Positions 1 through 64,000 of a stretch of DNA of 64,000 bases are shown here, in pieces; position 1 is the first letter of the stretch; each line of letters opens with the position of its first letter. Position numbers and translations under genes: made by a program. A model generated the notes under the pieces. It saw nothing but the letters and a program-made list of their open reading frames with translations, did not search any database and was not told the DNA's origin. This DNA comes from Rhodovastum atsumiense (GTDB lineage: Bacteria > Pseudomonadota > Alphaproteobacteria > Acetobacterales > Acetobacteraceae), in assembly GCF_937425535.1 (NCBI RefSeq), contig NZ_OW485602.1, positions 124,001-188,000 of the forward strand. The letters run 5' to 3'.

Positions 1-842
1 GTATCGCGCAATGTCAGGCCAGCGGCGATGCTCCCGCTTTCCGAAGCATTAAGTACCCGTCCATCCACCTTGATTGTATCGCCCACCTGCCCCGCAGGAA
101 GTGCAGACGTTGGTGTGAAGGAGAGTTTGTGCACCTGCCCGTCCCACAGCGTGGTGCCACGGTCGGTGGTGATGATGATGCTGTTGTTGGAATCCTGAAA
201 CACCTTCACCGGAACACGCTGCGCGATCTCTGCGATCAGGCTAGCGCGGGTATCTTCGAAGGGGGCCGTGGTCTCGCCGCGGGAGGCTGCGCGTTTGAGG
301 TCGACCTCATTTTCGGAGAGTTGGGTGAGGGCGGTATTCACTGCTGTCACATCGGCATTGAGACCCTGGTCGGCTTGCACACGCGCATCCGCGACCGCTG
401 TGTCAAGCCCGTGCAGTGTGTCCACCAGATCCTGCGCGGCGCTCACCGCTGCCTGCTGTGCCACCGTGTTATCGGGATTGGACGACAGAGCGGCCAGTGA
501 TTTCTGGAATGCCGAAAGGGTGGACGGCAATGACTGTGAATCGGCAGGTTGGCCAACGGTCTTCATATAGGCGCCGAGCACGTCAATCATGCGCTGGCTG
601 TAGGCCTGCGCGCCGGCGGTTTGGTTGGCGGCTGCTTCCAGTGTGGCATCACCCAGGCGCACCAGCGTTCCCGGCTCGACGCCGGTGCCCTGAGTGCCTG
701 TGATCTGCTCGGCCCTCGGCAGGCCGCGACGAACGTAGCCCGGAGTATTGGCGTTGGCGATGTTGCCGGCGATCAGTTCGGCCTGGCGCTGCTCGATCTG
801 CAGCGAGGACAGCGCGTTCGCGAGGGCGCCCGAGATTGTCAT
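1..842 (-). CDS. flgK: Flagellar hook-associated protein FlgK, N-terminal part (runs off the window)
   Basis: The first 280 codons of FlgK, the hook-filament junction protein, are present; the rest lies left of position 1. The start is an ATG at 842 (protein begins MTISGALANAL). The N-terminal rod-type motif GNIANANTPGYVRR, common to axial flagellar proteins, lies at about residues 26-39 and is followed by a long helical region with few prolines. The gene lies 55 bp downstream of flgE in the same direction, so it is probably the next gene of the leftward flagellar operon. Family assignment is strong; the C-terminal half cannot be inspected. Confidence 0.9.
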   Translation of the reverse strand, partial: MTISGALANALSSLQIEQRQAELIAGNIANANTPGYVRRGLPRAEQITGTQGTGVEPGTLVRLGDATLEAAANQTAGAQAYSQRMIDVLGAYMKTVGQPADSQSLPSTLSAFQKSLAALSSNPDNTVAQQAAVSAAQDLVDTLHGLDTAVADARVQADQGLNADVTAVNTALTQLSENEVDLKRAASRGETTAPFEDTRASLIAEIAQRVPVKVFQDSNNSIIITTDRGTTLWDGQVHKLSFTPTSALPAGQVGDTIKVDGRVLNASESGSIAAGLTLRD

Positions 843-897
843 GTCGATGAGTCCGCAGAAGATGGCGGCGGGACGGCCAAAGCCGCCCCGGCCGGCG

Positions 898-2352
898 CTA
901 CTGGTTCAGGCGGTTGGCGACGTCCAGCATCTGGTTGCTGGTCTGGATCACCGTGGCCGAGGAGGAATAGGCGCGCTGGGTCTGGATCAGCCGGGTCAGT
1001 TCCGTGCTGATATCGACGTTCGAGCCTTCAAGCGCACCACCCTCGGTGGCGCCGGCGGGGCCCTGACCGGGTTTGAACAGGCGCGGTACGCCGGCTGCGG
1101 GGTCCATGGCAAAGGCACCGCCGGAGACCGCACTGAGCCCATCGGGATTGGTGAAGAGCGCCAGTTCGAGCTGGTAGATCGGCCGGGTAGAGCCGTTGGA
1201 GAACGAGGCGATGACCTTGCCGTCACCATCGACGCTCACGCCTTGCAGCATGCCGAAGGAGGCGCCGTCCTTCTCAATCTTGGTGGCCGAGTAAGCGCCT
1301 GCATACTGGGTCATGCCGGCGCTGCTGTTGAGGACGCCGACGTTGACCTTGAGGGTCCTACCCGCTCCGGTCGTAATCGTGAAATCACCAGTCGTGGAGT
1401 CGTAGGTTGGTGCCGTTCCAACGGGATAAATTGATGTCGTTGCATCAACAGCGGACAGGGTTCCGGCCGGCTGAGAAGAACTCGTAGAACCGGCGCCGTT
1501 GAAGGTCAGCTTCGCCTGGCCGGAGATGTCACCGTTGGAGGAACTGAGCACACCAGTTGTTGTGATCAGTGAATTTGTCGGCGAAGTACCGTCTGTACCC
1601 CATACACTGATAGTTCCTGTAGCGGCTGTGGCGGGTATCTTCGCGGTGTCCTGGATAACCATGTTCCAGGTGTTGGCCGTTGGTGTGGTGGGAGTGGAGA
1701 AAACCGGTTGGAAGGTGATCGTCAGCGTTTGTGCATTGCCCAGTGCGTCATAATACTGGACCGAACTGGTATGGGCGGTTTGCGCCTGGGTGCTGGTGGT
1801 GCTCCAATCGCTGATATCGGTGCTTGGCAGGTTCGCGTTGAAGGTGACCTTTGTGGTCGCCGAGGCGGTGGCCTGCAGGTTGCCGATGTTGACCGTCCCC
1901 AGGCTGGTGATGTTGCTGTCAGTGGCGTTGGTGACGGGCTGGCCTGCCGAATCCAACTGGATGCCCTGCAGGTAATAGCCCCCCGTGTTGACCAGGTTGC
2001 CGGAGGCATCGGGGCGGAAGGAGCCCGCGCGGGAAGCCAGATACTCGCCGCTGTTATCCGCCTTCGTGTTGACCACGAAGAATCCGTTGCCGTTCACAGC
2101 AAGGTCGGTGGTGATGCCGGTGGTTTCCATCTGCCCGACGGAAGCAATGTCCATCCGGTTGATGCCGTGCACGCCCGCGAGGTTGGAACCGGACGAGGCG
2201 GTGCCATTGAGCACCATGCTCTCGAACAACGTTTCCGTTTTCTTGTAGCCGACAGTTGAGCTGTTGGCGACGTTGTTGGAAATGGCGCTCAGGCGCTGTG
2301 ATTCGGCATTCAGGCCCGACAGCGCGGAGTTGATGGCATTCAGCAGGGTCAT
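898..2352 (-). CDS. flgE: Flagellar hook protein FlgE
   Basis: 484 aa, a normal length for FlgE, which polymerises into the flexible hook outside the cell. The N-terminus carries the axial-protein motif SAISNNVANSSTVGYKKTET (about residues 23-42). The C-terminus carries the matching heptad helix, with GSNVDISTELTRLIQTQRAY and a final MLDVANRLNQ. The middle is Ser/Thr/Gly-rich, as expected for the variable surface domains. There is no signal peptide, as expected for a flagellar type III export substrate. It lies between motB (57 bp upstream) and flgK (55 bp downstream). Confidence 0.95.
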   Translation of the reverse strand: MTLLNAINSALSGLNAESQRLSAISNNVANSSTVGYKKTETLFESMVLNGTASSGSNLAGVHGINRMDIASVGQMETTGITTDLAVNGNGFFVVNTKADNSGEYLASRAGSFRPDASGNLVNTGGYYLQGIQLDSAGQPVTNATDSNITSLGTVNIGNLQATASATTKVTFNANLPSTDISDWSTTSTQAQTAHTSSVQYYDALGNAQTLTITFQPVFSTPTTPTANTWNMVIQDTAKIPATAATGTISVWGTDGTSPTNSLITTTGVLSSSNGDISGQAKLTFNGAGSTSSSQPAGTLSAVDATTSIYPVGTAPTYDSTTGDFTITTGAGRTLKVNVGVLNSSAGMTQYAGAYSATKIEKDGASFGMLQGVSVDGDGKVIASFSNGSTRPIYQLELALFTNPDGLSAVSGGAFAMDPAAGVPRLFKPGQGPAGATEGGALEGSNVDISTELTRLIQTQRAYSSSATVIQTSNQMLDVANRLNQ

Positions 2353-2409
2353 TCCGGATTCTCCTGGGGCGTATCAGGCACGTGGCTATGGAGGGTGGAT
2401 GTGAAGGGG

Positions 2410-3312
2410 TCAGGGACGGGCGTTGGTGGGCCGGCGAGAGTTGGAGCGCATCGCTGTCTCGACGTCGCTGCGCAGGATGGTGATGGCGATGCGCCGGTTG
2501 CGGGGATCGGTGGCCGGGTCGGGGATCAGCAGGTCGGTGGCGGCGCGGCCCTCGACCTTCAGCATGCGACCGCCCGCGACACCGTTGCTCTCCAGCACGC
2601 GACGCGTGGCGTTGGCGCGGTCGGTGGACAGTTCCCAGTTGGAGTAGTTGCCGCGACTGAAGGGCTGGGCGTCGGTATGCCCGGAGACGATGACAGAATT
2701 TCGCACAGTTGCGAGCACGCCACCGATTACGTTGAGGATGCGGGCAAGTCGCGGCGTGGGCTCGATCGCGCCGGGGGCGAACATCGGCACGCCATCGCGG
2801 TCGAAGATCTGAATGCGCAACCCCTCGGGTGTCATCTCGATCTTGAGGTTCTCCGAGAGATCCTTCAGCGCGCCCTCGCGCAGCATCCGCTCGAACTCGG
2901 CCTTCACGGCCTCGAAGCGCTGACGCTCCGTGCGGTCGCTGATCATCGCCATCGGGTCGTCCTGCGCCTCGGTTGGCCCGCCTTCCTTGGGGCTGTCGAG
3001 ACCACCGTCCTCGCGACTTGACGTCAGCTTTTCGGTCTTGGCATCGGAGCCATCAAGCACTGCGCGGCCGCCGTCGAGCACCCCGTCTCCGGTCTTCATG
3101 TTGAAAATCGTCGTCGTGGTGAAGTATTTGGCGATACCCGCACGTTGGCTCTCTGTGGTGATCGAAAGCAGCCACATGATCAGGAAGAACGCCATCATCG
3201 CGGTCACGAAATCCGCGTAGGCGACCTTCCATTGCCCGCCATGCTCTTCGTCATGCCCACCGTGGTCGGCGTGCTTGATGATGATACGTTTTCCGGAGCC
3301 GTGGGCGCTCAT
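2410..3312 (-). CDS. motB: Flagellar motor stator protein MotB
   Basis: 300 aa. One membrane segment follows a short charged N-terminus. It contains the motif WKVAYADFVTAMMAFFLIMW, whose Asp (about residue 34) corresponds to the proton-binding aspartate of MotB. The C-terminal half is an OmpA-like peptidoglycan-binding domain (SVIVSGHTDAQPF, then NWELSTDRANATRRVL). MotB anchors the stator to the wall while MotA/MotB conduct ions; motA is not in this window. The N-terminus is His-rich (HADHGGHDEEHGG). Transcribed with the flanking leftward flagellar genes. Confidence 0.95.
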   Translation of the reverse strand: MSAHGSGKRIIIKHADHGGHDEEHGGQWKVAYADFVTAMMAFFLIMWLLSITTESQRAGIAKYFTTTTIFNMKTGDGVLDGGRAVLDGSDAKTEKLTSSREDGGLDSPKEGGPTEAQDDPMAMISDRTERQRFEAVKAEFERMLREGALKDLSENLKIEMTPEGLRIQIFDRDGVPMFAPGAIEPTPRLARILNVIGGVLATVRNSVIVSGHTDAQPFSRGNYSNWELSTDRANATRRVLESNGVAGGRMLKVEGRAATDLLIPDPATDPRNRRIAITILRSDVETAMRSNSRRPTNARP

Positions 3313-3360
3313 GACACAACCAGAGGTGGCTTGTCCTTCTAACTTACTCTCGTTTCGCGT

Positions 3361-4023
3361 TCAAGCATTCGGATTTCGCAAAGTCAGCGTTCCGTTCAGA
3401 CCCAGGCGTCGCACCAGCCCTTCGTACTCGTCCACAAGGTCGGCAGCGAGCGGACGCGGCAAGGCGCGCTCGGTTTCGGCCACCACGTCCAGCCGGTGTT
3501 CTTCTAGTCGCCCGCGGATTTCCATTTGTCCGGTTACCGGCAAGGCAAGCCGCGCGGCAAAGGCCCCGATCCGGCGCCGCCTTGCACCACGGTCGGGGCG
3601 CCAGAACAGGTCGACCCAGACCACCACACCCGAAACCAACAACGGCAGCCGCCGTCCGATCCAGGGCAGGGGGTCGCCGAGCGAAAGAGGGGGACGCGGC
3701 GACGCGTCGAGCATGCCCAGCAACTCAGCCTCGGTCATTGCGAGCTCGTGCGCGGCGCGGCGCACCCGCTCCCCACCGAGCCAGGCACGGGCATCCGGAC
3801 GCAGCGCCGCCAGCATCAGCGCGAGCGGAAAGGTGGGACCGGGCGTGGGCACCAGCGCGTCGAGGCTGGACACGCCGAGCCCCGGTTCCGCACCCTGGCC
3901 GTCCCCGGAGCGGGAGCGCAGGGCGCTGCCCGTGGCACGGGCCGCCTGCAGATAGGCGAGCCCGGCCTCGTGCGCTGGTTGCGTCGCTGGGACGGGCCCG
4001 ATCGGACCGTCGTCAGGGGACAT
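3361..4023 (-). CDS. Unknown protein within the flagellar operon
   Basis: 220 aa from the ATG at 4023; an upstream ATG at 4074 would add 17 residues without improving the protein. I do not recognise the family. The sequence is Ala/Leu/Arg/Pro-rich with no clear membrane segment apart from a hydrophobic stretch LPLLVSGVVVWVDLFW at about residues 130-145. The C-terminal half (RLALPVTGQMEIRGRLEE, then VDEYEGLVRRLGLNGTLTLR) looks like a folded domain. It lies between fliG and motB in the same direction, which suggests a flagellar role, but nothing in the sequence proves it. Confidence 0.6.
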   Translation of the reverse strand: MSPDDGPIGPVPATQPAHEAGLAYLQAARATGSALRSRSGDGQGAEPGLGVSSLDALVPTPGPTFPLALMLAALRPDARAWLGGERVRRAAHELAMTEAELLGMLDASPRPPLSLGDPLPWIGRRLPLLVSGVVVWVDLFWRPDRGARRRRIGAFAARLALPVTGQMEIRGRLEEHRLDVVAETERALPRPLAADLVDEYEGLVRRLGLNGTLTLRNPNA

Positions 4024-4137
4024 GAGAGGCTGGCAATGCAGGCGCCGATGGCGCATGCCACCGGGGCAAAACATCGGCCCCGGAGCCGGTGTTCCGGTTC
4101 ATCCGACCGGACCTGCGCAATGGCCGGGCACGGGACA

Positions 4138-5178
4138 CTAGCCCATCTCCTCGGTCTCCTCGTTCTCGTCGAGGATGAAGATCCGTCCTTCCTCGGCCAG
4201 GCGCTTGGCGATGGCGATGATCTCGGCCTGCGCGTCGTCGATGGTCTTGCGCCGCTGTGCGGGCATCGCGTCGATTTCCTCACGCAGCATGTTGGCGGCA
4301 CGCTCGGACATGTTGCTGAGGAAGAGATCGCGGGTTTCGGGCAGCGCGCCGGACAGTGCGATCGGCAGGCGGTCGGCCGGGCATTCGGCGATCAGCACGC
4401 CGAAGGTCGAGCGGTCCACGCGCGCCAGATCCTCGAAGGTGAACATGATGCGCCGGATCCGGGCGGCTGCCTGCGGTTCCTTTTCCTCGAGCACGCGCAT
4501 CACGCGCTCCACCATGTCCTTGTCCGAGCGGTTCAGCATCTCCGCCATGATCGAGGAACTGTCGCGCTCGTAGCTGCGGGCGAGGTTGGTCATGAATTCG
4601 CGCTTGAGCGTTTCTTCGATGTCGACCAGCACCGAGCGCTGGATGCTGTCCATGCGCACGAGGCGTACCGAGATCTCGGCGGCCACCGGCTCGGGCAGCA
4701 GGCGCAGCACACGGGCCGCGTGCGGCGCGGGCAGCTTGGCCAGGATCACCGCCGCCGTCTGCGGGTACTCGTTGCGCAGGTAGCTCGACAGCACCTCCGG
4801 CGAGATGTTGGAGAGCTTCTCCCACATGTTCTTGCCTTCGGGACCCTTGATCTCGTCCATGATCTCCTCGACCTTCTCGCCGGGGAGCATGCGGCGAAGC
4901 AGCCGCTCGGTGGACTCGACGGTGCCGAACACGTTGCCGGTGCGACCGACCTCATTGCGGAATTCGGAGATGGTCCGTTCGACCACTTCGACATCGGCGC
5001 GGCCAAGATTGGCCATCGCGCGCGAGAGGCGCCGGATCTCCTCTTCCTCCAGGCGCGAGAAGATGCGGTGCGAGCGCTCCTCATCGAGCACCATCATCAC
5101 GATGGCGGCCTTGTCGAGCGGGGAGGTGGCATCACGTGGCGGCTCGGGCGTGCGCCCGCGTGGCTGAGGGGGTCTCAT
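4138..5178 (-). CDS. fliG: Flagellar motor switch protein FliG
   Basis: 346 aa, typical for FliG, the C-ring protein that couples rotor torque to the stator. The N-terminal domain (KAAIVMMVLDEERSHRIFSR), the middle domain with EYPQTAAVILAKLP (EHPQ-like) and the charged C-terminal domain (IMFTFEDLARVDRSTFGVLI) follow in the usual order. Its ATG overlaps the stop of the upstream FlhB-C-like gene by 4 bp (ATGA), indicating translational coupling. The N-terminus has a Pro/Arg-rich extension of about 20 residues. Confidence 0.96.
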   Translation of the reverse strand: MRPPQPRGRTPEPPRDATSPLDKAAIVMMVLDEERSHRIFSRLEEEEIRRLSRAMANLGRADVEVVERTISEFRNEVGRTGNVFGTVESTERLLRRMLPGEKVEEIMDEIKGPEGKNMWEKLSNISPEVLSSYLRNEYPQTAAVILAKLPAPHAARVLRLLPEPVAAEISVRLVRMDSIQRSVLVDIEETLKREFMTNLARSYERDSSSIMAEMLNRSDKDMVERVMRVLEEKEPQAAARIRRIMFTFEDLARVDRSTFGVLIAECPADRLPIALSGALPETRDLFLSNMSERAANMLREEIDAMPAQRRKTIDDAQAEIIAIAKRLAEEGRIFILDENEETEEMG

Positions 5179-5522
5179 GGGCGGCCTCGTGAGGGTCGGG
5201 TACGGGTGAGAATGGGCAGCAGGATTGCCGCCACCGCGGCGATGGCCTCAGGCGGGATCGCCTCGCCGAGATCAAGCCGTGCCAGCGTCTCGGCAAGGTC
5301 GGCATCGGCGGCAACTGGCACCCCGCTGCGACGGGCGAGATCAAGGATGCGCTCGGCGACCGCGCCATGGCCGGTCGCCACCACCACGGGAAACCGGGTC
5401 TGGCCGGAGACGTAGCGTAACGCCGCCGCGATACGGCGGCGGCGACGTGGGCGCGGCGGCTCCGGTGCCACGGCCGGAGGCCGTGCGCTCAGGGCCTCGT
5501 TGTTCGGTGCCGGGGGGATCAC
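5175..5522 (-). CDS. Stand-alone FlhB C-terminal-domain-like protein
   Basis: 115 aa if it starts at the GTG at 5522, which overlaps the fliP stop in a GTGA arrangement; a GTG at 5564 would need a 46-bp overlap with fliP. The region VVVATGHGAVAERILDLAR, then GVPVAADADLAETLARLDLG and EAIPPEAIAAVAAIL follows the pattern of the cytoplasmic C-terminal domain of the export switch protein FlhB (and of short FhlB-type proteins), but lacks the NPTH autocleavage site and the membrane domain. It is sandwiched with 4-bp overlaps between fliP and fliG. A role in flagellar export specificity is inferred from homology and location. Confidence 0.7.
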   Translation of the reverse strand: MIPPAPNNEALSARPPAVAPEPPRPRRRRRIAAALRYVSGQTRFPVVVATGHGAVAERILDLARRSGVPVAADADLAETLARLDLGEAIPPEAIAAVAAILLPILTRTRPSRGRP

Positions 5523-6370
5523 GTCGTGAAACTCCGCACCAGCGAGCCCGCGACCAGTTCCCACCCATCGACCAGGACGAAGAAGATCAGCTTGAACGGC
5601 AGGCTGACCACCACCGGCGGCAGCATCATCATGCCCATGCCCATCAGCACCGCCGAGACGGCGATGTCGATGACCAGGAACGGCAGGAACAACAGGAAGC
5701 CGATCTGGAAGGCCTTGGACAGCTCACTGATCAGGAAAGCCGGGCAAAGTACCGAAAACGGCAGCTCGCTGCGCACCTTGCGTGAGACGCTGTTGGGCTT
5801 GCCCGACTTGCCGCCGGGCTGGGCGGAGCGGGGGGGATCGTTCGGGGGCGTCTCGGCGGCATCGGGGGTGGCCGCCGGCTTCGGCGGTGTCCAGCCGGAC
5901 AGTTCCATGAACAGCACAACGTCCTTGTCGCTGGCGTTCGCTTCCATGAAGCTGCGGAACGGCTTGACCCCACGCAGGAACGCCTCTTCCTCGGTGATCA
6001 CGCCGTTGGTCAGCGGCACCACCGCGTCCGACCAGGCGGTCTGCATCGCCGGTGCCATCACGAAACCGGTCAGGAACAATGCGAGCCCGATAATGACGGT
6101 GTTGGGCGGGCTCTGCTGCAGGCCGAGCGCGGTGCGCAGCAGCGACAGCACTACCACGAGCCGGGTGAAGGCGGTGCCGACCACCAGCAATCCCGGCGCC
6201 AGGGCCAACAGGCTGGTAATGGCGATCAGGCCGGCGACGTTGGTGGTCAGGCTCTGCGCGCCGCCGGGCATCGAGAGCGAGAGGGTTTGCGCCGAGGCCA
6301 TGGTGGGGGCGCAAAGCGCCATCGCCATCGCCAGGGTCCGCAGAAGGAGGTTCGGCATTCTGCCGTTCAT
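5519..6370 (-). CDS. fliP: Flagellar export-gate protein FliP
   Basis: 283 aa. A cleavable signal peptide is apparent (hydrophobic stretch ending ...TMASAQ at about residue 28), as known for FliP. Later membrane segments include TSLLALAPGLLVVGTAFTRL, NTVIIGLALFLTGFVMAP and IGFLLFLPFLVIDIAVSAVL, with the conserved C-terminal MGMGMMMLPPVVVSLPFKLI. FliP forms the core of the type III export gate with FliQ and FliR, which are not in this window. The periplasmic loop carries a Pro-rich insert (about residues 165-195). It starts 14 bp after fliN; a second start, MPNLLLR, lies 4 codons downstream. Confidence 0.95.
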   Translation of the reverse strand: MNGRMPNLLLRTLAMAMALCAPTMASAQTLSLSMPGGAQSLTTNVAGLIAITSLLALAPGLLVVGTAFTRLVVVLSLLRTALGLQQSPPNTVIIGLALFLTGFVMAPAMQTAWSDAVVPLTNGVITEEEAFLRGVKPFRSFMEANASDKDVVLFMELSGWTPPKPAATPDAAETPPNDPPRSAQPGGKSGKPNSVSRKVRSELPFSVLCPAFLISELSKAFQIGFLLFLPFLVIDIAVSAVLMGMGMMMLPPVVVSLPFKLIFFVLVDGWELVAGSLVRSFTT

Positions 6371-6384
6371 GCGCTGGGAAGAGA

Positions 6385-6657
6385 TCAGGACGCCGAGGCG
6401 ATCTCGGTCATCGAGATCGCCAGCCGGCCTTCCTCGGTGAGCTGCACTTCCCCACGCGCGACCAGGCGGTCGTTGACGAAGATCTCGACCGGCTCTCCAA
6501 CTTTCTTGTCCACTTCGATGATCGAGCCGCGCCCCAGCGCGTAAAGTTTGCCGAGCGGCATCTTCTTCTCGCCGAGCACCACAGTAAGAGTGACCGGGAT
6601 ATCCATGACCGAGGCGAGCCGGTCGTCACCGATCGGGGAAGAAGAGGAGTCGCTCAT
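6385..6657 (-). CDS. fliN: Flagellar motor switch protein FliN
   Basis: 90 aa, a short FliN consisting almost only of the SpoA/surface-presentation domain. It contains DIPVTLTVVLGEKKMPLGKL and GEPVEIFVNDRLVARGEV, the signature of the C-ring subunit that binds FliH at the base of the export apparatus. The start codon overlaps the stop of the fliH-like gene by 4 bp. Shorter than the enterobacterial protein because the variable N-terminal region is nearly absent. Confidence 0.95.
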   Translation of the reverse strand: MSDSSSSPIGDDRLASVMDIPVTLTVVLGEKKMPLGKLYALGRGSIIEVDKKVGEPVEIFVNDRLVARGEVQLTEEGRLAISMTEIASAS

Positions 6658-7292
6658 GTCGGGGTGTCCTCGGGGGGGCGGAGGGTTGCGCGCACGCGCA
6701 GCAGCAGCTCATGCGGATCGAAAGCGAGCCCACCGCCGGTCCAGGAGATCTCGGCGGCGCCCTCGGGCAGGTTCGCATCGGGGTTCAGGATCAGATGGCC
6801 GGCGGCGGTTTGGGCAGCCAGTTCGGTCGCCGTGGCGGCCAGTGTCGCCGGATGGGCACGCAGTTTCAGGGTCGCTGGCGTGCGTTCAGCCAGGGCGGTG
6901 CGCGTGATGGCCGCAACCTCAGCGCCGGCCCCGCTCTGCAACAGCACGGGGAACAGGCAGGCCAGCGCGGCATCCACCGCGGCCGCGCTCGCCGCCTCCA
7001 GCGCCGCCAGATCGTCGGCCTGCGTGCGCAGCACTTTTTGCAGCGCGGCAAGGACCGCTCCCGGGGCGGCGGTTTCGGCGCAGCGGCGCTGCAGTGCCTG
7101 GATTTCGACAGCGGCTTCGGCACGGGCGCGTTCAATCCCTTCGACCAGCCCCGCTGCATGGCCTTCGGCCTGGCCCCTTACCCGGCCCTCGGCGAAGCCA
7201 TCCTCGCGGGCACGGGCCAAAGCACGGGCCTGTTCGGCCTCCGGGCCTTCGCCGAAAGCGGCGATTGCAGGGGGGATGAAGCGGCGGCTCAC
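6654..7292 (-). CDS. fliH: FliH-like flagellar export ATPase regulator
   Basis: 212 aa, Ala/Glu/Arg-rich and largely helical. The N-terminal region (FGEGPEAEQARALARAREDG, then FAEGRVRGQAEGHAAG) is a glycine-repeat helix typical of FliH. The C-terminal part (GHLILNPDANLPEGAAEISW, then GGLAFDPHELLLRVRATLR) matches the FliH/YscL C-terminal domain pattern. FliH holds the ATPase FliI at the C-ring. The position between fliF and fliN, with 4-bp overlaps on both sides, supports the call. Sequence conservation of this family is low, so the name rests partly on context. Confidence 0.8.
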   Translation of the reverse strand: MSRRFIPPAIAAFGEGPEAEQARALARAREDGFAEGRVRGQAEGHAAGLVEGIERARAEAAVEIQALQRRCAETAAPGAVLAALQKVLRTQADDLAALEAASAAAVDAALACLFPVLLQSGAGAEVAAITRTALAERTPATLKLRAHPATLAATATELAAQTAAGHLILNPDANLPEGAAEISWTGGGLAFDPHELLLRVRATLRPPEDTPT

Positions 7293-8836
7293 AATCCGCC
7301 TTCCTCAGCGATCCAGGCGCGCAGCACCGCCAGCGCCTCATCCGGCCGCGTGTCCAGCAACTCGTTGAGCGCGACCACTGCCGAGGCACGGATCGGCTGG
7401 TCGAGGCTGGACAGCAGCATCATTTCTTCTTCCGGCGCAGCCGCAGCCGCCAGCGCCGCCTGTTCGGCCATGCGGCGGGCCATCTCGCGGTTCTTGCGCC
7501 GGCGCACTGCCACGGCGATGCCGCCACCGCCGGCCAGCAGCACGAACAGCGCCACCGCGGCTGCGATCACCAGCCAGCTGGGCTGGTCGGCGGTGTCGGC
7601 GGTGCCGCCGGCCTCGGTACCCTCGGCCTTGCCGGCAGCGAAGCGCATCGTCTCGACGCTGACCTGGTCACCGCGCTTCTCATCGAAGCCGACCGCAGCG
7701 CGCACCAGGCTGGCAAGCCGGTCCCGCTCGGCGGGGGGCAAGGTGTTGACGTCTCCGTCCACCACCACGGCCACGGTCAGGCGCTTCAGGGCACCGGGTT
7801 CGCGGACGCGTTCACTGAGTGTGGAACTGATCTCGTAGTTGATGGTCTCGCCGTTGCGGGTGGCCGCGGTCTTGGTCGTGGCATTGCCGTTACCCTGTTG
7901 CTGGTTGGGCAGGTTCTGCCCCACCGTGACTGGGTCACGCGCGCGGTTTTCCTCGGAGGTTTCCTGGTCCACCTGGGTCTGCTTGGATCGCTCGACCTGC
8001 GAAAGCGGATCGAACTTTTCCTCACGCTGGGTTTCGCGTGATCCGTCAAGTTCTACCGAGGCGATGGCACGCACATGGCCCGGGCCGAGCAACGGCTCGA
8101 GCAGATTCATGACGGCACGTTGCAGCGCCTGTTCCTGCAAGGCCTTCATCTCGGTGAGCCGCCCCGCGGCGGCGGCATTGCCGCCATCGGCGGCCAGGAC
8201 GACACCTGACGGATCGAGCACCGAGATATCTTCCTGGCGCAGCCGCGGCACCGCGCCACCGACCACCAGGCGAATGGCGGCGGCCTGGGAACTGGTCAGG
8301 CGGGCGGCGCCGGTCATGGTGACTGCCACCGAGGCGGTGGGATTGGGGGCTTCGCGTGCGAAACTCTCGCGCTCGGGCAGAACGATGTGCACGCGCGCCG
8401 TCTTCACACCGCCCATAGTGATGATGGTACGAGCCAGCTCGCCTTCCAATGCGCGCAGGCGCTGCACGTGCTGCATGAACGAGGTCATGTTCATGGGCGA
8501 CTGAGCGTCGAGCAATTCATAGCCAGCGCCGCTCTGGTGTGGCAGGCCGGCGGCGGCGAGTTCCATGCGCACCCGCGGGACCTGCGAGACGGGAACAAGC
8601 AAAGTGGTGCCGTCGGCACGTGCCTCGAACGGGACTTTCAGCTCTTCGAGGCGCTGGGCGATGCGACCCGCTTCAGCCGGGTCGAGGCCAGCATAAAGCA
8701 GCCCCTTGGGTTCGCCCGGACGCGTGGCGATCCAGGCGACGAACAACAAGACCGCAAGCGCCGCGCCACCAAGGGCGGCGAGCTTACCGGGCCCGAGCCG
8801 CGGCAATGCGGTCCGGAGAGTGGCCAATTGCTCCAT
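7289..8836 (-). CDS. fliF: Flagellar MS-ring protein FliF
   Basis: 515 aa from the ATG at 8836 (MEQLATLRTALPRLGPGKLA); upstream in-frame starts lie in the promoter region. An N-terminal membrane segment (about residues 22-40) is followed by the ring-building domains (GLLYAGLDPAEAGRIAQRLE, then PNPTASVAVTM-type motifs), a second membrane segment (LVIAAAVALFVLLAGGGGIA) and a C-terminal FliG-binding tail (QPIRASAVVALNELLDTRPD). FliF forms the MS ring in the inner membrane. It is the first gene of the leftward operon and is divergent from fliL. Confidence 0.95.
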   Translation of the reverse strand: MEQLATLRTALPRLGPGKLAALGGAALAVLLFVAWIATRPGEPKGLLYAGLDPAEAGRIAQRLEELKVPFEARADGTTLLVPVSQVPRVRMELAAAGLPHQSGAGYELLDAQSPMNMTSFMQHVQRLRALEGELARTIITMGGVKTARVHIVLPERESFAREAPNPTASVAVTMTGAARLTSSQAAAIRLVVGGAVPRLRQEDISVLDPSGVVLAADGGNAAAAGRLTEMKALQEQALQRAVMNLLEPLLGPGHVRAIASVELDGSRETQREEKFDPLSQVERSKQTQVDQETSEENRARDPVTVGQNLPNQQQGNGNATTKTAATRNGETINYEISSTLSERVREPGALKRLTVAVVVDGDVNTLPPAERDRLASLVRAAVGFDEKRGDQVSVETMRFAAGKAEGTEAGGTADTADQPSWLVIAAAVALFVLLAGGGGIAVAVRRRKNREMARRMAEQAALAAAAAPEEEMMLLSSLDQPIRASAVVALNELLDTRPDEALAVLRAWIAEEGGL

Positions 8837-8861
8837 GAGCGACGTTCTGCTGCTCCGGGGG

Positions 8862-8909
8862 GCCGAATTTCGCAAAGCTCCAGACCTACCCCACGCTGCG
8901 AAATTCGGC
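8862..8909. promoter_or_regulatory. 13-bp inverted repeat between fliF and fliL
   Basis: Perfect arms GCCGAATTTCGCA (8862-8874) and TGCGAAATTCGGC (8897-8909), separated by 22 bp, lie in the divergent fliF/fliL intergenic region. The right arm directly abuts the sigma54-like element at 8910. The long symmetrical arms suggest a regulator-binding site or paired half-sites. The protein that binds it cannot be named from the sequence. Confidence 0.45.
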
Positions 8910-8924
8910 TGGCGCGGGGGGTGC
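8910..8924 (+). promoter_or_regulatory. Candidate sigma54 promoter for fliL-fliM
   Basis: TGGCGCGGGGGGTGC has the GG-N10-GC spacing of -24/-12 promoters and matches most of the consensus TGGCACG-N4-TTGC. A start site would fall near 8936, giving a leader of about 90 nt to the fliL ATG at 9024. Class-II flagellar genes in alphaproteobacteria such as Caulobacter use sigma54. The local sequence is a G-run, so a chance match is possible. Confidence 0.4.
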
Positions 8925-9023
8925 GGCTGGCTTATACCCTTGTGCGGCATGGTTGTCCCGCGAAAAAGCACGGCAACCTTAAGGCGAATACCCCATAGCT
9001 TCTGAAGAAGTCAGAGACCTGTC

Positions 9024-9542
9024 ATGGCGGACGCAGCGACTGCCACATCCAATGCGAAAGTGGAAGGCCAAGGGGGGCCCCGGCGGAGCCGCCGGGGGCT
9101 GCTGCTTCTGCTCGGGATCCCCTTGTTGCTTGCCGGCGGCATCGGTGGGGCACTTGTCCTAAAGCCGGATCTGCTCGCACAAGGGCGAGCCATGTTGTCC
9201 GGGGGCACCACCGCGCCCGCCGATCCCGAGGTGGCCCGCCCGGTCTTCGTCGAGATCCCGGAGATGACGATCACGCTGCCCAATGGTGGTCGATCCCGTC
9301 AATTGCGCATCCACATCTCCCTCGAACTGGCAAAAGTTGAGCCGGATCAGAAGCCGGTCGATGTGTTGACGCCGCGTGTCTACGACAGCCTGGTCACCTA
9401 CCTGCGCACGCTGCGTGATTCCGAGCTTGACGGAGCGGTCGCGGTCGACCGCCTGCGCGGCGACCTGTTCCGCCGTCTCGACCTGCTGTTGGGGCGCGGC
9501 GTCCTGCGCGACGTTCTGATCACCGGCCTGGTGATCGCCTGA
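9024..9542 (+). CDS. fliL: Flagellar basal-body-associated protein FliL
   Basis: 172 aa. A single N-terminal membrane anchor (GLLLLLGIPLLLAGGIGGAL, about residues 25-44) is followed by a periplasmic domain with FVEIPEMTITLPNGGRSRQL and a C-terminal helix ending VLRDVLITGLVIA, the usual FliL layout. FliL associates with the stator and rotor at the basal body. Its TGA stop overlaps the fliM ATG (TGATG), so the two are translationally coupled. Confidence 0.93.
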   Translation: MADAATATSNAKVEGQGGPRRSRRGLLLLLGIPLLLAGGIGGALVLKPDLLAQGRAMLSGGTTAPADPEVARPVFVEIPEMTITLPNGGRSRQLRIHISLELAKVEPDQKPVDVLTPRVYDSLVTYLRTLRDSELDGAVAVDRLRGDLFRRLDLLLGRGVLRDVLITGLVIA

Positions 9543-10762
9543 TGTCGGGCAGCGAGGAAAACCCGGTTCCGGAGGATCCCGCCGGCACGGGGCCCGGAGA
9601 GGATGATGCGCCCCCCCCTCAGGCGGCCGCTCCTCCGGCGAGCGAGGACGATGCAGCCGCTGCCTGGGCTGCTGCTGCCGCCGCTCCTGCTTCCCCTGCT
9701 GCTCCCGCTCCCGAGGATGATGCCGCGGACGCCTGGGCTGCCGCCGCGGGGGGAAAGGACGATGCCGATGCCTGGGCTGCCGCCGCCGGCAGCACGCTCG
9801 GGCAAAGCGACATCGACGATCTGTTCGGGGGCAGCGCCGCTGCGGAAAAGCAGACCACCCGCACCGGCTTCGAGGCGCTGGTCGGCGGCGCCGTGGTTGG
9901 CATCGACCGTCTGCCGATGCTCAACATGGTGGTCGATCGGCTGGCCCGGCGTATGACCACCAGCATCCGCAAGTTCACCGCCGACAACGCAGATGTCTCG
10001 ATCGAACGCATCCGCCCGGTAAGGCTCAAGGAATTCCTCGATTCGATCGCGTTGCCCGCCATGATCGCGGTGATTCGCATCGAACAATGGGACGGCTATT
10101 GCCTGGCTGCCCTTGATTCGCGGCTGATCGCCTCTGTGGTGGATGTGCTGCTCGGTGGGCGGCGCAACCGCGTCCAACCGATCGACGGGCGTCCCTATAC
10201 ACCCATCGAACGTACCTTCGTTGGCCGCCTCATCGAGGACGTGATCACCCGCGATCTCAAGCATGCCTTCGAATCGATCTGCGAGGTTGACTTCTCGCTC
10301 GACCGTTTCGAAGGCACGCCATCCTACGCGGCCATCACCAAACTTACCGCGGCTGCTGTCACCTTTCGTGCCGAGGTGCTGATGGACGGGCGCGGCGGGC
10401 ATATCGACTTCCTGATCCCTTATGCCACGCTCGAACCGGTACGCGACGTTCTGAGCCAGGAATTCGTCGGCAAGAAGCAGGGTGGCGACAGTATCTGGCG
10501 GTCGCATCTGATGGAAGAAATACCGCGGGCGCATGTGCGCCTGCGCGTGGTGCTTGGGAAGCGCCAACTCTCCTCGGCCGAGGTCGCGCGTTGGAGGCTC
10601 GGTTCACGCCTGGTGCTCGATTGTCGCCATGACGACCCGATCGACGTCTTTTGTGACGATCTGCTCGTGCTGCGTGCGCGCATTGCTGAGAAGGATGGGC
10701 GGGTGGCATTGCGCGTCGAGGAACGACACATCCTTGAAGACTGGCCTGGACCGGCGGCCTGA
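9542..10762 (+). CDS. fliM: Flagellar motor switch protein FliM with repeat-containing N-terminal extension
   Basis: 406 aa, longer than the usual roughly 330-340. The CheY-binding motif, normally at the extreme N-terminus, is found at residues 86-95 as LGQSDIDDLF. Before it lies an Ala/Pro/Asp-rich stretch with three copies of a DDA-x-AWAAAA unit (residues about 35-46, 58-69 and 72-82). The rest follows the FliM fold: FEALVGGAVVGIDRLPMLN, the middle CheC-like domain (LVGGRRNR-like LLGGRRNRVQPIDGRPYTPI) and the C-terminal SpoA domain. FliM forms the bulk of the C-ring and receives CheY-P. Confidence 0.94.
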   Translation: MSGSEENPVPEDPAGTGPGEDDAPPPQAAAPPASEDDAAAAWAAAAAAPASPAAPAPEDDAADAWAAAAGGKDDADAWAAAAGSTLGQSDIDDLFGGSAAAEKQTTRTGFEALVGGAVVGIDRLPMLNMVVDRLARRMTTSIRKFTADNADVSIERIRPVRLKEFLDSIALPAMIAVIRIEQWDGYCLAALDSRLIASVVDVLLGGRRNRVQPIDGRPYTPIERTFVGRLIEDVITRDLKHAFESICEVDFSLDRFEGTPSYAAITKLTAAAVTFRAEVLMDGRGGHIDFLIPYATLEPVRDVLSQEFVGKKQGGDSIWRSHLMEEIPRAHVRLRVVLGKRQLSSAEVARWRLGSRLVLDCRHDDPIDVFCDDLLVLRARIAEKDGRVALRVEERHILEDWPGPAA

Positions 10763-10789
10763 AGCCGGCCTCGCAAGGAGAATCCCTGC

Positions 10790-11314
10790 ATGATGAACAC
10801 CGTTCTCGATGTCACGTCACTGGTTCTGCTGAGCGTGGTCCTCTGCCATGCCGGGTTCCTGCACATGCGTCTCACGCGTCTCCGCCGGGCTCTTGCCGAG
10901 GCGGGAGATGTGCTGCCATCGGTCGATGCGGCGGTGGCGCGTCTGGGTGATGCGGCGAGCGGCTTTGCCCGCCGTGTGCAGACTGACCTCGAAGCAGTGG
11001 ATGGGCGGTTGGCCGGGGCCCGGCGGACTGCTACCGACCTTGCCACTGCCAGCCGTGCGGCCGAAGACCTGGCCTCCCAACTTGAACGCCAGGTTCGCCA
11101 GTCGCGCCGGCTCGAGGGCGCTCGCGCAGCCGCGATCCCGCGCGAGCTTGTCGAGCCGAAAGGCTTTGCCGAGCGGATCGGGGCGGCGGCGCTGGAAGCG
11201 TCGCGTTCCGACACGGTGGTTTCCCTGCCTGCCCCCAGCTCTGCCCCCGCCGCCTCCGTTTCCGCCTCACCCGCGGGATCGCCGGAACGGGTGGTACGCG
11301 TGAACATGCTCTGA
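10790..11314 (+). CDS. DUF6468-type flagellar-operon protein
   Basis: 174 aa. An N-terminal membrane anchor (VLDVTSLVLLSVVLCHAGFL, about residues 5-24) is followed by a helical, Ala/Arg-rich region likely to form a coiled coil, ending in a Pro/Ser/Ala-rich tail. The N-terminus and its place after fliM resemble the DUF6468 family seen in alphaproteobacterial flagellar clusters; that family name is from memory. Function unknown. It begins 27 bp after fliM, with a GAGAA ribosome-binding region. Confidence 0.65.
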   Translation: MMNTVLDVTSLVLLSVVLCHAGFLHMRLTRLRRALAEAGDVLPSVDAAVARLGDAASGFARRVQTDLEAVDGRLAGARRTATDLATASRAAEDLASQLERQVRQSRRLEGARAAAIPRELVEPKGFAERIGAAALEASRSDTVVSLPAPSSAPAASVSASPAGSPERVVRVNML

Positions 11315-11327
11315 GCGGAATCGCGTC

Positions 11328-11972
11328 ATGTCCAAATCGGCTCGTTCTCCGTTCTGTAGCCTTGCTCTGCCGTTTGCTGCGGTCGGGCTCGCTGCCCTGT
11401 TGCCCCTGCGTGCGGCGCCACTGATCGGCAAACTTCAGGCTGCCGCCCCCACTTTGCCGCCGCTGGTACTGAGCCGTCCGGGCCTGCGCGCGACCGAGGT
11501 GCTGGCGCCCACCCTTGCCGCGCCCCTTGCCGGGAGCGCCCGCCCTGGCCCGGTCGGCGAGGATCGTCCGGCCGATGGGCGATTGCTTGCCGAGGTTGCG
11601 CGCCGCCAGGCCGAACTCGATCGTCGCGAGCAGGAGCTTGAAACCCGCGCGACCCAGATCGAGGCAGCCAGCCAGCTTGCCCGCCAGCAGATCGCTGAAC
11701 TCGCGCGCATGCGCGCCGAGATCGAGAAGCTGGTGGTGCACGAGACTGCCGCGGCCAATGGCGATCTCGATTCGCTGGTTGGGCTCTACGCCAACATGAA
11801 GCCGCCGCAGGCGGCTGCGGTGCTGGCCAAGCTCGATCCGTCCAAGGCCGCGGCCATCCTGCAGAAGCTTGACACGCGGGCCGCCGGGCCGATCCTTGCA
11901 GCCATGGATCCGGCCGCGGCTCTTGCCATCACCGAGGAAGTGGCACAGCGTCGTGCGGCTTTCCGTCGCTGA
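11328..11972 (+). CDS. MotE-like flagellar protein (MgtE N-terminal domain)
   Basis: 214 aa. A signal/anchor segment at the N-terminus (LALPFAAVGLAALLPLRAAP) is followed by a coiled coil (about residues 85-140, LAEVARRQAELDRREQELE) and a C-terminal helical-repeat domain with LYANMKPPQAAAVLAKLDPS and AAILQKLDTRAAGPILAAMD. These are the repeats of the MgtE intracellular N-domain fold found in MotE, a periplasmic chaperone for stator assembly. Last gene of the rightward flagellar operon before the insertion sequences. Confidence 0.75.
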   Translation: MSKSARSPFCSLALPFAAVGLAALLPLRAAPLIGKLQAAAPTLPPLVLSRPGLRATEVLAPTLAAPLAGSARPGPVGEDRPADGRLLAEVARRQAELDRREQELETRATQIEAASQLARQQIAELARMRAEIEKLVVHETAAANGDLDSLVGLYANMKPPQAAAVLAKLDPSKAAAILQKLDTRAAGPILAAMDPAAALAITEEVAQRRAAFRR

Positions 11973-11985
11973 TTATGAATACCGC

Positions 11986-12000
11986 CAGCCCGAAGGGCTG
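11986..12000 (+). terminator. Small hairpin after the rightward flagellar operon
   Basis: CAGCCC-GAA-GGGCTG forms a 6-bp GC stem with a 3-nt loop, 14 bp after the motE-like stop codon. No T-run follows, so it is only a possible terminator. Confidence 0.3.
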
Positions 12001-12038
12001 ACCGGTCTGCACGCGGGGATGATGGGGCAGTCGCGCGC

Positions 12039-12046
12039 GAAAAAAA
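12039..12046. repeat. Left 8-bp target-site duplication of the outer IS
   Basis: GAAAAAAA directly left of the outer element's inverted end. The same eight bases in the same orientation follow the right end at 16018-16025. An 8-bp duplication is typical of the ISL3 family. Confidence 0.85.
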
Positions 12047-12109
12047 CTAGGTCGGCAAGATTGACTGTCTGCTAGACTGGGGGGTGGACCTTCCTTTCAG
12101 GAGGTGCGG

Positions 12110-13571
12110 ATGGCCAGGATATCGCCCCGCGAGCGACCGGACCGGGAAACGGTGCTGTGGCCTATCCAGGAATCATGCCCGGCCTGCGGCAGCCCGATGC
12201 GGGTACGCTACGAGAACCAGCGCACGCTTGTGACGTTGGCGGGCCCGACGCGTCTGCGCCTGAAGGTTCGGCGTTGCGAGCAGGCTGGCTGCGAGCGCCG
12301 GGACCTTCCTTGGCGGCCTGAGGCGGAAGGCTCGATCGCCTTGGCGAAGCACGAGTTTGGGCTGGACGTGATCGCGCTGGCGGGGGTGCTGCGCCACCGC
12401 GACCACCGCAGCGTGCCGGAGATCCACCAGGCCCTGCGGGTGCGCGGGCTGGAGATCTCCGAGCGGAGCGTGACCAACCTGCTCGACCGTTACGACGAAC
12501 TGCTGGCGACGTCGTTGACCGACAGCCGTCGGCTGCGGGCGCTGCTGGCGAAGCAGAGGCGGGTGATCCTGGCGCTGGACGGCTTGCAGCCGGACGTGGG
12601 GCACGAGGTCCTGTGGGTGGTGCGCGACTGCGTCTCGGGCGAGGTGTTGCTGGCGCGGAGCCTGCTCTCCGGCACGGCCAGGGACCTCGCCCCGCTGCTG
12701 AGGGAGGTGACGGAGGCGGTGGGCGTGCCGGTCGTGGGGGTGGTCAGCGACGGCCAGACCTCGATCCGTCGGGCAGTGGAGCGGGCGCTGCCCGGGGTGC
12801 CGCACCAGCTTTGCCAGTTCCACTTTTTGCGCGAGGCGGCGCTGCCGATCTTCGAGGCCGACCGGCACGCGAAGAAGGAGTTGAAGAAGCGGGTTCGCGG
12901 CGTCCGCCAGATCGAGCGGTCCGTCGAGGGCAGCGATGAGCCGCAGGCCGAGGTGGTGCGCGGCTACTGCGCGGCGGTGCGCAGTGCCATCACCGACGAC
13001 GGCCGTCCGCCGCTGGCGGCCGCGGGCCTGAAGCTCAAGGGGCGGCTGGAGGCGGTGGCGGACAGCCTGGACCGTGTGGCGGAAAAAGGGGGACACGCCG
13101 CCGCTCGCGCGACTACAAGACCTGATCGAACGCGGTCTGGAGCAGACGGCCGCGTTGTGGCCGGACATCGAGCGGGTCTATCCATGGGTGCACAAGGCCG
13201 CTCACCTCCTGAACAACCATGATGCCGAGGATGCTGCCACCCTCCAGCGTCGCTTCGACGGCCTGGTCGGCGCCATGGCCCGTCACCGTGACAGCGCAGG
13301 CAGCCTCAGCGGCGCCGTCGACCATTTCTGTAAGGTCACCCGCAGCTATCGCCCCGGGTTGTTCCACTGCTACGCCGTCCTGGGCCTGCCGCGCACCAAC
13401 AACGACCTCGAGCATGAGTTCGGCTCGCAGCGTTACCACGAGCGGCGGGCCACCGGCCGCAAGGTGGCCTCACCCGCGGCCGTGCTGCGTGGCGAAGCGC
13501 GCCTGGTCGCCGCCGTCGCCACCAGGCGCCATTCGCCCAACGGCGCTGATCTTGGCCGCGTCGACCGTGAG
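12110..13571 (+). pseudogene. ISL3-like transposase, 5' part (frameshifted and interrupted)
   Basis: The ATG at 12110 follows a strong AGGAGG. The N-terminus has a zinc-finger-like CPACGSPM...CEQAGCERR region, then a DDE catalytic core with ALDGLQPDVGHEVLWVV, VVSDGQTSIRRAVERALPGV and the downstream NNDLEHEFGSQRYHERRATG. An extra base in the run AAAAAGGGGG (13083-13092) shifts the frame by +1; removing one G gives a continuous reading (EKGDTPPLARLQDLIE). The gene is then broken at 13571 by the inner IS, and its last 44 codons lie at 15883-16017. The restored protein would be about 530 aa. Not functional as it stands. Confidence 0.88.
13567..13571. repeat. Left 5-bp target-site duplication of the inner IS
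   Basis: GTGAG directly left of the inner element's end at 13572, repeated at 15878-15882 on the right. Removing one copy together with the element restores the outer transposase reading frame. Confidence 0.88.
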
Positions 13572-13626
13572 CTGGACTTTGGCGCTTTTGGTGTGTGGTG
13601 GTGGGGCCGCCCGCATGGATTTGGGC

Positions 13627-14292
13627 CTATTTGCGTTTGAAGCGGACGCGATCCATCGCCCCCGTGGCGACGGCGGCGCGATAGACGCCGATCGCGAAAC
13701 GCGGGTCCCCAGCAAGGGCGTCCCCCTGGAGGCGCGTCAACGCAGGTGCCCTGGTGAACACCTCTTCCATTAGTTCCGTACGTGTCATCAGGTCCGGGAG
13801 GAGCGGCACGATGATACGGGCGGTCATCGCGAAGCTCTCGGGCTGCAGGAGACGCGCAGCCATCTCCATTCCCAGTGGCGCGTTCTTCTCCATGGCCTCG
13901 TCGATCAGCCAGGTCTCCTTGTCCCGCAGCAGATCGCGCAGGATCAGGCCTGTGACCGGGTGTCGCCGCTCGATGCGCCAGAGCGAGAAACATGCCCGGC
14001 GCATCGCCGCGAGCACGATCGCCTCGTCGGAGTCGGACGTGAACCGTGCGACCCGGGCATAGCGGTCGAGCGGATGTGAACGGCCCAGCCTGGGCAAGTA
14101 GATGGCCAGATCCTCCGGCAGCGTCAGCTCGTTGTCGTTTTCGAGCACCACCGCCTTGCCTTCAGTCAGGTCGAGCCGCCTGGCCCAGTCCAGCAGCACG
14201 TCGTGGGCGATGATGTCCAGGACGGCTGCGTGCTGTTCCTTGCTGATCTGACGCAGGCGGCGGTAGCGGGCGAGGACCCCGGAGCGGATCAT
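13627..14292 (-). CDS. Passenger protein of the inner IS, function unknown
   Basis: 221 aa from the ATG at 14292 (MIRSGVLARYRRLRQISKEQ). The open frame extends further upstream, but that part is antisense to the region before the transposase. The protein is largely helical with no membrane segment: HAAVLDIIAHDVLLDWARRL, DNELTLPEDLAIYLPRLGRS, then many Leu/Ala/Arg helices ending DRVRFKRK. I do not recognise a family. Its stop codon lies 55 bp from the left inverted end, so it is inside the transposable unit. A role in regulating transposition or benefiting the host is open. Confidence 0.7.
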   Translation of the reverse strand: MIRSGVLARYRRLRQISKEQHAAVLDIIAHDVLLDWARRLDLTEGKAVVLENDNELTLPEDLAIYLPRLGRSHPLDRYARVARFTSDSDEAIVLAAMRRACFSLWRIERRHPVTGLILRDLLRDKETWLIDEAMEKNAPLGMEMAARLLQPESFAMTARIIVPLLPDLMTRTELMEEVFTRAPALTRLQGDALAGDPRFAIGVYRAAVATGAMDRVRFKRK

Positions 14293-14446
14293 CGGTGGCG
14301 ACCCTGGCGCTGACGCCGGGCTGGCAGGGGGCTGTCGCGAGGGCAGACGAGAGAGCCAGCGGCGCAGCGGCCCTGCTGACGATCCGACCATTTCCCATCC
14401 TCCCTCCCGAGGAGAGGCACAGCATGGCCTCACGGGGGAGAGCGTC

Positions 14447-15851
14447 ATGGCGAAGATCGACGCGTCCGGCAACGTCCGGGTTATGGAGATGTGGCTGCTG
14501 CCGTTCGCGGCGATGTTCACGCAGCCGTCGTGGCTGAACGCGGGGGCGCTGGCGACGGGAGCGCTGCTGTGCCTGAACCGGCGGACGGTGTGCGCGGCCC
14601 TGCGGGCGGTGGATGGCGCCGCCGACAAGGGGTTCAGCCGCTTCCACCGCTTCCTCTCGCGGGCGGACTGGTCGGGCCTGCAAGGTGCCAGGATCCTGCT
14701 TGGTCTGCTGCAGACGGCGTTCGTGCCGGAGGGCGAGCCACTGGTGATCGCCGTGGACGATCTGGTCGAACGTCGGCGCGGCGCCATGATCCGCGACAAA
14801 GGCATCTACCGCGATGCCGTGCGGTCGAGCCGCGGCTTCTTCGTCAAGGTTGCGGGCCTGCGGTGGCTGTCACTGCAGGTGGTGGCCAGGCCCGGCTTCG
14901 CCAGGCGTACTGGGGGGGTTGCCGTTCCTGACGGTTCTGAGCCGCTCGGAACGGGCCGATGTCAGGCGGCAGCGCCGACACCAGACGCTGCCGGAGAAGG
15001 CGACCTGGGCCATGCGGCTGGTCGCCCGCTGGTGCCCGGGCCGACGGCTGGTGATGGTAGGCGACGGCGCCTACGCCAGCCTGGACCTCTTCTGGACACT
15101 GCGCGACTGCGCGGTGTGCGTGGCGCGCTGCCGCATGGACGCACGCTTCTTCAACCCGCCGCCGCCACGCCGGAAAGGCCAGAAAGGCAGGTCGCGCGTC
15201 GTCGGCACCCGGCAACTGACGCCGCGCACGCGGGCGGTGCGGAAGGCCACGAAGTGGGAGCGCATGACCGTGCCGGGGTGGCGGACGAAGGATGGGAAGG
15301 CGGAGCGGGAGGTCGATGTCGCGACCGGCACGGCGCTGTGGAGCGCGCACGGCAAGACCATGCCGGTGCGCTGGGTCCTGACCAGGGACCCGGCTGGACG
15401 CGCCGAGACGCGCGCCTTCGTCTGCTCCGATCCGGAGCAGTCAGCGTTGCAGATCCTGACATGGTACGCGATGCGCTGGGCGGTCGAGCCTACTTTCCAA
15501 GAGGCCCGGCGCCACCTCGGGTTCGAGACCCAGCGCCAGTGGTCGGATCGGGCGATCCACCGAAGCACGCCGTTGCTGCTCAGCCTGTTCTCGCTGGTGA
15601 CGCTGTGGGCCGCCGACATGGCCGCGCGGACCGGCCAACTCGCGGTGCTCGGCGCTGCCTGGTACAGAAAGCCGGACCCAACGTTCGCGGATTGCCTCGC
15701 CGCCGTTAGACGCGTGCTGTGGGCAGAGGAGGCAGTGAACCCCATCCTGTGGCGGGACGATTATCCGACTTGGCGGGCGCGCGCACGAACCGCGGAAAAT
15801 CCAAGACCCCTGCAGCAGCGCTTGGCCGAGCTGATGTCCTATGCGGCTTGA
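14447..15851 (+). pseudogene. IS4/IS701-like DDE transposase with a +1 frameshift
   Basis: The ATG at 14447 follows a GGGGAG ribosome-binding site (MAKIDASGNVRVMEMWLLPF). The first catalytic Asp region is VIAVDDLVERRRGAMI. The second is VMVGDGAYASLDLFWTL, and the Glu region is YAMRWAVEPTFQEARRHLGF followed by ETQRQWSDRAIHRSTPLLL. A run of seven G (14912-14918) shifts the frame by +1; with six G the reading continues as RRTGGLPFLTVLSRSERAD. The corrected product would be about 467 aa. Either the copy is dead, or expression uses slippage, or one G is a sequencing error. Confidence 0.88.
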
Positions 15852-15877
15852 TGTCCCTCGAAAGGGCCAAAGTCGAG

Positions 15878-15882
15878 GTGAG
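15878..15882. repeat. Right 5-bp target-site duplication of the inner IS
   Basis: GTGAG, matching 13567-13571, directly after the inner element's right inverted end. Confidence 0.88.
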
Positions 15883-16017
15883 CGATGGAAGGAGTTACGA
15901 CGGCGTCTCGATCGTCGGCGCCACGCCCGCACCATGCGCACCCGCTTCCGCCGTGATCCGACCGCCTATCTGGCAGAGCTGGAGGACAAAGCCTGCCAGT
16001 CAATCTTGCCAACCTAG
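15883..16017 (+). pseudogene. ISL3-like transposase, 3' remnant
   Basis: Forty-four codons and a TAG stop, in frame with the 5' part once the inner IS and one GTGAG are removed. The sequence is basic (RWKELRRRLDRRRHARTMRT, then RFRRDPTAYLAELED), as expected for the C-terminus of such a transposase. The stop codon is in the right inverted end of the outer IS. Confidence 0.85.
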
Positions 16018-16025
16018 GAAAAAAA
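16018..16025. repeat. Right 8-bp target-site duplication of the outer IS
   Basis: GAAAAAAA, identical to 12039-12046, directly after the outer right inverted end. Confidence 0.85.
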
Positions 16026-16127
16026 CGTACTGGCCGACCGATCCGGCATGGGTCAATGCCTCGGCCGGCCAGTGCGATACGCCAGTCCGGCCATACCGTC
16101 GTCCGGGCTGGCTCTGGTGCGTCGGCC

Positions 16128-16568
16128 TCAGGGCATGGGATGATTCCTGCTGTATGGCCCGAGAAACAGATCGCCGACCGCCCGCCGCATCATGAAGGTC
16201 AGGCGGCGCTGGGCCCGGTGATAGGGGCGGTCGTTCAGCATATGGCATCGCTGACAAAGGCTGCGCAGGTTGCGCAACCTGTTGTTGGTGGGGTCATGGT
16301 CGAGATGTGCGGTGGCGAGCACCACATAGGTGAAGCGCTGGCGAGTGGCCTCGATGAGGTCGGGCCAGCTTGCCGGGCGGCCGTTGTCGTCGCGCCAGGT
16401 GTTGAGGACAGGATCGAACCAGCGACCATCCGGAAGGCAGCGAATGCGCTGCCGATGTGGGCGGCCGCAACGCTCACAGACACCGCCGGCGCGAGTGAAG
16501 CGGACGCGATGGCTGATCTCGGTCCAGTTGGCAGGATAGCATGGGCGCAGGTCGGGTCGGATAGGCAT
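16128..16568 (-). CDS. HNH-endonuclease-like protein
   Basis: 146 aa. A first zinc knuckle (CERCGRPH, about residues 31-38) pairs with a second (CQRCHMLND), with the HNH-like core TAHLDHDPTNNRLRNLRSLC between them. This is the HNH nuclease pattern with structural Cys residues. The C-terminal RAQRRLTFMMRRAVGDLFLG is basic. It stands alone about 100 bp from the outer IS with no methyltransferase or phage packaging gene nearby, so whether it is a phage remnant, homing nuclease or defence gene cannot be said. Confidence 0.7.
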   Translation of the reverse strand: MPIRPDLRPCYPANWTEISHRVRFTRAGGVCERCGRPHRQRIRCLPDGRWFDPVLNTWRDDNGRPASWPDLIEATRQRFTYVVLATAHLDHDPTNNRLRNLRSLCQRCHMLNDRPYHRAQRRLTFMMRRAVGDLFLGPYSRNHPMP

Positions 16569-16721
16569 ACCCGATTTTAACCTGGATGCGCCGGCGGTAC
16601 AAGTCCTGGCGGTGAAATGCCGTTGCCGCGGGAACGCACAGCCCGGGACAATGGGTCGTTTCGGGGCCTCGCAGTCAGCAGGTCGGGCCGGTTGGTCTGA
16701 ACCGGACGGGGAAACGCGCCT

Positions 16722-18383
16722 TCAACGCCACACGATCAATGGCTGGCCGTTCAGTTCGCCTGAACTGTTGGCCAGATCGCGGGCATCAGCCAGGGAAAGG
16801 CCGACAAAGGTAATGGTCATATCGGTGTGGCCGGTGCCGTGCAGATCCACGGTCAATGTTGCTCCGGTACGACCAAGCTGATCGGTTCCATTGGACCAGG
16901 TTGCATGGCCGCCAGCCGCCCAGTCCAGTCCCAGCACAGCGACCATGTCACCCCGGTGGAAGTTCAGCACGCTTGCCCACCCATCCGGGCTGTCCGCGTG
17001 CACGAACAGCGTGTCGTTGCCGGCACCGCTGACCAGGGTATTTCTGCCCGGGGCTGTCCAGAGTGTCAGGTTCCGTGGTGGGCCCGGTACTTCCGTTCCG
17101 TCAGGACGTCCGGGATGGGCGGGGGTGAAGAAGGAAGGGGCGGCCGCGCCGGTGTTCCCCGGTGTGATCGGGGTCGATCCTGCGAGGGGGGGGGCAGAAG
17201 TTGATGTATCATGACCGATCGGAATGCCTGATGCCGGGGTCCAAATCGGTAATCCATTGTTGTCATAGATGGCGTTGCCGTGGCCAGAGGTCCACTGCGG
17301 CGGTGCCCCGGTTGGGACGAGGCGGCCATACCCCCAGGCATAGTACAGGTTCGCCCCGGACGGCACAGGTTCCGGAAATGTCAACAGAATATGAGAGGGA
17401 TCGACGATTTTGGCAGCGGAGGCGGGCATTGACGTATCGGCGGATCTTATGGACCATCCCGTTCCCTCGGACGCCGCGCCGCTTAGCGGGTCGAAGCCTG
17501 TCGCGGCGTCATGCACGACTTCAACCAGGATCTGGTCAGCATTGCCGGGAACCGGCATTGCCCGTCTTGCCTCCGGCCCCAGTGCATCGATATGCCCTCC
17601 TGCCAGGGCGACTGGCGAGCCGGGACGTGCCTGGTCGGCGAAAGTATCGGCAATCGACCGCGCCAGCCTGTCGACCAGCAGGGACGCATCCGCGCTGCTC
17701 ATATGTGCCCCACCCATTGCCCCGTCATTCCAGGCATTCATATCGACATCGGCGAGCTGAGCCGCGATACGGGCATTGAAGGATGGGTCCGCAGCCAGGT
17801 TCTGCATCCCTAGCTTGATCGCCTGATTGCTGCTCCCGTGTGACTGGCCATAAGGAATGGCGTTGATGAAGAGGTAGGGAACGCTGCTGGCGTCCTGGCC
17901 TAGTGCCTGTCTGACCAGTGCGGCATCTGCGCGGACGGCACTTGTCCATTGCTCCGTGGTCAGATTGGCATTCGTGCTGTCATATTCATTGTGCAACCAC
18001 ACGACGGCGGTCGGAGCGGATCGAACCGTGTGTGGCTGCTCCGTGATGGCCTGTAGCAGGTTCCGCTCGTACGACTGGGGGACCCAGTCGTTCCGCCGGC
18101 CATCCTCCGCGGGCTTCATCCAAGTGCCAATAAAGGCGGTCCCACTGGCGACGGTGTCCGGACCAGGAATATTGGAATCGTTAACTATTAGGTTAACCTT
18201 CTGATTTATGCCGTCGAAGCCAAGCAATTTTTGCACTTCATCACGAATTTGAAATATACTTTTATAATCAATCATTAAGAGGGCATTGGATTGCCCACGC
18301 AGCAGGATGTTTACCTCGCTTCGAGGGGAAGGGGGCTGGGGCGTGGAGGATGGCGGCGTTGTTGCCGTGGGTGCGGAGAACAC
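16722..18383 (-). CDS. SGNH/sialate-O-acetylesterase-like hydrolase with RTX-like tail
   Basis: 553 aa from a GTG at 18383. The N-terminal esterase block begins ILLRGQSNALL (nucleophile Ser in GQSN, residues 30-33), continues with VVWLHNEYDS and ends with a likely catalytic Asp/His region DGAMGGAHMSSADA. The middle is a beta-rich carbohydrate-binding-like region. The C-terminus carries a haemolysin-type calcium-binding motif LVSGAGNDTLFVHADSPDGW and LNFHRGDMVAVLGLDW, suggesting type I secretion. There is no N-terminal signal peptide. Likely to remove acetyl groups from an extracellular polysaccharide; the substrate is unknown. The start is uncertain (see the small ORF just upstream). Confidence 0.75.
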   Translation of the reverse strand: MFSAPTATTPPSSTPQPPSPRSEVNILLRGQSNALLMIDYKSIFQIRDEVQKLLGFDGINQKVNLIVNDSNIPGPDTVASGTAFIGTWMKPAEDGRRNDWVPQSYERNLLQAITEQPHTVRSAPTAVVWLHNEYDSTNANLTTEQWTSAVRADAALVRQALGQDASSVPYLFINAIPYGQSHGSSNQAIKLGMQNLAADPSFNARIAAQLADVDMNAWNDGAMGGAHMSSADASLLVDRLARSIADTFADQARPGSPVALAGGHIDALGPEARRAMPVPGNADQILVEVVHDAATGFDPLSGAASEGTGWSIRSADTSMPASAAKIVDPSHILLTFPEPVPSGANLYYAWGYGRLVPTGAPPQWTSGHGNAIYDNNGLPIWTPASGIPIGHDTSTSAPPLAGSTPITPGNTGAAAPSFFTPAHPGRPDGTEVPGPPRNLTLWTAPGRNTLVSGAGNDTLFVHADSPDGWASVLNFHRGDMVAVLGLDWAAGGHATWSNGTDQLGRTGATLTVDLHGTGHTDMTITFVGLSLADARDLANSSGELNGQPLIVWR

Positions 18384-18384
18384 G

Positions 18385-18456
18385 TTAGTTCTGGAAAATA
18401 ATAAGTGGATGCAACTCTAATGTGGAGTTATGTGCAGCAAACTGTATTTGATGCAT
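18385..18456 (-). CDS. 23-codon leader ORF before the SGNH gene, or a displaced N-terminus
   Basis: The ATG at 18456 is preceded by GGAGG with a 5-nt spacer, one of the best ribosome-binding sites in the window. It encodes MHQIQFAAHNSTLELHPLII plus 3 residues and stops with TAA one base before the GTG of the SGNH gene, which has no good ribosome-binding site of its own. Either translation of the SGNH gene is coupled to this short ORF, or a frameshift has separated the original start from the gene. The frames differ by one base. Confidence 0.4.
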   Translation of the reverse strand: MHQIQFAAHNSTLELHPLIIFQN

Positions 18457-18485
18457 TTTAACCTCCGGCCGCATTTATGTGCTCA

Positions 18486-18516
18486 ATTATAAAATACAAA
18501 CGAGATTTATAGTCAA
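18486..18516 (-). promoter_or_regulatory. Candidate housekeeping promoter for the SGNH gene
   Basis: On the minus strand TTGACT (18511-18516) and TATAAT (18486-18491) are separated by 19 bp. Both hexamers are near the sigma70 consensus, although the spacer is 2 bp longer than ideal. They lie in a very AT-rich block (about 18410-18690) that contrasts with the GC-rich surroundings. Confidence 0.4.
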
Positions 18517-19109
18517 GCTATATATGTTTATATTTTTAAACAATGAAATCAAAACTGGCATTTTTTGAGAAAATTCACATCGCATATAGCAAGTACTATT
18601 ATTTTTCTAAATGCAAATATTGTGTATAATAAACTTAATTATTGTCTGATGGACATCATTATTAATAAATATACGACAAATATGTCGGAGCGAGTGGCTG
18701 CCGTGACATGAAGCATGCAACCTGCCAGGGCGGTGCATCGGGAAAGCCATGGGCCACCTTCCTTGGCTGTGATCGGCTGTGGGAAGGGAGGATCGGACAA
18801 TGACGCCCGATTGCGACAGAAGTTTTCGAAGGAGATTGTCGAAACGATATTGCGATATGCCCGATCATACATCCGAATAGCATCGGCAGGGGCTTGGAGT
18901 GTGTACAAGCATATTTCACCAGCGGGTGCTTTCTGTTCAGGAATGGCGCAAATTTATTTCTATACCAAAACATAAATTCTGGACGTGCAATATCCTGTGC
19001 CGCGACGGCGGTAACGTTGGATTGTCTGATCAGTGCCATTTCCGATCCGGGCACGATCGCAGGCATAGATCCGGCGGGCGACGAGAACGGGTTCAGGCAG
19101 CATGCTGAT
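18517..19109. other. AT-rich intergenic region, no convincing gene
   Basis: Roughly the first 170 bp are strongly AT-rich with many A/T runs, including TATAAT on the plus strand at 18625-18630. The remainder returns to normal composition. Open frames here on both strands have poor codon use and no recognisable motifs. It separates the leftward SGNH gene from the rightward DUF4038 gene, so it should hold both promoters. Confidence 0.5.
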
Positions 19110-20486
19110 ATGACAACATTACCGAAGGCGACAGACAATCTGCTTGGCAGGCGTGTCGCACTTGGCAGCATGTTCGGCCTGGCGGCCGCCGGTGTGGCGA
19201 GCACGACGTCTGCCACCCCATCCGGCCAGGCCGGCATGCCGCTGCGGATCACGCCCGGCCGGCGTTATCTCGAGGATGCCAGTGGCAAGCCCTTTCTGAT
19301 CCATGGTGACAGTGCCTGGTCGCTGATTGCCCAACTGCGAATGGAGGAAGTTGAGATCTACCTTGCAGACCGGAAGGCGCGCGGCTTCAACACCTTGCTC
19401 GTGTCTCTGATCGAGCATTGCTTTGCCCGGAATGCACCTGCCAACGCCTATGGTAACCCGCCTTTTCTGATGCCCGGGGACTACGCCACGCTGAACGAGT
19501 CCTACTTTGCTCATGCCGATCGTGTCCTGAAGCGCGCAGCCCAGCTTGGCTTTTTGATGCTGGTGACACCGTCCTATATCGGCGCCGGTGGCGGCGATGA
19601 AGGATGGTACCAACTCATGATGGAAAACGGACCGGAGAAGTTGCGTCAATATGGGATGACGATAGGACAACGATATCGCAGTCTGGGTAACATTCTTTGG
19701 GTGCACGGAGGCGACTACAATCCGCCGGATCGTAGGTTGGTCAGTGCGATCGCCGAGGGCATCCGACAGGCCGACAATCTGGCGCTGCATACCGCGCACT
19801 GCGCGCCGGAAACCGCGGCACTCGACGAGTGGGCAGAAGAATCCTGGCTGCAGGTCAACACCATCTATACCTACCAACCTGTTCACGCGGCAGCCTTGGC
19901 ACAATGGGCACGGCCCGAAGCGATGCCTTTCTTCCTGGTCGAGAGCACCTACGAAAACGAACACGGGGTGACTGAGCAACGCCTGCGGACCCAGGCTTAC
20001 CAGGCCTTACTCTGCGGTGCGGCCGGACAGATCTTCGGCAACAACCCGATCTGGCATTTTGATACACCAGGAGCACGGGAAGCTCCGGTGACGTGGCGAC
20101 AGGCGCTCGATAGCCGTGGCACGCAAAGCATGACGCACTTGCGCAAGCTGTTTGCACAATTCCCATGGTGGTTGCTGGAGCCCGATTTGCGAAAGCACCT
20201 CGTGACAGATGCGGGTGGTCCCGAACGCGACCACGTCGTCGCTGCCAGTGCCGTTGGAGGAGACTTTGCCATTCTCTATTTTTCCAGTCTTCACGACATA
20301 GAAGTTGATCTCAGGCGGTTGCGTGGTCCTCGTGTCCTGGCGCGCTGGTACGATCCGGCGATAGGCGTCTTTTCTGAAGGGAACGGTGAACCCATGCGCG
20401 CCTCGCGCACGGTCAAATTCCAGCCGCCCGGGGAAAATGATGCTGGCTTCACGGACTGGATCCTTGTGTTGCAGTCATATGCCTAG
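19110..20486 (+). CDS. DUF4038-type (apiosidase-like) glycoside hydrolase, probably exported
   Basis: 458 aa from the ATG at 19110, which gives a signal peptide with a twin-arginine-like start (LGRRVALGSMFGLAAAGVAS); an in-frame ATG at 18894 would add 72 unlikely residues. The mature protein begins LRITPGRRYLEDASGKPFLI and continues FLIHGDSAWSLIAQL, the entry strand of the DUF4038 TIM-barrel family. ILWVHGGDYNPPD and FFLVESTYENEHG are likely active-site strands, with acidic residues at the positions used in such barrels. A collagen-binding-like C-terminal domain follows. Substrate unknown. Confidence 0.75.
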   Translation: MTTLPKATDNLLGRRVALGSMFGLAAAGVASTTSATPSGQAGMPLRITPGRRYLEDASGKPFLIHGDSAWSLIAQLRMEEVEIYLADRKARGFNTLLVSLIEHCFARNAPANAYGNPPFLMPGDYATLNESYFAHADRVLKRAAQLGFLMLVTPSYIGAGGGDEGWYQLMMENGPEKLRQYGMTIGQRYRSLGNILWVHGGDYNPPDRRLVSAIAEGIRQADNLALHTAHCAPETAALDEWAEESWLQVNTIYTYQPVHAAALAQWARPEAMPFFLVESTYENEHGVTEQRLRTQAYQALLCGAAGQIFGNNPIWHFDTPGAREAPVTWRQALDSRGTQSMTHLRKLFAQFPWWLLEPDLRKHLVTDAGGPERDHVVAASAVGGDFAILYFSSLHDIEVDLRRLRGPRVLARWYDPAIGVFSEGNGEPMRASRTVKFQPPGENDAGFTDWILVLQSYA

Positions 20487-21792
20487 ACAGATCCGGTCCC
20501 TTCCGTTGCAGGTTCCGCCTTCTGGCCTTGTGCCCCAGTGGCAGGGCCAGGACGATATCCAGGTTGGTCCAGGTCGCAATCCCGATCGTGCTCCGGGCAT
20601 TGCACTCTATGGTCAGTTCGGGTGTGGCAATTTCGGCAATGAGGGGTCCCTGGAGGCAATGCTTGGCTTCTTGCGGCAACAGGTGCCGCAGGCCCGGCTT
20701 CGCTGTATTGCCGTGAACCCGGAGGCCGTGCGCCGCGATCACGGTATCGCCGCCATCCCGATCGGTGCAGTGATTCCTTTCCCTGAACTGCCCGGTGCAT
20801 GGGGACGGTCGCTGACACGGGTGCTGCGGAAGGTCGGTAACTGGGCCTATGCCGTGCGCCAGATGTCCTGGCCCGACCTCCTGCTCATTCCTGGTACCGG
20901 TATCCTGGATGATTTCTCCACGGGACCTTGGGGTGTTCCCTATGCCTTGTTCCGCTGGTGCCTGATCGCTCGCCTGCGAGGGGTCAGAATCGCATTCATC
21001 AGCATCGGTGCGGGGCCGATCTGCCATCCGCTGAGCCGATGGTTCATGAAATCCGCTGCACGGCTCGCGCATTACCGCTCCTATCGGGACGAAATCTCGC
21101 GCGATTACATGCGGAGCATCGGCTTTTCGGTTCAGGATGACCCCATTTATCCCGACATCGCTTTCCGGCTGCCGGATCCGCCCCTGCCGGCGCCGTCACC
21201 GGATGGCACGGGCCTGGTCGTTGGTGTCGGGGTCATGGCCTATTATGGCTGGGCGAACAATGCCGGGACGGGTGAATCGATCTACCAGACCTATATCGGC
21301 AAGGTTGCGCAATTCGTGTGCTGGCTCCTGGAAAGTGGCCATCGTGTCCGGCTGCTGATGGGGGAAACGGCGGATGCGCGGGCGGTCGGCGATGTCTTGC
21401 GTTCCGTCGCTTCGTTACAGTCGGGTTTCACTGAAGGGCGGATCTCGGCTGAACCGGCCACATCGTTACGGGATGTCATGTCTCAGGTCGCCGCCACCGA
21501 TATCGTCGTGGCAACCCGGTTCCACAATGTTGTTTGTGCGCTCAAGCTCGGCAAGCCGACCTTGTCCCTGAGCTACGCACGCAAGAACGATGTGCTGCTT
21601 GCCGAGATGGGGCTTGGCACTTTCTGCCAACCTGTGGAGGACATCGACCTCGATAGGTTGAAAGCCCAGTTCGGGACACTGGTGGCCGGGCGGGATCGGC
21701 ACCGGCAGCAGATCCAGGATATGGTGGCACATTACAGCGAGCGCCTTCAGCAGCAGGAGGAAATCCTCCTCACCCGGTTGATCCGCAGATGA
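20479..21792 (+). CDS. Polysaccharide pyruvyl transferase family protein
   Basis: 437 aa from the ATG at 20479, overlapping the end of the DUF4038 gene by 8 bp. The N-terminal motif GIALYGQFGCGNFGNEGSLE is the glycine-rich GxxNxGDE-like loop of the WcaK/CsaB family. DLLLIPGTGILDDFSTGPWG and the C-terminal DIVVATRFHNVVCALKLGKP are the second hallmark (RxH around the sugar/PEP site). The family transfers ketal pyruvate from phosphoenolpyruvate to sugars in exopolysaccharides. No membrane segment, so cytoplasmic. Confidence 0.85.
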   Translation: MPRQIRSLPLQVPPSGLVPQWQGQDDIQVGPGRNPDRAPGIALYGQFGCGNFGNEGSLEAMLGFLRQQVPQARLRCIAVNPEAVRRDHGIAAIPIGAVIPFPELPGAWGRSLTRVLRKVGNWAYAVRQMSWPDLLLIPGTGILDDFSTGPWGVPYALFRWCLIARLRGVRIAFISIGAGPICHPLSRWFMKSAARLAHYRSYRDEISRDYMRSIGFSVQDDPIYPDIAFRLPDPPLPAPSPDGTGLVVGVGVMAYYGWANNAGTGESIYQTYIGKVAQFVCWLLESGHRVRLLMGETADARAVGDVLRSVASLQSGFTEGRISAEPATSLRDVMSQVAATDIVVATRFHNVVCALKLGKPTLSLSYARKNDVLLAEMGLGTFCQPVEDIDLDRLKAQFGTLVAGRDRHRQQIQDMVAHYSERLQQQEEILLTRLIRR

Positions 21793-21811
21793 GCGGGGCA
21801 GCCAGCAGCCC

Positions 21812-22798
21812 ATGAGCAGCATCGATATCGCCGTGCCATGCTACCAATATGGCCGTTACCTTCCCGAGTGTGTGGCCAGTGTTCTGGGGCAGGGCATCGA
21901 GGATGTCCGCATCCTGATCATCGACAATGCGTCGACCGATGACAGCGTCATGATTGCCAGGAAACTGGCGGAGCAGGACGCCCGGGTGCAGGTACTCGCC
22001 CGCGCGCGCAACATGGGGCCGCACGCGTCGTTCAACGCCGGGGTCGACTGGGCCGCGGCGGACTACTTCATGGTGCTTTGTGCCGATGATCTGCTGGCTC
22101 CCGGCGCTTTGCGGCGTGCCTCGCAGGTGCTCGACGCCAATCCCGACCTCAGCTTCGCCTATGGGACCGACCGCCATGTCGTCCCCGATACACCGCTGCC
22201 CGAACTGGACAGCAAGGTGCCGGTCCGCTGGCAACTGTGCTCCGGCAAGGATTTCATCAGGGATCGTTGCCGTAATCCGGAACACTACATCGCTGCGGGC
22301 ATGGTTCTGGTGCGGACCTCGGCGCAAAAGCAAGCCGGCCACTATCGCCCGGAACTGCCGCACACCGATGATTTCGAGATGCTGCTGCGGCTTGCCTGCC
22401 ATGGGGGGGTGGCCTTCACCGCGGCGGTGCTCGGCTTCAAGCGGGTGCATGGGGCCAACAGGACCAATGACTATCTGGTCGACCGCACCACGGATCTTGC
22501 CGAGCGGATGGCAGCCATCGACAGCTTCCTGGCTTATGAAGGCAGGGACATGCCGGAGGCGGCATGGCTGCGACGGCGCGCCCGCAAGAGCCTGGCCGAG
22601 CGTGCCTATTGGTGCGGTGTCAAGGATCTGCTGCTGCGGCGGCGCACCCATCGAGAGCTGTTCCACTTTGCCTTCAAGCTCGATGCATCGACACGGTTGC
22701 TGCCACCCGTCGGATATTTTCTGCGGATGGACCGCAGCATCCGCGCGATACTGGGTGATTTCATGCCTCATGCGGTGAAATCGGGAACGGGCAACTGA
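21812..22798 (+). CDS. Family 2 glycosyltransferase
   Basis: 328 aa. The GT-A fold starts IDIAVPCYQYGRYLPECVAS, followed by ILIIDNASTDDS and the metal-binding acidic motif YFMVLCADDLL (about residues 87-97). The acceptor-domain segment LPHTDDFEMLLRLACHG contains the usual catalytic ED-like acidic pair. Starts 20 bp after the pyruvyl transferase and is probably co-transcribed. The Cys-rich, Arg-rich C-terminal region has no membrane segments. Donor and acceptor are unknown. Confidence 0.88.
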   Translation: MSSIDIAVPCYQYGRYLPECVASVLGQGIEDVRILIIDNASTDDSVMIARKLAEQDARVQVLARARNMGPHASFNAGVDWAAADYFMVLCADDLLAPGALRRASQVLDANPDLSFAYGTDRHVVPDTPLPELDSKVPVRWQLCSGKDFIRDRCRNPEHYIAAGMVLVRTSAQKQAGHYRPELPHTDDFEMLLRLACHGGVAFTAAVLGFKRVHGANRTNDYLVDRTTDLAERMAAIDSFLAYEGRDMPEAAWLRRRARKSLAERAYWCGVKDLLLRRRTHRELFHFAFKLDASTRLLPPVGYFLRMDRSIRAILGDFMPHAVKSGTGN

Positions 22799-22807
22799 AA
22801 TCTCCTG

Positions 22808-22823
22808 CCAGGACCACTCCTGG
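22808..22823 (+). terminator. Hairpin after the glycosyltransferase
   Basis: CCAGGA-CCAC-TCCTGG forms a perfect 6-bp stem 10 bp after the stop codon. There is no T-run, so this is a possible end of the polysaccharide operon only. Confidence 0.35.
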
Positions 22824-23206
22824 ACAGCGGCGGATATTGGCCCCCCTGTCCCGCCGTTGGTCATCAGCCGGGTGTAGCCAGGGACGTGCAGGCGAAGTCT
22901 GCTGTTATTTTTGTGATCCGATGCGCCGGCGCCATGCGCGCTTGCGCGCTTGCCGTAATCGGCGAAATACATGTCATAATTGTCTTCCTTGTTGATGACC
23001 GGCTTCTTGCTATCTTTTTCATGCCTGCCACGTTAGCGGCAGTGCAGTCGCAGCTCTGTCACCATGACAACGTGAGGTCTTTGGCACAAATGATCCAAGG
23101 TGAAATGTAACAATCAATCCGGTTTATTGTCGGACCTGGATGCCGGAGGGATGAAATTTCTGAATTTCGGGGATTTTTCTTAGTTTTCGCAGGCGCTTAG
23201 TCGCCC
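22824..23206. other. Intergenic region without a convincing gene
   Basis: About 380 bp. A 74-codon open frame at 22886-23110 has no family features and poor codon bias. The right half is relatively AT-rich (TTTTTCTTAG near 23174-23183) and may hold the promoter of the helicase gene. Confidence 0.5.
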
Positions 23207-25096
23207 ATGTCGCCACCCCCTCGTCCGCTGCGCTCGCACCAGCGTCAGACGCTTGGTATCGCGATGGCTATCGCGAGGGGAGAGGCATCGGTGCGCGATG
23301 TGCTGGCAGCCGTCACGCCGGGCGGCGGTAAGTCGCTGCTGCCGGTGCTGATGGCACAGGCGCTGGTGCAGGCGGGCGTGGTGGAACGGATCTGCTGGGT
23401 GGTTCCCCGTGACACGCTGCGGCTGCAGGCCGAGGAAGCCTTCGCCGACCCTGCCTGGCGTACCAGCCTGGGCCATGCCCTCAGCGTTCGCGCTGCCGAG
23501 AATTTGCCTGATCCGTGCCGCGGGCTCGATGGCTACGTGACCACCTACCAGGGGGTCGCTGCTGCCCCCGACCTGCATCTGGCCGAGTTCCGGCGGCACC
23601 GTTACCTGCTGGTGGTGGACGAGGTGCACCATCTGCCGGCATTGGCTGAACTCGACCCCTCGCTGTTGCCCCCGGCCCAAGCCCTGGTCGCGGCGGCGCT
23701 CGACGAGGCGGCGGGGTGGTCGCGGGCGCTGCTGCCGCTGCTGGAATGTGCCCGTATCCGCCTGCTGCTCTCCGGCACGCTGGAGCGGGCGGACGGGCGT
23801 GGCATCCTCTGGCTGCCCTATCGGCGTGGACCACGCTCCGGGACGCGGCAGGTGGACCTGAGCGCGCCAGGCTGGGCGATCGTGGGCTATTCCCGAGCCC
23901 AGGCGCTGGCTGAACGGGCGGTGCTGCCGGTTACTTTCGGTGCGCTGGATGGCGAGGCGCGCTGGCTGGATGAGCAGCGTCGCACGGTCGGTCCGCATCG
24001 GTTGCGCACCGCCTTCCCGACGCAGACGACGCGCCCGGCCCTGTTCACCGCGCTGCGCACAGGCTTCGCTGACACGCTGCTGCGCGAGGCGCTGATCGCC
24101 GCCCGCCGATTGCGCGCGGAACGACGGACAGCGCATGGCCTGCCGACGGGGGCAGTGGCGCGCGGCCTGGGCAAGCTGCTGGTGGTCGCCCCCGACCAGA
24201 TCAATGCGCGACGCTACCTGGAGCGGATCCGTGAGTTGCTGCCCACCGGCCAGGCGGAAACCACGGCGCGCATCGCCACCTCCGACAGCGGCGACGCGCA
24301 CGAGACGCTGGCCGCATTCCGGCTGCTGCCGGAGCCGTCGATCCTGGTGACGGTGGCGATGGCCTATGAGGGGCTGGATGCGCCTGAGGTGGCCGTGGTG
24401 GCGGCGCTGACGCATATCCGCAGCCGGCCGTGGCTGGAACAGATGGTCGCGCGCGCGACCCGTGTGGATCCCTGGGCCGGATCGTACGACGCGCAGCAGG
24501 CACTGGTCTTCCATCCCGATGACCCGTTCTTCGCCCATTTCCGCGAGCGGATGGAAGTCGAGCAGGGTACGCTTGCCCGGCAGCCTCGTACGCCCCAGCA
24601 AGGGCGGCTTGACCTGGAGGGGCGCCTTGATGCCGCGGAGCGCAACGCCATCGTGCCGTTGGAGAGCAATGCCCTGGCGCTACGTTACGCCACGCTCGCC
24701 CCTGGCCCTGATTTGAGTGCCCGCCGCCCGGAATTGCAAGAAGCGCAGGGGGAGCTGCTGGAACCACCCTTGCTGATCGAGCGCCGGCTACGCGCGCAGA
24801 TCGGGGAAATGGTTGCGACCCAGGTGGTGGAAGATGCGTCGGGATTGCAGGCACCGCGCGGGCAGGGGACGTACCATGCCTACAACGCCGCGCTGAAACG
24901 TGCGCTCGGCGGCAAGAGCCGCGCGGAGATGAGCCTGGCCGAACTGGAAGCGGCGGTCGCCTGGTTGGGACGCAACCGCATCAGCGATTACCTGCACCTG
25001 CTGGAGGGGGATCATCGCTATGGCTGGGCAGCCCGCCGGCGCAGCAGCGAAAAGTCGGAGCTCCACCCTGGGGCTGCGTCATGCGAGGCGCCTTGA
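23207..25096 (+). CDS. Orphan superfamily 2 DEAD/DEAH helicase-like protein
   Basis: 629 aa. Motif I VTPGGGKS (residues 36-43), motif Ia WVVPRDTLR, motif II VVDEVHHL, motif III LLLSGTL, and in the second RecA domain ILVTVAMAYEGLDAPEVAVV and motif VI LEQMVARATRVDPW. The last 150 residues form a separate helical domain. Such ATPases move along nucleic acid; the type seen here resembles helicases carried by phages and plasmids. No nuclease, methylase or other partner is adjacent, so the role is open. Convergent with moaA, 42 bp apart. Confidence 0.82.
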   Translation: MSPPPRPLRSHQRQTLGIAMAIARGEASVRDVLAAVTPGGGKSLLPVLMAQALVQAGVVERICWVVPRDTLRLQAEEAFADPAWRTSLGHALSVRAAENLPDPCRGLDGYVTTYQGVAAAPDLHLAEFRRHRYLLVVDEVHHLPALAELDPSLLPPAQALVAAALDEAAGWSRALLPLLECARIRLLLSGTLERADGRGILWLPYRRGPRSGTRQVDLSAPGWAIVGYSRAQALAERAVLPVTFGALDGEARWLDEQRRTVGPHRLRTAFPTQTTRPALFTALRTGFADTLLREALIAARRLRAERRTAHGLPTGAVARGLGKLLVVAPDQINARRYLERIRELLPTGQAETTARIATSDSGDAHETLAAFRLLPEPSILVTVAMAYEGLDAPEVAVVAALTHIRSRPWLEQMVARATRVDPWAGSYDAQQALVFHPDDPFFAHFRERMEVEQGTLARQPRTPQQGRLDLEGRLDAAERNAIVPLESNALALRYATLAPGPDLSARRPELQEAQGELLEPPLLIERRLRAQIGEMVATQVVEDASGLQAPRGQGTYHAYNAALKRALGGKSRAEMSLAELEAAVAWLGRNRISDYLHLLEGDHRYGWAARRRSSEKSELHPGAASCEAP

Positions 25097-25138
25097 TCGG
25101 CTTTTTTAAACGTCTCCGCATTCCAGGTTGAAGATGCT

Positions 25139-26125
25139 TCAGCCGCCGGTCACGCTCATGTGTCGCCCCAGCGCAGGAGCGGCATGAGGACGATCGACAA
25201 CAAAATCATGGCCCTTCGGCTTGCGTGCGATCGCTGCCTCGATTGCCGCCGCCAGTTCGGCATCCGAGGCGCCGTCACGCAGCACCTGCCGCAGGTCAAC
25301 GCTATCTTCCTGGCCAAGGCACAGGAACAGCGTGCCGGTGCAAGTCAGCCGAACACGGTTGCAGCTTTCACAGAAATTATGAGTCATCGGCGTGATGAAG
25401 CCGATGCGCTGGCCGGTTTCGGCGACGTTGTAATAACGGGCCGGACCGCCGGTGCGGTAGGCACTTTCAGTTAAGGTCCAGTGCCGATTGAGCCGTGCCT
25501 GGACAAGCGAGAGCGGGACATACTGATCGATGCGGTCAGCGCCGGTTTCACCAAGCGGCATGGCTTCAATCAGGCACAGATCGAAGCCGAACCGACCGCA
25601 CCAGGTGAGCAGGTCACCAATGGTGTCCTCGTTCACGTCTTTCAGTGCGACGGTGTTGATCTTGACCGCAAGCCCGGCCGCCCGTGCGGCAAAGATGCCC
25701 TCGAGCACGCGTTCGATCCGTCCACGACGAGTAAGGCGTGTGAAGAGTTGCGGATCCAGTGTGTCGAGGCTGACATTGACGCGTCGGACGCCGGCGGCCC
25801 GCAGCGCCTCGGCATGGCGCGCGAGTTGGCTGGCGTTGGTGGTGAGCGTCAGTTCGTCGAGGCCCGTGCCAATGCGTGCGCCGAGCCCGTCGAACAGCGT
25901 CATCACCCCCCGCCGCACCAGGGGTTCGCCACCAGTGATACGGATCTTGCGTGTGCCCAGGTTGATGAACGCGGTGCAGAGCCGCTCCATCTCCTCAAGC
26001 GACAGCAGGTTAGCGCGCGGCAGGAAGGTCATTTCTTCAGCCATGCAGTACACACAGCGGAAGTCGCAGCGATCCGTCACCGAGACGCGCAGGTAAGTGA
26101 CCGACCGACCGAAAGAATCACGCAT
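25139..26125 (-). CDS. moaA: GTP 3',8-cyclase MoaA (molybdenum cofactor synthesis)
   Basis: 328 aa. The radical-SAM cluster cysteines are C20, C24 and C27 (CDFRCVYC). [10 protein letters not shown] is the SAM-binding GGEP motif. The second Fe-S cluster, which binds the GTP substrate, is the C-terminal [14 protein letters not shown]. The protein ends in Gly-Gly (MSVTGG), as MoaA does. The enzyme converts GTP to 3',8-cyclo-GTP, the first step of Moco synthesis. It lies last in the leftward run hycB-fdhF-hypA-hypF-moaA and so supplies cofactor to the formate dehydrogenases. Confidence 0.97.
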
Positions 26126-26410
26126 CTTGGTCCTGTTTGGTCAAGTCGCCATGCAGGCCGTGAGGAACGTGACGGTCCCTGGCGGGATGCATGGCAAGGC
26201 GATGCAGCGAAGCCTCCTCGCTGCGTAGGGTCAATTGTTCGTTTACCATTACAGCTAGATTGTGGGTGCAGGCGTTGCGGTAGATCAACGCTGATGCGCA
26301 ATTAAAATGCGCACTGTTAAAAACAAAACTATCTCTGTTTTGAATCAAAAATTCATCTCGATTAGGGATTGTATGACGTTGTTGCGCGATAGCGGCAGGT
26401 GACCCATCTC
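26126..26410 (-). promoter_or_regulatory. moaA leader region with a hairpin; possible regulatory RNA
   Basis: 285 bp between hypF and moaA, much longer than other gaps in this run. It contains an AT-rich block (26285-26355) and a hairpin with arms GCAGCGA (26204-26210) and TCGCTGC (26218-26224). Long structured leaders before moaA are Moco riboswitches in some proteobacteria, but I cannot match the conserved core here by eye. A separate moaA promoter is the simpler reading. Confidence 0.3.
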
Positions 26411-28747
26411 TCATGAGATTGCAGCCGCCACAACAGCTTGGCCATAAGCCAGGCCACCGTCACCAGCGGGCACCTCTGCCGGCGCCAGAACCGTGACACC
26501 AGCAGCGCCAAGCCGTATCAAACAAGCATCAAGCAACAGAGCATTCTGGAAAACCCCACCCGCCAGGACAACAGCCATCGCGTTGTGGCCTTCGGCAATC
26601 CGTAGTGCAGTGCTGCAGAATGCCTCCGTCAGTCCAGCATGCAGGCGAGCTGCGACGACCGATGCAGACACTCCCGCCTCTAGATCCGCCAGAAGCGCCG
26701 CCCACATTGGTTCCGGATCGATTGCCCACGGTTCCACCGTCTCGTTCAGGGCGAAGGGATAAGGCTCGGCCTCGACACCGGGGGTGACGAGGGCTTCGAG
26801 CGCCATGGCCGCTTCGCCTTCAAAGCTCATCCGGTCCGGGGCGATGCCGAGTGCCGCTGCCACTGCATCGAACAGTCGGCCGCAAGAGGAGGACAAGGGC
26901 GTATTGATCCGCCGTGCCATCGCCTGCCGCAACAACCCGAGTGGCTTTCCGTGCAGCTTTTCGCCGCCTGGCATGATGGACAGGCGCGCATTGGCGTCCT
27001 CGGGGCCGAAGGCGGTGTCGAGTTGCGCGATCAGGTTGCGCCAGGGTTCCGTCACCGCTCTTGCACCACCCGGCAGCGGCACCGGTCGCAGTCGCGCCAT
27101 GCGTTGGAAGCCCGCATAATCACAGAGCAGGACCTCGCCACCCCAGACGGTGCCGTCTGTGCCGTGACCCAGGCCATCAAGTGCGATGCCAACGACCTTG
27201 CCACCGTCGCGCGGCCACATCCGCTCGGCCATCACTGCCGCGATATGTGCATGATGATGCTGCACATGCAGAAGTGGCAGGCCGCGCGAAGTTGCTTCCG
27301 CTTCTGCCCAGGAAGTGGAACGATAGTCCGGGTGCAGGTCGCAGGCGATGCATGCCGGGGTATGGTCGAATAGCGCGGTGTAGTCGGTGATCGCCTTTTT
27401 GAATTCGTGGAAGGTCGCAGCGTCTTCAAGGTCGCCAAGATGGTGCGAGAGCAGTGCCTGACCGTTATGCAGCAGGCAGATAGCGGATTTCATCTCGCCG
27501 CCAGTCGCCAGCACAGCGGGTGTATCGACAAAACCCGGTGGCAGGGCGCGCGGGGCAGGAGCATAGCCGCGCGCGTGCCGCAGCAACCGCGCCTGTCTGT
27601 GCACCACGCGCGCGACCGAATCATCGAGGCGACGCGCGATCGGGCGGTTGTGCATGAGAAACAGGTCGACAAAGCCGCCGAGCCGGGCCCGTGCCGTCTC
27701 GTTGTCGGTCTCCTGCGGTTCGCCGGAAACATTGCCGCTGGTCATTACCAGAGGTCCGCTGAAATCCTGAAGCAGGATCTGATGCAGCGGGGTGGTTGGC
27801 AACATCCAGCCCAGCGTGGTCTGTCCCGGCGCAACCGAGGCCGCGAGCGTGGCTGGACCGGTGTGGCGCAGCAGCACGATCGGGGCCGCCGGGCTCGCGA
27901 GCAGTGCCGCTTCTTCCCGTGTTATAACGCAAAAGCGATGAATGCCATCAAGATCCGGGGCCATCAGCGCGAAGGGCTTGGCCGGGCGCCGTTTGCGGTG
28001 CCGTAGCGCCACGACCGCTGTCTCGTTTCGGGCGTCACAGGCCAGATGAAAGCCACCGAGTCCCTTGATGCCCAGAATCGCCCCGTTCCGCAATGCCGTC
28101 ACGACAGCCGCCAGCGGATCTTCGACCGGGACGCTGTCTCCCGTTGGTGTTTCCAACCATGCCTGAGGGCCGCAGGAGGGACAGGCAATCGGCTGAGCAT
28201 GGAAGCGGCGGTCGGTGGAATTCTCGTATTCAGCACGACAGGCCGCGCACATGGGAAAGCCGCGCATCGTGGTGTTTGGTCGATCGTACGGAATCGCCGC
28301 AATGATCGAGAAGCGTGGCCCGCAGGCCGTGCAACTGGAAAAAGCGTAACGGTAGCGCCGTTCTGCCGGATCGGCGATCTCCGCCGCGCAAGCGGCACAG
28401 AGCCGGGCGTCGGGCACGACACCCGCGGTGCGCCGTCCACCGGCCGAGGCAGCGATACGGAATCCTGCTGCCAGGGCAGGTGGTGGCAACCAGGCGGAAC
28501 GCTCGATCGCGGTCACGCGCGCGAGGGCCGGTGCTTCCGCAGCGATTGCGCCGACCAGTTCTTCAACTGCCGCTGCTTCGCCGGCGACGTGGATCAGTAC
28601 GCCCTCGGCGTCGTTCCAGACTTCACCGGACAGGCCAAGCCCGTGGGCAAGGCGATGGACGAAGGGACGGAAACCGACACCCTGCACCAGCCCCCGCACC
28701 CGGATGCGTTCCGCCCGTTGCGGTATGTCGCATTGCAGTTGCGTCAT
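26411..28747 (-). CDS. hypF: Carbamoyltransferase HypF (NiFe-hydrogenase maturation)
   Basis: 778 aa, the normal length. Domains in order: acylphosphatase (RVRGLVQGVGFRPFVHRLAH, residues about 16-35), the paired zinc fingers (CAACAAEIADPAERRYRYAF...CTACGP and CAACRAEYENSTDRRFHAQP...CPSCGP), the YrdC-like domain, and the C-terminal carbamoyltransferase domain (VQHHHAHIAAVMAERM, then GIALDGLGHGTDGTVWGGEV). HypF uses carbamoyl phosphate to make the cyanide ligand precursor on HypE. It lies 90 bp after hypA. Confidence 0.97.
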   Translation of the reverse strand: MTQLQCDIPQRAERIRVRGLVQGVGFRPFVHRLAHGLGLSGEVWNDAEGVLIHVAGEAAAVEELVGAIAAEAPALARVTAIERSAWLPPPALAAGFRIAASAGGRRTAGVVPDARLCAACAAEIADPAERRYRYAFSSCTACGPRFSIIAAIPYDRPNTTMRGFPMCAACRAEYENSTDRRFHAQPIACPSCGPQAWLETPTGDSVPVEDPLAAVVTALRNGAILGIKGLGGFHLACDARNETAVVALRHRKRRPAKPFALMAPDLDGIHRFCVITREEAALLASPAAPIVLLRHTGPATLAASVAPGQTTLGWMLPTTPLHQILLQDFSGPLVMTSGNVSGEPQETDNETARARLGGFVDLFLMHNRPIARRLDDSVARVVHRQARLLRHARGYAPAPRALPPGFVDTPAVLATGGEMKSAICLLHNGQALLSHHLGDLEDAATFHEFKKAITDYTALFDHTPACIACDLHPDYRSTSWAEAEATSRGLPLLHVQHHHAHIAAVMAERMWPRDGGKVVGIALDGLGHGTDGTVWGGEVLLCDYAGFQRMARLRPVPLPGGARAVTEPWRNLIAQLDTAFGPEDANARLSIMPGGEKLHGKPLGLLRQAMARRINTPLSSSCGRLFDAVAAALGIAPDRMSFEGEAAMALEALVTPGVEAEPYPFALNETVEPWAIDPEPMWAALLADLEAGVSASVVAARLHAGLTEAFCSTALRIAEGHNAMAVVLAGGVFQNALLLDACLIRLGAAGVTVLAPAEVPAGDGGLAYGQAVVAAAIS

Positions 28748-28837
28748 GTGGCTGGCCCGTGCCGCCCTTTGTTCATGCCAGCATGCTGCGCCATGACGGA
28801 CGGGAACACCAGTCCGGGCGCGTACTCACATGCAATC

Positions 28838-29179
28838 CTAACAGACTTCCATCTCGACCAGGCGCATCTGCATTCCGCCCACGACATCGAGCCGGGTGCT
28901 GCCGCAGGCCGGACAAGTATCGAGGTGAGTTGAAATCGTTGCTTCGGCACCACAGTCCAGGCAGGAAGCCTGTCCCGGTGGCTGGTCGATCTCGAGCCGT
29001 GCCTCCGCGAGGAAAGTCTCGCGTGACGAGACATCGAATGCAAAGCGCAGTGCTTCCGGATCGAGACAGCTCAGTTGGCCGATCTCCAGGCGAAGCCGCT
29101 TCACTTTGGTAAAGCCGCGTCGGCGCCGCTCTTCATCGAGCAGGCCGATCAGTCGTTCGCAGATCGTCAGCTCATGCAT
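28838..29179 (-). CDS. hypA: Nickel-insertion protein HypA
   Basis: 113 aa from the ATG at 29179. The start MHELTICERLIGLL carries the N-terminal MHE nickel-binding motif (His2). The zinc site is built by CLDCGAEATIS and CPACGSTRLDVVGG. HypA hands nickel to the hydrogenase large subunit together with HypB. Its ribosome-binding site lies right next to a strong hairpin pair in the fdhF-hypA gap. Confidence 0.96.
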   Translation of the reverse strand: MHELTICERLIGLLDEERRRRGFTKVKRLRLEIGQLSCLDPEALRFAFDVSSRETFLAEARLEIDQPPGQASCLDCGAEATISTHLDTCPACGSTRLDVVGGMQMRLVEMEVC

Positions 29180-29190
29180 CGTGGCATTCC

Positions 29191-29256
29191 GGCCCCGGCG
29201 GCAGGCCGGGGCCGCCAGAGCATCCATTCCGTTACAGATGGAATGGATGCTCTGGC
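29191..29256 (-). terminator. Two adjacent strong hairpins between fdhF and hypA
   Basis: One stem has arms GCCAGAGCATCCATTCC (29214-29230) and its exact complement at 29240-29256, with a 9-nt loop. The other has 9-bp arms GGCCCCGGC/GCCGGGGCC (29191-29199 and 29205-29213). No T-run follows either. In the leftward transcript they come after fdhF and before hypA, so they may terminate or attenuate transcription, or stabilise the fdhF mRNA 3' end. Confidence 0.5.
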
Positions 29257-29278
29257 GAGCCGCCGGCCTGCCTACCCG

Positions 29279-31450
29279 TTACTCCGCGGCCTGCGGAGCG
29301 CGGGCGGGGGAGTTTGCAGCGGTTGCGAGGTTGTGCTTCAGCTTCGAATAGACCTCCTGCACGTATTTCTCGGCCCAGGTCTGGTCCGCGATCGTCTCGA
29401 GGCGCACGGCGGAGAACTTGTATTCCGGCGTCTTCGAGATCGGATCGACGTGGTGGACCGTCAGTTCATTGCAGGCACCGATCCACCACTGGTAGGTCAT
29501 GTAGACCATGCCCAGGTTGGTTCGCTCGGTCACGCTGGCGCGGGCAATGACCTTGCCGCGACGTGAGGCAACCCAGACCAGTTGCTGGTCACGGATCCCG
29601 AGCTTTGCGGCATCGACCGGGTTGATGGTGACATAGCCCGGTTCGTCGGCCAGAGTGGTCAGCGCGGCACAGTTGCCGGTCATCGAGCGGCAGGAATAAT
29701 GACCGACCTCGCGGACCGTGCACAGGCCGAGCGGATACTCGGCGTCCACCTTCTCGAGCGGTGCCCGCCACTCGGCGGCGAACAGCAGGCCCTTGCCGCT
29801 CTTGGTCTGGAACTTGTTGCCTTCGTACAGCCAGGGCGTGCCGGGATGGCTTTCATCCGGGCAAGGCCACTGGATGTAGCCGAGGCCGGCGAGCTTATCG
29901 TAAGTCGCACCTTTGTACAGCGGGCAGAGAGAGATCAGCTCGTTCCAGATCTGCTCGGTGCTCTCGTACTTCATCGGATAGCCGAGAGCGGTCGCGAGCA
30001 GGCCGTAGATCTCCCAGTCGTGCTTGACGTCGCCCTTCGCGTTCACCGCCTTGTAGAAGCGCTGGAAGCCGCGATCCGCCGAGGAGAACACGCCGTCATG
30101 CTCGCCCCATGAGGTCGCCGGCAGGATCACGTCCGCGAACATCGCCGTCTTCGTCATGAAGATGTCTTGGACGATGATGAACTCGAGTGCCTGGAAGCCC
30201 TTGCGCACCGTCTCGAGGTCCGGCTCGGTCTGCGCCGGGTCCTCGCCGAAGATGTACATGGCCTTGAGCTTGCCTTCCTCGGCGGCATGCGGCACGTCGG
30301 TGATCGACATGCCGATCTTGTCCGGCAGGCTCGGCACGTTCCAGGCCTTGGCAAACTTCTTGCGTGCCTCGGCATCGGTCACCGACTGATAGCCCGGGAA
30401 CACGTTCGGCAACGCGCCCATGTCGCAGGCGCCCTGGACGTTGTTCTGGCCACGCACCGGGCCGACGCCGACATTCGGACGGCCCAGATTGCCGGTCAGC
30501 AGTGCCAGGCCAGACAGGCCCTTCACCACGTCTACCGCTTGGCCCCACTGGGTCACGCCCATGCCCCAGAGGATCGTCGCCGACTTCGCCCCGGCATAGA
30601 CGCGCATCGCCTCGCGGATCTGCGTCGCCTTCAGGCCGGTGATGCTCTCGACATATTCAGGCGTGTACTTCGCAACAAGCTTCTTGTATTCTTCGAAGCC
30701 TTCCGTGTAGTTCGCCACGTATTCGGGGTTGTACAGCCCCTCGTTGATCAGCACGTTGGCGAAGGCGTTCACCAGCGCCATGTTGGAGCCGTTCTTCAGC
30801 GGCAGCCACATGTCGGAAATCCGCGCGGTCTCGATATAGCGCGGGTCGCAGGTGATGACCTTGGCGCCCTTTTCCTTCGCCTTCAGGATCCGGCGCGCAA
30901 CGATCGGGTGGCTGTCGGCAGCGTTGTAGCCGAAGCACAGGATGCAATCGGTGTCCTCGATCTCGCAGATCGAGTTGCTCATGGCGCCGTTGCCGAGCGT
31001 GACCATCAGACCCGCCACCGACGGGCCGTGGCAGACGCGGGCGCAGCAGTCGATGTTGTTGGTGCCGATCACGGCGCGGGCAAACTTCTGCGCAACGAAA
31101 TTCGATTCGTTGCCGGTTCCGCGCGACGAGCCGGTCAGCATGATCGCGTCCGGCCCGTACTTCTTCTTGATCGCCGCCAGGCGCTCGGCGGTGAAGGCAA
31201 TCGCTTCATCCCAGGACACCGCCTCGAACGCCGCGTCGCGCGAACGACGCAGCATCGGCTGCTTCAGGCGAGGCGTGAGGATCTTGGTATCGTTGATGAA
31301 GTCCCAGCCGTAATAGCCCTTCAGGCAGAGCTCACCCTGGTTGGTGACGCCGTCGAGGGGTTCGGCCCCAACCACCTTGTCGTTCTCGACGAGCAGGTTG
31401 AGCTTGCAGCCCGATCCGCAATACGGACAGACGGAAATATGCTTTTCCAT
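29279..31450 (-). CDS. fdhF: Formate dehydrogenase H-type catalytic subunit FdhF (cysteine form)
   Basis: 723 aa from the ATG at 31450 (MEKHISVCPYCGSGC, preceded by AAGG). An N-terminal [4Fe-4S] site (CPYCGSGC, then LCLKGYYGWDF) is followed by the active-site segment NNIDCCARVCHGPSVAGL. The residue at position 140, selenocysteine in E. coli FdhF, is here a TGC-encoded Cys, followed by the conserved His141. The molybdopterin-binding C-terminal domain contains VREVGHYSCRSMTGNCAAL. The enzyme oxidises formate to CO2 on the cytoplasmic side and passes electrons to the hydrogenase through HycB-type ferredoxins. The upstream hycB-like gene is 33 bp away. Confidence 0.96.
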   Translation of the reverse strand: MEKHISVCPYCGSGCKLNLLVENDKVVGAEPLDGVTNQGELCLKGYYGWDFINDTKILTPRLKQPMLRRSRDAAFEAVSWDEAIAFTAERLAAIKKKYGPDAIMLTGSSRGTGNESNFVAQKFARAVIGTNNIDCCARVCHGPSVAGLMVTLGNGAMSNSICEIEDTDCILCFGYNAADSHPIVARRILKAKEKGAKVITCDPRYIETARISDMWLPLKNGSNMALVNAFANVLINEGLYNPEYVANYTEGFEEYKKLVAKYTPEYVESITGLKATQIREAMRVYAGAKSATILWGMGVTQWGQAVDVVKGLSGLALLTGNLGRPNVGVGPVRGQNNVQGACDMGALPNVFPGYQSVTDAEARKKFAKAWNVPSLPDKIGMSITDVPHAAEEGKLKAMYIFGEDPAQTEPDLETVRKGFQALEFIIVQDIFMTKTAMFADVILPATSWGEHDGVFSSADRGFQRFYKAVNAKGDVKHDWEIYGLLATALGYPMKYESTEQIWNELISLCPLYKGATYDKLAGLGYIQWPCPDESHPGTPWLYEGNKFQTKSGKGLLFAAEWRAPLEKVDAEYPLGLCTVREVGHYSCRSMTGNCAALTTLADEPGYVTINPVDAAKLGIRDQQLVWVASRRGKVIARASVTERTNLGMVYMTYQWWIGACNELTVHHVDPISKTPEYKFSAVRLETIADQTWAEKYVQEVYSKLKHNLATAANSPARAPQAAE

Positions 31451-31483
31451 GGTGTGACCTTGCAAGTAAGTGCGTCTGCGGCG

Positions 31484-32032
31484 TCAGCCGACGGCGCCGA
31501 TGGTTCCGGAATCAAGCGCTGAGCGCTGCTGGCGGCGCCGCCGGACCTCTTCCATGGCGGCGGCATCCATGACGTGCAATGCGTCGGTCGGGCACACGCT
31601 GACACAGGCCGGACCCTGCGCGCGGTTTTTGCAGAGGTCGCACTTGTGCGCTTCCGCCTTGACGCCGTTCGTCAGTTCGACACCGGCGAAGTTGCGCTGT
31701 GCCGGGCGGGAAATGACTTCCATTGCGCCGAAGGGGCACGCAACGACGCAGGTCTTGCAGCCAAGGCAGCGGGACTGGTCGATCTGCACCGTGTCGCCGC
31801 TATAGAAGATGGCGCCGCTTGGGCAGGCATTGAGGCACGGGGCATCCTCGCAGTGATGGCAGGTCACCGGGGTCGAGACCTGGAGGGTACGCACCACATG
31901 CAGGCGCGGGGAAAAGCGCGTCGGTGACAGCGCTTCGACGTTCTGGGTTGGCTCGTGCGCAAGCACACAGGCCACTTCGCATGTGCGACAGCCAATGCAC
32001 TTCGCTGGTTCAGTAACGATGAACCGGTTCAT
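31484..32032 (-). CDS. HycB/HydN-like 4Fe-4S ferredoxin subunit
   Basis: 182 aa from the ATG at 32032, preceded by GAGGAG. Four [4Fe-4S] motifs are visible: CIGCRTCEVACVLAH, CHHCEDAPCLNACP, CLGCKTCVVACPFGA and CDLCKNRAQGPACVSVCP. This is the layout of HycB/HydN electron-transfer subunits of formate hydrogenlyase. It precedes fdhF in the same direction, so it is the likely direct partner of FdhF. A second paralogue starts the divergent hydrogenase operon. Confidence 0.92.
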   Translation of the reverse strand: MNRFIVTEPAKCIGCRTCEVACVLAHEPTQNVEALSPTRFSPRLHVVRTLQVSTPVTCHHCEDAPCLNACPSGAIFYSGDTVQIDQSRCLGCKTCVVACPFGAMEVISRPAQRNFAGVELTNGVKAEAHKCDLCKNRAQGPACVSVCPTDALHVMDAAAMEEVRRRRQQRSALDSGTIGAVG

Positions 32033-32479
32033 TCTCGATATCTCCTCATGGACGAGGACGTTGGGGAAGGCCCGGCGAGGCGCGCCAGCCTCCGCACCTC
32101 GCACTCTGTTCGGCAGAGCTGCCCGCACGCCAACCTTTCTCCGATCGACTTTGCTTATGAAGAAATAAAAGCAAGATATGAGCGCCCGGGCTTCAGGAAC
32201 GATGCATGTTATGACCCACAGGAAAGGCCGTCATCGGCTGGAGGTCTGCGTTTCGGTATGGGTGACCAGCGTTAAATGCGGACCGTTCGAAATAAACCAA
32301 TGTTAGAGACCTACGGATCGCTCAGGAATACAAAGATATACTTGGATTGTTAGGACATTTTTATTGCTTAATAAGTCGTTCTTATCAACGGCACTCGCGA
32401 TGATGCACCGTCCGGCCAAGGGGCCCAGACGGTGGACCGGTTCATTCTCCGAATGCACCGGGAACGTGGAGAGAGGGAC
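32033..32479. promoter_or_regulatory. Divergent promoter region of the two formate hydrogenlyase arms
   Basis: 447 bp separate two divergent hycB-like genes. No coding sequence is apparent. The right two thirds are AT-rich for this genome. A sequence resembling a sigma54 site on the minus strand (32118-32132, GG-N10-GC spacing) and one on the plus strand at 32353-32367 (GG-N11-GC, one base too long) are weak. The main control region of the island should lie here; its regulator sites cannot be fixed by eye. Confidence 0.45.
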
Positions 32480-33112
32480 ATGAACCGCTTTGTTATCGCG
32501 GACCCCAGACGGTGTATCGGATGCAATACCTGCATGGCGGCGTGCACCATGGTGCACCGGGCCGAGGGACTGCAGTCCCTTCCCCGGCTGACCGTCACGC
32601 GAACCCTGGAAGTCACGGCACCGACTGTCTGCCGCAACTGCGAAGACGCCCCATGCGGGCGTGTCTGCCCGGCCGATGCCATCTGGATCGCGGATGGCCG
32701 GGTCGTACTGGACGAGCAACGCTGCATCGGCTGCAAGATGTGCGCGCTCGCCTGCCCGTTCGGGGCGATCACGCCGGCCGGGACATCGATCTCCGGCGTC
32801 GCCGGGCTCAGGATCGACCAGCCGGAGCACCCGGCCGGGCTTGATCCGCTGCTGGCATGGGATATCGGCGTGCGCACCGTCGCCGTGAAATGCGATCTCT
32901 GCTCCTTCCGTGCGGAAGGGCCCGCCTGCATTCGTGCTTGCCCGACCGCAGCGTTGCGGGAAGTGAACGCACAGGCGCTCAACGATGAAAGCAATGTCAA
33001 GCGCCAGATAAGTGCCGCGACCGCGACCGTGCCGGAGCGTGATCCCGGTCTGAAGCCATCGTGGGGCGCTGCTGCACCACCGCCACCCGTCGCGACTGGG
33101 GAGTGCGACTGA
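32480..33112 (+). CDS. HycB/HyfA-like 4Fe-4S ferredoxin subunit of the hydrogenase operon
   Basis: 210 aa from the ATG at 32480 (MNRFVIADPRRCIGCNTCMA), preceded by GAGAGAGGGAC. Four [4Fe-4S] motifs follow the HycB pattern: CIGCNTCMAACTMVH, CRNCEDAPCGRVCP, CIGCKMCALACPFGA and CDLCSFRAEGPACIRACP. The Pro/Ala-rich C-terminal tail is longer than in the paralogue at 31484. As first gene of the hyf-like operon it should carry electrons from FdhF to the hydrogenase. Confidence 0.92.
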   Translation: MNRFVIADPRRCIGCNTCMAACTMVHRAEGLQSLPRLTVTRTLEVTAPTVCRNCEDAPCGRVCPADAIWIADGRVVLDEQRCIGCKMCALACPFGAITPAGTSISGVAGLRIDQPEHPAGLDPLLAWDIGVRTVAVKCDLCSFRAEGPACIRACPTAALREVNAQALNDESNVKRQISAATATVPERDPGLKPSWGAAAPPPPVATGECD

Positions 33113-33114
33113 CC

Positions 33115-35136
33115 ATGACCCCGATTCAGCTATTTTTGACATCAATCGGGCTGTCCTGCCTCGCAGCATTGGGCAGCCTTTTATTGCGTCGTTCCGAAAC
33201 GACTGCGATCTATGCTGCGGGTATCGGGGGCCTGCTTGCCGCCGTGGCCGGTGCTTTTGCCGGCGCTTCGGTGCTTGCCGGTCCGGCTGCCGTCGCCGCC
33301 GTGGCCGGGCCCTTCCCGTTCGCCCATTTCGTTCTGCGCCTCGATGCCCTGTCTGGGCTGATGGTGCTGGTGATCTCGGCGCTGGCCGCGATCTCCTCGA
33401 TCTACTCGCTTGCTTATGTGCGCGAGTATGGCGGCCGTGGCGTCGGCGCGATGGGGTTCTTTTTCAACCTCTTCGTCGCGGCGATGATGCTGGTCGTCGT
33501 TGCCGACAACGCCTTCTGGTTCCTCGTTTTCTTCGAGATGATGTCGCTGGCGTCCTATTTCCTGGTGATTTTCGACCAGGATGAGGAAGCAGTGTCTGCC
33601 GGGTTCATTTATTTCCTGGTTGCCCATGCCGGGTCGGTCGCCATCATGGCGGCATTCTACCTGATGGCCAACGCAGCCGGCAGCTTTGACTTCGCCGCGT
33701 TCCGCGCCAATCATCCCGCCGAGCCGGCTGCCTCGATTGTGTTCGTCCTGGCGCTGCTCGGTTTCGGTGCCAAGGCGGGCATGATCCCGCTGCACGTCTG
33801 GTTGCCGCGAGCCCATCCGGCGGCCCCTTCGCACGCCTCCTCGCTGATGTCCGGCGTGATGATCAAGATCGGCGTGTTCGGCATCCTCAAGGTCGGCGTC
33901 GACTTGCTGGGCGGCGGCGTGCTGTGGTGGGGCGTCGCCGTGCTGGCGCTGGGCGCCATTTCCTCGGTGCTGGGCGTGATCTACGCGCTGGCGGAACATG
34001 ACATCAAGCGGCTGCTTGCTTACCACTCGGTCGAGAACATCGGCATCATCCTGCTTGGCGTCGGCACCGGCATGATCGGCCTGGCCATGCACCAGCCGCT
34101 GATCGCCGTCCTCGGGCTGATGGCCGGGCTCTACCACCTGGTCAACCACGCGGTCTTCAAGGGTCTGCTGTTCCTTGGCGCGGGCTCCGTCATCTACCGG
34201 ATGCACACCAAGGACATGGAGGAAATGGGCGGCCTCGGCCGAACCATGCCGTGGACATCGCTGTGCTTCCTGGTCGGTGCCCTGGCGATCTCGGCGATCC
34301 CGCCGCTCAACGGCTTTGTCTCCGAGTGGTTCACCTACCAGGCCCTGTTCGCGGCCGCGCTGGAAGGCACGTTCCTGGTCCGCTTCGCCACCCCGATCGC
34401 CGCGACGATGCTGGCACTGACCGGTGCGCTGGCGGTGATGTGCTTCGTCAAAGCCTATGGCGAGATCTTCTCGGGCGCGCCGCGCAGCCACCACGCCGAG
34501 CAGGCCCGCGAGGTGCCGGCCCCGATGATCGCGGGCATGGTGCTGCTGGCGCTTGCCTGCGTCGGTCTCGGCCTTGCCGCCCCGCTCGTGGCACCGGTCA
34601 TCGGTGGCATCGCCGCCGCGACCCTGAACATGCCGGCGACTGCCCTGGCCGATGGCAGCCTGCTGGTGCAGCCGGGCAATCCGGCGCGCGCGGTGCTCTC
34701 GACGCCGCTGATCGCCGTGCTGCTGATCGGGCTGGGCACCCTGCCGATCCTGCTGACGAGCTTCTTCTCGAAGGCCCGCGCCGGCAGCCGCCGTGCCGCC
34801 GCCCCCTGGGCCTGCGGCTACCTGCCCGATGGCCACATGGCCGTGACGGCGCACAGCTTCGCGCAGCCGATCCGGATGTTCTTCAAGCCGCTCTATGCCG
34901 TGCGCCGCAGTGCCGACGTCGTTTCGGAAGCTGTTTCGCAGCGCTTCTGCAGCTTCGTTTCTGCCGCACGCCGCAGCGAGCCGCTGTTCGACCGTATCCT
35001 CGTCGCCCCGGTGATCGAGAGCGTCGACAAGATCGGCCATCGTGCTCAACGCCTGCAGAGCGGCGAGTTCTCGACCTACTGCCTCTACATCGTGGTAGCG
35101 CTCGTGATCCTGCTGCTCGTGACCCTGCAATCCTAG
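33115..35136 (+). CDS. hyfB: HyfB/HycC-like antiporter-type membrane subunit
   Basis: 673 aa, close to the E. coli HyfB length. About 14-16 membrane helices; the central NuoL/M-type domain contains LVVVADNAFWFLVFFEMMSL, GFGAKAGMIPLHVWLPRAHP (conserved Lys in helix) and DIKRLLAYHSVENIGIILLG. A C-terminal extension (YLPDGHMAVTAHSFAQPIRM) is characteristic of HyfB/HycC. It forms part of the membrane arm and is a candidate ion channel. Starts 3 bp after the ferredoxin gene. Confidence 0.95.
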   Translation: MTPIQLFLTSIGLSCLAALGSLLLRRSETTAIYAAGIGGLLAAVAGAFAGASVLAGPAAVAAVAGPFPFAHFVLRLDALSGLMVLVISALAAISSIYSLAYVREYGGRGVGAMGFFFNLFVAAMMLVVVADNAFWFLVFFEMMSLASYFLVIFDQDEEAVSAGFIYFLVAHAGSVAIMAAFYLMANAAGSFDFAAFRANHPAEPAASIVFVLALLGFGAKAGMIPLHVWLPRAHPAAPSHASSLMSGVMIKIGVFGILKVGVDLLGGGVLWWGVAVLALGAISSVLGVIYALAEHDIKRLLAYHSVENIGIILLGVGTGMIGLAMHQPLIAVLGLMAGLYHLVNHAVFKGLLFLGAGSVIYRMHTKDMEEMGGLGRTMPWTSLCFLVGALAISAIPPLNGFVSEWFTYQALFAAALEGTFLVRFATPIAATMLALTGALAVMCFVKAYGEIFSGAPRSHHAEQAREVPAPMIAGMVLLALACVGLGLAAPLVAPVIGGIAAATLNMPATALADGSLLVQPGNPARAVLSTPLIAVLLIGLGTLPILLTSFFSKARAGSRRAAAPWACGYLPDGHMAVTAHSFAQPIRMFFKPLYAVRRSADVVSEAVSQRFCSFVSAARRSEPLFDRILVAPVIESVDKIGHRAQRLQSGEFSTYCLYIVVALVILLLVTLQS

Positions 35137-35151
35137 GAGAGGGGAAGAGTC

Positions 35152-36090
35152 GTGCCCACTGCCAACCATTTCCTCCTCGCGCTCGTGCAGGCCGTGCTGC
35201 TGCTTGCGGCGGCACCGTTGGTTTCCGGCTTCACGCGCCTCATTCGTGCCAAGATGCACACCCGGCATGGGCCGGGGCTGCTGCAGGACTATCGTGATAT
35301 CTTCAAGCTGATGCGGCGCCAGGACGTCAGGCCGCCTGCGTCCGGCTTCGTGTTCCGCTGGATGCCGGTGGTGATGCTGGCGACCCTGCTGGTAATCGCC
35401 ACGGCGTTGCCGGTGCTGAGCCGGGCTACCCCGATCGCGGCGATGGGCGACCTCATCACCGTCGTCTATCTGTTCGCCCTGGCCCGCTTCTTCTTCTCGC
35501 TGTCGGGTATCGACTCCGGCTCCTCCTTCGCCGGCATCGGCGGCAGCCGCGAGCTGACCCTGGGCGTTCTGGTCGAGCCAATCATGCTGCTGGCCTTGAT
35601 CGTCACCGCCCTGCTCGCCGGCTCCACCAATATCGGGGCCATGGGTGACGCCATCGCTTCCGGCCATGTCCGCTCGGCCGGTGCGATGGTGCTCGCCGGC
35701 GTCGCCTTCGGCTTCGCTTCCTATTTCGAACTCGGCAAGCTGCCCTATGACATGGCCGAAGCCGAGCAGGAACTGCAGGAAGGTCCACTGACCGAATACT
35801 CCGGTCCTTCGCTCGCCCTGATCAAGATGGCGATGGCCCTGAAGCAGACCCTGGTGATTGCCTTCCTGGTCGCGATCTTCCTGCCGTTCGGCAGCGCGAC
35901 CGGGACCAGCCTGCCTGCGCTCGCCCTCGGCCTGGTTGTCTTCGCCATCAAGCTGGGCGTGATCCTTGCCCTGGTTGGCGCCGTGGAGAACAGCGTTGCC
36001 CGCACGCGCTTCCGCCTGACGCCGCAGCACAGCTGGTTCGGGGTCGGAATCGCGTCCCTCGCCTTCGTATTTTACCTCGCCGGTCTGTGA
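35152..36090 (+). CDS. hyfC: HyfC/HycD-like membrane subunit (NuoH-like)
   Basis: 312 aa with a GTG start preceded by AGGAGAGGGGAAG. About eight membrane helices. RLIRAKMHTRHGPGLLQDYR and DIFKLMRRQDVRP form the NuoH-type cytoplasmic loop; FELGKLPYDMAEAEQELQEG matches the second conserved loop. This subunit docks the hydrogenase to the membrane arm. Confidence 0.95.
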   Translation: MPTANHFLLALVQAVLLLAAAPLVSGFTRLIRAKMHTRHGPGLLQDYRDIFKLMRRQDVRPPASGFVFRWMPVVMLATLLVIATALPVLSRATPIAAMGDLITVVYLFALARFFFSLSGIDSGSSFAGIGGSRELTLGVLVEPIMLLALIVTALLAGSTNIGAMGDAIASGHVRSAGAMVLAGVAFGFASYFELGKLPYDMAEAEQELQEGPLTEYSGPSLALIKMAMALKQTLVIAFLVAIFLPFGSATGTSLPALALGLVVFAIKLGVILALVGAVENSVARTRFRLTPQHSWFGVGIASLAFVFYLAGL

Positions 36091-36106
36091 GCCGGCGGAG
36101 AGAGCC

Positions 36107-37546
36107 ATGATCGCCCTTGCACTCGCAACCATCCTGCTGCCCGCATTCGGCGCGGGACTGGTCGTCGTCTCGCCAAGACATCTGGCGATGCGCATTTGCC
36201 AGATCTTTGCCGGCCTTTCCCTGCTCTCGGTGCTGATCCTCGCGTGGTGCTTCGCTTCAGGCGGCAAGGTTGCCGTCGAGCACTCCGTGATCACCTTCGG
36301 CAGTATCGAGATCCTGGGTTTTGTCGTGGATTCCGTGTCGGTCCTGGTGGCCGCCGCGGTCGTCGGCATCGGCCTGCTGATCTCGATCTACTCCGGCGGT
36401 TACCTGAATGCCGGCAACCGCGAGCACCCGGATAAGATCACCCGGCGCTACTTCGCGTTCCTCTCGCTCTTCATCGGCGCGATGGCCGGCCTGGTTTTCA
36501 CATCGACCCTGATCGGCCAGCTTGTCTTCTTCGAAATCACCGGTGTCTGCTCCTGGGCGCTGATCGGCTACTACGAGAAGCCGAAATCCTTCTACTCGGC
36601 CGCCAAGGCGTTGATTATCACGCACATCGCCTCCCTCGGCCTCTATGTCGCCGCCTGCGTGCTCTTCCTCGATACCAACACCTTCTCCCTCACCGCGATC
36701 TCCGGACTCGGGGATGGCGCCAAGGCGGTGGTGCTGATCGCGGTGCTGGTCGCCGCCTGGGGCAAGTCGGCGCAGCTTCCCTTCCATATGTGGCTGCCCG
36801 ATGCGATGGAAGCGCCGACGCCGGTCAGCGCCTATCTGCATGCCGCCTCGATGGTGAAGGTCGGTGTCTACATCGTCGCCCGTGCGCTGATGTCGGCCGA
36901 CGGAGCCCCCGAGATCGTCGGCTATGTCTGCACCATCATGGCGGTCATCACCCTGGTGTTCGGCTTCTTCATGTATCTGCCGCAGGCGGACATGAAGCGC
37001 CTGCTGGCCTATTCGACCATCACCCAGCTTGCCTACATCTTCCTTGGCCTGGGGCTCTCGGTCTTCGGTTCGCACCTGGCTTTTAATGGTGCGGTTGCCC
37101 ATCTGTTCAATCACGCTTTCGCCAAGACGCTGTTCTTCCTGGTGGCCGGCGCCCTGAGCTACACTACGGGAACCCGCATGTTGCCGGCGCTGCGGGGCAT
37201 TCTGGCGCGCTCCCCGCTGATTGGTATCGCCTTCGTGGCTGCTGCCCTCGCCATCACCGGCGTGCCACCCTTCAATGGTTTCTTTTCGAAGTTCAGCATT
37301 TTTGCCGGTGGTTTCGAGGTTGCCGCCCAGCGTCCGCTGCTGATGGCGCTGCTGATCATTGCTCTGATCGAATCGGTTGGCAGCTTTGCCTGGTTCCTGA
37401 AATGGGTCGGATGGTCCGTCCCTGGTCAGCCGTCGGAAGCGGTGGCCGCGGCGGCTGAAGTCCCCTCCGCGATGCGCGTTGTGCTGGTGATCCTGATCGT
37501 CATGTCGGTCTGCTCCAGCTTCATCGCCGCCTCGTGGCTCGGCTGA
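36107..37546 (+). CDS. hyfD: HyfD-like antiporter-type membrane subunit
   Basis: 479 aa, about 14 membrane helices, NuoL/MrpA type. WGKSAQLPFHMWLPDAMEAP carries the conserved helix Lys and the loop motif, and DMKRLLAYSTITQLAYIFLG the second half-channel motif. HyfD is present in hydrogenase-4/FHL-2 complexes and absent from the smaller E. coli FHL-1, so this gene defines the FHL-2 type. Confidence 0.93.
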   Translation: MIALALATILLPAFGAGLVVVSPRHLAMRICQIFAGLSLLSVLILAWCFASGGKVAVEHSVITFGSIEILGFVVDSVSVLVAAAVVGIGLLISIYSGGYLNAGNREHPDKITRRYFAFLSLFIGAMAGLVFTSTLIGQLVFFEITGVCSWALIGYYEKPKSFYSAAKALIITHIASLGLYVAACVLFLDTNTFSLTAISGLGDGAKAVVLIAVLVAAWGKSAQLPFHMWLPDAMEAPTPVSAYLHAASMVKVGVYIVARALMSADGAPEIVGYVCTIMAVITLVFGFFMYLPQADMKRLLAYSTITQLAYIFLGLGLSVFGSHLAFNGAVAHLFNHAFAKTLFFLVAGALSYTTGTRMLPALRGILARSPLIGIAFVAAALAITGVPPFNGFFSKFSIFAGGFEVAAQRPLLMALLIIALIESVGSFAWFLKWVGWSVPGQPSEAVAAAAEVPSAMRVVLVILIVMSVCSSFIAASWLG

Positions 37547-37557
37547 GGACGAAGACA

Positions 37558-38211
37558 ATGTCTGGAATGCAGATCGCAAACGGTCTTTCCGGCCTGCTGA
37601 TCGTCACCTCGCTGCTTGTGGTGACGGTTCGCAAGCCCAACCAATCGGCCCTGTTCTACGCCCTCCAGTCCTTTGTGCTGGTGGCCGTATTCTTCACGCT
37701 CGCGGAAGTGACGGATTCACCGCAACTCTATGCCTGGGCGGCGACGGCCTTTCTTACCAAGGTCGTGCTGGTGCCGGTCATCATGGTGCGCAGCTTCGGC
37801 CGGCTCTCGGATGCCAGGCTCGGATCGGGGGAGCGTATCTCCCCCGCGCTCACGGCCATGCTCGCCGCGGTTGTGGTGGTGCTGTGCACCCTCGTCGTCT
37901 CGCGCGTCACGCTGCCGACGGCAATGGCGATCAAGCCGGCCCTGGCGATTTCGCTTGCGCACTTCTTTTTCGGACTGGCCTGCATCGTCACCCAGCGTAA
38001 TATCCTCAAGCAGGTGTTCGGTTACTGCCTGATGGAAAACGGCTCTCATTTGACGCTCGCCCTGCTCGCCGCCAAGGCACCGGAGCTCGTTGAGATCGGC
38101 ATCGCGACCGACGCCGTCTTCGCGGTGGTGATCATGGTCGTGCTGGCGACGCAGATTAACCGCACGCTGGCAACGCTGGATGCCGACCAGCTCACGACCC
38201 TGAAGGGATGA
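37558..38211 (+). CDS. hyfE: HyfE-like membrane subunit
   Basis: 217 aa from the ATG at 37558. Seven or so membrane helices; IVTQRNILKQVFGYCLMENG is the conserved NuoK-like segment of HyfE (Glu in a helix). The stop overlaps the hyfF start by 4 bp (ATGA). Confidence 0.92.
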   Translation: MSGMQIANGLSGLLIVTSLLVVTVRKPNQSALFYALQSFVLVAVFFTLAEVTDSPQLYAWAATAFLTKVVLVPVIMVRSFGRLSDARLGSGERISPALTAMLAAVVVVLCTLVVSRVTLPTAMAIKPALAISLAHFFFGLACIVTQRNILKQVFGYCLMENGSHLTLALLAAKAPELVEIGIATDAVFAVVIMVVLATQINRTLATLDADQLTTLKG

Positions 38212-39743
38212 CAGCCATGATCTCCTCGGTCCTACCGTTCCTTGTGCTGTTCGGACCCCTGGTCGCCGCGATTCTGATCTTCGTGGTGCCGCAGGGCGTG
38301 GACTCTGCACGCAAGATCGAACGGCTGCACCTTGCCTCCATCGGCTTCGTGCTGGTGATGGCACTGGCGGCGGTGGCCACGGCGCTTTCCGGTGGCCCGC
38401 TGCTTGCGGCAGGCGACTGGCTGCTGATCGATCCGCTGGCTGCCATCTTCATCGGCCTGATCGGCATCGTCGGCTTCGCCACCGGGTACTACTCGATCGC
38501 CTATATCCGCCACGACGTGGCGCATGGCGAGCTGACCCCGGCCAAGCAGAAGCTGTACTACGGCTTCTTCAACCTGTTTCTCTTCACCATGCTGCTCACC
38601 GTTACCGCCAACAACATCGTCATGATGTGGGTGGCGATCGAGGCGACGACGCTCGGCTCCACCTTCCTGGTCGGGATCTACGGCAAGCGCTCCTCGCTGG
38701 AAGCAGCGTGGAAATACCTGATCATCTGCTCGGTCGGTGTTGCCTTCGGTCTCTACGGGACGGTCCTGACCTTCTCGAACGCCTCGGCCGGGGCGCTGGA
38801 GCCGCACCATGCGGTGCTGTGGACGACCATCGCCGCGCATGCGGGCAGCCTTGACCCGACCCTGGTCAAGATCGCCTTTGTCTTCGTGCTGATCGGCTTC
38901 GGCACCAAGGCCGGCATCTTCCCGATGCACGCCTGGCTGCCGGATGCCCACTCCGAGGCGCCGAGCCCCGTTTCGGCGCTGCTGTCGGGCGTGCTGCTGA
39001 AATGCGCCCTGTTCGTGATCATCCGCTACTATATCGTCACGGCCAATGCGGTCGGGCCTGCCTTCCCGCAGCTCCTGCTTCTGATCCTGGGCCTGCTGTC
39101 GGTTGGCGTGGCATCGTTCCTGTTCTTCGTGCAGCAGGACCTGAAGCGCAAGCTGGCCTATTCCAGCGTTGAGAATGTCGGGTTGATCCTGGTCGGCCTT
39201 GGCTTCGGTGGCCCGCTCGGCATCGGTGCGGCGCTGCTGCACATCGTCAACCACAGCTTTGCCAAGGCCCTGCTCTTCTGCGGTTCCGGCAACGTGCTGA
39301 TGAAGTACGGCACGCGCGACCTCGGCACCATCAAGGGGCTGCTGCGTGTGGCGCCGGTGACCGGCATCCTGATGATGGGCGGGGCGCTTGCCCTCGCCGG
39401 TTTCCCGCCCTTCAACGTCTTCGTCAGTGAGTTCATGACCATCAGCGCCGGCCTGGCGAGCGAGCATTACTGGCTGACCGGACTCTGTGTGTTGCTGCTG
39501 ACCGTGACGGTGGCAGGCTTCGTGCAGATCATCTCCGGGGCGGTGCTGGGCAAGAACCCGGAAACCATCGCCAAGGGAGACGTCGGCCTGGGCGCCCTTG
39601 CCCCGTTGGGGGTGCTGCTTGTGCTGATCGTGATCATGGGTGTCGCCGTGCCGGGGCCGGTCACCAACCTGCTGAAGAGTGCAACCAGCATCGTGCTCGA
39701 CAACGGTGCGGGCACCCCCGGCCCTCTCGCAACGCGGAACTGA
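38208..39743 (+). CDS. hyfF: HyfF-like antiporter-type membrane subunit
   Basis: 511 aa, about 14 membrane helices. GFGTKAGIFPMHAWLPDAHS has the conserved Lys and histidine-loop motif, and DLKRKLAYSSVENVGLILVG the second repeat. Together with HyfB and HyfD this gives three potential ion-pumping subunits. The start is the ATGA overlap with hyfE; an ATG three codons in (38217) is possible. Confidence 0.93.
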   Translation: MTAMISSVLPFLVLFGPLVAAILIFVVPQGVDSARKIERLHLASIGFVLVMALAAVATALSGGPLLAAGDWLLIDPLAAIFIGLIGIVGFATGYYSIAYIRHDVAHGELTPAKQKLYYGFFNLFLFTMLLTVTANNIVMMWVAIEATTLGSTFLVGIYGKRSSLEAAWKYLIICSVGVAFGLYGTVLTFSNASAGALEPHHAVLWTTIAAHAGSLDPTLVKIAFVFVLIGFGTKAGIFPMHAWLPDAHSEAPSPVSALLSGVLLKCALFVIIRYYIVTANAVGPAFPQLLLLILGLLSVGVASFLFFVQQDLKRKLAYSSVENVGLILVGLGFGGPLGIGAALLHIVNHSFAKALLFCGSGNVLMKYGTRDLGTIKGLLRVAPVTGILMMGGALALAGFPPFNVFVSEFMTISAGLASEHYWLTGLCVLLLTVTVAGFVQIISGAVLGKNPETIAKGDVGLGALAPLGVLLVLIVIMGVAVPGPVTNLLKSATSIVLDNGAGTPGPLATRN

Positions 39744-39770
39744 TCTGCCGGCCCAAATGGAGATTTTCCC

Positions 39771-41486
39771 ATGAACGCGATATCACACAGCCGGGTCGGC
39801 GCCTCGCACGTCACCTATCTGCGTCAGAAGCTGCCGCATGCCGTGATCGAGGAGCGTTGGCAGGCGGACCGCCAGGTGACTGTCACGGTCAAGCTCGAGC
39901 AGTTGCCGGACGCCGTCTCGACGCTCTATTACGAACGTAACGGCTGGCTTTCGGTCGTGGTCGGCAACGACGAGCGCTCGATCAACGGCAGCTTCGGCAT
40001 CTATTACGTGCTGTCGATGGAAGGCGACGAGAAGTGCCACGTCGTCGTCCATGGCATGGTGCCGGAGGGGAAGGAGGAGTTCCCCTCGGTCACGCCGAAG
40101 GTGCCCGCCTGCGTCTGGGGCGAGCGCGAGCTGCGCGACATGTATGGCCTGCGGCCCATCGGCCTGCCCGATGAGCGGCGTCTGGTGCTGCCGGATGACT
40201 GGCCCGATAACCTGCACCCGCTGCGCAAGGACGCGATGGACTACCGCCTGCGTCCGGAGCCGACCAGCGACAACGAAAACTACCAGTTCCGCAACGATGC
40301 CACCGGCGAGACGACGGTGGTGCCGCTCGGGCCGCTGCACATCACCTCGGACGAGCCGGGCCATTTCCGGCTGTTCGTGGATGGCGAGGACATCATCGAC
40401 GCCGACTACCGGATGTTCTACGTCCATCGCGGCATGGAGAAGGTTGCCGAGACCCGGATGGGCTACAACGAGGTGACCTTCCTCGCTGATCGGGTCTGCG
40501 GCATCTGCGGCTATGCGCACTCGGTCGCCTATACCAGCTCGGTGGAGAACGCGCTTGGTATCGCCGTTCCGGAGCGTGCCCAGGCGATCCGCAGCATCCT
40601 GCTCGAGACCGAACGGCTGCACTCTCACCTGCTGAACCTTGGACTGGTGTGTCATTTCGTCGGCTTCGACACCGGCTTCATGCAGTTCTTCCGCGTGCGG
40701 GAGAAGGCCATGACGCTCGCCGAGATGCTGACCGGTTCGCGCAAGACCTATGCGATCAACCTGATTGGCGGAGTGCGGCGCGATATCCTGGGTGAGCAGC
40801 GGACCCGCACGCTGCAGCTGATCGCCGAGCTGCGCGAGGAGGTGACCCGCCTGCTCGACATCCTGCAGGCGACGCCAAACTTCGAAGGTCGCGTCAAGGG
40901 GGTCGGACTGCTTGCTTCGCAGATCGCCCGTGACTACTCGCCGGTCGGCCCGGTGGTGCGCGGCAGCGGTTTCCGTCGCGACACGCGCGTCGACCATGCC
41001 TTCGCCGGCTATGGCCAGGTGAACCTGCCGGTCCATGTCGGCGAGGACGGCGATGTGCTGTCGCGCACACTGATCCGTGCCGGGGAGTTCTACGACAGTC
41101 TCTCGATCATCGAGCAGTTGCTGGGGGCGATGCCGACCGGTCCGGTGCTGACCGAGGACTTTACCTACAAGCCGTACAAGTTCGCGCTCGGCTTCACCGA
41201 GGCCCCGCGTGGCGAGGATGTCCACTGGTCGATGACCGGCGACAACCAGAAGCTCTATCGCTGGCGCTGCCGGGCCTCGACCTATGCGAACTGGCCGGTG
41301 CTGCGCTACATGCTGCGCGGCAACACCGTTTCGGATGCCCCGCTGATCGTTGGTTCGATCGATCCCTGCTATTCCTGCACCGACCGCGTGACCGTCGTCG
41401 ACGTCCGTAAGGCAAGCAGCAAGACCATTCCCTACAAGGAAATGGAACGCTATTGCCGCGAGCGTAAAGACTCGCCGCTGAAATAA
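39771..41486 (+). CDS. hyfG: HyfG/HycE-like [NiFe]-hydrogenase large subunit (NuoC-NuoD fusion)
   Basis: 571 aa. The first 170 residues are the NuoC-like domain (VPACVWGERELRDMYGLRPI). Nickel-binding motif L1 is DRVCGICGYAHSVAYTSSVE (about residue 240) and L2 is DPCYSCTDR (about residue 531), so all four Ni-site cysteines are present. The C-terminal tail of some 30 residues after CTDR, ending RKDSPLK, is the part removed by HycI after nickel insertion and closely resembles the E. coli HycE tail. This is the H2-forming catalytic subunit, group 4. Confidence 0.97.
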   Translation: MNAISHSRVGASHVTYLRQKLPHAVIEERWQADRQVTVTVKLEQLPDAVSTLYYERNGWLSVVVGNDERSINGSFGIYYVLSMEGDEKCHVVVHGMVPEGKEEFPSVTPKVPACVWGERELRDMYGLRPIGLPDERRLVLPDDWPDNLHPLRKDAMDYRLRPEPTSDNENYQFRNDATGETTVVPLGPLHITSDEPGHFRLFVDGEDIIDADYRMFYVHRGMEKVAETRMGYNEVTFLADRVCGICGYAHSVAYTSSVENALGIAVPERAQAIRSILLETERLHSHLLNLGLVCHFVGFDTGFMQFFRVREKAMTLAEMLTGSRKTYAINLIGGVRRDILGEQRTRTLQLIAELREEVTRLLDILQATPNFEGRVKGVGLLASQIARDYSPVGPVVRGSGFRRDTRVDHAFAGYGQVNLPVHVGEDGDVLSRTLIRAGEFYDSLSIIEQLLGAMPTGPVLTEDFTYKPYKFALGFTEAPRGEDVHWSMTGDNQKLYRWRCRASTYANWPVLRYMLRGNTVSDAPLIVGSIDPCYSCTDRVTVVDVRKASSKTIPYKEMERYCRERKDSPLK

Positions 41487-41498
41487 GGAAGACGGCCC

Positions 41499-42041
41499 AT
41501 GTTCAAGCTGCTCAAGGAAGTCTTCCGCACCGGTGAGGCGACGGTTAAGTACCCGTTCGCGCCGCTGGAGGTTTGCAAGGATTTTCGCGGCAAGCCGGAG
41601 CACACCGCGGAGAACTGCATTGCCTGCGGGGCGTGCACCATTGCCTGCCCGGCCAATGCCCTGCAGATGGAAACCGACACCGCGGCCGGGACCCGCACCT
41701 GGTCGATTTCCTACGGCCGCTGCATCTTCTGCGGCCGTTGCGAGGAGGCCTGCCCGACCAACGCGATCCAGCTGACGCCGGACTTCGAGCTTGCGGTGGC
41801 GAACAAGGACGACCTGACGCGCAAGGCGGTGTTCAAGCTGGCCAACTGCGCCTGCTGTGGCAAGCCGTTCGCCCCGGCCAAGGAGGTCGCCTACGTGACC
41901 GCGTTGATCGAGGCAACGGCGCCGACGGAGGCGGATGCGGAGCGTCGCCGGCAAATGGTGGCAACCTGCCCGGCCTGCAAGCGCACCAACGACGTTACCC
42001 AGCTCGCCAGCTTCCCCAGCCGGCAGACGGAGACACGCTGA
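41499..42041 (+). CDS. hyfH: HyfH/HycF-like ferredoxin subunit (NuoI-like)
   Basis: 180 aa. Two [4Fe-4S] motifs ([19 protein letters not shown] and [19 protein letters not shown]) connect the ferredoxins to the small subunit. The C-terminus has an extra Cys-pair zinc-ribbon-like site (CACCGKPF and CPACKRTND). The stop overlaps the next start in TGATG. Confidence 0.95.
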
Positions 42042-42787
42042 TGAAGATCGACACACCGGCCGACATCCAGCGCATGAAGTCCTCGCTGATGTCGGACATT
42101 CGTCGCTCGGCCTACGTCTACCGGGTCGATTGCGGTGGCTGCAACGGCTGCGAAATCGAGATCTTCGCGTCCATCACACCGATCTTCGATGCCGAACGTT
42201 TCGGCATCAAGGTGGTCGCATCGCCGCGCCATGCCGACATCCTGCTGTTCACCGGTGCGGTGACGCGGGCCATGCGGATGCCGGCGCTGCGTGCCTTCGA
42301 AGCGGCGCCGGATCCGAAGATCGTCGTCTCCTACGGCGCCTGTGGCTGCACGGGCGGCATCTTCCACGATCTCTACTGCGTCTGGGGTGGCACGGATCAG
42401 ATCGTGCCGGTCGACGTCTACATCCCCGGCTGTCCCCCCACGCCTGGCGCCACCATCTACGGCTTTGCCGTGGCGCTGGGCCTGCTCGGCCAGAAGCTGA
42501 AGGCCAGCACGCATGTCGAAGGCGAGGACGAGCGGGTCGGGATTTCCCATCCGATGATCCCGTACAACCTGCGCGTCCATGTGGAGCGCGAGGCACGCCG
42601 CATGGCCGGATACCGCCAGGGCCGTGACATCGCCGAGCGCTTCCTCGGCATGCTGGAAGGCCCTGGGGTGGCGCCGCTCAACGACCGGATCGGGCAGTTC
42701 GTGGCGAGTGAAAGCGATCCGCGTACTGCCGAGATCTTTGCCCGTCTCGGCGAAGTGCTGATCGAAGGGCCCGGCGCAGTGTCATGA
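42041..42787 (+). CDS. hyfI: HyfI/HycG-like [NiFe]-hydrogenase small subunit (NuoB-like)
   Basis: 248 aa. The proximal [4Fe-4S] ligands are in [32 protein letters not shown] and [16 protein letters not shown]. It has no Tat signal peptide, as expected for a cytoplasm-facing group 4 enzyme. It overlaps hyfH by 1 bp and hycH by 4 bp. Confidence 0.96.
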
Positions 42788-43185
42788 CAGGGGAAATCGT
42801 CTTCTACCGTCTCAATGCCAAGATCCTTGAGCGCGAGGAAGACGTGCCGAAGGATGCCCGGGAGGTGGTCTACTATTCGCTTGCGATCGGCCACCATGTC
42901 GGCGTGTTCGACTGCTTCAAGCCGGTGCTGCGCTGCTCGGACGATCTCTACGATCGGCTGGTGGCTGCGCTGCCCGAGGGAGAGGCACGGCGCAAGCTCG
43001 ATGGCTTGCGCCGGTTCGGTGAGATCATGATCGACAAGACCCATACCAGACTGCTCGGCGAGGCGATCGAGCAGGTGCGGCCCGGCCTGGATGCCGAGGT
43101 GGCGGCCTGGTTCAAAGAGCTGGAAATCTCGCTCGCGGCAATCGAGCAGGAGCCTGTCATCTACCTGATGGGACGCCGGAAATGA
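42784..43185 (+). CDS. hycH: Formate hydrogenlyase maturation protein HycH
   Basis: 133 aa. The run [20 protein letters not shown] and the end [15 protein letters not shown] are typical of HycH. The protein acts in maturation of the hydrogenase large subunit; it is not part of the final complex. ATGA overlaps on both sides, so tightly coupled to hyfI and hycI. Confidence 0.93.
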
Positions 43186-43643
43186 CACGGGGGCTGGTGC
43201 TGACCGTCGGCAACAGCCTGATGGGGGATGACGGTGCGGGACCGCTGCTGGCCGAGTTGCTCGAAGCGGAACCAGCAGAAGGCTGGTCGGTGATCGACGG
43301 CGGCGCGACGCCGGAAAACGTCATGCATGCCGTGCGTGCCGAGGCACCCGAGCGGGTGTTGCTGGTCGATGCCGCGGATATGCAACTGGAACCCGGTGCG
43401 GTTCGCCGCATCGGGGAAGGTGATGTTGCCAGGCAATTCCTGATCAACACGCACGCGATCCCGCTCGACGTGCTGATCGCTTCGATCAGGGAGACAGTAC
43501 CCCACGTGACCTTCGTCGGCATTCAGCCGGTGCGGGTGACGTTCTTTGGTGAAATGACGCCGGCCGTCAGGGCCGCGGTCGAGGATCTGCATCGCAGACT
43601 CGTCGCGGGCGACGAGCCGGACGAGTGGCCCGCCGTTACCTAA
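43182..43643 (+). CDS. hycI: Hydrogenase maturation endopeptidase HycI
   Basis: 153 aa. The motif LTVGNSLMGDDGAGPLLAEL contains the conserved GN-x-LMGDD with the nickel-sensing Asp. A second Asp region is VLLVDAADMQLEPG, and FLINTHAIPLDVL supplies the conserved His. It cleaves the C-terminal tail of the HyfG-like large subunit after nickel insertion. It is transcribed directly after hycH. Confidence 0.95.
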   Translation: MTRGLVLTVGNSLMGDDGAGPLLAELLEAEPAEGWSVIDGGATPENVMHAVRAEAPERVLLVDAADMQLEPGAVRRIGEGDVARQFLINTHAIPLDVLIASIRETVPHVTFVGIQPVRVTFFGEMTPAVRAAVEDLHRRLVAGDEPDEWPAVT

Positions 43644-43741
43644 GTGAGGTCGGCGGAGCAAAGGTAAGACAACAAGAAATGAGTTTCCAGATTTCCCCGG
43701 CAGTGTGAACAGCGGCACTGCCGTTGGTGAGGAGGCTAGTA

Positions 43742-44644
43742 ATGGCTGAAAGTGATGGGGCCAAAAAGTCCGAGGTATTCGGCTCGGACGCCTATTCGCC
43801 GGCCCAGATCCAGGACAAAGTCGAAAAGCTCGGTATCACCAAGGCGCGCATGCCTTTCCTGCCCGAGTTCATGCTGGCGGCCGTTGCCGGCGGTTCGATC
43901 GGCCTGGGTGGCATGTTCTTCTCGATTGTGCTTGCGGACCCGACGCTCGGCTTCGCGATCCAACGCGTCCTGGGCGGGTTCTTATTCTCGCTTGGACTGG
44001 CGCTGGTGATGATCGGCGGCGCCGAGCTTTTCACCGGAAATTGCCTGATCGTGATGGCCTGGTGGAATGGCCAGATCAAGACGTCAGAGGTGATCCGCAA
44101 CTGGATCATCGTCTGGCTGGGTAACCTGGTCGGTGCGCTCGGTCTCGTTTTCCTGCTCTACATGTCGCATTTCGCCGATCTCAACAACGGCGGCACCGGT
44201 ACTGCGTTGCTGAAGCTCGCGGCCAGCAAGATCGCGCCTGATGAAGTGACGATCTTCTTCAAAGGCATCATGTGCAACCTGCTGGTCTGCCTGGGCGTGT
44301 GGCTTGCCTATGCCGGCCGCTCGGTGGCCGACAAGATGGCCGGCATGGTGCTGCCGGTGGCCTGCTTCGTCGCCGCCGGGTTCGAGCACTGCATTGCCAA
44401 CATGTTCTTCCTGCCCATGGCCTGGCTGCTGGCGGTAACCGGCCATGTTCCGGCCGGGTTCGATGCCTCCACCATCACGCTGGCCGGCATCGTCCACAAC
44501 ATCATCCCGGCGACGCTGGGTAACATCGTCGGCGGCGCGGGCTTCGTTGGCTTCGTCTACTGGATCATCTACCGCAAGGGCCTCGGCGGTCTGACGCCGC
44601 TGCCCCCGCGGCCTGGCAAGGCTGCGATCGTGGCCGGCGAGTAA
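43742..44644 (+). CDS. focA: FocA-like formate/nitrite transporter
   Basis: 300 aa from the ATG at 43742, preceded by GTGAGGAGG. Six membrane helices with the FNT motifs GGAELFTGNCLIVMAW, FFKGIMCNLLVCLGVWLAY and AAGFEHCIANMFFLPMAWL; the central His is in GFEHC. Pentameric formate channel in the inner membrane. Placed in the FHL operon, so formate is the likely substrate; the length of the N-terminus resembles FocA. Confidence 0.93.
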   Translation: MAESDGAKKSEVFGSDAYSPAQIQDKVEKLGITKARMPFLPEFMLAAVAGGSIGLGGMFFSIVLADPTLGFAIQRVLGGFLFSLGLALVMIGGAELFTGNCLIVMAWWNGQIKTSEVIRNWIIVWLGNLVGALGLVFLLYMSHFADLNNGGTGTALLKLAASKIAPDEVTIFFKGIMCNLLVCLGVWLAYAGRSVADKMAGMVLPVACFVAAGFEHCIANMFFLPMAWLLAVTGHVPAGFDASTITLAGIVHNIIPATLGNIVGGAGFVGFVYWIIYRKGLGGLTPLPPRPGKAAIVAGE

Positions 44645-44785
44645 GTCTGACTGCACCGTGGCCGACCGGGACCTTCGGCCGGCCACGGCACCTTTGGATC
44701 CCTGCCGCGCCGGGGATGCGACGTGCCATGGCCGACCGGCCATCAGGTTTTTCCCATTCGAGGTGCCTTCATCGACCCGCCGGGG

Positions 44786-45026
44786 CATGGCTTCGGCGAA
44801 GGTCGGCAGCCAGGTCCGCATCACCTGCAACGGGCACCTGGCGCTCCACCTCGGCGGCATTGCCGCAGCGGATCTTCATGCCGCACAATACGTCAATGAC
44901 AGCAATCATGACATCGCTGCCGCGATCGAGGCAGCAGGCGTGCGCAAATCGGTCGGCCGTGATGGCGCACCGACGCCGTCCGCCCTGCCCGTGGTCGCCG
45001 GCGGCATGAACGCGGCCGGCGGGTGA
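44786..45026 (+). CDS. Possible small protein between focA and the HupK-like gene
   Basis: 80 codons including the stop (MASAKVGSQVRITCNGHLAL...). The stop TGA is just before the HupK-like start. It has no recognisable motif and only a weak ribosome-binding site. The sequence looks protein-like (VNDSNHDIAAAIEAAGVRKS), but in such GC-rich DNA this is weak evidence. The rest of the 44645-45028 gap holds nothing I can name. Confidence 0.3.
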
Positions 45027-45028
45027 GC

Positions 45029-46138
45029 ATGGCATCCGAGGGCATCCCAGCGCCGTCTGCCGGAACTGGACGCGAGCGACTGGATGCCGGCGTGGTCCGC
45101 ATCACGGCGGCGCTTGCCGGCGACATCGTGACCCTGGCCGATGTCCGCAGCGAACGGCCGCGCCATCTCGCCGCGGCGCTCGCGCGCCATCCGGCGTCGA
45201 CCATCCCGGACCTGGCGCGGCGCCTGTTCGCGCTGTGCGGCACATCGCAGGCGATCGCCGCGCGACAGGCGCTCGGCATGGCGGGGGCGGAGGTCCCGGT
45301 TCCCGATCCTGCCCTCGTTCTGCGGCAACTCGCGGCCGAACGCATCACGGCGCATCTGCAGGCGACCTTCATGGGCTGGAATACGGCCGTTCCGGTGAAC
45401 CCGATGGAGGCCATCGCCATGTCCCGCGCGTTGGCGGCCGTGCGCGAAGCCGATATCCGGTGCGATGCACTGATCGAGGCGCTGACGGCGCTGGGGATCT
45501 CGGCCACGCCCCAGGCCGGATCCTGGGGGGCACGTCTGCTTGCATTGGCTGGTGAGGATGGAGCCGCACCGGTGCGGCCTGACCCGCTCACTGCCGCCGA
45601 TGACGCGCAGGTGCTGGCGGCCCTGGACGCGCAGGGTGAAGCCTTTGCGGCTGTTCCGTCCCTGCCGGGCCGGCGACCGGAAGTGGGGGCAGCGGCACGG
45701 GCGGCACGGCGCGGCCTTCTGGTCACGTCATCGGCGAGCCGGCTCGCTGCGCGCCTGGCCGAAATCGTTTCGTCATCACGATATCTTGCCGGAACCGAGG
45801 CATTCGATCCGGCCGAGTGGATCGTCGCGGGCCGGCTCGGGCCAGGTACGGGGTTCTGTGCGGTCGAGACGCCGCGCGGCCGGCTGCATCATCTGGTGCG
45901 GCTCGGCCCGGACGGAGCGGTGCTGCGGTATCTGATCGTGGCACCAACGGAATGGAACTTCGCCGGCGACGGACCGTTTTCCATCGCACTCCGTGGCCTG
46001 CGGGTCGGCGCGGCGGCCCGTCCCGCCATCGAGCGCCTCGCTGCGCTCTACGATCCTTGCGTCGCCTGTGCCATCGAGGTGCACCGTCTGCCGCAACACG
46101 ATGACCGGTTCCCGGTGCCGGACAATGAGGGCGGCTGA
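45029..46138 (+). CDS. HupK-like degenerate [NiFe]-hydrogenase large-subunit paralogue
   Basis: 369 aa. Layout of a hydrogenase large subunit shrunk to about two thirds: an L1-like region LARRLFALCGTSQAIAARQA (about residue 68) keeps one Cys of the usual RxCGxC...H, and a C-terminal ALYDPCVACAIEVHRL (about residue 342) keeps a complete DPCxxC motif. This is the pattern of HupK, thought to scaffold the cofactor of the large subunit during maturation. It sits between focA and fdhD. An enzyme role is unlikely because L1 is broken. Confidence 0.75.
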   Translation: MASEGIPAPSAGTGRERLDAGVVRITAALAGDIVTLADVRSERPRHLAAALARHPASTIPDLARRLFALCGTSQAIAARQALGMAGAEVPVPDPALVLRQLAAERITAHLQATFMGWNTAVPVNPMEAIAMSRALAAVREADIRCDALIEALTALGISATPQAGSWGARLLALAGEDGAAPVRPDPLTAADDAQVLAALDAQGEAFAAVPSLPGRRPEVGAAARAARRGLLVTSSASRLAARLAEIVSSSRYLAGTEAFDPAEWIVAGRLGPGTGFCAVETPRGRLHHLVRLGPDGAVLRYLIVAPTEWNFAGDGPFSIALRGLRVGAAARPAIERLAALYDPCVACAIEVHRLPQHDDRFPVPDNEGG

Positions 46139-46247
46139 TGTGGAGGGGCGACGATTGCAGTCCCAGTGTGGCCGGGACCATGCTTTTGGGAAGGCGCCTT
46201 TCCCCGGAGCGGGAAACCGCAGCGCATCATCAATCGGAACGGAATGC

Positions 46248-47108
46248 ATGACCATGTTCCCTGTGTGGCGTGAGATCAGTGCGCAGCGTATCGGCCAGGC
46301 TCCGGGCACGGCGATCGTTGCCGAGGAAACGCCGATCGGCCTTCTGTACAACGGCGTGCCGCATGCCGTGATGATGGCCACGCCGGCCGATCTCGAGGAT
46401 TTCGCCGTCGGCTTCTCGCTGACCGAGGATATCGTACGGGCCGCCTCCGAGATTCGCGGCATCGATGTCCGTGAAACGGCGGATGGGGTCGAACTGGATG
46501 TCCTGCTCGCCCCTGAGCGCTTCCACGCTTTTCTCTCCCGCCGGCGTACCCGCAGCCTGCGCGGCCATACGAGCTGCGGCCTGTGCGGCGTGGAGGAGAT
46601 CGCCGACGCCTGCAGCATGACGCCCCGGGCGCCGGCCGGCAGTAGCTTCACCCCGGCCGCCCTGCAACACGCGCTGGCCATGTTGTCCTCGCAGCAGGAG
46701 CTGAACCGGCGCACCCGGGCCACGCACGCCGCCGCCTGGGTGTCGGTGGAGGGGGAGATTCTGCTGGTCCGGGAAGATGTTGGCCGTCACAACGCGCTCG
46801 ATAAGCTGATCGGGGCGGCGCTGCGACAGGGCATCGACCTCGCCGCCGGATTCTGCCTGATCACCAGCCGCTGCTCCTATGAGATGGTGCAGAAGGCGCT
46901 GATGGCGGGAATGCCGGCGATCGTGGCCATTTCCGCGCCGACGGCGCTGGCTGTCCGTGCGGCCGAGGCCGCCGGGCTCACGCTTGTCGCGCTGGCCCGG
47001 GCCGACGGACAGAATGTCTATGCCGGGCCGCAGCGTATCCGTGACCTGTTGCCCGGCGATGCCGTGCCGGTCGGTGATGTGACGATCCCAGGGAAACCCC
47101 TGGGGTAA
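46248..47108 (+). CDS. fdhD: Formate dehydrogenase sulfurtransferase FdhD
   Basis: 286 aa from the ATG at 46248 (a second ATG two codons on). The catalytic cysteine pair is in GHTSCGLCGVEEI (about residue 108). EEGEILLVREDVGRHNALDK-like sequence (GEILLVREDVGRHNALDKLI) and TSRCSYEMVQKALMAGMPAI are family signatures. FdhD passes sulfur from IscS to the Mo cofactor of formate dehydrogenases. No fdsC is present in the fds operon, so it probably serves all formate dehydrogenases here. Confidence 0.96.
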   Translation: MTMFPVWREISAQRIGQAPGTAIVAEETPIGLLYNGVPHAVMMATPADLEDFAVGFSLTEDIVRAASEIRGIDVRETADGVELDVLLAPERFHAFLSRRRTRSLRGHTSCGLCGVEEIADACSMTPRAPAGSSFTPAALQHALAMLSSQQELNRRTRATHAAAWVSVEGEILLVREDVGRHNALDKLIGAALRQGIDLAAGFCLITSRCSYEMVQKALMAGMPAIVAISAPTALAVRAAEAAGLTLVALARADGQNVYAGPQRIRDLLPGDAVPVGDVTIPGKPLG

Positions 47109-47501
47109 TGTCTGCAGCGGTGGTGACGGCATCGGCGCACGGGATGTCGTCTTTGCGCTGAACGGCGTGCGCCGGGACCGACTCCTGTGAGTCGGCCCGA
47201 CATCTCCTTTTGTCGATGAGGATGCAGTTCTCGCCGGGAAGGCTCCGGCGTGGCGGGTCATCATGATGCCGACGTGGCTGGTGCCGTCAGTGATCGCTTC
47301 TTTCGTGCCCTGGATATGTAAGAAGAAGCATAGGCTTACCTAAAAGCGCTATATCCAGATAAATATTGCGAATAATGAGCTTCACTGTGGGGTGGCACGG
47401 GAACATGTGCCGCCATCTTATTGCGATATCGCTCCAATATGTCGGGGTATTCCCACGGACTGACTGAAATGTGATAGTGAGTTGCCAAGGAGGATTGATT
47501 T
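47109..47501. other. Intergenic region before the first hypC
   Basis: 393 bp without a convincing gene. The right half is AT-rich and contains a hairpin with arms GGCAC/GTGCC (47394-47398 and 47407-47411) and a 10-bp palindrome GCGATATCGC just after it, both possible operator sequences. A strong GGAGG precedes the hypC ATG at 47502. Confidence 0.4.
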
Positions 47502-47891
47502 ATGTGCATCGCCCTGCCCCGCAAGATCGTGGCCGTTCTCGATGCGGCCCGCCTGCTGGTTGCGGTGCGCGACGATGAAGATGGTCAGGAAGCCGTCTCC
47601 GCAGCCCTTCTGGTGACGCCCGAGCGTCCGGTCGAGCAACTCGTCGGGGCTTTCGCCCTGGTCCATGCCGGTTTTGCCCTTTCCCTGGTCGACGAGGCCG
47701 ACGCCCACTCGCGTCTGCAGATGTTCGCAGCGCTGCGGGGAGAGGGCGACAGCCTCGATCTCGATGACTTCTATGCCGCGACAAGCGGGCCTGCCGCACC
47801 ACCTCCGCCAGCTCTGGTAAACGCCACGACCGCAGATCCGGACAACCGCATCAAGCACCCCCCGGAGGCGACCCCGAACTCCGCTGGATAA
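47502..47891 (+). CDS. hypC: HypC-family chaperone with extended C-terminus
   Basis: 129 aa. The start MCIALPRKIVAVLDA carries the essential N-terminal Cys2 of HypC, and QLVGAFALVHAGFALSLVDE matches the conserved VHxGFA motif. The C-terminal extra 40 residues are Pro/Ala-rich (GPAAPPPPALVNATT). HypC carries the iron-cyanide/CO group to the hydrogenase large subunit. A second hypC is at 52141; this copy is followed by a LysR gene. Confidence 0.9.
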   Translation: MCIALPRKIVAVLDAARLLVAVRDDEDGQEAVSAALLVTPERPVEQLVGAFALVHAGFALSLVDEADAHSRLQMFAALRGEGDSLDLDDFYAATSGPAAPPPPALVNATTADPDNRIKHPPEATPNSAG

Positions 47892-47911
47892 TCATCTATT
47901 CCAATCCGGAC

Positions 47912-48811
47912 ATGTACGAAAAATTCCAATTCCTGCTGGCGCTCGAGCGCGAAAGACATTTTGGCCGGGCAGCTCAGCTTTGTGGCGTGTCCCAGCCCAA
48001 TCTCTCGGCCGCGATCAAGCAACTCGAGATACAACTCGGTCTGACCCTGGTCGATCGCGGTGCACGCTTCATGGGCTTCACGCCGGAAGGCGAACGCCTG
48101 CTGGAATGGGCCCGGCGCATCGTCGGCGAATTCCGGGCGATGGAAGCCGAAGTCGAGACGATGAAGCAAGGCCAGGTCGGCCATCTGCGGATCGCCGCGA
48201 TTCCGACATCGCTGCCGGTGATATCACGGCTGACCGCCGCGTACTGGCAGCGTCATCCCAACGTACGCGTGTCGGTGTCCGCCCATACCTCGGCCGAAAT
48301 CCTGTCGCGGCTGGATAATCTCGAGGCCGATGCCGGTATCACCTATCTCGACAACGAGCCGCTTGGCCGCAACGGGGAAGTGCCGCTCTATCGCGAGCGC
48401 TATTGCCTGGTGGCCTCGCGCAACATGATCTTCGCGGATCGTCCGACCGTGACCTGGGAAGAAGTGGCGACGCTGGATTTGTGCCTGCCCTCGGCGGACA
48501 CGCAGAACCGGCGCATCCTCGACCGCATTTTCCACGAGGTCGGGGTCACGGTCGAGCCATTGCTGGAATCCAATGCGGCGGTGGTGCTGGTCTCGCATCT
48601 GCGAACCGGCCGGATGTCGACCATCATGCCGCGGATCATGGTCGACGAGTTGGTATTGCCGGGTGACTTCGTCACGATCCCGATCGTGGCTCCCGAGGCA
48701 AACACGCTGGTCGGCCTGATACATCCCAGGCGCGACCCGATGCCCCCCCTCACGGCGGCGCTCATCACCGAGGCCCGTCTTCTTGCCCCGATGCTCGCCT
48801 CTCTTGCCTGA
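47912..48811 (+). CDS. LysR-type transcription regulator in the formate/hydrogen island
   Basis: 299 aa. The N-terminal winged helix-turn-helix contains ERHFGRAAQLCGVSQPNLSA and AIKQLEIQLGLTLVDRG. The effector domain includes ADAGITYLDNEPLGR, nearly identical to the equivalent region of the LysR protein at 59884. It starts 20 bp after hypC, as if co-transcribed. The likely role is control of the hydrogenase or formate genes; its effector is unknown. Confidence 0.9.
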   Translation: MYEKFQFLLALERERHFGRAAQLCGVSQPNLSAAIKQLEIQLGLTLVDRGARFMGFTPEGERLLEWARRIVGEFRAMEAEVETMKQGQVGHLRIAAIPTSLPVISRLTAAYWQRHPNVRVSVSAHTSAEILSRLDNLEADAGITYLDNEPLGRNGEVPLYRERYCLVASRNMIFADRPTVTWEEVATLDLCLPSADTQNRRILDRIFHEVGVTVEPLLESNAAVVLVSHLRTGRMSTIMPRIMVDELVLPGDFVTIPIVAPEANTLVGLIHPRRDPMPPLTAALITEARLLAPMLASLA

Positions 48812-49129
48812 CGCCAGGTTGCCCTTGCTTCCGCCACGGACCTGCACTCTGCCATCGGCTGACCTGGTTGCTCCCGGCCTGGGGCATCCGGGGCGATCGG
48901 CATGATGGCACGGAATGCCGCGTGCTTGATCCAGGTCAAACATGACCTGTCCGCACCAGCATAGGAACAGCCCAGGTTTCATCCGGGCGTCCCCGGGCCG
49001 GTCGCGAAGCCATTGTCCTGCCTATTGTTTCCAACAATCATTCCCCATGCCTTGTGTTTGCGGTTTATGCTGCCCGGACCCATCCGCATCGACCCGCAGG
49101 CCAGGAGCCAATTGAAGGACAAGTCAAAA
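48812..49129. other. Intergenic region between the LysR gene and mobB
   Basis: 318 bp. No convincing gene; the frame open from 49013 continues into mobB but lacks a ribosome-binding site at its upstream starts. A promoter for mobB-moeA is expected here. Confidence 0.45.
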
Positions 49130-49660
49130 ATGCAAGTGATCGGACTCGCCGGATGGAGTGGGGCAGGCAAGACCACGCTGCTGCGCAACCTGCTGCCGGT
49201 CCTGACGGCGGCGGGACTGCGGGTTTCCACCATCAAGCGTGCGCATCACAACTTCGATGTGGATCAGCCTGGAAAGGATTCCTGGGTGCACCGCGAAGCC
49301 GGTGCCACCGAGGTCATGGTCGTCTCCCCGGTCCGCTTCGCCCTGATGCACGAACTGCGCGGTGCCCCCGAGCCACGCCTGCCGGAGTTGCTGGTGCGCA
49401 TGGCGGAAGTGGATCTTGTGCTGGTCGAGGGCTTCAAGTGGGAGGCGCATCCGAAGATCGAGGTGTTTCGGGCTGCCAATGGCAAGCCGCCCTTGCATCC
49501 GGATGATCCCAGGATCGTCGCCATTGCTTCCGACATGCCGTTTCCTGCTGCATCCGTGCCGGTGATCGGGCTTGATGATATCGTGTCCATCGCCAGTGCC
49601 GTGCGTGCGCATGCGGTGGCGGCGGAGTCCATTGCCTGGGGTAGCGAACCAGCGCGCTGA
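49130..49660 (+). CDS. mobB: Molybdopterin-guanine dinucleotide adapter protein MobB
   Basis: 176 aa from the ATG at 49130. Begins MQVIGLAGWSGAGKTTLLRN, with the P-loop GWSGAGKTT, followed by RVSTIKRAHHNFDVDQPGKD and VLVEGFKWEAHPKIEV, all typical of MobB. It is a GTP-binding helper of the MGD attachment step needed by bis-MGD formate dehydrogenases. It precedes moeA by 28 bp. Confidence 0.95.
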   Translation: MQVIGLAGWSGAGKTTLLRNLLPVLTAAGLRVSTIKRAHHNFDVDQPGKDSWVHREAGATEVMVVSPVRFALMHELRGAPEPRLPELLVRMAEVDLVLVEGFKWEAHPKIEVFRAANGKPPLHPDDPRIVAIASDMPFPAASVPVIGLDDIVSIASAVRAHAVAAESIAWGSEPAR

Positions 49661-49688
49661 ATGATCCTTCCATCTGAATGATCCTGTC

Positions 49689-50939
49689 ATGACCCAGCTT
49701 TCCGAGAACTGCTTCGCCGATGCCGGCAGCCAATTGACGGTCGAGGAAGCGCAACGCCTGATCACGGGCAATGTCGCTCCGGTCGAGGGTGTCGAAAGGG
49801 TCGTGCTGGCCGATGCCTGCCGGCGCGTGCTGGCCGAGGACGTGCTGTCTCCATGCGACCTGCCGCCGTTCGATAATTCGGCGGTGGATGGCTATGCGGT
49901 GCGGATTGCCGATCTCGACAATGCCGGGCGCCTGCCGATCGAGGGAACATTGGCTGCCGGCGCCGCCGCGGTCGGGCCCCTGCAGCCCGGCACGGCATGC
50001 CGTGTTCTGACCGGGGCGGCCATTCCCTCCGGCGCCGACACGGTGTTCATGCAGGAAGATGTGCATGTCAACGAGGACCGCACCGTCACCCTGCCTGCCG
50101 GCCTGCGGCGCGGCGCGAATTTGCGTCGCGCCGGCGAGGACGTGGCCTGCGGCGCACTGGCGTTGCCGCGTGGCCGGCGCCTGCGGGCGCAGGACCTCGC
50201 GCTGGCCGCGGCGCTCGGCTTGCGTGACCTGCCGGTGCGCCGACGGGTACGGGTAGCGCTGTTCTCAACGGGCAACGAGATCGTCGAGCCGGGCTCGCCG
50301 CTCGGGCCGGCGCAGCGCTATGATTCGAACCGCACCCTGCTGGCCTCTTTGGTGAAAGCGGCCGGGGCGACGGTGACGGATCTCGGCATCCTGCCGGACC
50401 AGGCCGTGGCAACGCGCCGTGCCATCATGGACGCGGTCGCCGGGCATGACGTGATCCTGACCTCCGGAGGGGTTTCGGCCGGCGACGAGGATCACGTCCG
50501 TGCCGTGCTGAAGGAATCCGGGCAACTGGTGTTCTGGCGTCTGGCAATCAAGCCGGGCCGGCCGGTGGCGATGGCGCTTGTGGGGGGCGTGCCGGCGGTC
50601 GGCCTGCCGGGCAATGCCGTCGCGGCTTTCGTCACGTTTCTTCATGTCGTCCGCCCGCTCCTGGCGGCGCTGGCCGGCATGGCCGTGCCAGCGGTGCCCA
50701 CGGTCCCGGTGGTGGCGGGATTTTCCTACCGGAAGAAAGCCGGACGGCGGGAATTCATGGGGGTGCGGCTTGAAACCGGACCGGATGCCGTGCCCGTCGC
50801 CTACAAGCATTCGCGTGACGGATCCGCGGCCCTCACGTCGTTGACCGAGACCGATGGGCTCGTTGCCCTGCCCGAGTCTGCCACGGCCGTGGCCCCCGGT
50901 GATTCCTTGCGCTTCATCCCTTACGAGTTGCTGCTCTGA
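49689..50939 (+). CDS. moeA: Molybdopterin molybdenumtransferase MoeA
   Basis: 416 aa. Domain order fits MoeA: the N-terminal part with LPPFDNSAVDGYAVRIADLD, then RRRVRVALFSTGNEIVEPGS, the catalytic domain VILTSGGVSAGDEDHVRAVL with GLPGNAVAAFVTFLHVVRPL, and the C-terminal domain. It inserts molybdate into adenylated molybdopterin. Its neighbours are mobB and, further on, the hyp operon. Confidence 0.96.
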   Translation: MTQLSENCFADAGSQLTVEEAQRLITGNVAPVEGVERVVLADACRRVLAEDVLSPCDLPPFDNSAVDGYAVRIADLDNAGRLPIEGTLAAGAAAVGPLQPGTACRVLTGAAIPSGADTVFMQEDVHVNEDRTVTLPAGLRRGANLRRAGEDVACGALALPRGRRLRAQDLALAAALGLRDLPVRRRVRVALFSTGNEIVEPGSPLGPAQRYDSNRTLLASLVKAAGATVTDLGILPDQAVATRRAIMDAVAGHDVILTSGGVSAGDEDHVRAVLKESGQLVFWRLAIKPGRPVAMALVGGVPAVGLPGNAVAAFVTFLHVVRPLLAALAGMAVPAVPTVPVVAGFSYRKKAGRREFMGVRLETGPDAVPVAYKHSRDGSAALTSLTETDGLVALPESATAVAPGDSLRFIPYELLL

Positions 50940-51316
50940 GTGTCCTTCCAACCTCGCCCCGCGATGCCACGACGCACAGAGGAAGCGCGGCAGGCGTGAT
51001 CCGGAATGCGCAATATTGGCATGCCAGCTTATTTAGAGAGTGCTAATTTGCTTCCCTTGCCGGGCCACACCGGATCCGGATTGGAGGCTGGTTGACCGCA
51101 GTGGTAAATCATTGCGGTTGTTCATGCAGGGGGCAGTTGGGGCACAATGAAACGAGTTACGAATTGCTCCTTGATCCTGCTGATTGGCCGGGGTCGAAAT
51201 AGCCTCGACCTGCCTGATTGGAGGGGGCCTGTCCGGGTCGGTCAGGCATCCGGCCGGCACATCATGGCTCAACCGTGTGTCAATAGCCTGCAAATCGTCA
51301 AAATGGAGACTGCCTG
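50940..51316. other. Intergenic region before hypB
   Basis: 377 bp without a gene I can support. An AT-rich patch (51020-51050) with TTGGCA and TGCTAAT-like elements could be a promoter, but the spacing is not convincing. Small open frames on both strands show no family features. Confidence 0.4.
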
Positions 51317-52132
51317 ATGTGCACGACATGCGGATGCAGTGGTGCCGGAGTGTCGGCTGTGACGGCCCATGCACATGATGGCCATCACCACGACCACGAT
51401 CATGGCCACCACCACCACCATCATCACGATGGATCACCGGATGCGCATGCGCACGGTGACGACGGTGTCGTTTCACGCACGATCTCGCTGGAGCGCGACA
51501 TCCTCGCCGAGAATGATCGCTTTGCCGGGCAGAACCGTGCGCGCTTCGCCAGGGCCGGGGTGCTGGCGCTGAATTTCGTCTCCAGCCCCGGTTCGGGCAA
51601 GACGACGCTGCTCGTGAGCACCATCAAGGCCCTCGGCGGCCGTGTGCCGGCCGCGGTGATCGAGGGCGACCAGCAGACCAGCAACGACGCCGAGCGCATC
51701 CGTGCCGCCGGAGCCCCTGCGGTGCAGATCAATACCGGCAAGGGCTGCCATCTGGATGCGCACATGGTCGGCCATGCCTGCGATCATCTCGACCTTGTCC
51801 GCGGCGGCGTGCTGTTCATCGAGAATGTCGGCAACCTCGTCTGCCCCGCGGCCTTCGATCTCGGCGAAGCGACCAAGGTGGCGGTCATCTCCGTCACCGA
51901 GGGGGACGACAAGCCGATCAAGTATCCCGACATGTTCGCCGCTGCCGGGCTCGTGCTGGTCAACAAGGTCGACCTCGCACCCTATGTGGACGCCGACATC
52001 GCCGCGCTCACGGCCAATGCACGGCGGGTGAACCCTTCTGTCGAGGTGCTGGCACTTTCGGCGCGCACCGGCGAAGGCATGGACGCCTGGCTCGCCTGGC
52101 TCGAGGCGCGGCGTCTCGCGGCGATGGGCTGA
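51317..52132 (+). CDS. hypB: Nickel-binding GTPase HypB with long His-rich N-terminus
   Basis: 271 aa. The N-terminus MCTTCGCSG contains the high-affinity nickel site CxxCGC. Residues 18-46 carry 16 histidines, a nickel-storage stretch. The GTPase domain has [20 protein letters not shown] (P-loop), [19 protein letters not shown] and [12 protein letters not shown] (NKxD). The intersubunit nickel site [11 protein letters not shown] is present. HypB loads nickel into hydrogenase with HypA. First gene of hypBCDE. Confidence 0.97.
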
Positions 52133-52140
52133 GGCACGCC

Positions 52141-52419
52141 ATGTGCCTGGGCGTCCCCGCGCAGATCGTCGCCATCACCGATTCCGATCGGATGCTCGCA
52201 CTCGCCGAGGTGGCGGGCGTCCGGCGTGAAGTCAACGTGCTCTGCGTCGCCGAGCCCGAGGAGGATCTCGCGGCCCTGCTTGGCGTCTGGGTCCTCGTGC
52301 ATGTCGGCTTCGCGGTCTCCCGCCTCGACGAAGCCGAAGCACAGGCCACGCTCGAGCTGCTCGCCGCGACGGGCCTTGCCGAGGAGGGATTCTCCGCCGG
52401 CGCCGCCCCGGCACCGTGA
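52141..52419 (+). CDS. hypC: Hydrogenase maturation chaperone HypC
   Basis: 92 aa. MCLGVPAQIVAITDSD has the conserved N-terminal MCLGxP with catalytic Cys2, and GVWVLVHVGFAVSRLDEAEA the second motif. It lies in the canonical hypB-C-D-E order, 8 bp after hypB. This copy is of normal length, unlike the one at 47502. Confidence 0.95.
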   Translation: MCLGVPAQIVAITDSDRMLALAEVAGVRREVNVLCVAEPEEDLAALLGVWVLVHVGFAVSRLDEAEAQATLELLAATGLAEEGFSAGAAPAP

Positions 52420-52438
52420 GGACCATGAAGGCTTCCGC

Positions 52439-53590
52439 ATGAAATTCGCCGACGAATTCCGCGACCCCGCGCAGGCGCGGGCGCAGCTCGCGCGTATCGC
52501 CCGCCTTGCCGACGCGATCGGCGCGACCCGTGCCAGGCCGGTCACCATCATGGAGATCTGCGGCGGGCACACGCACACGATCTTTCGCCATGGGCTCGAC
52601 CGCCTGGTGCACGATGGCATCGAGTTCGTGCACGGCCCGGGATGCCCGGTCTGCGTGCTGCCACAAGCGCGCGTCGACGAATGCATCGAGATCGCCCGCC
52701 GCCCCGGCGTGGTGCTGACGACCTTCGGCGATGCCGTGCGGGTGCCGGGCACGCAGGGCTCTCTGCTGGCGGCCAAGGCACAGGGGGCGGACGTGCGGAT
52801 CGTCTACTCTCCGCTCGATGCGTTGGCGCTCGCGCGGCGCATGCCAGATCGCGAGGTGGTGTTCTTCGCGCTTGGCTTCGAGACCACCATGCCCGCGACG
52901 GCTGCCACGGTGCTGCAGGCGGCGCGCGAGGACATCGGCAATTTCTCGCTGTTCTGCAACCACATCACCGTGCCCCCCCCGTTGCGCGCACTGCTCGAGG
53001 ATCCGCAGATGCGCATCGACGGCTTCATCGGCCCGGGCCATGTCAGCATGGTGATCGGCCTGCAGCCCTACCAGTTCATCGCCGAGGAATTCCGCCGCCC
53101 GGTCGTGGTCTCGGGGTTCGAGCCGGTCGATCTGCTGCAATCGGTGGCGATGGTGCTTGAGCAACTCGCCCAGGGGCGTGCCGAGGTGGAGAACCAGTAC
53201 GCCCGCGTGGTGCGGGCTGACGGCAACCCGCGGGCGCTCGCGGCCATCGACGCGGTGTTCGAGCCACGGGAGAGCTTCGAGTGGCGTGGGCTCGGCGAGA
53301 TCGACCGGTCCGGCATGCGCATGCGCGAGCGCTGGGCCGGCTTCGATGCCGAACGCAAATTCGGCATCGGCTATGGCGGCACGCGCGCTCGCCCTGCCAC
53401 GGAACTGGCCGGGTGCCGGTGCGGCGACGTGGTGAAGGGGGCGATGAAGCCGCCTGCTTGTCCCCTGTTCGGCACGGCCTGCCGGCCGGAGACGCCGGTC
53501 GGCGCGCTGATGGTTTCCTCGGAGGGATCCTGTGCGGCTTACTGGCAATATGCCGGCCGACGTGGTGCGGCGGCGGAGGTGACGGCATGA
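52439..53590 (+). CDS. hypD: Hydrogenase Fe-ligand assembly protein HypD
   Basis: 383 aa from the ATG at 52439. MEICGGHTHTIFRHGLDRL and HGPGCPVCVLPQARVDEC hold the conserved iron-binding Cys. The C-terminal [4Fe-4S] region includes ELAGCRCGDVVKGAMKPPAC, PLFGTACRPETPVGA and MVSSEGSCAAYWQY. HypD and HypC assemble the Fe(CN)2CO unit. The stop overlaps hypE (ATGA). Confidence 0.97.
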   Translation: MKFADEFRDPAQARAQLARIARLADAIGATRARPVTIMEICGGHTHTIFRHGLDRLVHDGIEFVHGPGCPVCVLPQARVDECIEIARRPGVVLTTFGDAVRVPGTQGSLLAAKAQGADVRIVYSPLDALALARRMPDREVVFFALGFETTMPATAATVLQAAREDIGNFSLFCNHITVPPPLRALLEDPQMRIDGFIGPGHVSMVIGLQPYQFIAEEFRRPVVVSGFEPVDLLQSVAMVLEQLAQGRAEVENQYARVVRADGNPRALAAIDAVFEPRESFEWRGLGEIDRSGMRMRERWAGFDAERKFGIGYGGTRARPATELAGCRCGDVVKGAMKPPACPLFGTACRPETPVGALMVSSEGSCAAYWQYAGRRGAAAEVTA

Positions 53591-54621
53591 CAAGGCGCCT
53601 GACCGGGACGGTGACGCTCGCCCATGGTGGCGGCGGGCGGGCGATGCGGGATCTGGTGGCCGGGGTGTTCCTGCCGGCCTTCGACAATCCCGCGCTGGGC
53701 CAGTTGGAGGATCAGGCGCGGCTCGATGCGGGGGCACTGGCCGTGCCGGGCGCGCGGCTTGCCTTCACCACTGATGGTTTCGTGGTGCGCCCTTTGGAAT
53801 TTCCGGGTGGGGATATCGGCAAGCTCGCGGTCTGCGGCACGGTGAACGACCTCGCCGTGGGCGGGGCGACGCCGCTGTGGCTGTCCTGTGCCGTGGTCAT
53901 CGAGGAAGGCTTCGAGATCGAGCGGCTGCAGCGCATCATCGGCTCGATGCGGGCAGCGGCGGCAGAGGCCGGGGTCGCGATCGTCACCGGTGACACCAAG
54001 GTGGTGGAGCGTGGCGCGGCCGATGGGCTGTTCATCACCACGGCGGGGGTGGGCGTGTTGCCGCCCGGGCGGGACCTGGCGGCTGCGCATGTGCGGCCGG
54101 GCGATGTGGTGCTGGTCAACGGCCCGCTCGGCGATCATGGCGCGGCGGTGATGGCCGCGCGCGGCGATCTCGCGCTGGAAACATCGCTGGTCAGCGACTG
54201 CCGTCCCCTCAACGGGCTGATGGCCGCCCTGCTCGCCGCCGCCCCCGGCACGCGCTGCGCCCGCGATGCCACGCGCGGCGGCGTCGCCGCGGTGCTGAAC
54301 GAGATCGCCGAAGCCGCCGGCCGTGCGGTGACGATCGAGGAAGCCCAGATCCCGGTGCGTTCGGAAGTTGCCGGGCTGTGCGAGATCCTCGGCCTCGATC
54401 CGCTCTATCTCGCCAACGAGGGCACCGCCATCGCGGTGGTGCCGTCCGACGAGGCCGAGGCCGCGCTCGCGGCCTGGCGCGCGCATCCCGCCGGGGTGGA
54501 GGCCCGCGCCATCGGCCGGATCGCCGAGGGACCGGCCGGTGAGGTGGTGCTGCGCACCCGGCTGGGCGGCGAGCGCCTGGTCGACCTGCTGGTCGGCGAC
54601 CAGTTGCCGCGGATCTGCTGA
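53587..54621 (+). CDS. hypE: Carbamoyl-dehydratase HypE
   Basis: 344 aa from the ATG at 53587. VTLAHGGGGRAMRDLVAGVF is the conserved start, PLEFPGGDIGKLAVCGTVND the nucleotide-binding part, and the protein ends PRIC, with the C-terminal Cys that carries the thiocyanate. HypE dehydrates the HypF-made thiocarbamate to give cyanide. The gene ends 5 bp from the convergent fdsD. Confidence 0.97.
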   Translation: MTRRLTGTVTLAHGGGGRAMRDLVAGVFLPAFDNPALGQLEDQARLDAGALAVPGARLAFTTDGFVVRPLEFPGGDIGKLAVCGTVNDLAVGGATPLWLSCAVVIEEGFEIERLQRIIGSMRAAAAEAGVAIVTGDTKVVERGAADGLFITTAGVGVLPPGRDLAAAHVRPGDVVLVNGPLGDHGAAVMAARGDLALETSLVSDCRPLNGLMAALLAAAPGTRCARDATRGGVAAVLNEIAEAAGRAVTIEEAQIPVRSEVAGLCEILGLDPLYLANEGTAIAVVPSDEAEAALAAWRAHPAGVEARAIGRIAEGPAGEVVLRTRLGGERLVDLLVGDQLPRIC

Positions 54622-54626
54622 CCTCG

Positions 54627-54863
54627 TCAGAGTACCGGCCGTGCCTCGCTGCCGGTGGCGGCGAGGCGCGCAACGGCGTCCCTGGCAACCGGATCCAGCC
54701 CCGCGCCGCCGGACGCGAGGTGCGCGCAGATCGCTGTCCGCATGCGTGGGTCCCAGAATGTCTGCAGGTGGTCCGCCGTCCCCTGCACGGCATCCATCCG
54801 CTTCTGGCCACTGAAGAAGCGGCTGATCTGGTTGGCCATCGTGACGAGTTTGTCGGGTTCCAT
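54627..54863 (-). CDS. fdsD: NAD-dependent formate dehydrogenase delta subunit FdsD
   Basis: 78 aa from the ATG at 54863 (MEPDKLVTMANQISRFFSGQ). The helical sequence, with HLQTFWDPRMRTAICAHLAS, matches the small FdsD/FdhD-delta family that ends fds operons. It follows fdsA in the same direction. It is needed for activity of NAD formate dehydrogenase in other bacteria; the mechanism is not evident. Confidence 0.9.
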   Translation of the reverse strand: MEPDKLVTMANQISRFFSGQKRMDAVQGTADHLQTFWDPRMRTAICAHLASGGAGLDPVARDAVARLAATGSEARPVL

Positions 54864-54912
54864 GCTCCGTCTCCTTTCTGGCAACCTGCTATGGGTCATC
54901 GCAAAGTGAGGA

Positions 54913-57753
54913 TCATTCGGCGGCCGGCGCGGTGCTGACCCGCCGGCTGGCCTCGCTGTGGCGCCGGTAGGCTTCCTGCCAGTCGCTCGGGCCGTTCGAG
55001 CCCGAGACCTGCACCGCCGTCACCTTGTATTCGGGACAATTGGTCGCCCAATCCGAAAAATCCGTGGTCACCACGTTGGCCTGGGTCAGGGGGTGGTGGA
55101 ACGTGGTGTAGACCACGCCGATTACCACGCGATCGGTGACGCGCAGCCGCAGCGTGGTTTCCCCCGAACGGCTGGCGAGCCGTACCCAGTCGCCGTCGCG
55201 CAATCCCCGGTGCTCGGCATCATGGGGATGCATCTCCAGCACATCTTCCTCGTGCCAGACGACATTCGCGGTGCGCCGGGTCTGCGCCCCGACATTGTAC
55301 TGGCTCAGAATACGACCGGTGGTCAGCAGCAGCGGGAAGCGCGGTCCGGTTCGCTCCTCGGTGGGGATGTACTCGGTCAGCACGAACAGGCCGCGCCCGC
55401 GCGCGAAGCCATCGATATGCATGACCGGGGTACCTTCCGGTGCTGTCGTGTTGCAGGGCCACTGCACCGAGCCCCGCTGCTCCAGCAGATCGTAGCTGAC
55501 GCCGGCGAAGCCTGGGGTGAGCCGTGCGATCTCGTCCATGATTTCGGAGGGATGCGCGTAATTCCAGCCATGCCCGAAGCCGCGTGCCAGGGCCTGGGTG
55601 ATCTCCCAGTCGGCCATGCCGTTGCGTGGCGGCATCACCCGCCGCACCCGGTTGATCCGCCGTTCGGCGTTGGTGAAGGTGCCGTCCTTTTCCAGGAAGG
55701 TCGATCCCGGCAGGAAGACATGGGCGAAGTTCGCCGTCTCGTTCAGGAACAGGTCCTGTACCACGACGCATTCCATTGCCGACAGCCCGGCCGCCACGTG
55801 CTGCGTGTCCGGATCGGATTGCGCGATGTCCTCGCCCTGGACATAAAGCGCCTTGAAGCTGCCGGCGATCGCCGCATCCAGCATGTTCGGGATGCGCAGG
55901 CCGGGCTCACGCTCCAGCGGAACGCCCCAGGCGGCTTCGAAGAGGGCGCGGGTGGCATCGTCGCCGACATGGCGGTAGCCCGACAACTCGTGCGGAAACG
56001 AGCCCATGTCGCAGGAGCCCTGGACGTTGTTCTGTCCCCGCAGCGGATTCACCCCAACGCCGGGCCGGCCGATATTGCCGGTCGCCATCGCCAGGTTGGC
56101 GATCGCCATCACCGTGGTGCTGCCCTGGCTGTGCTCGGTCACGCCCAGGCCGTAATAGATCGCGGCATTGCCGCCGGTCGCGTACAGCCGCGCCGCGCCA
56201 CGGATCACCCCGGCTGGTACGCCGCTGATGCGCTCGATGGCCTCCGGGCTGTGGCGCGGTTCGGCGACGAAGGCGGCCCAGTCCTCGAAGGCGTCGCTCT
56301 CGCAGCGGGCCTGCACGAACGCGGTGTCGACCAGCCCTTCGGTGACGATCACATGCGCGATCGAAGTCAGCACCGCGACATTGGTGCCGGGGCGCAAGGC
56401 CAGATGATAGGCCGCCTCGACATGCGGCGTGCGCACCAGATCGATGCGGCGTGGATCGATGATGATCAGCTTCGCCCCCTGGCGCAGCCGCCGCTTCAGG
56501 CGGGAGGCGAAGACCGGGTGGCCGTCGGTCGGGTTGGCGCCGATCACCATCACCACGTCGCAGTGTTCGACGCTGTCGAAATCCTGCGTGCCCGCCGAGG
56601 TGCCGAAGGTGGTCTTCAGACCGTAGCCGGTCGGCGAGTGGCAGACGCGGGCGCAGGTATCGACATTGTTGGTGCCGAAGACGGTGCGGACCAGCTTCTG
56701 CACCAGGAACGTCTCTTCATTGGTGCAGCGCGAGGAGGTGATGCCGCCGAGCGAACCCGGCCCATGCGTCTCGCGGATGCGGCTGAATTCGGTGACGACA
56801 TGGGCAATCGCCTCCTCCCAGCTGACCTCGCGCCAGGGATCGGTGATGCGCGCCCGCAGCATCGGCCGCAGGATGCGGTCGCGATGCGTGGCATAGCCCC
56901 AGGCGAAGCGGCCCTTGACGCAGGAATGGCCGCGATTGGCCGCGCCGTCCCGATGCGGCACCATGCGCACCAGTTCGGCCCCGCGCAGCTCGGCGCGGAA
57001 GCTGCAGCCGACGCCGCAATAGGCGCAGGTGGTGACGACCGCACGTTCCGGCTGTCCGGTTTCGATCACGGATTTCTCGATCAGCGTCGCGGTCGGGCAG
57101 GCCTGCACGCAGGCACCGCAGGAGACGCATTCGGAGCCGAGCAGCGCCTCCCCCATGCCGGCGGCGACCTGGGAGCCGAAGCCACGGCCGGCGATGGTCA
57201 GCGCGAAGGTTCCCTGCGTTTCCTCGCAGGCGCGCACGCAGCGCGAGCACAGGATGCATTTGGCCGGATCGAAGGCGAAATACGGGTTGCTTTCGTCCTT
57301 GCTCGCCGAGAGGTGGTTTGCGCCCGTGGCGTAGCGCACCGAGCGCAGCCCGACCTCGCCCGCCATGTCCTGCAGCTCGCAATCGCCATTGGCCGCGCAG
57401 GTCAGGCAGTCGAGCGGATGGTCGGAGATGTAGAGTTCCATCACGTTGCGCCGCAGCCGCTGCAGCTTCGGCGTTTGTGTCCAGACCTGCATGCCGGCCG
57501 CCACCGGCGTGGTGCAGGAGGCCGGCGTTCCCGGGCGGCCTTCGATTTCCACCAGGCACAGCCGGCACGAGCCGAAAGCCTGCAGCGAATCCGTGGTGCA
57601 CAGGCGCGGGACCTTGATGCCCGCCTGCATGGCGGCACGCATGATGGAGGTGCCCTCCGGCACCTCCACTGCATTGCCGTCGATGACCAGCCGCACCTGC
57701 CGCCCGGATGCGACCGGCGGCGTTCCGTAATCGGTGTCGCGCATCAGGCCCAT
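54913..57753 (-). CDS. fdsA: NAD-dependent formate dehydrogenase catalytic subunit FdsA
   Basis: 946 aa from the ATG at 57753, preceded by GGAGGA. The NuoG-like N-terminus binds a [2Fe-2S] (AFGSCRLCLVEIEGRPGTPA) and several [4Fe-4S] clusters (CLTCAANGDCELQ, CILCSRCVRACEETQG, CVSCGACVQACPTAT, CAYCGVGCSF). The Mo site is TCARVCHSPTGYGLKTTFGT, where Cys ligates molybdenum, followed by His. The soluble complex oxidises formate with reduction of NAD+. No Tat signal. Confidence 0.96.
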   Translation of the reverse strand: MGLMRDTDYGTPPVASGRQVRLVIDGNAVEVPEGTSIMRAAMQAGIKVPRLCTTDSLQAFGSCRLCLVEIEGRPGTPASCTTPVAAGMQVWTQTPKLQRLRRNVMELYISDHPLDCLTCAANGDCELQDMAGEVGLRSVRYATGANHLSASKDESNPYFAFDPAKCILCSRCVRACEETQGTFALTIAGRGFGSQVAAGMGEALLGSECVSCGACVQACPTATLIEKSVIETGQPERAVVTTCAYCGVGCSFRAELRGAELVRMVPHRDGAANRGHSCVKGRFAWGYATHRDRILRPMLRARITDPWREVSWEEAIAHVVTEFSRIRETHGPGSLGGITSSRCTNEETFLVQKLVRTVFGTNNVDTCARVCHSPTGYGLKTTFGTSAGTQDFDSVEHCDVVMVIGANPTDGHPVFASRLKRRLRQGAKLIIIDPRRIDLVRTPHVEAAYHLALRPGTNVAVLTSIAHVIVTEGLVDTAFVQARCESDAFEDWAAFVAEPRHSPEAIERISGVPAGVIRGAARLYATGGNAAIYYGLGVTEHSQGSTTVMAIANLAMATGNIGRPGVGVNPLRGQNNVQGSCDMGSFPHELSGYRHVGDDATRALFEAAWGVPLEREPGLRIPNMLDAAIAGSFKALYVQGEDIAQSDPDTQHVAAGLSAMECVVVQDLFLNETANFAHVFLPGSTFLEKDGTFTNAERRINRVRRVMPPRNGMADWEITQALARGFGHGWNYAHPSEIMDEIARLTPGFAGVSYDLLEQRGSVQWPCNTTAPEGTPVMHIDGFARGRGLFVLTEYIPTEERTGPRFPLLLTTGRILSQYNVGAQTRRTANVVWHEEDVLEMHPHDAEHRGLRDGDWVRLASRSGETTLRLRVTDRVVIGVVYTTFHHPLTQANVVTTDFSDWATNCPEYKVTAVQVSGSNGPSDWQEAYRRHSEASRRVSTAPAAE

Positions 57754-57766
57754 GGCCGGTCCTCCG

Positions 57767-59320
57767 TCATGCCGCGGCATTGCGCCGCAGGCCGAAATCC
57801 TCGGGGAAGTGCCGCAGCGCGCTCAGCACCGGAAAAGGTACGAACCCGCCCAGCGCACAGAGCGAGCCGGCGCGCATGGTGGCGCAAAGATCCTCCAGCA
57901 GCGCCACCTCCGCTTCGCGCCGGACGCCGGCGATGATGCGCTCGATCACCTCGCGTCCGCGCACCGCGCCGATGCGGCAGGGCGTGCATTTGCCGCAGGA
58001 TTCATGGGCGCAGAATTCCATGGCGAAACGCGCCTGCCGCGCCATGTCGACGCTGTCGTCGAATACCACCAGCCCGCCATGGCCGATCAGCCCGTCGCGG
58101 GCGGCGAACGCCTCGTAGTCGTAGGGCGTGTCGAACAGCGAAGGCGGGAAATAGGCGCCGAGCGGTCCGCCTGCCTGCACCGCGCGCACGCGCCGCCCGG
58201 TCGCGGTGCCCCCGCCAATGCCCATGACCAAGTCGCCGAGCGTGATGCCGAAGGCGGTTTCAAACAGGCCACCGTGGCGGACATTGCCGGCCAGTTGCAC
58301 CGGCATCGTCCCGCGTGAGCGGCCCATGCCGAAATCGGCATAGGTCTGCGCCCCTTCGGCCAGGATCACCGGCACCGTGGCCAGGGACAGCAAATTGTTC
58401 ACCACCGTGGGCAAGCCGAACAGGCCGCGCAGTGCCGGCAAGGGCGGCTTCGCCCGCACCACGCCGCGCCTGCCTTCGATGCTCTCCAGCAGCGCCGTCT
58501 CTTCGCCGCACACATAGGCGCCAGCACCGACCCGCAATTCGATGTCGAAGACGAAGCCGGACCCGAGCACGTCCGTCCCGAGCAGCCCCCGCGCCCGCGC
58601 CAGGTCGAGCGCGCGTTGCATCGCCTGGTTCGCCTGCGGATATTCCGATCGGCTGTAGATATAGCCCTGCGCCGCGCCCACGGCGAAGCCGGTGATCGCC
58701 ATGCCCTCGATCAGGCCGAACGGATCGCCCTCCATCAGCATCCGGTCGGCGAAGGTGCCGCTGTCGCCCTCATCGGCATTGCAGACGACGAATTTCTGCT
58801 CGGCCGGGGCATCGGCCACGGTCTTCCACTTCACGCCGGTCGGGAACCCTGCCCCGCCCCGCCCGCGCAGGCCCGAACGCGTGACCTCGTCCAGCGTGGC
58901 CGCCGGGCCGATGGCCAGGGCTCGTTCCAGTCCGCGCAGGCCGCCATGGCCCCGGTAGCCGTCAAGGTCGAGCGGATCGACGATCCCGCAGCGCGCGAAG
59001 GTCAGCCGGGTCTGCGCACGCAGGAACGGATGATCCTCGGGCCGTCCGATGCGCAGGCGGTGCGGCGCCCCGGCCAGCATCCCGGCCCGCAGCAGGCCCG
59101 GCACGTCAGCCGGGGCCACCGGGCCATACCCGATCCGCCCGACCGGGGTCTCGACTTCCACCAGGGGTTCCAGCCACATCATGCCCCGTGAGCCGGTACG
59201 GACGAGTTGCAGCTCCCGTCCCTCCGCCGCCGCTGCGGCCAGGATCGCCCGCGCCACGCCCTCGGCGCCGACGGCCAGTGCCGCCGCGTCCCGCGGCACG
59301 AAAATGCGTGTCTGTGTCAT
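57767..59320 (-). CDS. fdsB: NAD-dependent formate dehydrogenase beta subunit FdsB
   Basis: 517 aa from the ATG at 59320. An N-terminal thioredoxin-like ferredoxin domain is followed by the NuoF-like part: GLRGRGGAGFPTGVKWKTVA (FMN), NADEGDSGTFADRMLMEGDP, GAGAYVCGEETALLESIEG (NAD) and ESCGKCTPCRIGAVRG ([4Fe-4S]). It transfers electrons from FdsA to NAD+ through FMN. Its start overlaps fdsG by 4 bp. Confidence 0.96.
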   Translation of the reverse strand: MTQTRIFVPRDAAALAVGAEGVARAILAAAAAEGRELQLVRTGSRGMMWLEPLVEVETPVGRIGYGPVAPADVPGLLRAGMLAGAPHRLRIGRPEDHPFLRAQTRLTFARCGIVDPLDLDGYRGHGGLRGLERALAIGPAATLDEVTRSGLRGRGGAGFPTGVKWKTVADAPAEQKFVVCNADEGDSGTFADRMLMEGDPFGLIEGMAITGFAVGAAQGYIYSRSEYPQANQAMQRALDLARARGLLGTDVLGSGFVFDIELRVGAGAYVCGEETALLESIEGRRGVVRAKPPLPALRGLFGLPTVVNNLLSLATVPVILAEGAQTYADFGMGRSRGTMPVQLAGNVRHGGLFETAFGITLGDLVMGIGGGTATGRRVRAVQAGGPLGAYFPPSLFDTPYDYEAFAARDGLIGHGGLVVFDDSVDMARQARFAMEFCAHESCGKCTPCRIGAVRGREVIERIIAGVRREAEVALLEDLCATMRAGSLCALGGFVPFPVLSALRHFPEDFGLRRNAAA

Positions 59321-59793
59321 GGGCCACCCTGCCCGAGCGCCGCCGTTTCCAGGGAGGTCGCATCGAGCCGCCCCACCGGCTCGCCATCCACCAGGGCGGC
59401 CGGCGCGCAGGCGCACAGCCCCAGGCAATAGACCGGCTCGATCGTCAGCCGCCCATCCGGTGTCGTATCCCCCCAGTCAAGGCCAAGCCGGCGCATCAGG
59501 GAATCTGCCAGCGCCTCGCCGCCCATGGACTGGCAGGCTTCCGCCCGGCACAGCTTCACCACGCGCCGTCCCGGAGGATGCTGGCGAAACTCGTGGTAGA
59601 AGCTGACGACCCCATGCACTTCGGCGCGCGACAGGTTCAACGCCTCTGCCAGCATGGGGATCGCTGCCTGCGGGATATGGCCAAATGCGTGCTGAAGCGC
59701 ATGCAGCATCGGCAGCAATGCACCCGGACGGCCTGCTTCCGCCGCGATCAGCGCCTGTGCCGCCTGGCCGTCCCAGGGCCGGTATGTGCCCAT
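59317..59793 (-). CDS. fdsG: NAD-dependent formate dehydrogenase gamma subunit FdsG
   Basis: 158 aa, NuoE-like. The [2Fe-2S] ligands are in VKLCRAEACQSMGGEAL and PVYCLGLCACAPAALVDGE. The helical N-terminal part has AEVHGVVSFYHEFRQHPPGR, typical of FdsG/NuoE. First structural gene of the leftward fdsG-B-A-D operon. Confidence 0.95.
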   Translation of the reverse strand: MGTYRPWDGQAAQALIAAEAGRPGALLPMLHALQHAFGHIPQAAIPMLAEALNLSRAEVHGVVSFYHEFRQHPPGRRVVKLCRAEACQSMGGEALADSLMRRLGLDWGDTTPDGRLTIEPVYCLGLCACAPAALVDGEPVGRLDATSLETAALGQGGP

Positions 59794-59883
59794 GACGTTC
59801 CCACCCGATCGTTATTGGCGCCCATAGCATATGGTTCCGGGCGGCCGATCAAGCGATCCCCGACATGCGGCGATAGAACAATC

Positions 59884-60786
59884 CTATCGACCGTGGCGCT
59901 CCAACTGCCGGCGCAGGGAGTCCGCCGTCAGCAACAGCGCCGCCAGCAGTGGCGTCTGTGGTTCCCGGTCTGGCACGATCAACCCGATCGTGTGGGTTTC
60001 CTCCGGTTCGACGATCGGGATCGCCCGCAGCGTCTCGGTCAGGCCGAGCGTGGTCGCCAGGATCTCCGGCAGCACCGTCGCCCATTGGCCGGTGCGCACA
60101 TGCGCGAACAACGCGATCATCGAGTTCGATTCGAGCGTCGGCGGCACCATTTCCCCCGCCTGGGACAGCAGGCGGTCGATGATCCGCCGGTTCTGCATAT
60201 CCGGGGTCAGCAGGCACAGCGGAACCTGGCTGACCTCGGCCCAGGTGACCTGCGCACGGTCGCCGAAGGCGCTGCCACCCGCGATCAGCAGGCGATAGCG
60301 CTCGCGGTACAGTGGCACTCCGCGCATGCGTCCAAGCGGCTCGTTGTCGAGATAGGTCAGGCCGGCATCCGCCACCAGGTTCTCGATCAGGTCGAGGATG
60401 CCATCCGAGGAGCGGGCCAGGACGGTGAACCGTACTTCCGGATGGCGGCTGCGGAAGGGAGTGGTCAGGGCCGGCACCATGGCCAGTGCGGTCGGGATGG
60501 CGGCCAGGCGGAGCGTTCCCGACAGGCTGTGGCGTGACGTCCGGACGTCTTCCCGCATCGCCCGCACGTCGCCGACGATGCGCCGGGCCCAGAGCAGCAC
60601 CCGCTCGCCTTCCGGCGTCAGCCCCTGGTACCGGGCGCCGCGCTGCACCAGCAAGGTTCCGAGCGTCTCCTCGAGCTGCTTCAGCCCGGCCGACAGCGTG
60701 GGCTGGGTGACCCCGCATATCTCGGCGGCCCGGCCAAAGTGCTGTTCGCGTGCCAGGGCGATCAGGAACTCGAGCTTGTCGATCAT
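59884..60786 (-). CDS. LysR-type regulator upstream of the fds operon (FdsR-like)
   Basis: 300 aa. The winged helix-turn-helix is in EQHFGRAAEICGVTQPTLSA and GLKQLEETLGTLLVQRG. The effector domain contains ADAGLTYLDNEPLGRMRGVP, closely matching the regulator at 47912, so the two are paralogues. The gene lies 90 bp upstream of fdsG in the same direction; FdsR of Cupriavidus occupies a comparable site and responds to formate. Effector binding here is inferred. Confidence 0.88.
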   Translation of the reverse strand: MIDKLEFLIALAREQHFGRAAEICGVTQPTLSAGLKQLEETLGTLLVQRGARYQGLTPEGERVLLWARRIVGDVRAMREDVRTSRHSLSGTLRLAAIPTALAMVPALTTPFRSRHPEVRFTVLARSSDGILDLIENLVADAGLTYLDNEPLGRMRGVPLYRERYRLLIAGGSAFGDRAQVTWAEVSQVPLCLLTPDMQNRRIIDRLLSQAGEMVPPTLESNSMIALFAHVRTGQWATVLPEILATTLGLTETLRAIPIVEPEETHTIGLIVPDREPQTPLLAALLLTADSLRRQLERHGR

Positions 60787-60877
60787 GCCGCAGTCTGAAA
60801 TGGGTCCGGCACATTGGCAATGATGACGGGTGCCTTGGCGGGGCTGCGGACTTTTTGCCGCGCAGCGAGAATGGGGT

Positions 60878-60921
60878 GCAGGGGCCGTGTGGCCCCTGCC
60901 GGGTCCAGGGCAGCGCCCTGG
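60878..60921 (-). terminator. Two GC-rich hairpins between ydeP-like gene and fdsR
   Basis: GCAGGGGCC/GGCCCCTGC (60878-60886 and 60891-60899, 4-nt loop) and CCAGGGC/GCCCTGG (60905-60911 and 60915-60921) are perfect stems. They follow the ydeP-like gene in its direction, within the 145-bp gap before the next gene. No T-run is present on the minus strand, so this is a probable but unproven terminator. Confidence 0.45.
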
Positions 60922-60931
60922 CCTTTCCTTC

Positions 60932-63265
60932 TTAACCCGTGGCCAGCTCCGGTTGGGCTTGTTGCGGAGCCGGCGCCCCGGCGCGGTGCACGGTCACGGG
61001 GATCGACTTGGCTGCCGGCGTCTTGCTGCCTTCCGCATAGTGCCACAGCGGCAGCAAGGCGTTGGCCTCGGGATAATAGGCGCCGATGCAGCCCACCGGG
61101 ATGTCGTAGGGCGTCACCCGGAAGCCGGACATCTCGCGCCTGATCCCGTCCCGTGCGGAGGTTCGCAGCATCACCTGCTCTCCTTCCGCGAGCCCGAGCC
61201 GGTCAATGTCGTCACGGTTCATGAGCACGACCATGCGGGTGCCGTCGATGCCGCGGAACCTGTCATTGTAGCCGTAGATCGTGGTGTTGAACTGATCGTT
61301 GCTGCGCAGCGTGATCAGCCGCAGCACGTCATGCCCGATCTCCGGCATGTCCGGATCCTCATCCAGGCCCCGCGGCGTGATGATGTTGGCCTTGCCGGTC
61401 TTCGTGTGCCACACACGCTGGCGTGCCGGCAGCGGACGATGGAACCCGCCGGGCTCCCACATGCGGCGGTCATAGTCATGGAAGATCTCCGGATAGGTTT
61501 CGGCGATCGAGGCACGGATGCGGCTGTAGTCGTCGACCCAGGCATCCCACGGCACGTTTGGGTTCGGCTCCAGCGTGGCCTTGGCGATTTCGGCTACCAG
61601 CCGGATCTCGCTGATGAGGTGGGGCGATGCCGGAGAGCGCACGCCGCGCGAACCATGGATGCAGGAACTGGTATCCTCCGTTGACAGGGATTGCGGCCCG
61701 CTCGCCTGCATGTCCACCTCGATCCGTCCGATCACCGGCAGCAGGAAGCTGATCTCGCCATGTACGAGATGGCTGCGGTTCAGCTTGGTGGCGACGTTTA
61801 CGGTCAGGCGCATGCGCCGCCAGGCCGGCTCCATGCGGTCGCGGTCGGGGATCGCCCGCACGAAGTTGCCGCCCAGCATCACGAAGGCCTGGATCCTGCC
61901 GGCAAGGATCTCCTCGCAGGCCTCGACGGTGTTGAGGCCCGGCTCGCGCGGCGGCGAGAATCCGTACTGCCCGGCAAGCCGGTCCAGCGGCACCAGTTCG
62001 GGTTTCTCGGTGATGCCGACGGTGCGCTGGCCCTGCACGTTGCTGTGGCCGCGCACGGGGCAGATGCCGCCGCCGGGCCGGCCGATATTGCCGCGCAGCA
62101 GCAGCAGGTTCACCAGCATCTGCACCGTCTCGACGCCGGCGCGATGCTGGGTGAGGCCCATGCCGTAGACGCCCAGCACGGAGGCGGACGCCGCATAGGT
62201 GGTGGCGGTCGCTTCCATGGCGGCGCGGCGCAGGCCCGAGCGGCGCTCCAGCGCGTCCCAGTCCTGCCGGCGCAGCCATGCGACAAAGCCGTCGAAACCC
62301 TGGGTGTGGGTGGCGATGAAATCATGGTCAAGCACAGCCCTGCGGCCTTCCGCGCGCGCGGCATCGTCCATGGCGACGAGTGCCTTGCAAATGCCCGCGA
62401 TTGCGGCGAGGTCCCCGCCTGCCTTGACCTGATGGTACTGGGATGCGATCCGGGTCCGCTCGCCGGTCAGCATCTCGACCGGGGATTGCGGATTGGTGAA
62501 GCTCTCCAGGCCGCGCTCGCGCAGTGGATTGTAGACGATGATCGGCACGCCGCGCCGACTTGCATGCTGCAGCGGGTGCAGCATGCGCGGGCTGTTGCTG
62601 CCGGGGTTCTGCCCGAAGACCATGATGCAGTCGGTTTTGGCGAAGTCGTCGAGCGTCACCGTGCCCACCGGAACGCCGATGCTCTCGGGCAAGGCGACGG
62701 ACGTGGTCTCGTGGCACATGTTGGAGCTGTCCGGCAGGTTGTTGTTGCCGTACAACCGGGCCAGCAGCGCGTACAGGTAGCTGGCCTCGTTCGAGCACCG
62801 GCCGGAGCTGTAGAAGACAACGGAGCGCCGGTCGGTGATGGCGCGCAGCTCGCGGCCGATTTCGGCGAAGGCCGCGTCCCACGACACCGGCACGTAACGG
62901 TCGCTCGCCGGGTCATAGCGGAGCGGATGGGTCAGGCGGCCGGCTTCCTCCAGGTCATGGTCTTCCCAGGAGAGCAACTCGGTCACGCTGTGGTCGGCGA
63001 AGAAGGCCGGCGTGCAGCGGTGCGCGGTGAGCTCCCAGGCCGTCGCCTTCACGCCGTTCTCGCAGAACTCGAACGGCAGTGGTTGCGCCGGCTTCGACCA
63101 GGCGCAGCTGATGCACTGGAAGCCGTCGACCTTGTTCTGGCGGGTCAGCGCCAGTCCGCCGCTGGCCAGGATGCCTTCCCGGCTGAGGATGTTGCGCACC
63201 GAGTTGGCGGAGCCCCAACCGCCGGAGGGCCGTGTATAGGGCTTGAAAGAGGGATTGCGGTTCAT
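60932..63265 (-). CDS. YdeP/FdhF-family molybdopterin oxidoreductase
   Basis: 777 aa from the ATG at 63265 (MNRNPSFKPYTRPSGGWGSA). The N-terminal Fe-S region FQCISCAWSKPAQPLPFEFC keeps CxxC and a later Cys-Glu-Asn-Gly. The Mo-site segment is SSNMCHETTSVALPESIG. The bis-MGD-binding domains follow (VMVFGQNPGSNSPRM-like, GNIGRPGGGICPVRGHSNVQ, then a C-terminal domain). It resembles E. coli YdeP, a putative formate-dehydrogenase relative linked to acid resistance, whose reaction is not established. No signal peptide. Confidence 0.9.
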   Translation of the reverse strand: MNRNPSFKPYTRPSGGWGSANSVRNILSREGILASGGLALTRQNKVDGFQCISCAWSKPAQPLPFEFCENGVKATAWELTAHRCTPAFFADHSVTELLSWEDHDLEEAGRLTHPLRYDPASDRYVPVSWDAAFAEIGRELRAITDRRSVVFYSSGRCSNEASYLYALLARLYGNNNLPDSSNMCHETTSVALPESIGVPVGTVTLDDFAKTDCIMVFGQNPGSNSPRMLHPLQHASRRGVPIIVYNPLRERGLESFTNPQSPVEMLTGERTRIASQYHQVKAGGDLAAIAGICKALVAMDDAARAEGRRAVLDHDFIATHTQGFDGFVAWLRRQDWDALERRSGLRRAAMEATATTYAASASVLGVYGMGLTQHRAGVETVQMLVNLLLLRGNIGRPGGGICPVRGHSNVQGQRTVGITEKPELVPLDRLAGQYGFSPPREPGLNTVEACEEILAGRIQAFVMLGGNFVRAIPDRDRMEPAWRRMRLTVNVATKLNRSHLVHGEISFLLPVIGRIEVDMQASGPQSLSTEDTSSCIHGSRGVRSPASPHLISEIRLVAEIAKATLEPNPNVPWDAWVDDYSRIRASIAETYPEIFHDYDRRMWEPGGFHRPLPARQRVWHTKTGKANIITPRGLDEDPDMPEIGHDVLRLITLRSNDQFNTTIYGYNDRFRGIDGTRMVVLMNRDDIDRLGLAEGEQVMLRTSARDGIRREMSGFRVTPYDIPVGCIGAYYPEANALLPLWHYAEGSKTPAAKSIPVTVHRAGAPAPQQAQPELATG

Positions 63266-63401
63266 TCTTCGGGCTCCACGCCTTGCACGGCCCGAGAACC
63301 CCGGCATGAGGCGTGGGTTGCGTCCCTCAATCCCGGGGGCCTGCAACCGCACTGGCCCGGACGTGTTCAGTCCATTCCCCATCTGTCCGGGAGGGCGGCG
63401 C

Positions 63402-63656
63402 GTGGTGCGACTTGTTCAAGACGGCTATCTCCTCGACAAGCCGTCCCCGCCGTCGCAGCCGAAGCTGTTTTTCGATCAGCGGGTCATTCCTGCGGCCATC
63501 GATGCGGCCGGGGCCGTGGAAGCGGTGCTGGAGCGGCTGGCCGTGCGCACGCGGCAACGGCCTGTCATGGTCCTCGGCATGGCGATGGGGGCCGGTTTCC
63601 TGGTTTCCCGACTGACCGGACGCCATGCCAGCGGGAGCGCGCGCAGGCTTTTCTGA
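63402..63656 (+). CDS. Small hypothetical protein with one membrane segment
   Basis: 84 aa from a GTG at 63402 preceded by GGGAGGGCGG. The sequence begins VVRLVQDGYLLDKPSPPSQP and ends with a hydrophobic helix PVMVLGMAMGAGFLVSRLTG. It resembles short membrane-anchored proteins of unknown function; the middle helix IDAAGAVEAVLERLAVRTRQ is amphipathic. It lies between divergent ydeP-like and rightward ThDP-enzyme genes. Confidence 0.5.
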   Translation: MVRLVQDGYLLDKPSPPSQPKLFFDQRVIPAAIDAAGAVEAVLERLAVRTRQRPVMVLGMAMGAGFLVSRLTGRHASGSARRLF

Positions 63657-63781
63657 CGGACACGCGCCGTCATCGGCTGCCGCCCGCATAACCGCCGAAA
63701 CACCTGTTCCGTGTATTCCACTCCCGCACGGACGGGCTTGGGCATAATCTTGCTTCGCTGGTGAATGCCCGGAGTCCGATC

Positions 63782-64000
63782 ATGACGGCCACGCCGATCT
63801 CACGCCTCGAACATGCCGCTCCACGCCGGGGGGCTGATGTCCTGCTGGAAATCCTGGACAGCGAGGGCGTCGAGTACATCTTCGGCAATCCCGGCACGAC
63901 CGAGCTGCCGCTGATGGACGCGCTCGTCGACCATCCCACGATCCGCTACGTGCTGGCGCTGCAGGAGGCGAGTGTCGTCGCCATGGCCGACGGCTACGCC
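63782..64000 (+). CDS. Benzoylformate decarboxylase/acetolactate synthase-like ThDP enzyme (N-terminus only)
   Basis: The first 73 codons are seen; the gene continues past the window edge. The segment EYIFGNPGTTELPLMDALVD followed by VLALQEASVVAMADGYA is the N-terminal ThDP-pyrimidine domain with the catalytic Glu (QEA). The GNPGTTELP wording is closer to benzoylformate decarboxylase than to acetolactate synthase. The substrate cannot be decided from this part. Confidence 0.85.
   Translation, partial: MTATPISRLEHAAPRRGADVLLEILDSEGVEYIFGNPGTTELPLMDALVDHPTIRYVLALQEASVVAMADGYA

Follow-up and report, generated by a model that had tools for sequence, protein, structure and literature searches.

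A HupK-type hydrogenase large subunit encoded in a formate hydrogenlyase island of Rhodovastum atsumiense and its probable service to uptake hydrogenases encoded elsewhere

Introduction

In the available portions of two sources, HoxV is described as carrying the Fe(CN)2CO unit without nickel and acting between HypCD and the hydrogenase large subunit, and HupK is described as binding both HypC and HupF (PMC3534401, PMC12134894). The accessible part of the first of these places hupK between hupF and hypC in all 21 genomes with these genes (PMC3534401). According to the available sections of a 2025 review, some HoxV-bearing bacteria make hydrogenase only anaerobically, and the role of HoxV-type proteins is among the open questions (PMC12134894).

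The present analysis concerns a hupK-like gene in a stretch of 64,000 nucleotides from R. atsumiense (assembly GCF_937425535.1, contig NZ_OW485602.1, positions 124,001 to 188,000), which as a whole is referred to as the window. Here the gene is not flanked by hupF and hypC; its neighbors in a formate hydrogenlyase (FHL) island are a moaA remnant and fdhD, and hupF is encoded on a different contig. The hupF-hupK-hypC placement is a feature of the context and not of the protein, and the copies in Azospirillum sp. B510 and Rhodovulum sp. PH10 do not have it either.

Materials and Methods

A scan of 84,980 species genomes for HupK gave at least 545 confirmed places, the best 80 of which were kept as loci. 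The HupK alignment comprised the window protein and 54 homologues out of these 80 loci; 24 loci were excluded manually (close duplicates, L070 because of an in-frame stop, and the short L087), L049 and L073 were dropped for stops in the automatic trim, and L039 was restored with a corrected end. The HupK tree was built from 41 chosen rows, and the Hup tree from joined HupS, HupL, HupD, HupF and HupH sequences of 29 genomes, with HupC left out. PF00374 alone does not separate HupK from HupL, and full-length matches were therefore used. The genome under study is rated 100% complete.

Results

The reading frame of hupK is intact, with its stop at 46138, and the gene order of the surrounding island (Table 1) is hypF and hypA (minus strand), fdhF and a 4Fe-4S protein gene (also minus strand), a second 4Fe-4S protein gene, hyfB-I, hycH, hycI, focA, the moaA remnant, hupK, fdhD, a divergent hypC, a LysR gene, mobB, moeA, hypB, hypC, hypD, and hypE. 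Because hupK sits inside the FHL island, its co-expression with FHL is predicted and likely. A reading made from the DNA letters only (the sequence-only reading) had described a HyfG-type subunit, HycH, HycI, FocA, and FdhD as neighbors, and the family matches bear this out; it had also put hupK between focA and fdhD, and fdhD does come next, but the moaA remnant separates focA from hupK. This remnant matches the C-terminal part of MoaA from PH10 with 47.0 bits, the highest score among 200 shuffles being 23.9, and its TGA overlaps the GTG start of hupK; a Pfam search of the 122-aa ORF that holds it matched no family. The protein between focA and fdhD in PH10 is MoaA (TIGR02666), encoded by an intact gene in an FHL island that has focA-moaA-fdhD and no hupK. 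We infer that hupK of the window lies just 3' of an older moaA that has since decayed.

No sigma-54-like site was found on the plus strand between the focA stop and hupK. Sigma-54-like patterns in the window at large were set aside, as the 101 patterns stand against a shuffle mean of 84 and this number was reached by 4 of 100 shuffles. The divergent HypC1 near fdhD has a long C-terminal tail and scores 42.4 bits with TIGR00074, slightly below the cut-off of 48. Adjoining the island, at 54913-59793 on the minus strand, another formate dehydrogenase is encoded; it has parts that resemble NuoG and NuoF and would by inference be of the NAD type.

Table 1. Features of the window around hupK (positions are those of the window).
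Feature	Coordinates	Strand	Remarks
Intact moaA	25139..26125	-	TIGR02666 362 bits
hypF	26411..28747	-	TIGR00143 757.6 bits
hypA	28841..29179	-	TIGR00100 107 bits; one of two seen, the other in the hup operon
hyfG-type (group 4) FHL large subunit	39771..41486	+	80% to Azospirillum HyfG, 81% to PH10 HyfG
hycH	42784..43185	+	NF011664 168 bits, over cut-off
hycI endopeptidase	43182..43643	+	TIGR00142 137 bits, over cut-off
focA formate channel	43745..44644	+	PF01226 236.6 bits; TIGR04060 226 bits, below cut-off 290
moaA C-terminal remnant	44808..45026 (start approximate)	+	39% over 72 aa to PH10 MoaA
hupK-like gene	45023..46138	+	371 aa; start GTG 45023 or ATG 45029
fdhD	46200..47108 (start approximate)	+	TIGR00129 212 bits, over cut-off
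HypC1, divergent HypC-like chaperone, 129 aa	47502..47891	+	PF01455 45.7 bits, over cut-off
hypB	51317..52132	+	51-64% to hypB-like stretches of hup loci and the PH10 FHL island
hypC (HypC/HybG type, HypC2)	52141..52419	+	TIGR00074 69.5 bits, over cut-off
hypD	52433..53590	+	PF01924, single match in the whole genome
hypE	53590..54621	+	TIGR02124 438 bits

The profile PF00374 (NiFeSe_Hases, Pfam) matches residues 224-351 of the window HupK with 45.1 bits (cut-off 25.8, E 8.9e-12), phmmer searches of the PDB retrieve F420-reducing and group 1 large subunits (best E 4.5e-9), and a full-length HupK profile that includes the window sequence gives 477.6 bits. Homology extends over the full length, with 48-51% identity over 351-360 columns to the HupKs of Magnetospirillum fulvum and Blastochloris, both hup-operon copies. 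The sequence-only reading had seen a HupK-type large subunit with a broken L1 motif and an intact DPCxxC, and this description holds: L1 reads RLFALC, with the first cysteine lost (F at position 69) and the second (C72) kept, and the C-terminal motif is DPCVAC. Both CxxC motifs would be complete in a catalytic large subunit, and RLFALC is not. In the alignment the first L1 cysteine is missing from 55/55 HupKs, C72 and the DPC cysteine C346 are present in 55/55, and the last cysteine of DPCxxC (window position 349) is kept in 6/55 including the window protein and replaced by Phe in 35/55. The broken L1 is thus the rule of the family, and the intact DPCxxC is the unusual feature of the window HupK; the loss of the last cysteine, with Phe in those 35 proteins, restricts the ways in which an Fe unit could be bound.

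In [NiFe] hydrogenases, the pocket around the CN ligands of the iron is lined by the APRG arginine and by the PT(T/S)WN stretch. All 55 HupKs have R285, G286, P308, T309, and E310, and the residues expected around the Fe unit (C72, C346, R285, P308, and T309) are each invariant (55/55). An invariant Fe pocket with the Ni ligands partly lost fits a holder of Fe(CN)2CO. The window protein keeps 21 of the 22 residues that are invariant in its 54 homologues, the other rows keeping at least 95% of theirs, and 30 of the 33 positions conserved in 95% of rows, a share equal to that of the lowest-scoring other row.

An AlphaFold2 model built with 55 sequences has a mean pLDDT of 91.9 and a pTM of 0.88, with high confidence from residue 21 to residue 350 (block means 85-98). 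This model superimposes on 1cc1_L with Z 27.3 (306 residues, rmsd 3.1) and on HoxG (3rgw_L) with Z 24.1, and Foldseek relates it to an F420-reducing hydrogenase chain (E 6e-10). A protein unrelated to the large-subunit fold, the outcome that the sequence-only reading had set against itself, is therefore excluded, and the predicted structure supports the assignment of the window protein as a HupK/HoxV-type degenerate [NiFe]-hydrogenase large subunit.

The PF00374 search of the genome gave six places, namely two full-length group 1 large subunits on contig C1, hyfG, the window HupK, and two N-terminal matches, which are taken for complex I-like subunits. A search of the genome for another HupK found none, the sole other match having E 0.027. 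Both group 1 uptake hydrogenases (HupL at C1:5598393 and the second at C1:4247278) are encoded on another contig than hupK. The hup operon (C1:5597k) comprises hupS-L-C-D-F-H-I-hypA and a gene for a sigma-54-type regulator, with hupC recognized by eye as a cytochrome b and hupI encoding a rubredoxin; it holds neither hupK nor hypBCDEF, and no hupK remnant was found between hupI and hypA. The second uptake enzyme (C1:4247k) is encoded by hupS and hupL (62 and 66% identical to the first) and a hupD-like gene. In searches of the genome, hypD was found once, in the FHL island, and zf-HYPF likewise only there, as two fingers of one hypF gene. HypC/HupF proteins (PF01455) number three genome-wide, of which the window encodes two and the hup operon the third, so that at least two such paralogues accompany HupK in this genome. 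Because the only HypD and HypF found lie there, the island is probably a maturation hub for FHL and both uptake enzymes, and because each is single in a genome of this completeness, the uptake enzymes most likely draw their HypD and HypF from it. A further complex I/group 4-like membrane cluster lies at G000:C1:2410000-2424000 (L011); its large-subunit-like protein (C1:2416500) matches PF00374 in the N-terminal part only and has an ending like those of the CxxC-less proteins described below.

Among the best 80 of at least 545 HupK places, hypA lies directly downstream of hupK in 79, the sole locus without it being that of Rhodovulum sp. PH10 (L038). Of these 79 (again from the best 80 of at least 545), 70 carry in the fetched stretch a HupL with 70% identity or more, one (L047) has a more distant HupL (58%), and eight have hupH or hypA only, six of them on stretches of at most 15.1 kb and two (L039 and L102) on full 21-kb stretches. 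A factor specific for FHL would be expected to recur beside hyfG, and a HyfG at least 45% identical was present in the fetched stretch of none of the 80 (best 80 of at least 545). In the same-genus genome G004, HupK (41% over 366 columns) is encoded in a full hup operon, where hypA-hypB-hypC-hypD-hypE follow immediately, and in G001 HupK (42% over 367 columns) lies between hupH-hupI and hypA to hypE, with no close hupSL in the 40 kb read around it. The HupS and HupL of G004 are 85 and 84% identical to those of the genome under study; the window HupK is only 41-42% identical to the same-genus HupKs, against 84% for HupL.

Close HyfG was found in 2 of 49 HupK-bearing genomes (81 and 83%), further matches reaching at most 38%; in the second of these, that of L070, hupK stands before hypA with hupH, as usual, and has an in-frame stop. 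In a sample of the phylum, 11/398 genomes, own included, have a close HyfG, and the ten others gave no full-length HupK, four of them showing partial HupK matches only, in frames of at least 565 residues. Class-wide sampling for FHL (E 1e-80) gave 1/385 genomes, which is the genome under study.

In five loci (L048, L050, L056, L084, and L103; continuations L216-L220), four from Pleomorphomonas and one from a Proteobacteria MAG, a Hyf-like membrane cluster directly follows hypE on the same contig, and HupK can therefore neighbor group 4-like genes. These clusters contain genes resembling those for HyfB, C, E, F, G, and I of the window, with 28-48% identity; the large subunits are 28-29% identical to HyfG and lie beyond the stretch used for the 80-locus HyfG count. 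No CxxC motif was found in these five large subunits or in the one encoded some 20 kb away from the G001 hupK, and the same test found both motifs in PH10 HyfG. Judged by their sequences, the clusters behind the hup-hyp genes are taken for complexes without a NiFe site, presumably of the class named Ehr, and would therefore have no such site to load.

The hupK gene stands apart from the hup operon in two further organisms. In Azospirillum sp. B510, focA is next to fdhD in the FHL region (pAB510b) and the hup operon (pAB510c) also has no hupK, which is found on pAB510d with hypB, hypC, and hypE; in the 24 kb read around it there are no structural hydrogenase genes, and hupE is present. The protein from this replicon (L187:11131-12327, plus strand) is annotated "nickel-dependent hydrogenase large subunit." In PH10, a single ORF of 1090 residues (L038:9998-13270, plus strand) joins HupK to a complete HypF; the HypF part lies at 351-1086 (TIGR00143 703 bits), moeA follows, and the hup operon has neither hupK nor hypF. 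A weak HupK match in the PH10 hup operon (L189, ~13.5 kb) was dropped, because it aligned to parts of the query ORF upstream of the likely HupK start, and was read as hupJ in another frame. A literature search of titles and abstract openings returned no HupK in an FHL island and no HupK-HypF fusion; to our mind, the fusion is a more telling oddity than the window HupK.

In the HupK tree the window protein falls into a clade with PH10, M. fulvum, and Blastochloris (99/95) and not with the HupKs of its own genus, and the inner order of this clade is unsure (85/48). In the Hup tree, the hup operon of the genome and the one of the same-genus G004 are sisters (99), and a separate group (99) unites PH10, M. 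fulvum, and Blastochloris. Because the two trees disagree on the nearest kin of the window, a horizontal replacement is suggested, and it is likely, though not proven, that the hup operon lost its native hupK and that a foreign one replaced it in the island. Forcing the window protein together with the same-genus HupKs lowered the likelihood by 22 log units and gave an AU p of 0.052, in a test chosen after the tree had been seen, and because of this value the foreign placement of HupK is not itself decisive.

Discussion

The window HupK is an ordinary HupK found at an unusual location, and relocation to the maturation hub of the genome explains that location best. The protein probably acts in trans for the group 1 uptake hydrogenase or hydrogenases encoded on the other contig, with the island as a hub for these and for FHL. 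The sequence-only reading had offered a scaffold for the HyfG-like subunit or for a hydrogenase elsewhere; the second is better supported, because the hup operon is without hupK, because HypD and HypF were found only in the island, and because of the context of the 80 loci, and a dedicated FHL role is not favored. The survey of HupK by neighboring hydrogenase that it had suggested found HupL of at least 70% identity in the fetched stretches of 70/80 loci and close HyfG in those of 0/80 (best 80 of at least 545). It had also envisaged an uptake operon elsewhere that co-evolves with HupK; an uptake operon exists, but the HupK and Hup trees disagree, and co-evolution of HupK with its presumed client HupL is therefore not supported.

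In the proposed mechanism, HupK would be a catalytically dead large-subunit fold that holds Fe(CN)2CO received from HypCD and passes it to HupL. HypF and HypE would make the cyanides, HypC2-HypD would build Fe(CN)2CO, HupK would take it over, and HupF from the hup operon would carry it to HupL. The client would be the HupL at C1:5598393 and perhaps also the enzyme at C1:4247278, and binding of Fe(CN)2CO without nickel is proposed by extension from the published work on HoxV. The gene may have arrived in the FHL island by horizontal replacement beside the decaying moaA, and the island would then be a hub for hydrogenases of two groups, with HupK serving the uptake enzymes. That hupK lies apart from the hup operon here, in Azospirillum sp. 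B510, and in PH10 suggests that HupK works beside the enzymes that build the cofactor and is not part of the hydrogenase complex. The client is testable in this genome, where one HupK is encoded together with the sole HypD and HypF detected and at a distance from the two uptake enzymes.

A more far-reaching proposal is that the FHL island captured HupK, a device so far tied to uptake hydrogenases, and that HupK now also loads HyfG; the intact DPCxxC, which provides three of the four active-site cysteines, would fit it for a group 4 enzyme, and the proposal is put forward tentatively, as rather unlikely. HupK may instead be shared as a general store beside the single HypCD, buffering Fe(CN)2CO for both HupL and HyfG. 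Such a store is in keeping with the location of hupK in the FHL island that also has the single hypD detected, and with the PH10 polypeptide in which HupK is fused to the pleiotropic enzyme HypF, but FHLs without HupK work, as in E. coli, close hyfG is absent from the fetched stretches of all 80 HupK loci (best 80 of at least 545), and in 10/10 sampled genomes, own excluded, a close HyfG occurs without full-length HupK. Even with the suggestion, in the available sections of the 2025 review, that some HoxV/HupK proteins might provide protective or transient storage of Fe(CN)2CO (PMC12134894), this sharing is unlikely.

Recruitment of HupK as a dedicated scaffold for HyfG is quite improbable. 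The FHL stretches read in Azospirillum sp. B510 and PH10, with HyfG 80-81% identical, are without hupK, and under this reading the group 1 enzymes of the genome would be left without a known HupK; the position between focA and fdhD, the two HypC-like chaperones in the island, and the divergence from same-genus HupKs speak for it, but 21/22 invariant residues are kept and none of the 54 aligned HupKs has a close hyfG in its fetched stretch. That HupK is a stranded, non-functional relic carried along with the island, as its abutment on a decayed moaA and the disagreement of its phylogeny with that of the host's Hup proteins might suggest, is highly improbable in view of the intact ORF, the same 21/22 residues, and the model that is confident throughout residues 21-350.

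The window HupK can be set beside four known systems. The HupKs of Rhizobium leguminosarum and other rhizobia are likewise degenerate large subunits with the second L1 cysteine only, APTEWNF, and DPC; in the rhizobial copies read, the genes lie in the hup operon before hypA and the proteins mostly end in DPCVxF, whereas the window gene belongs to an FHL island, away from hupSL, and its product ends in DPCVAC. This ending is shared by the HupKs of M. fulvum (48%) and Blastochloris sulfoviridis (51%), which are among the nearest in sequence and in the tree but are encoded in complete hup operons, and a search for close HyfG found none in their genomes. The HoxV gene of Cupriavidus necator (Ralstonia eutropha) belongs to the MBH gene cluster. 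In the available sections of the review HoxV is proposed to be a scaffold of Fe(CN)2CO for an O2-tolerant group 1 large subunit, and the likeness to the window HupK is drawn from this proposed function (PMC12134894). The HupK-HypF protein of Rhodovulum sp. PH10 resembles the window protein in its 48% identical HupK part, in its location apart from the hup operon, and in the presence of FHL in the genome, and differs in that HupK is fused to HypF, is encoded away from the FHL operon, and has a HupK part ending in DPCVGT.
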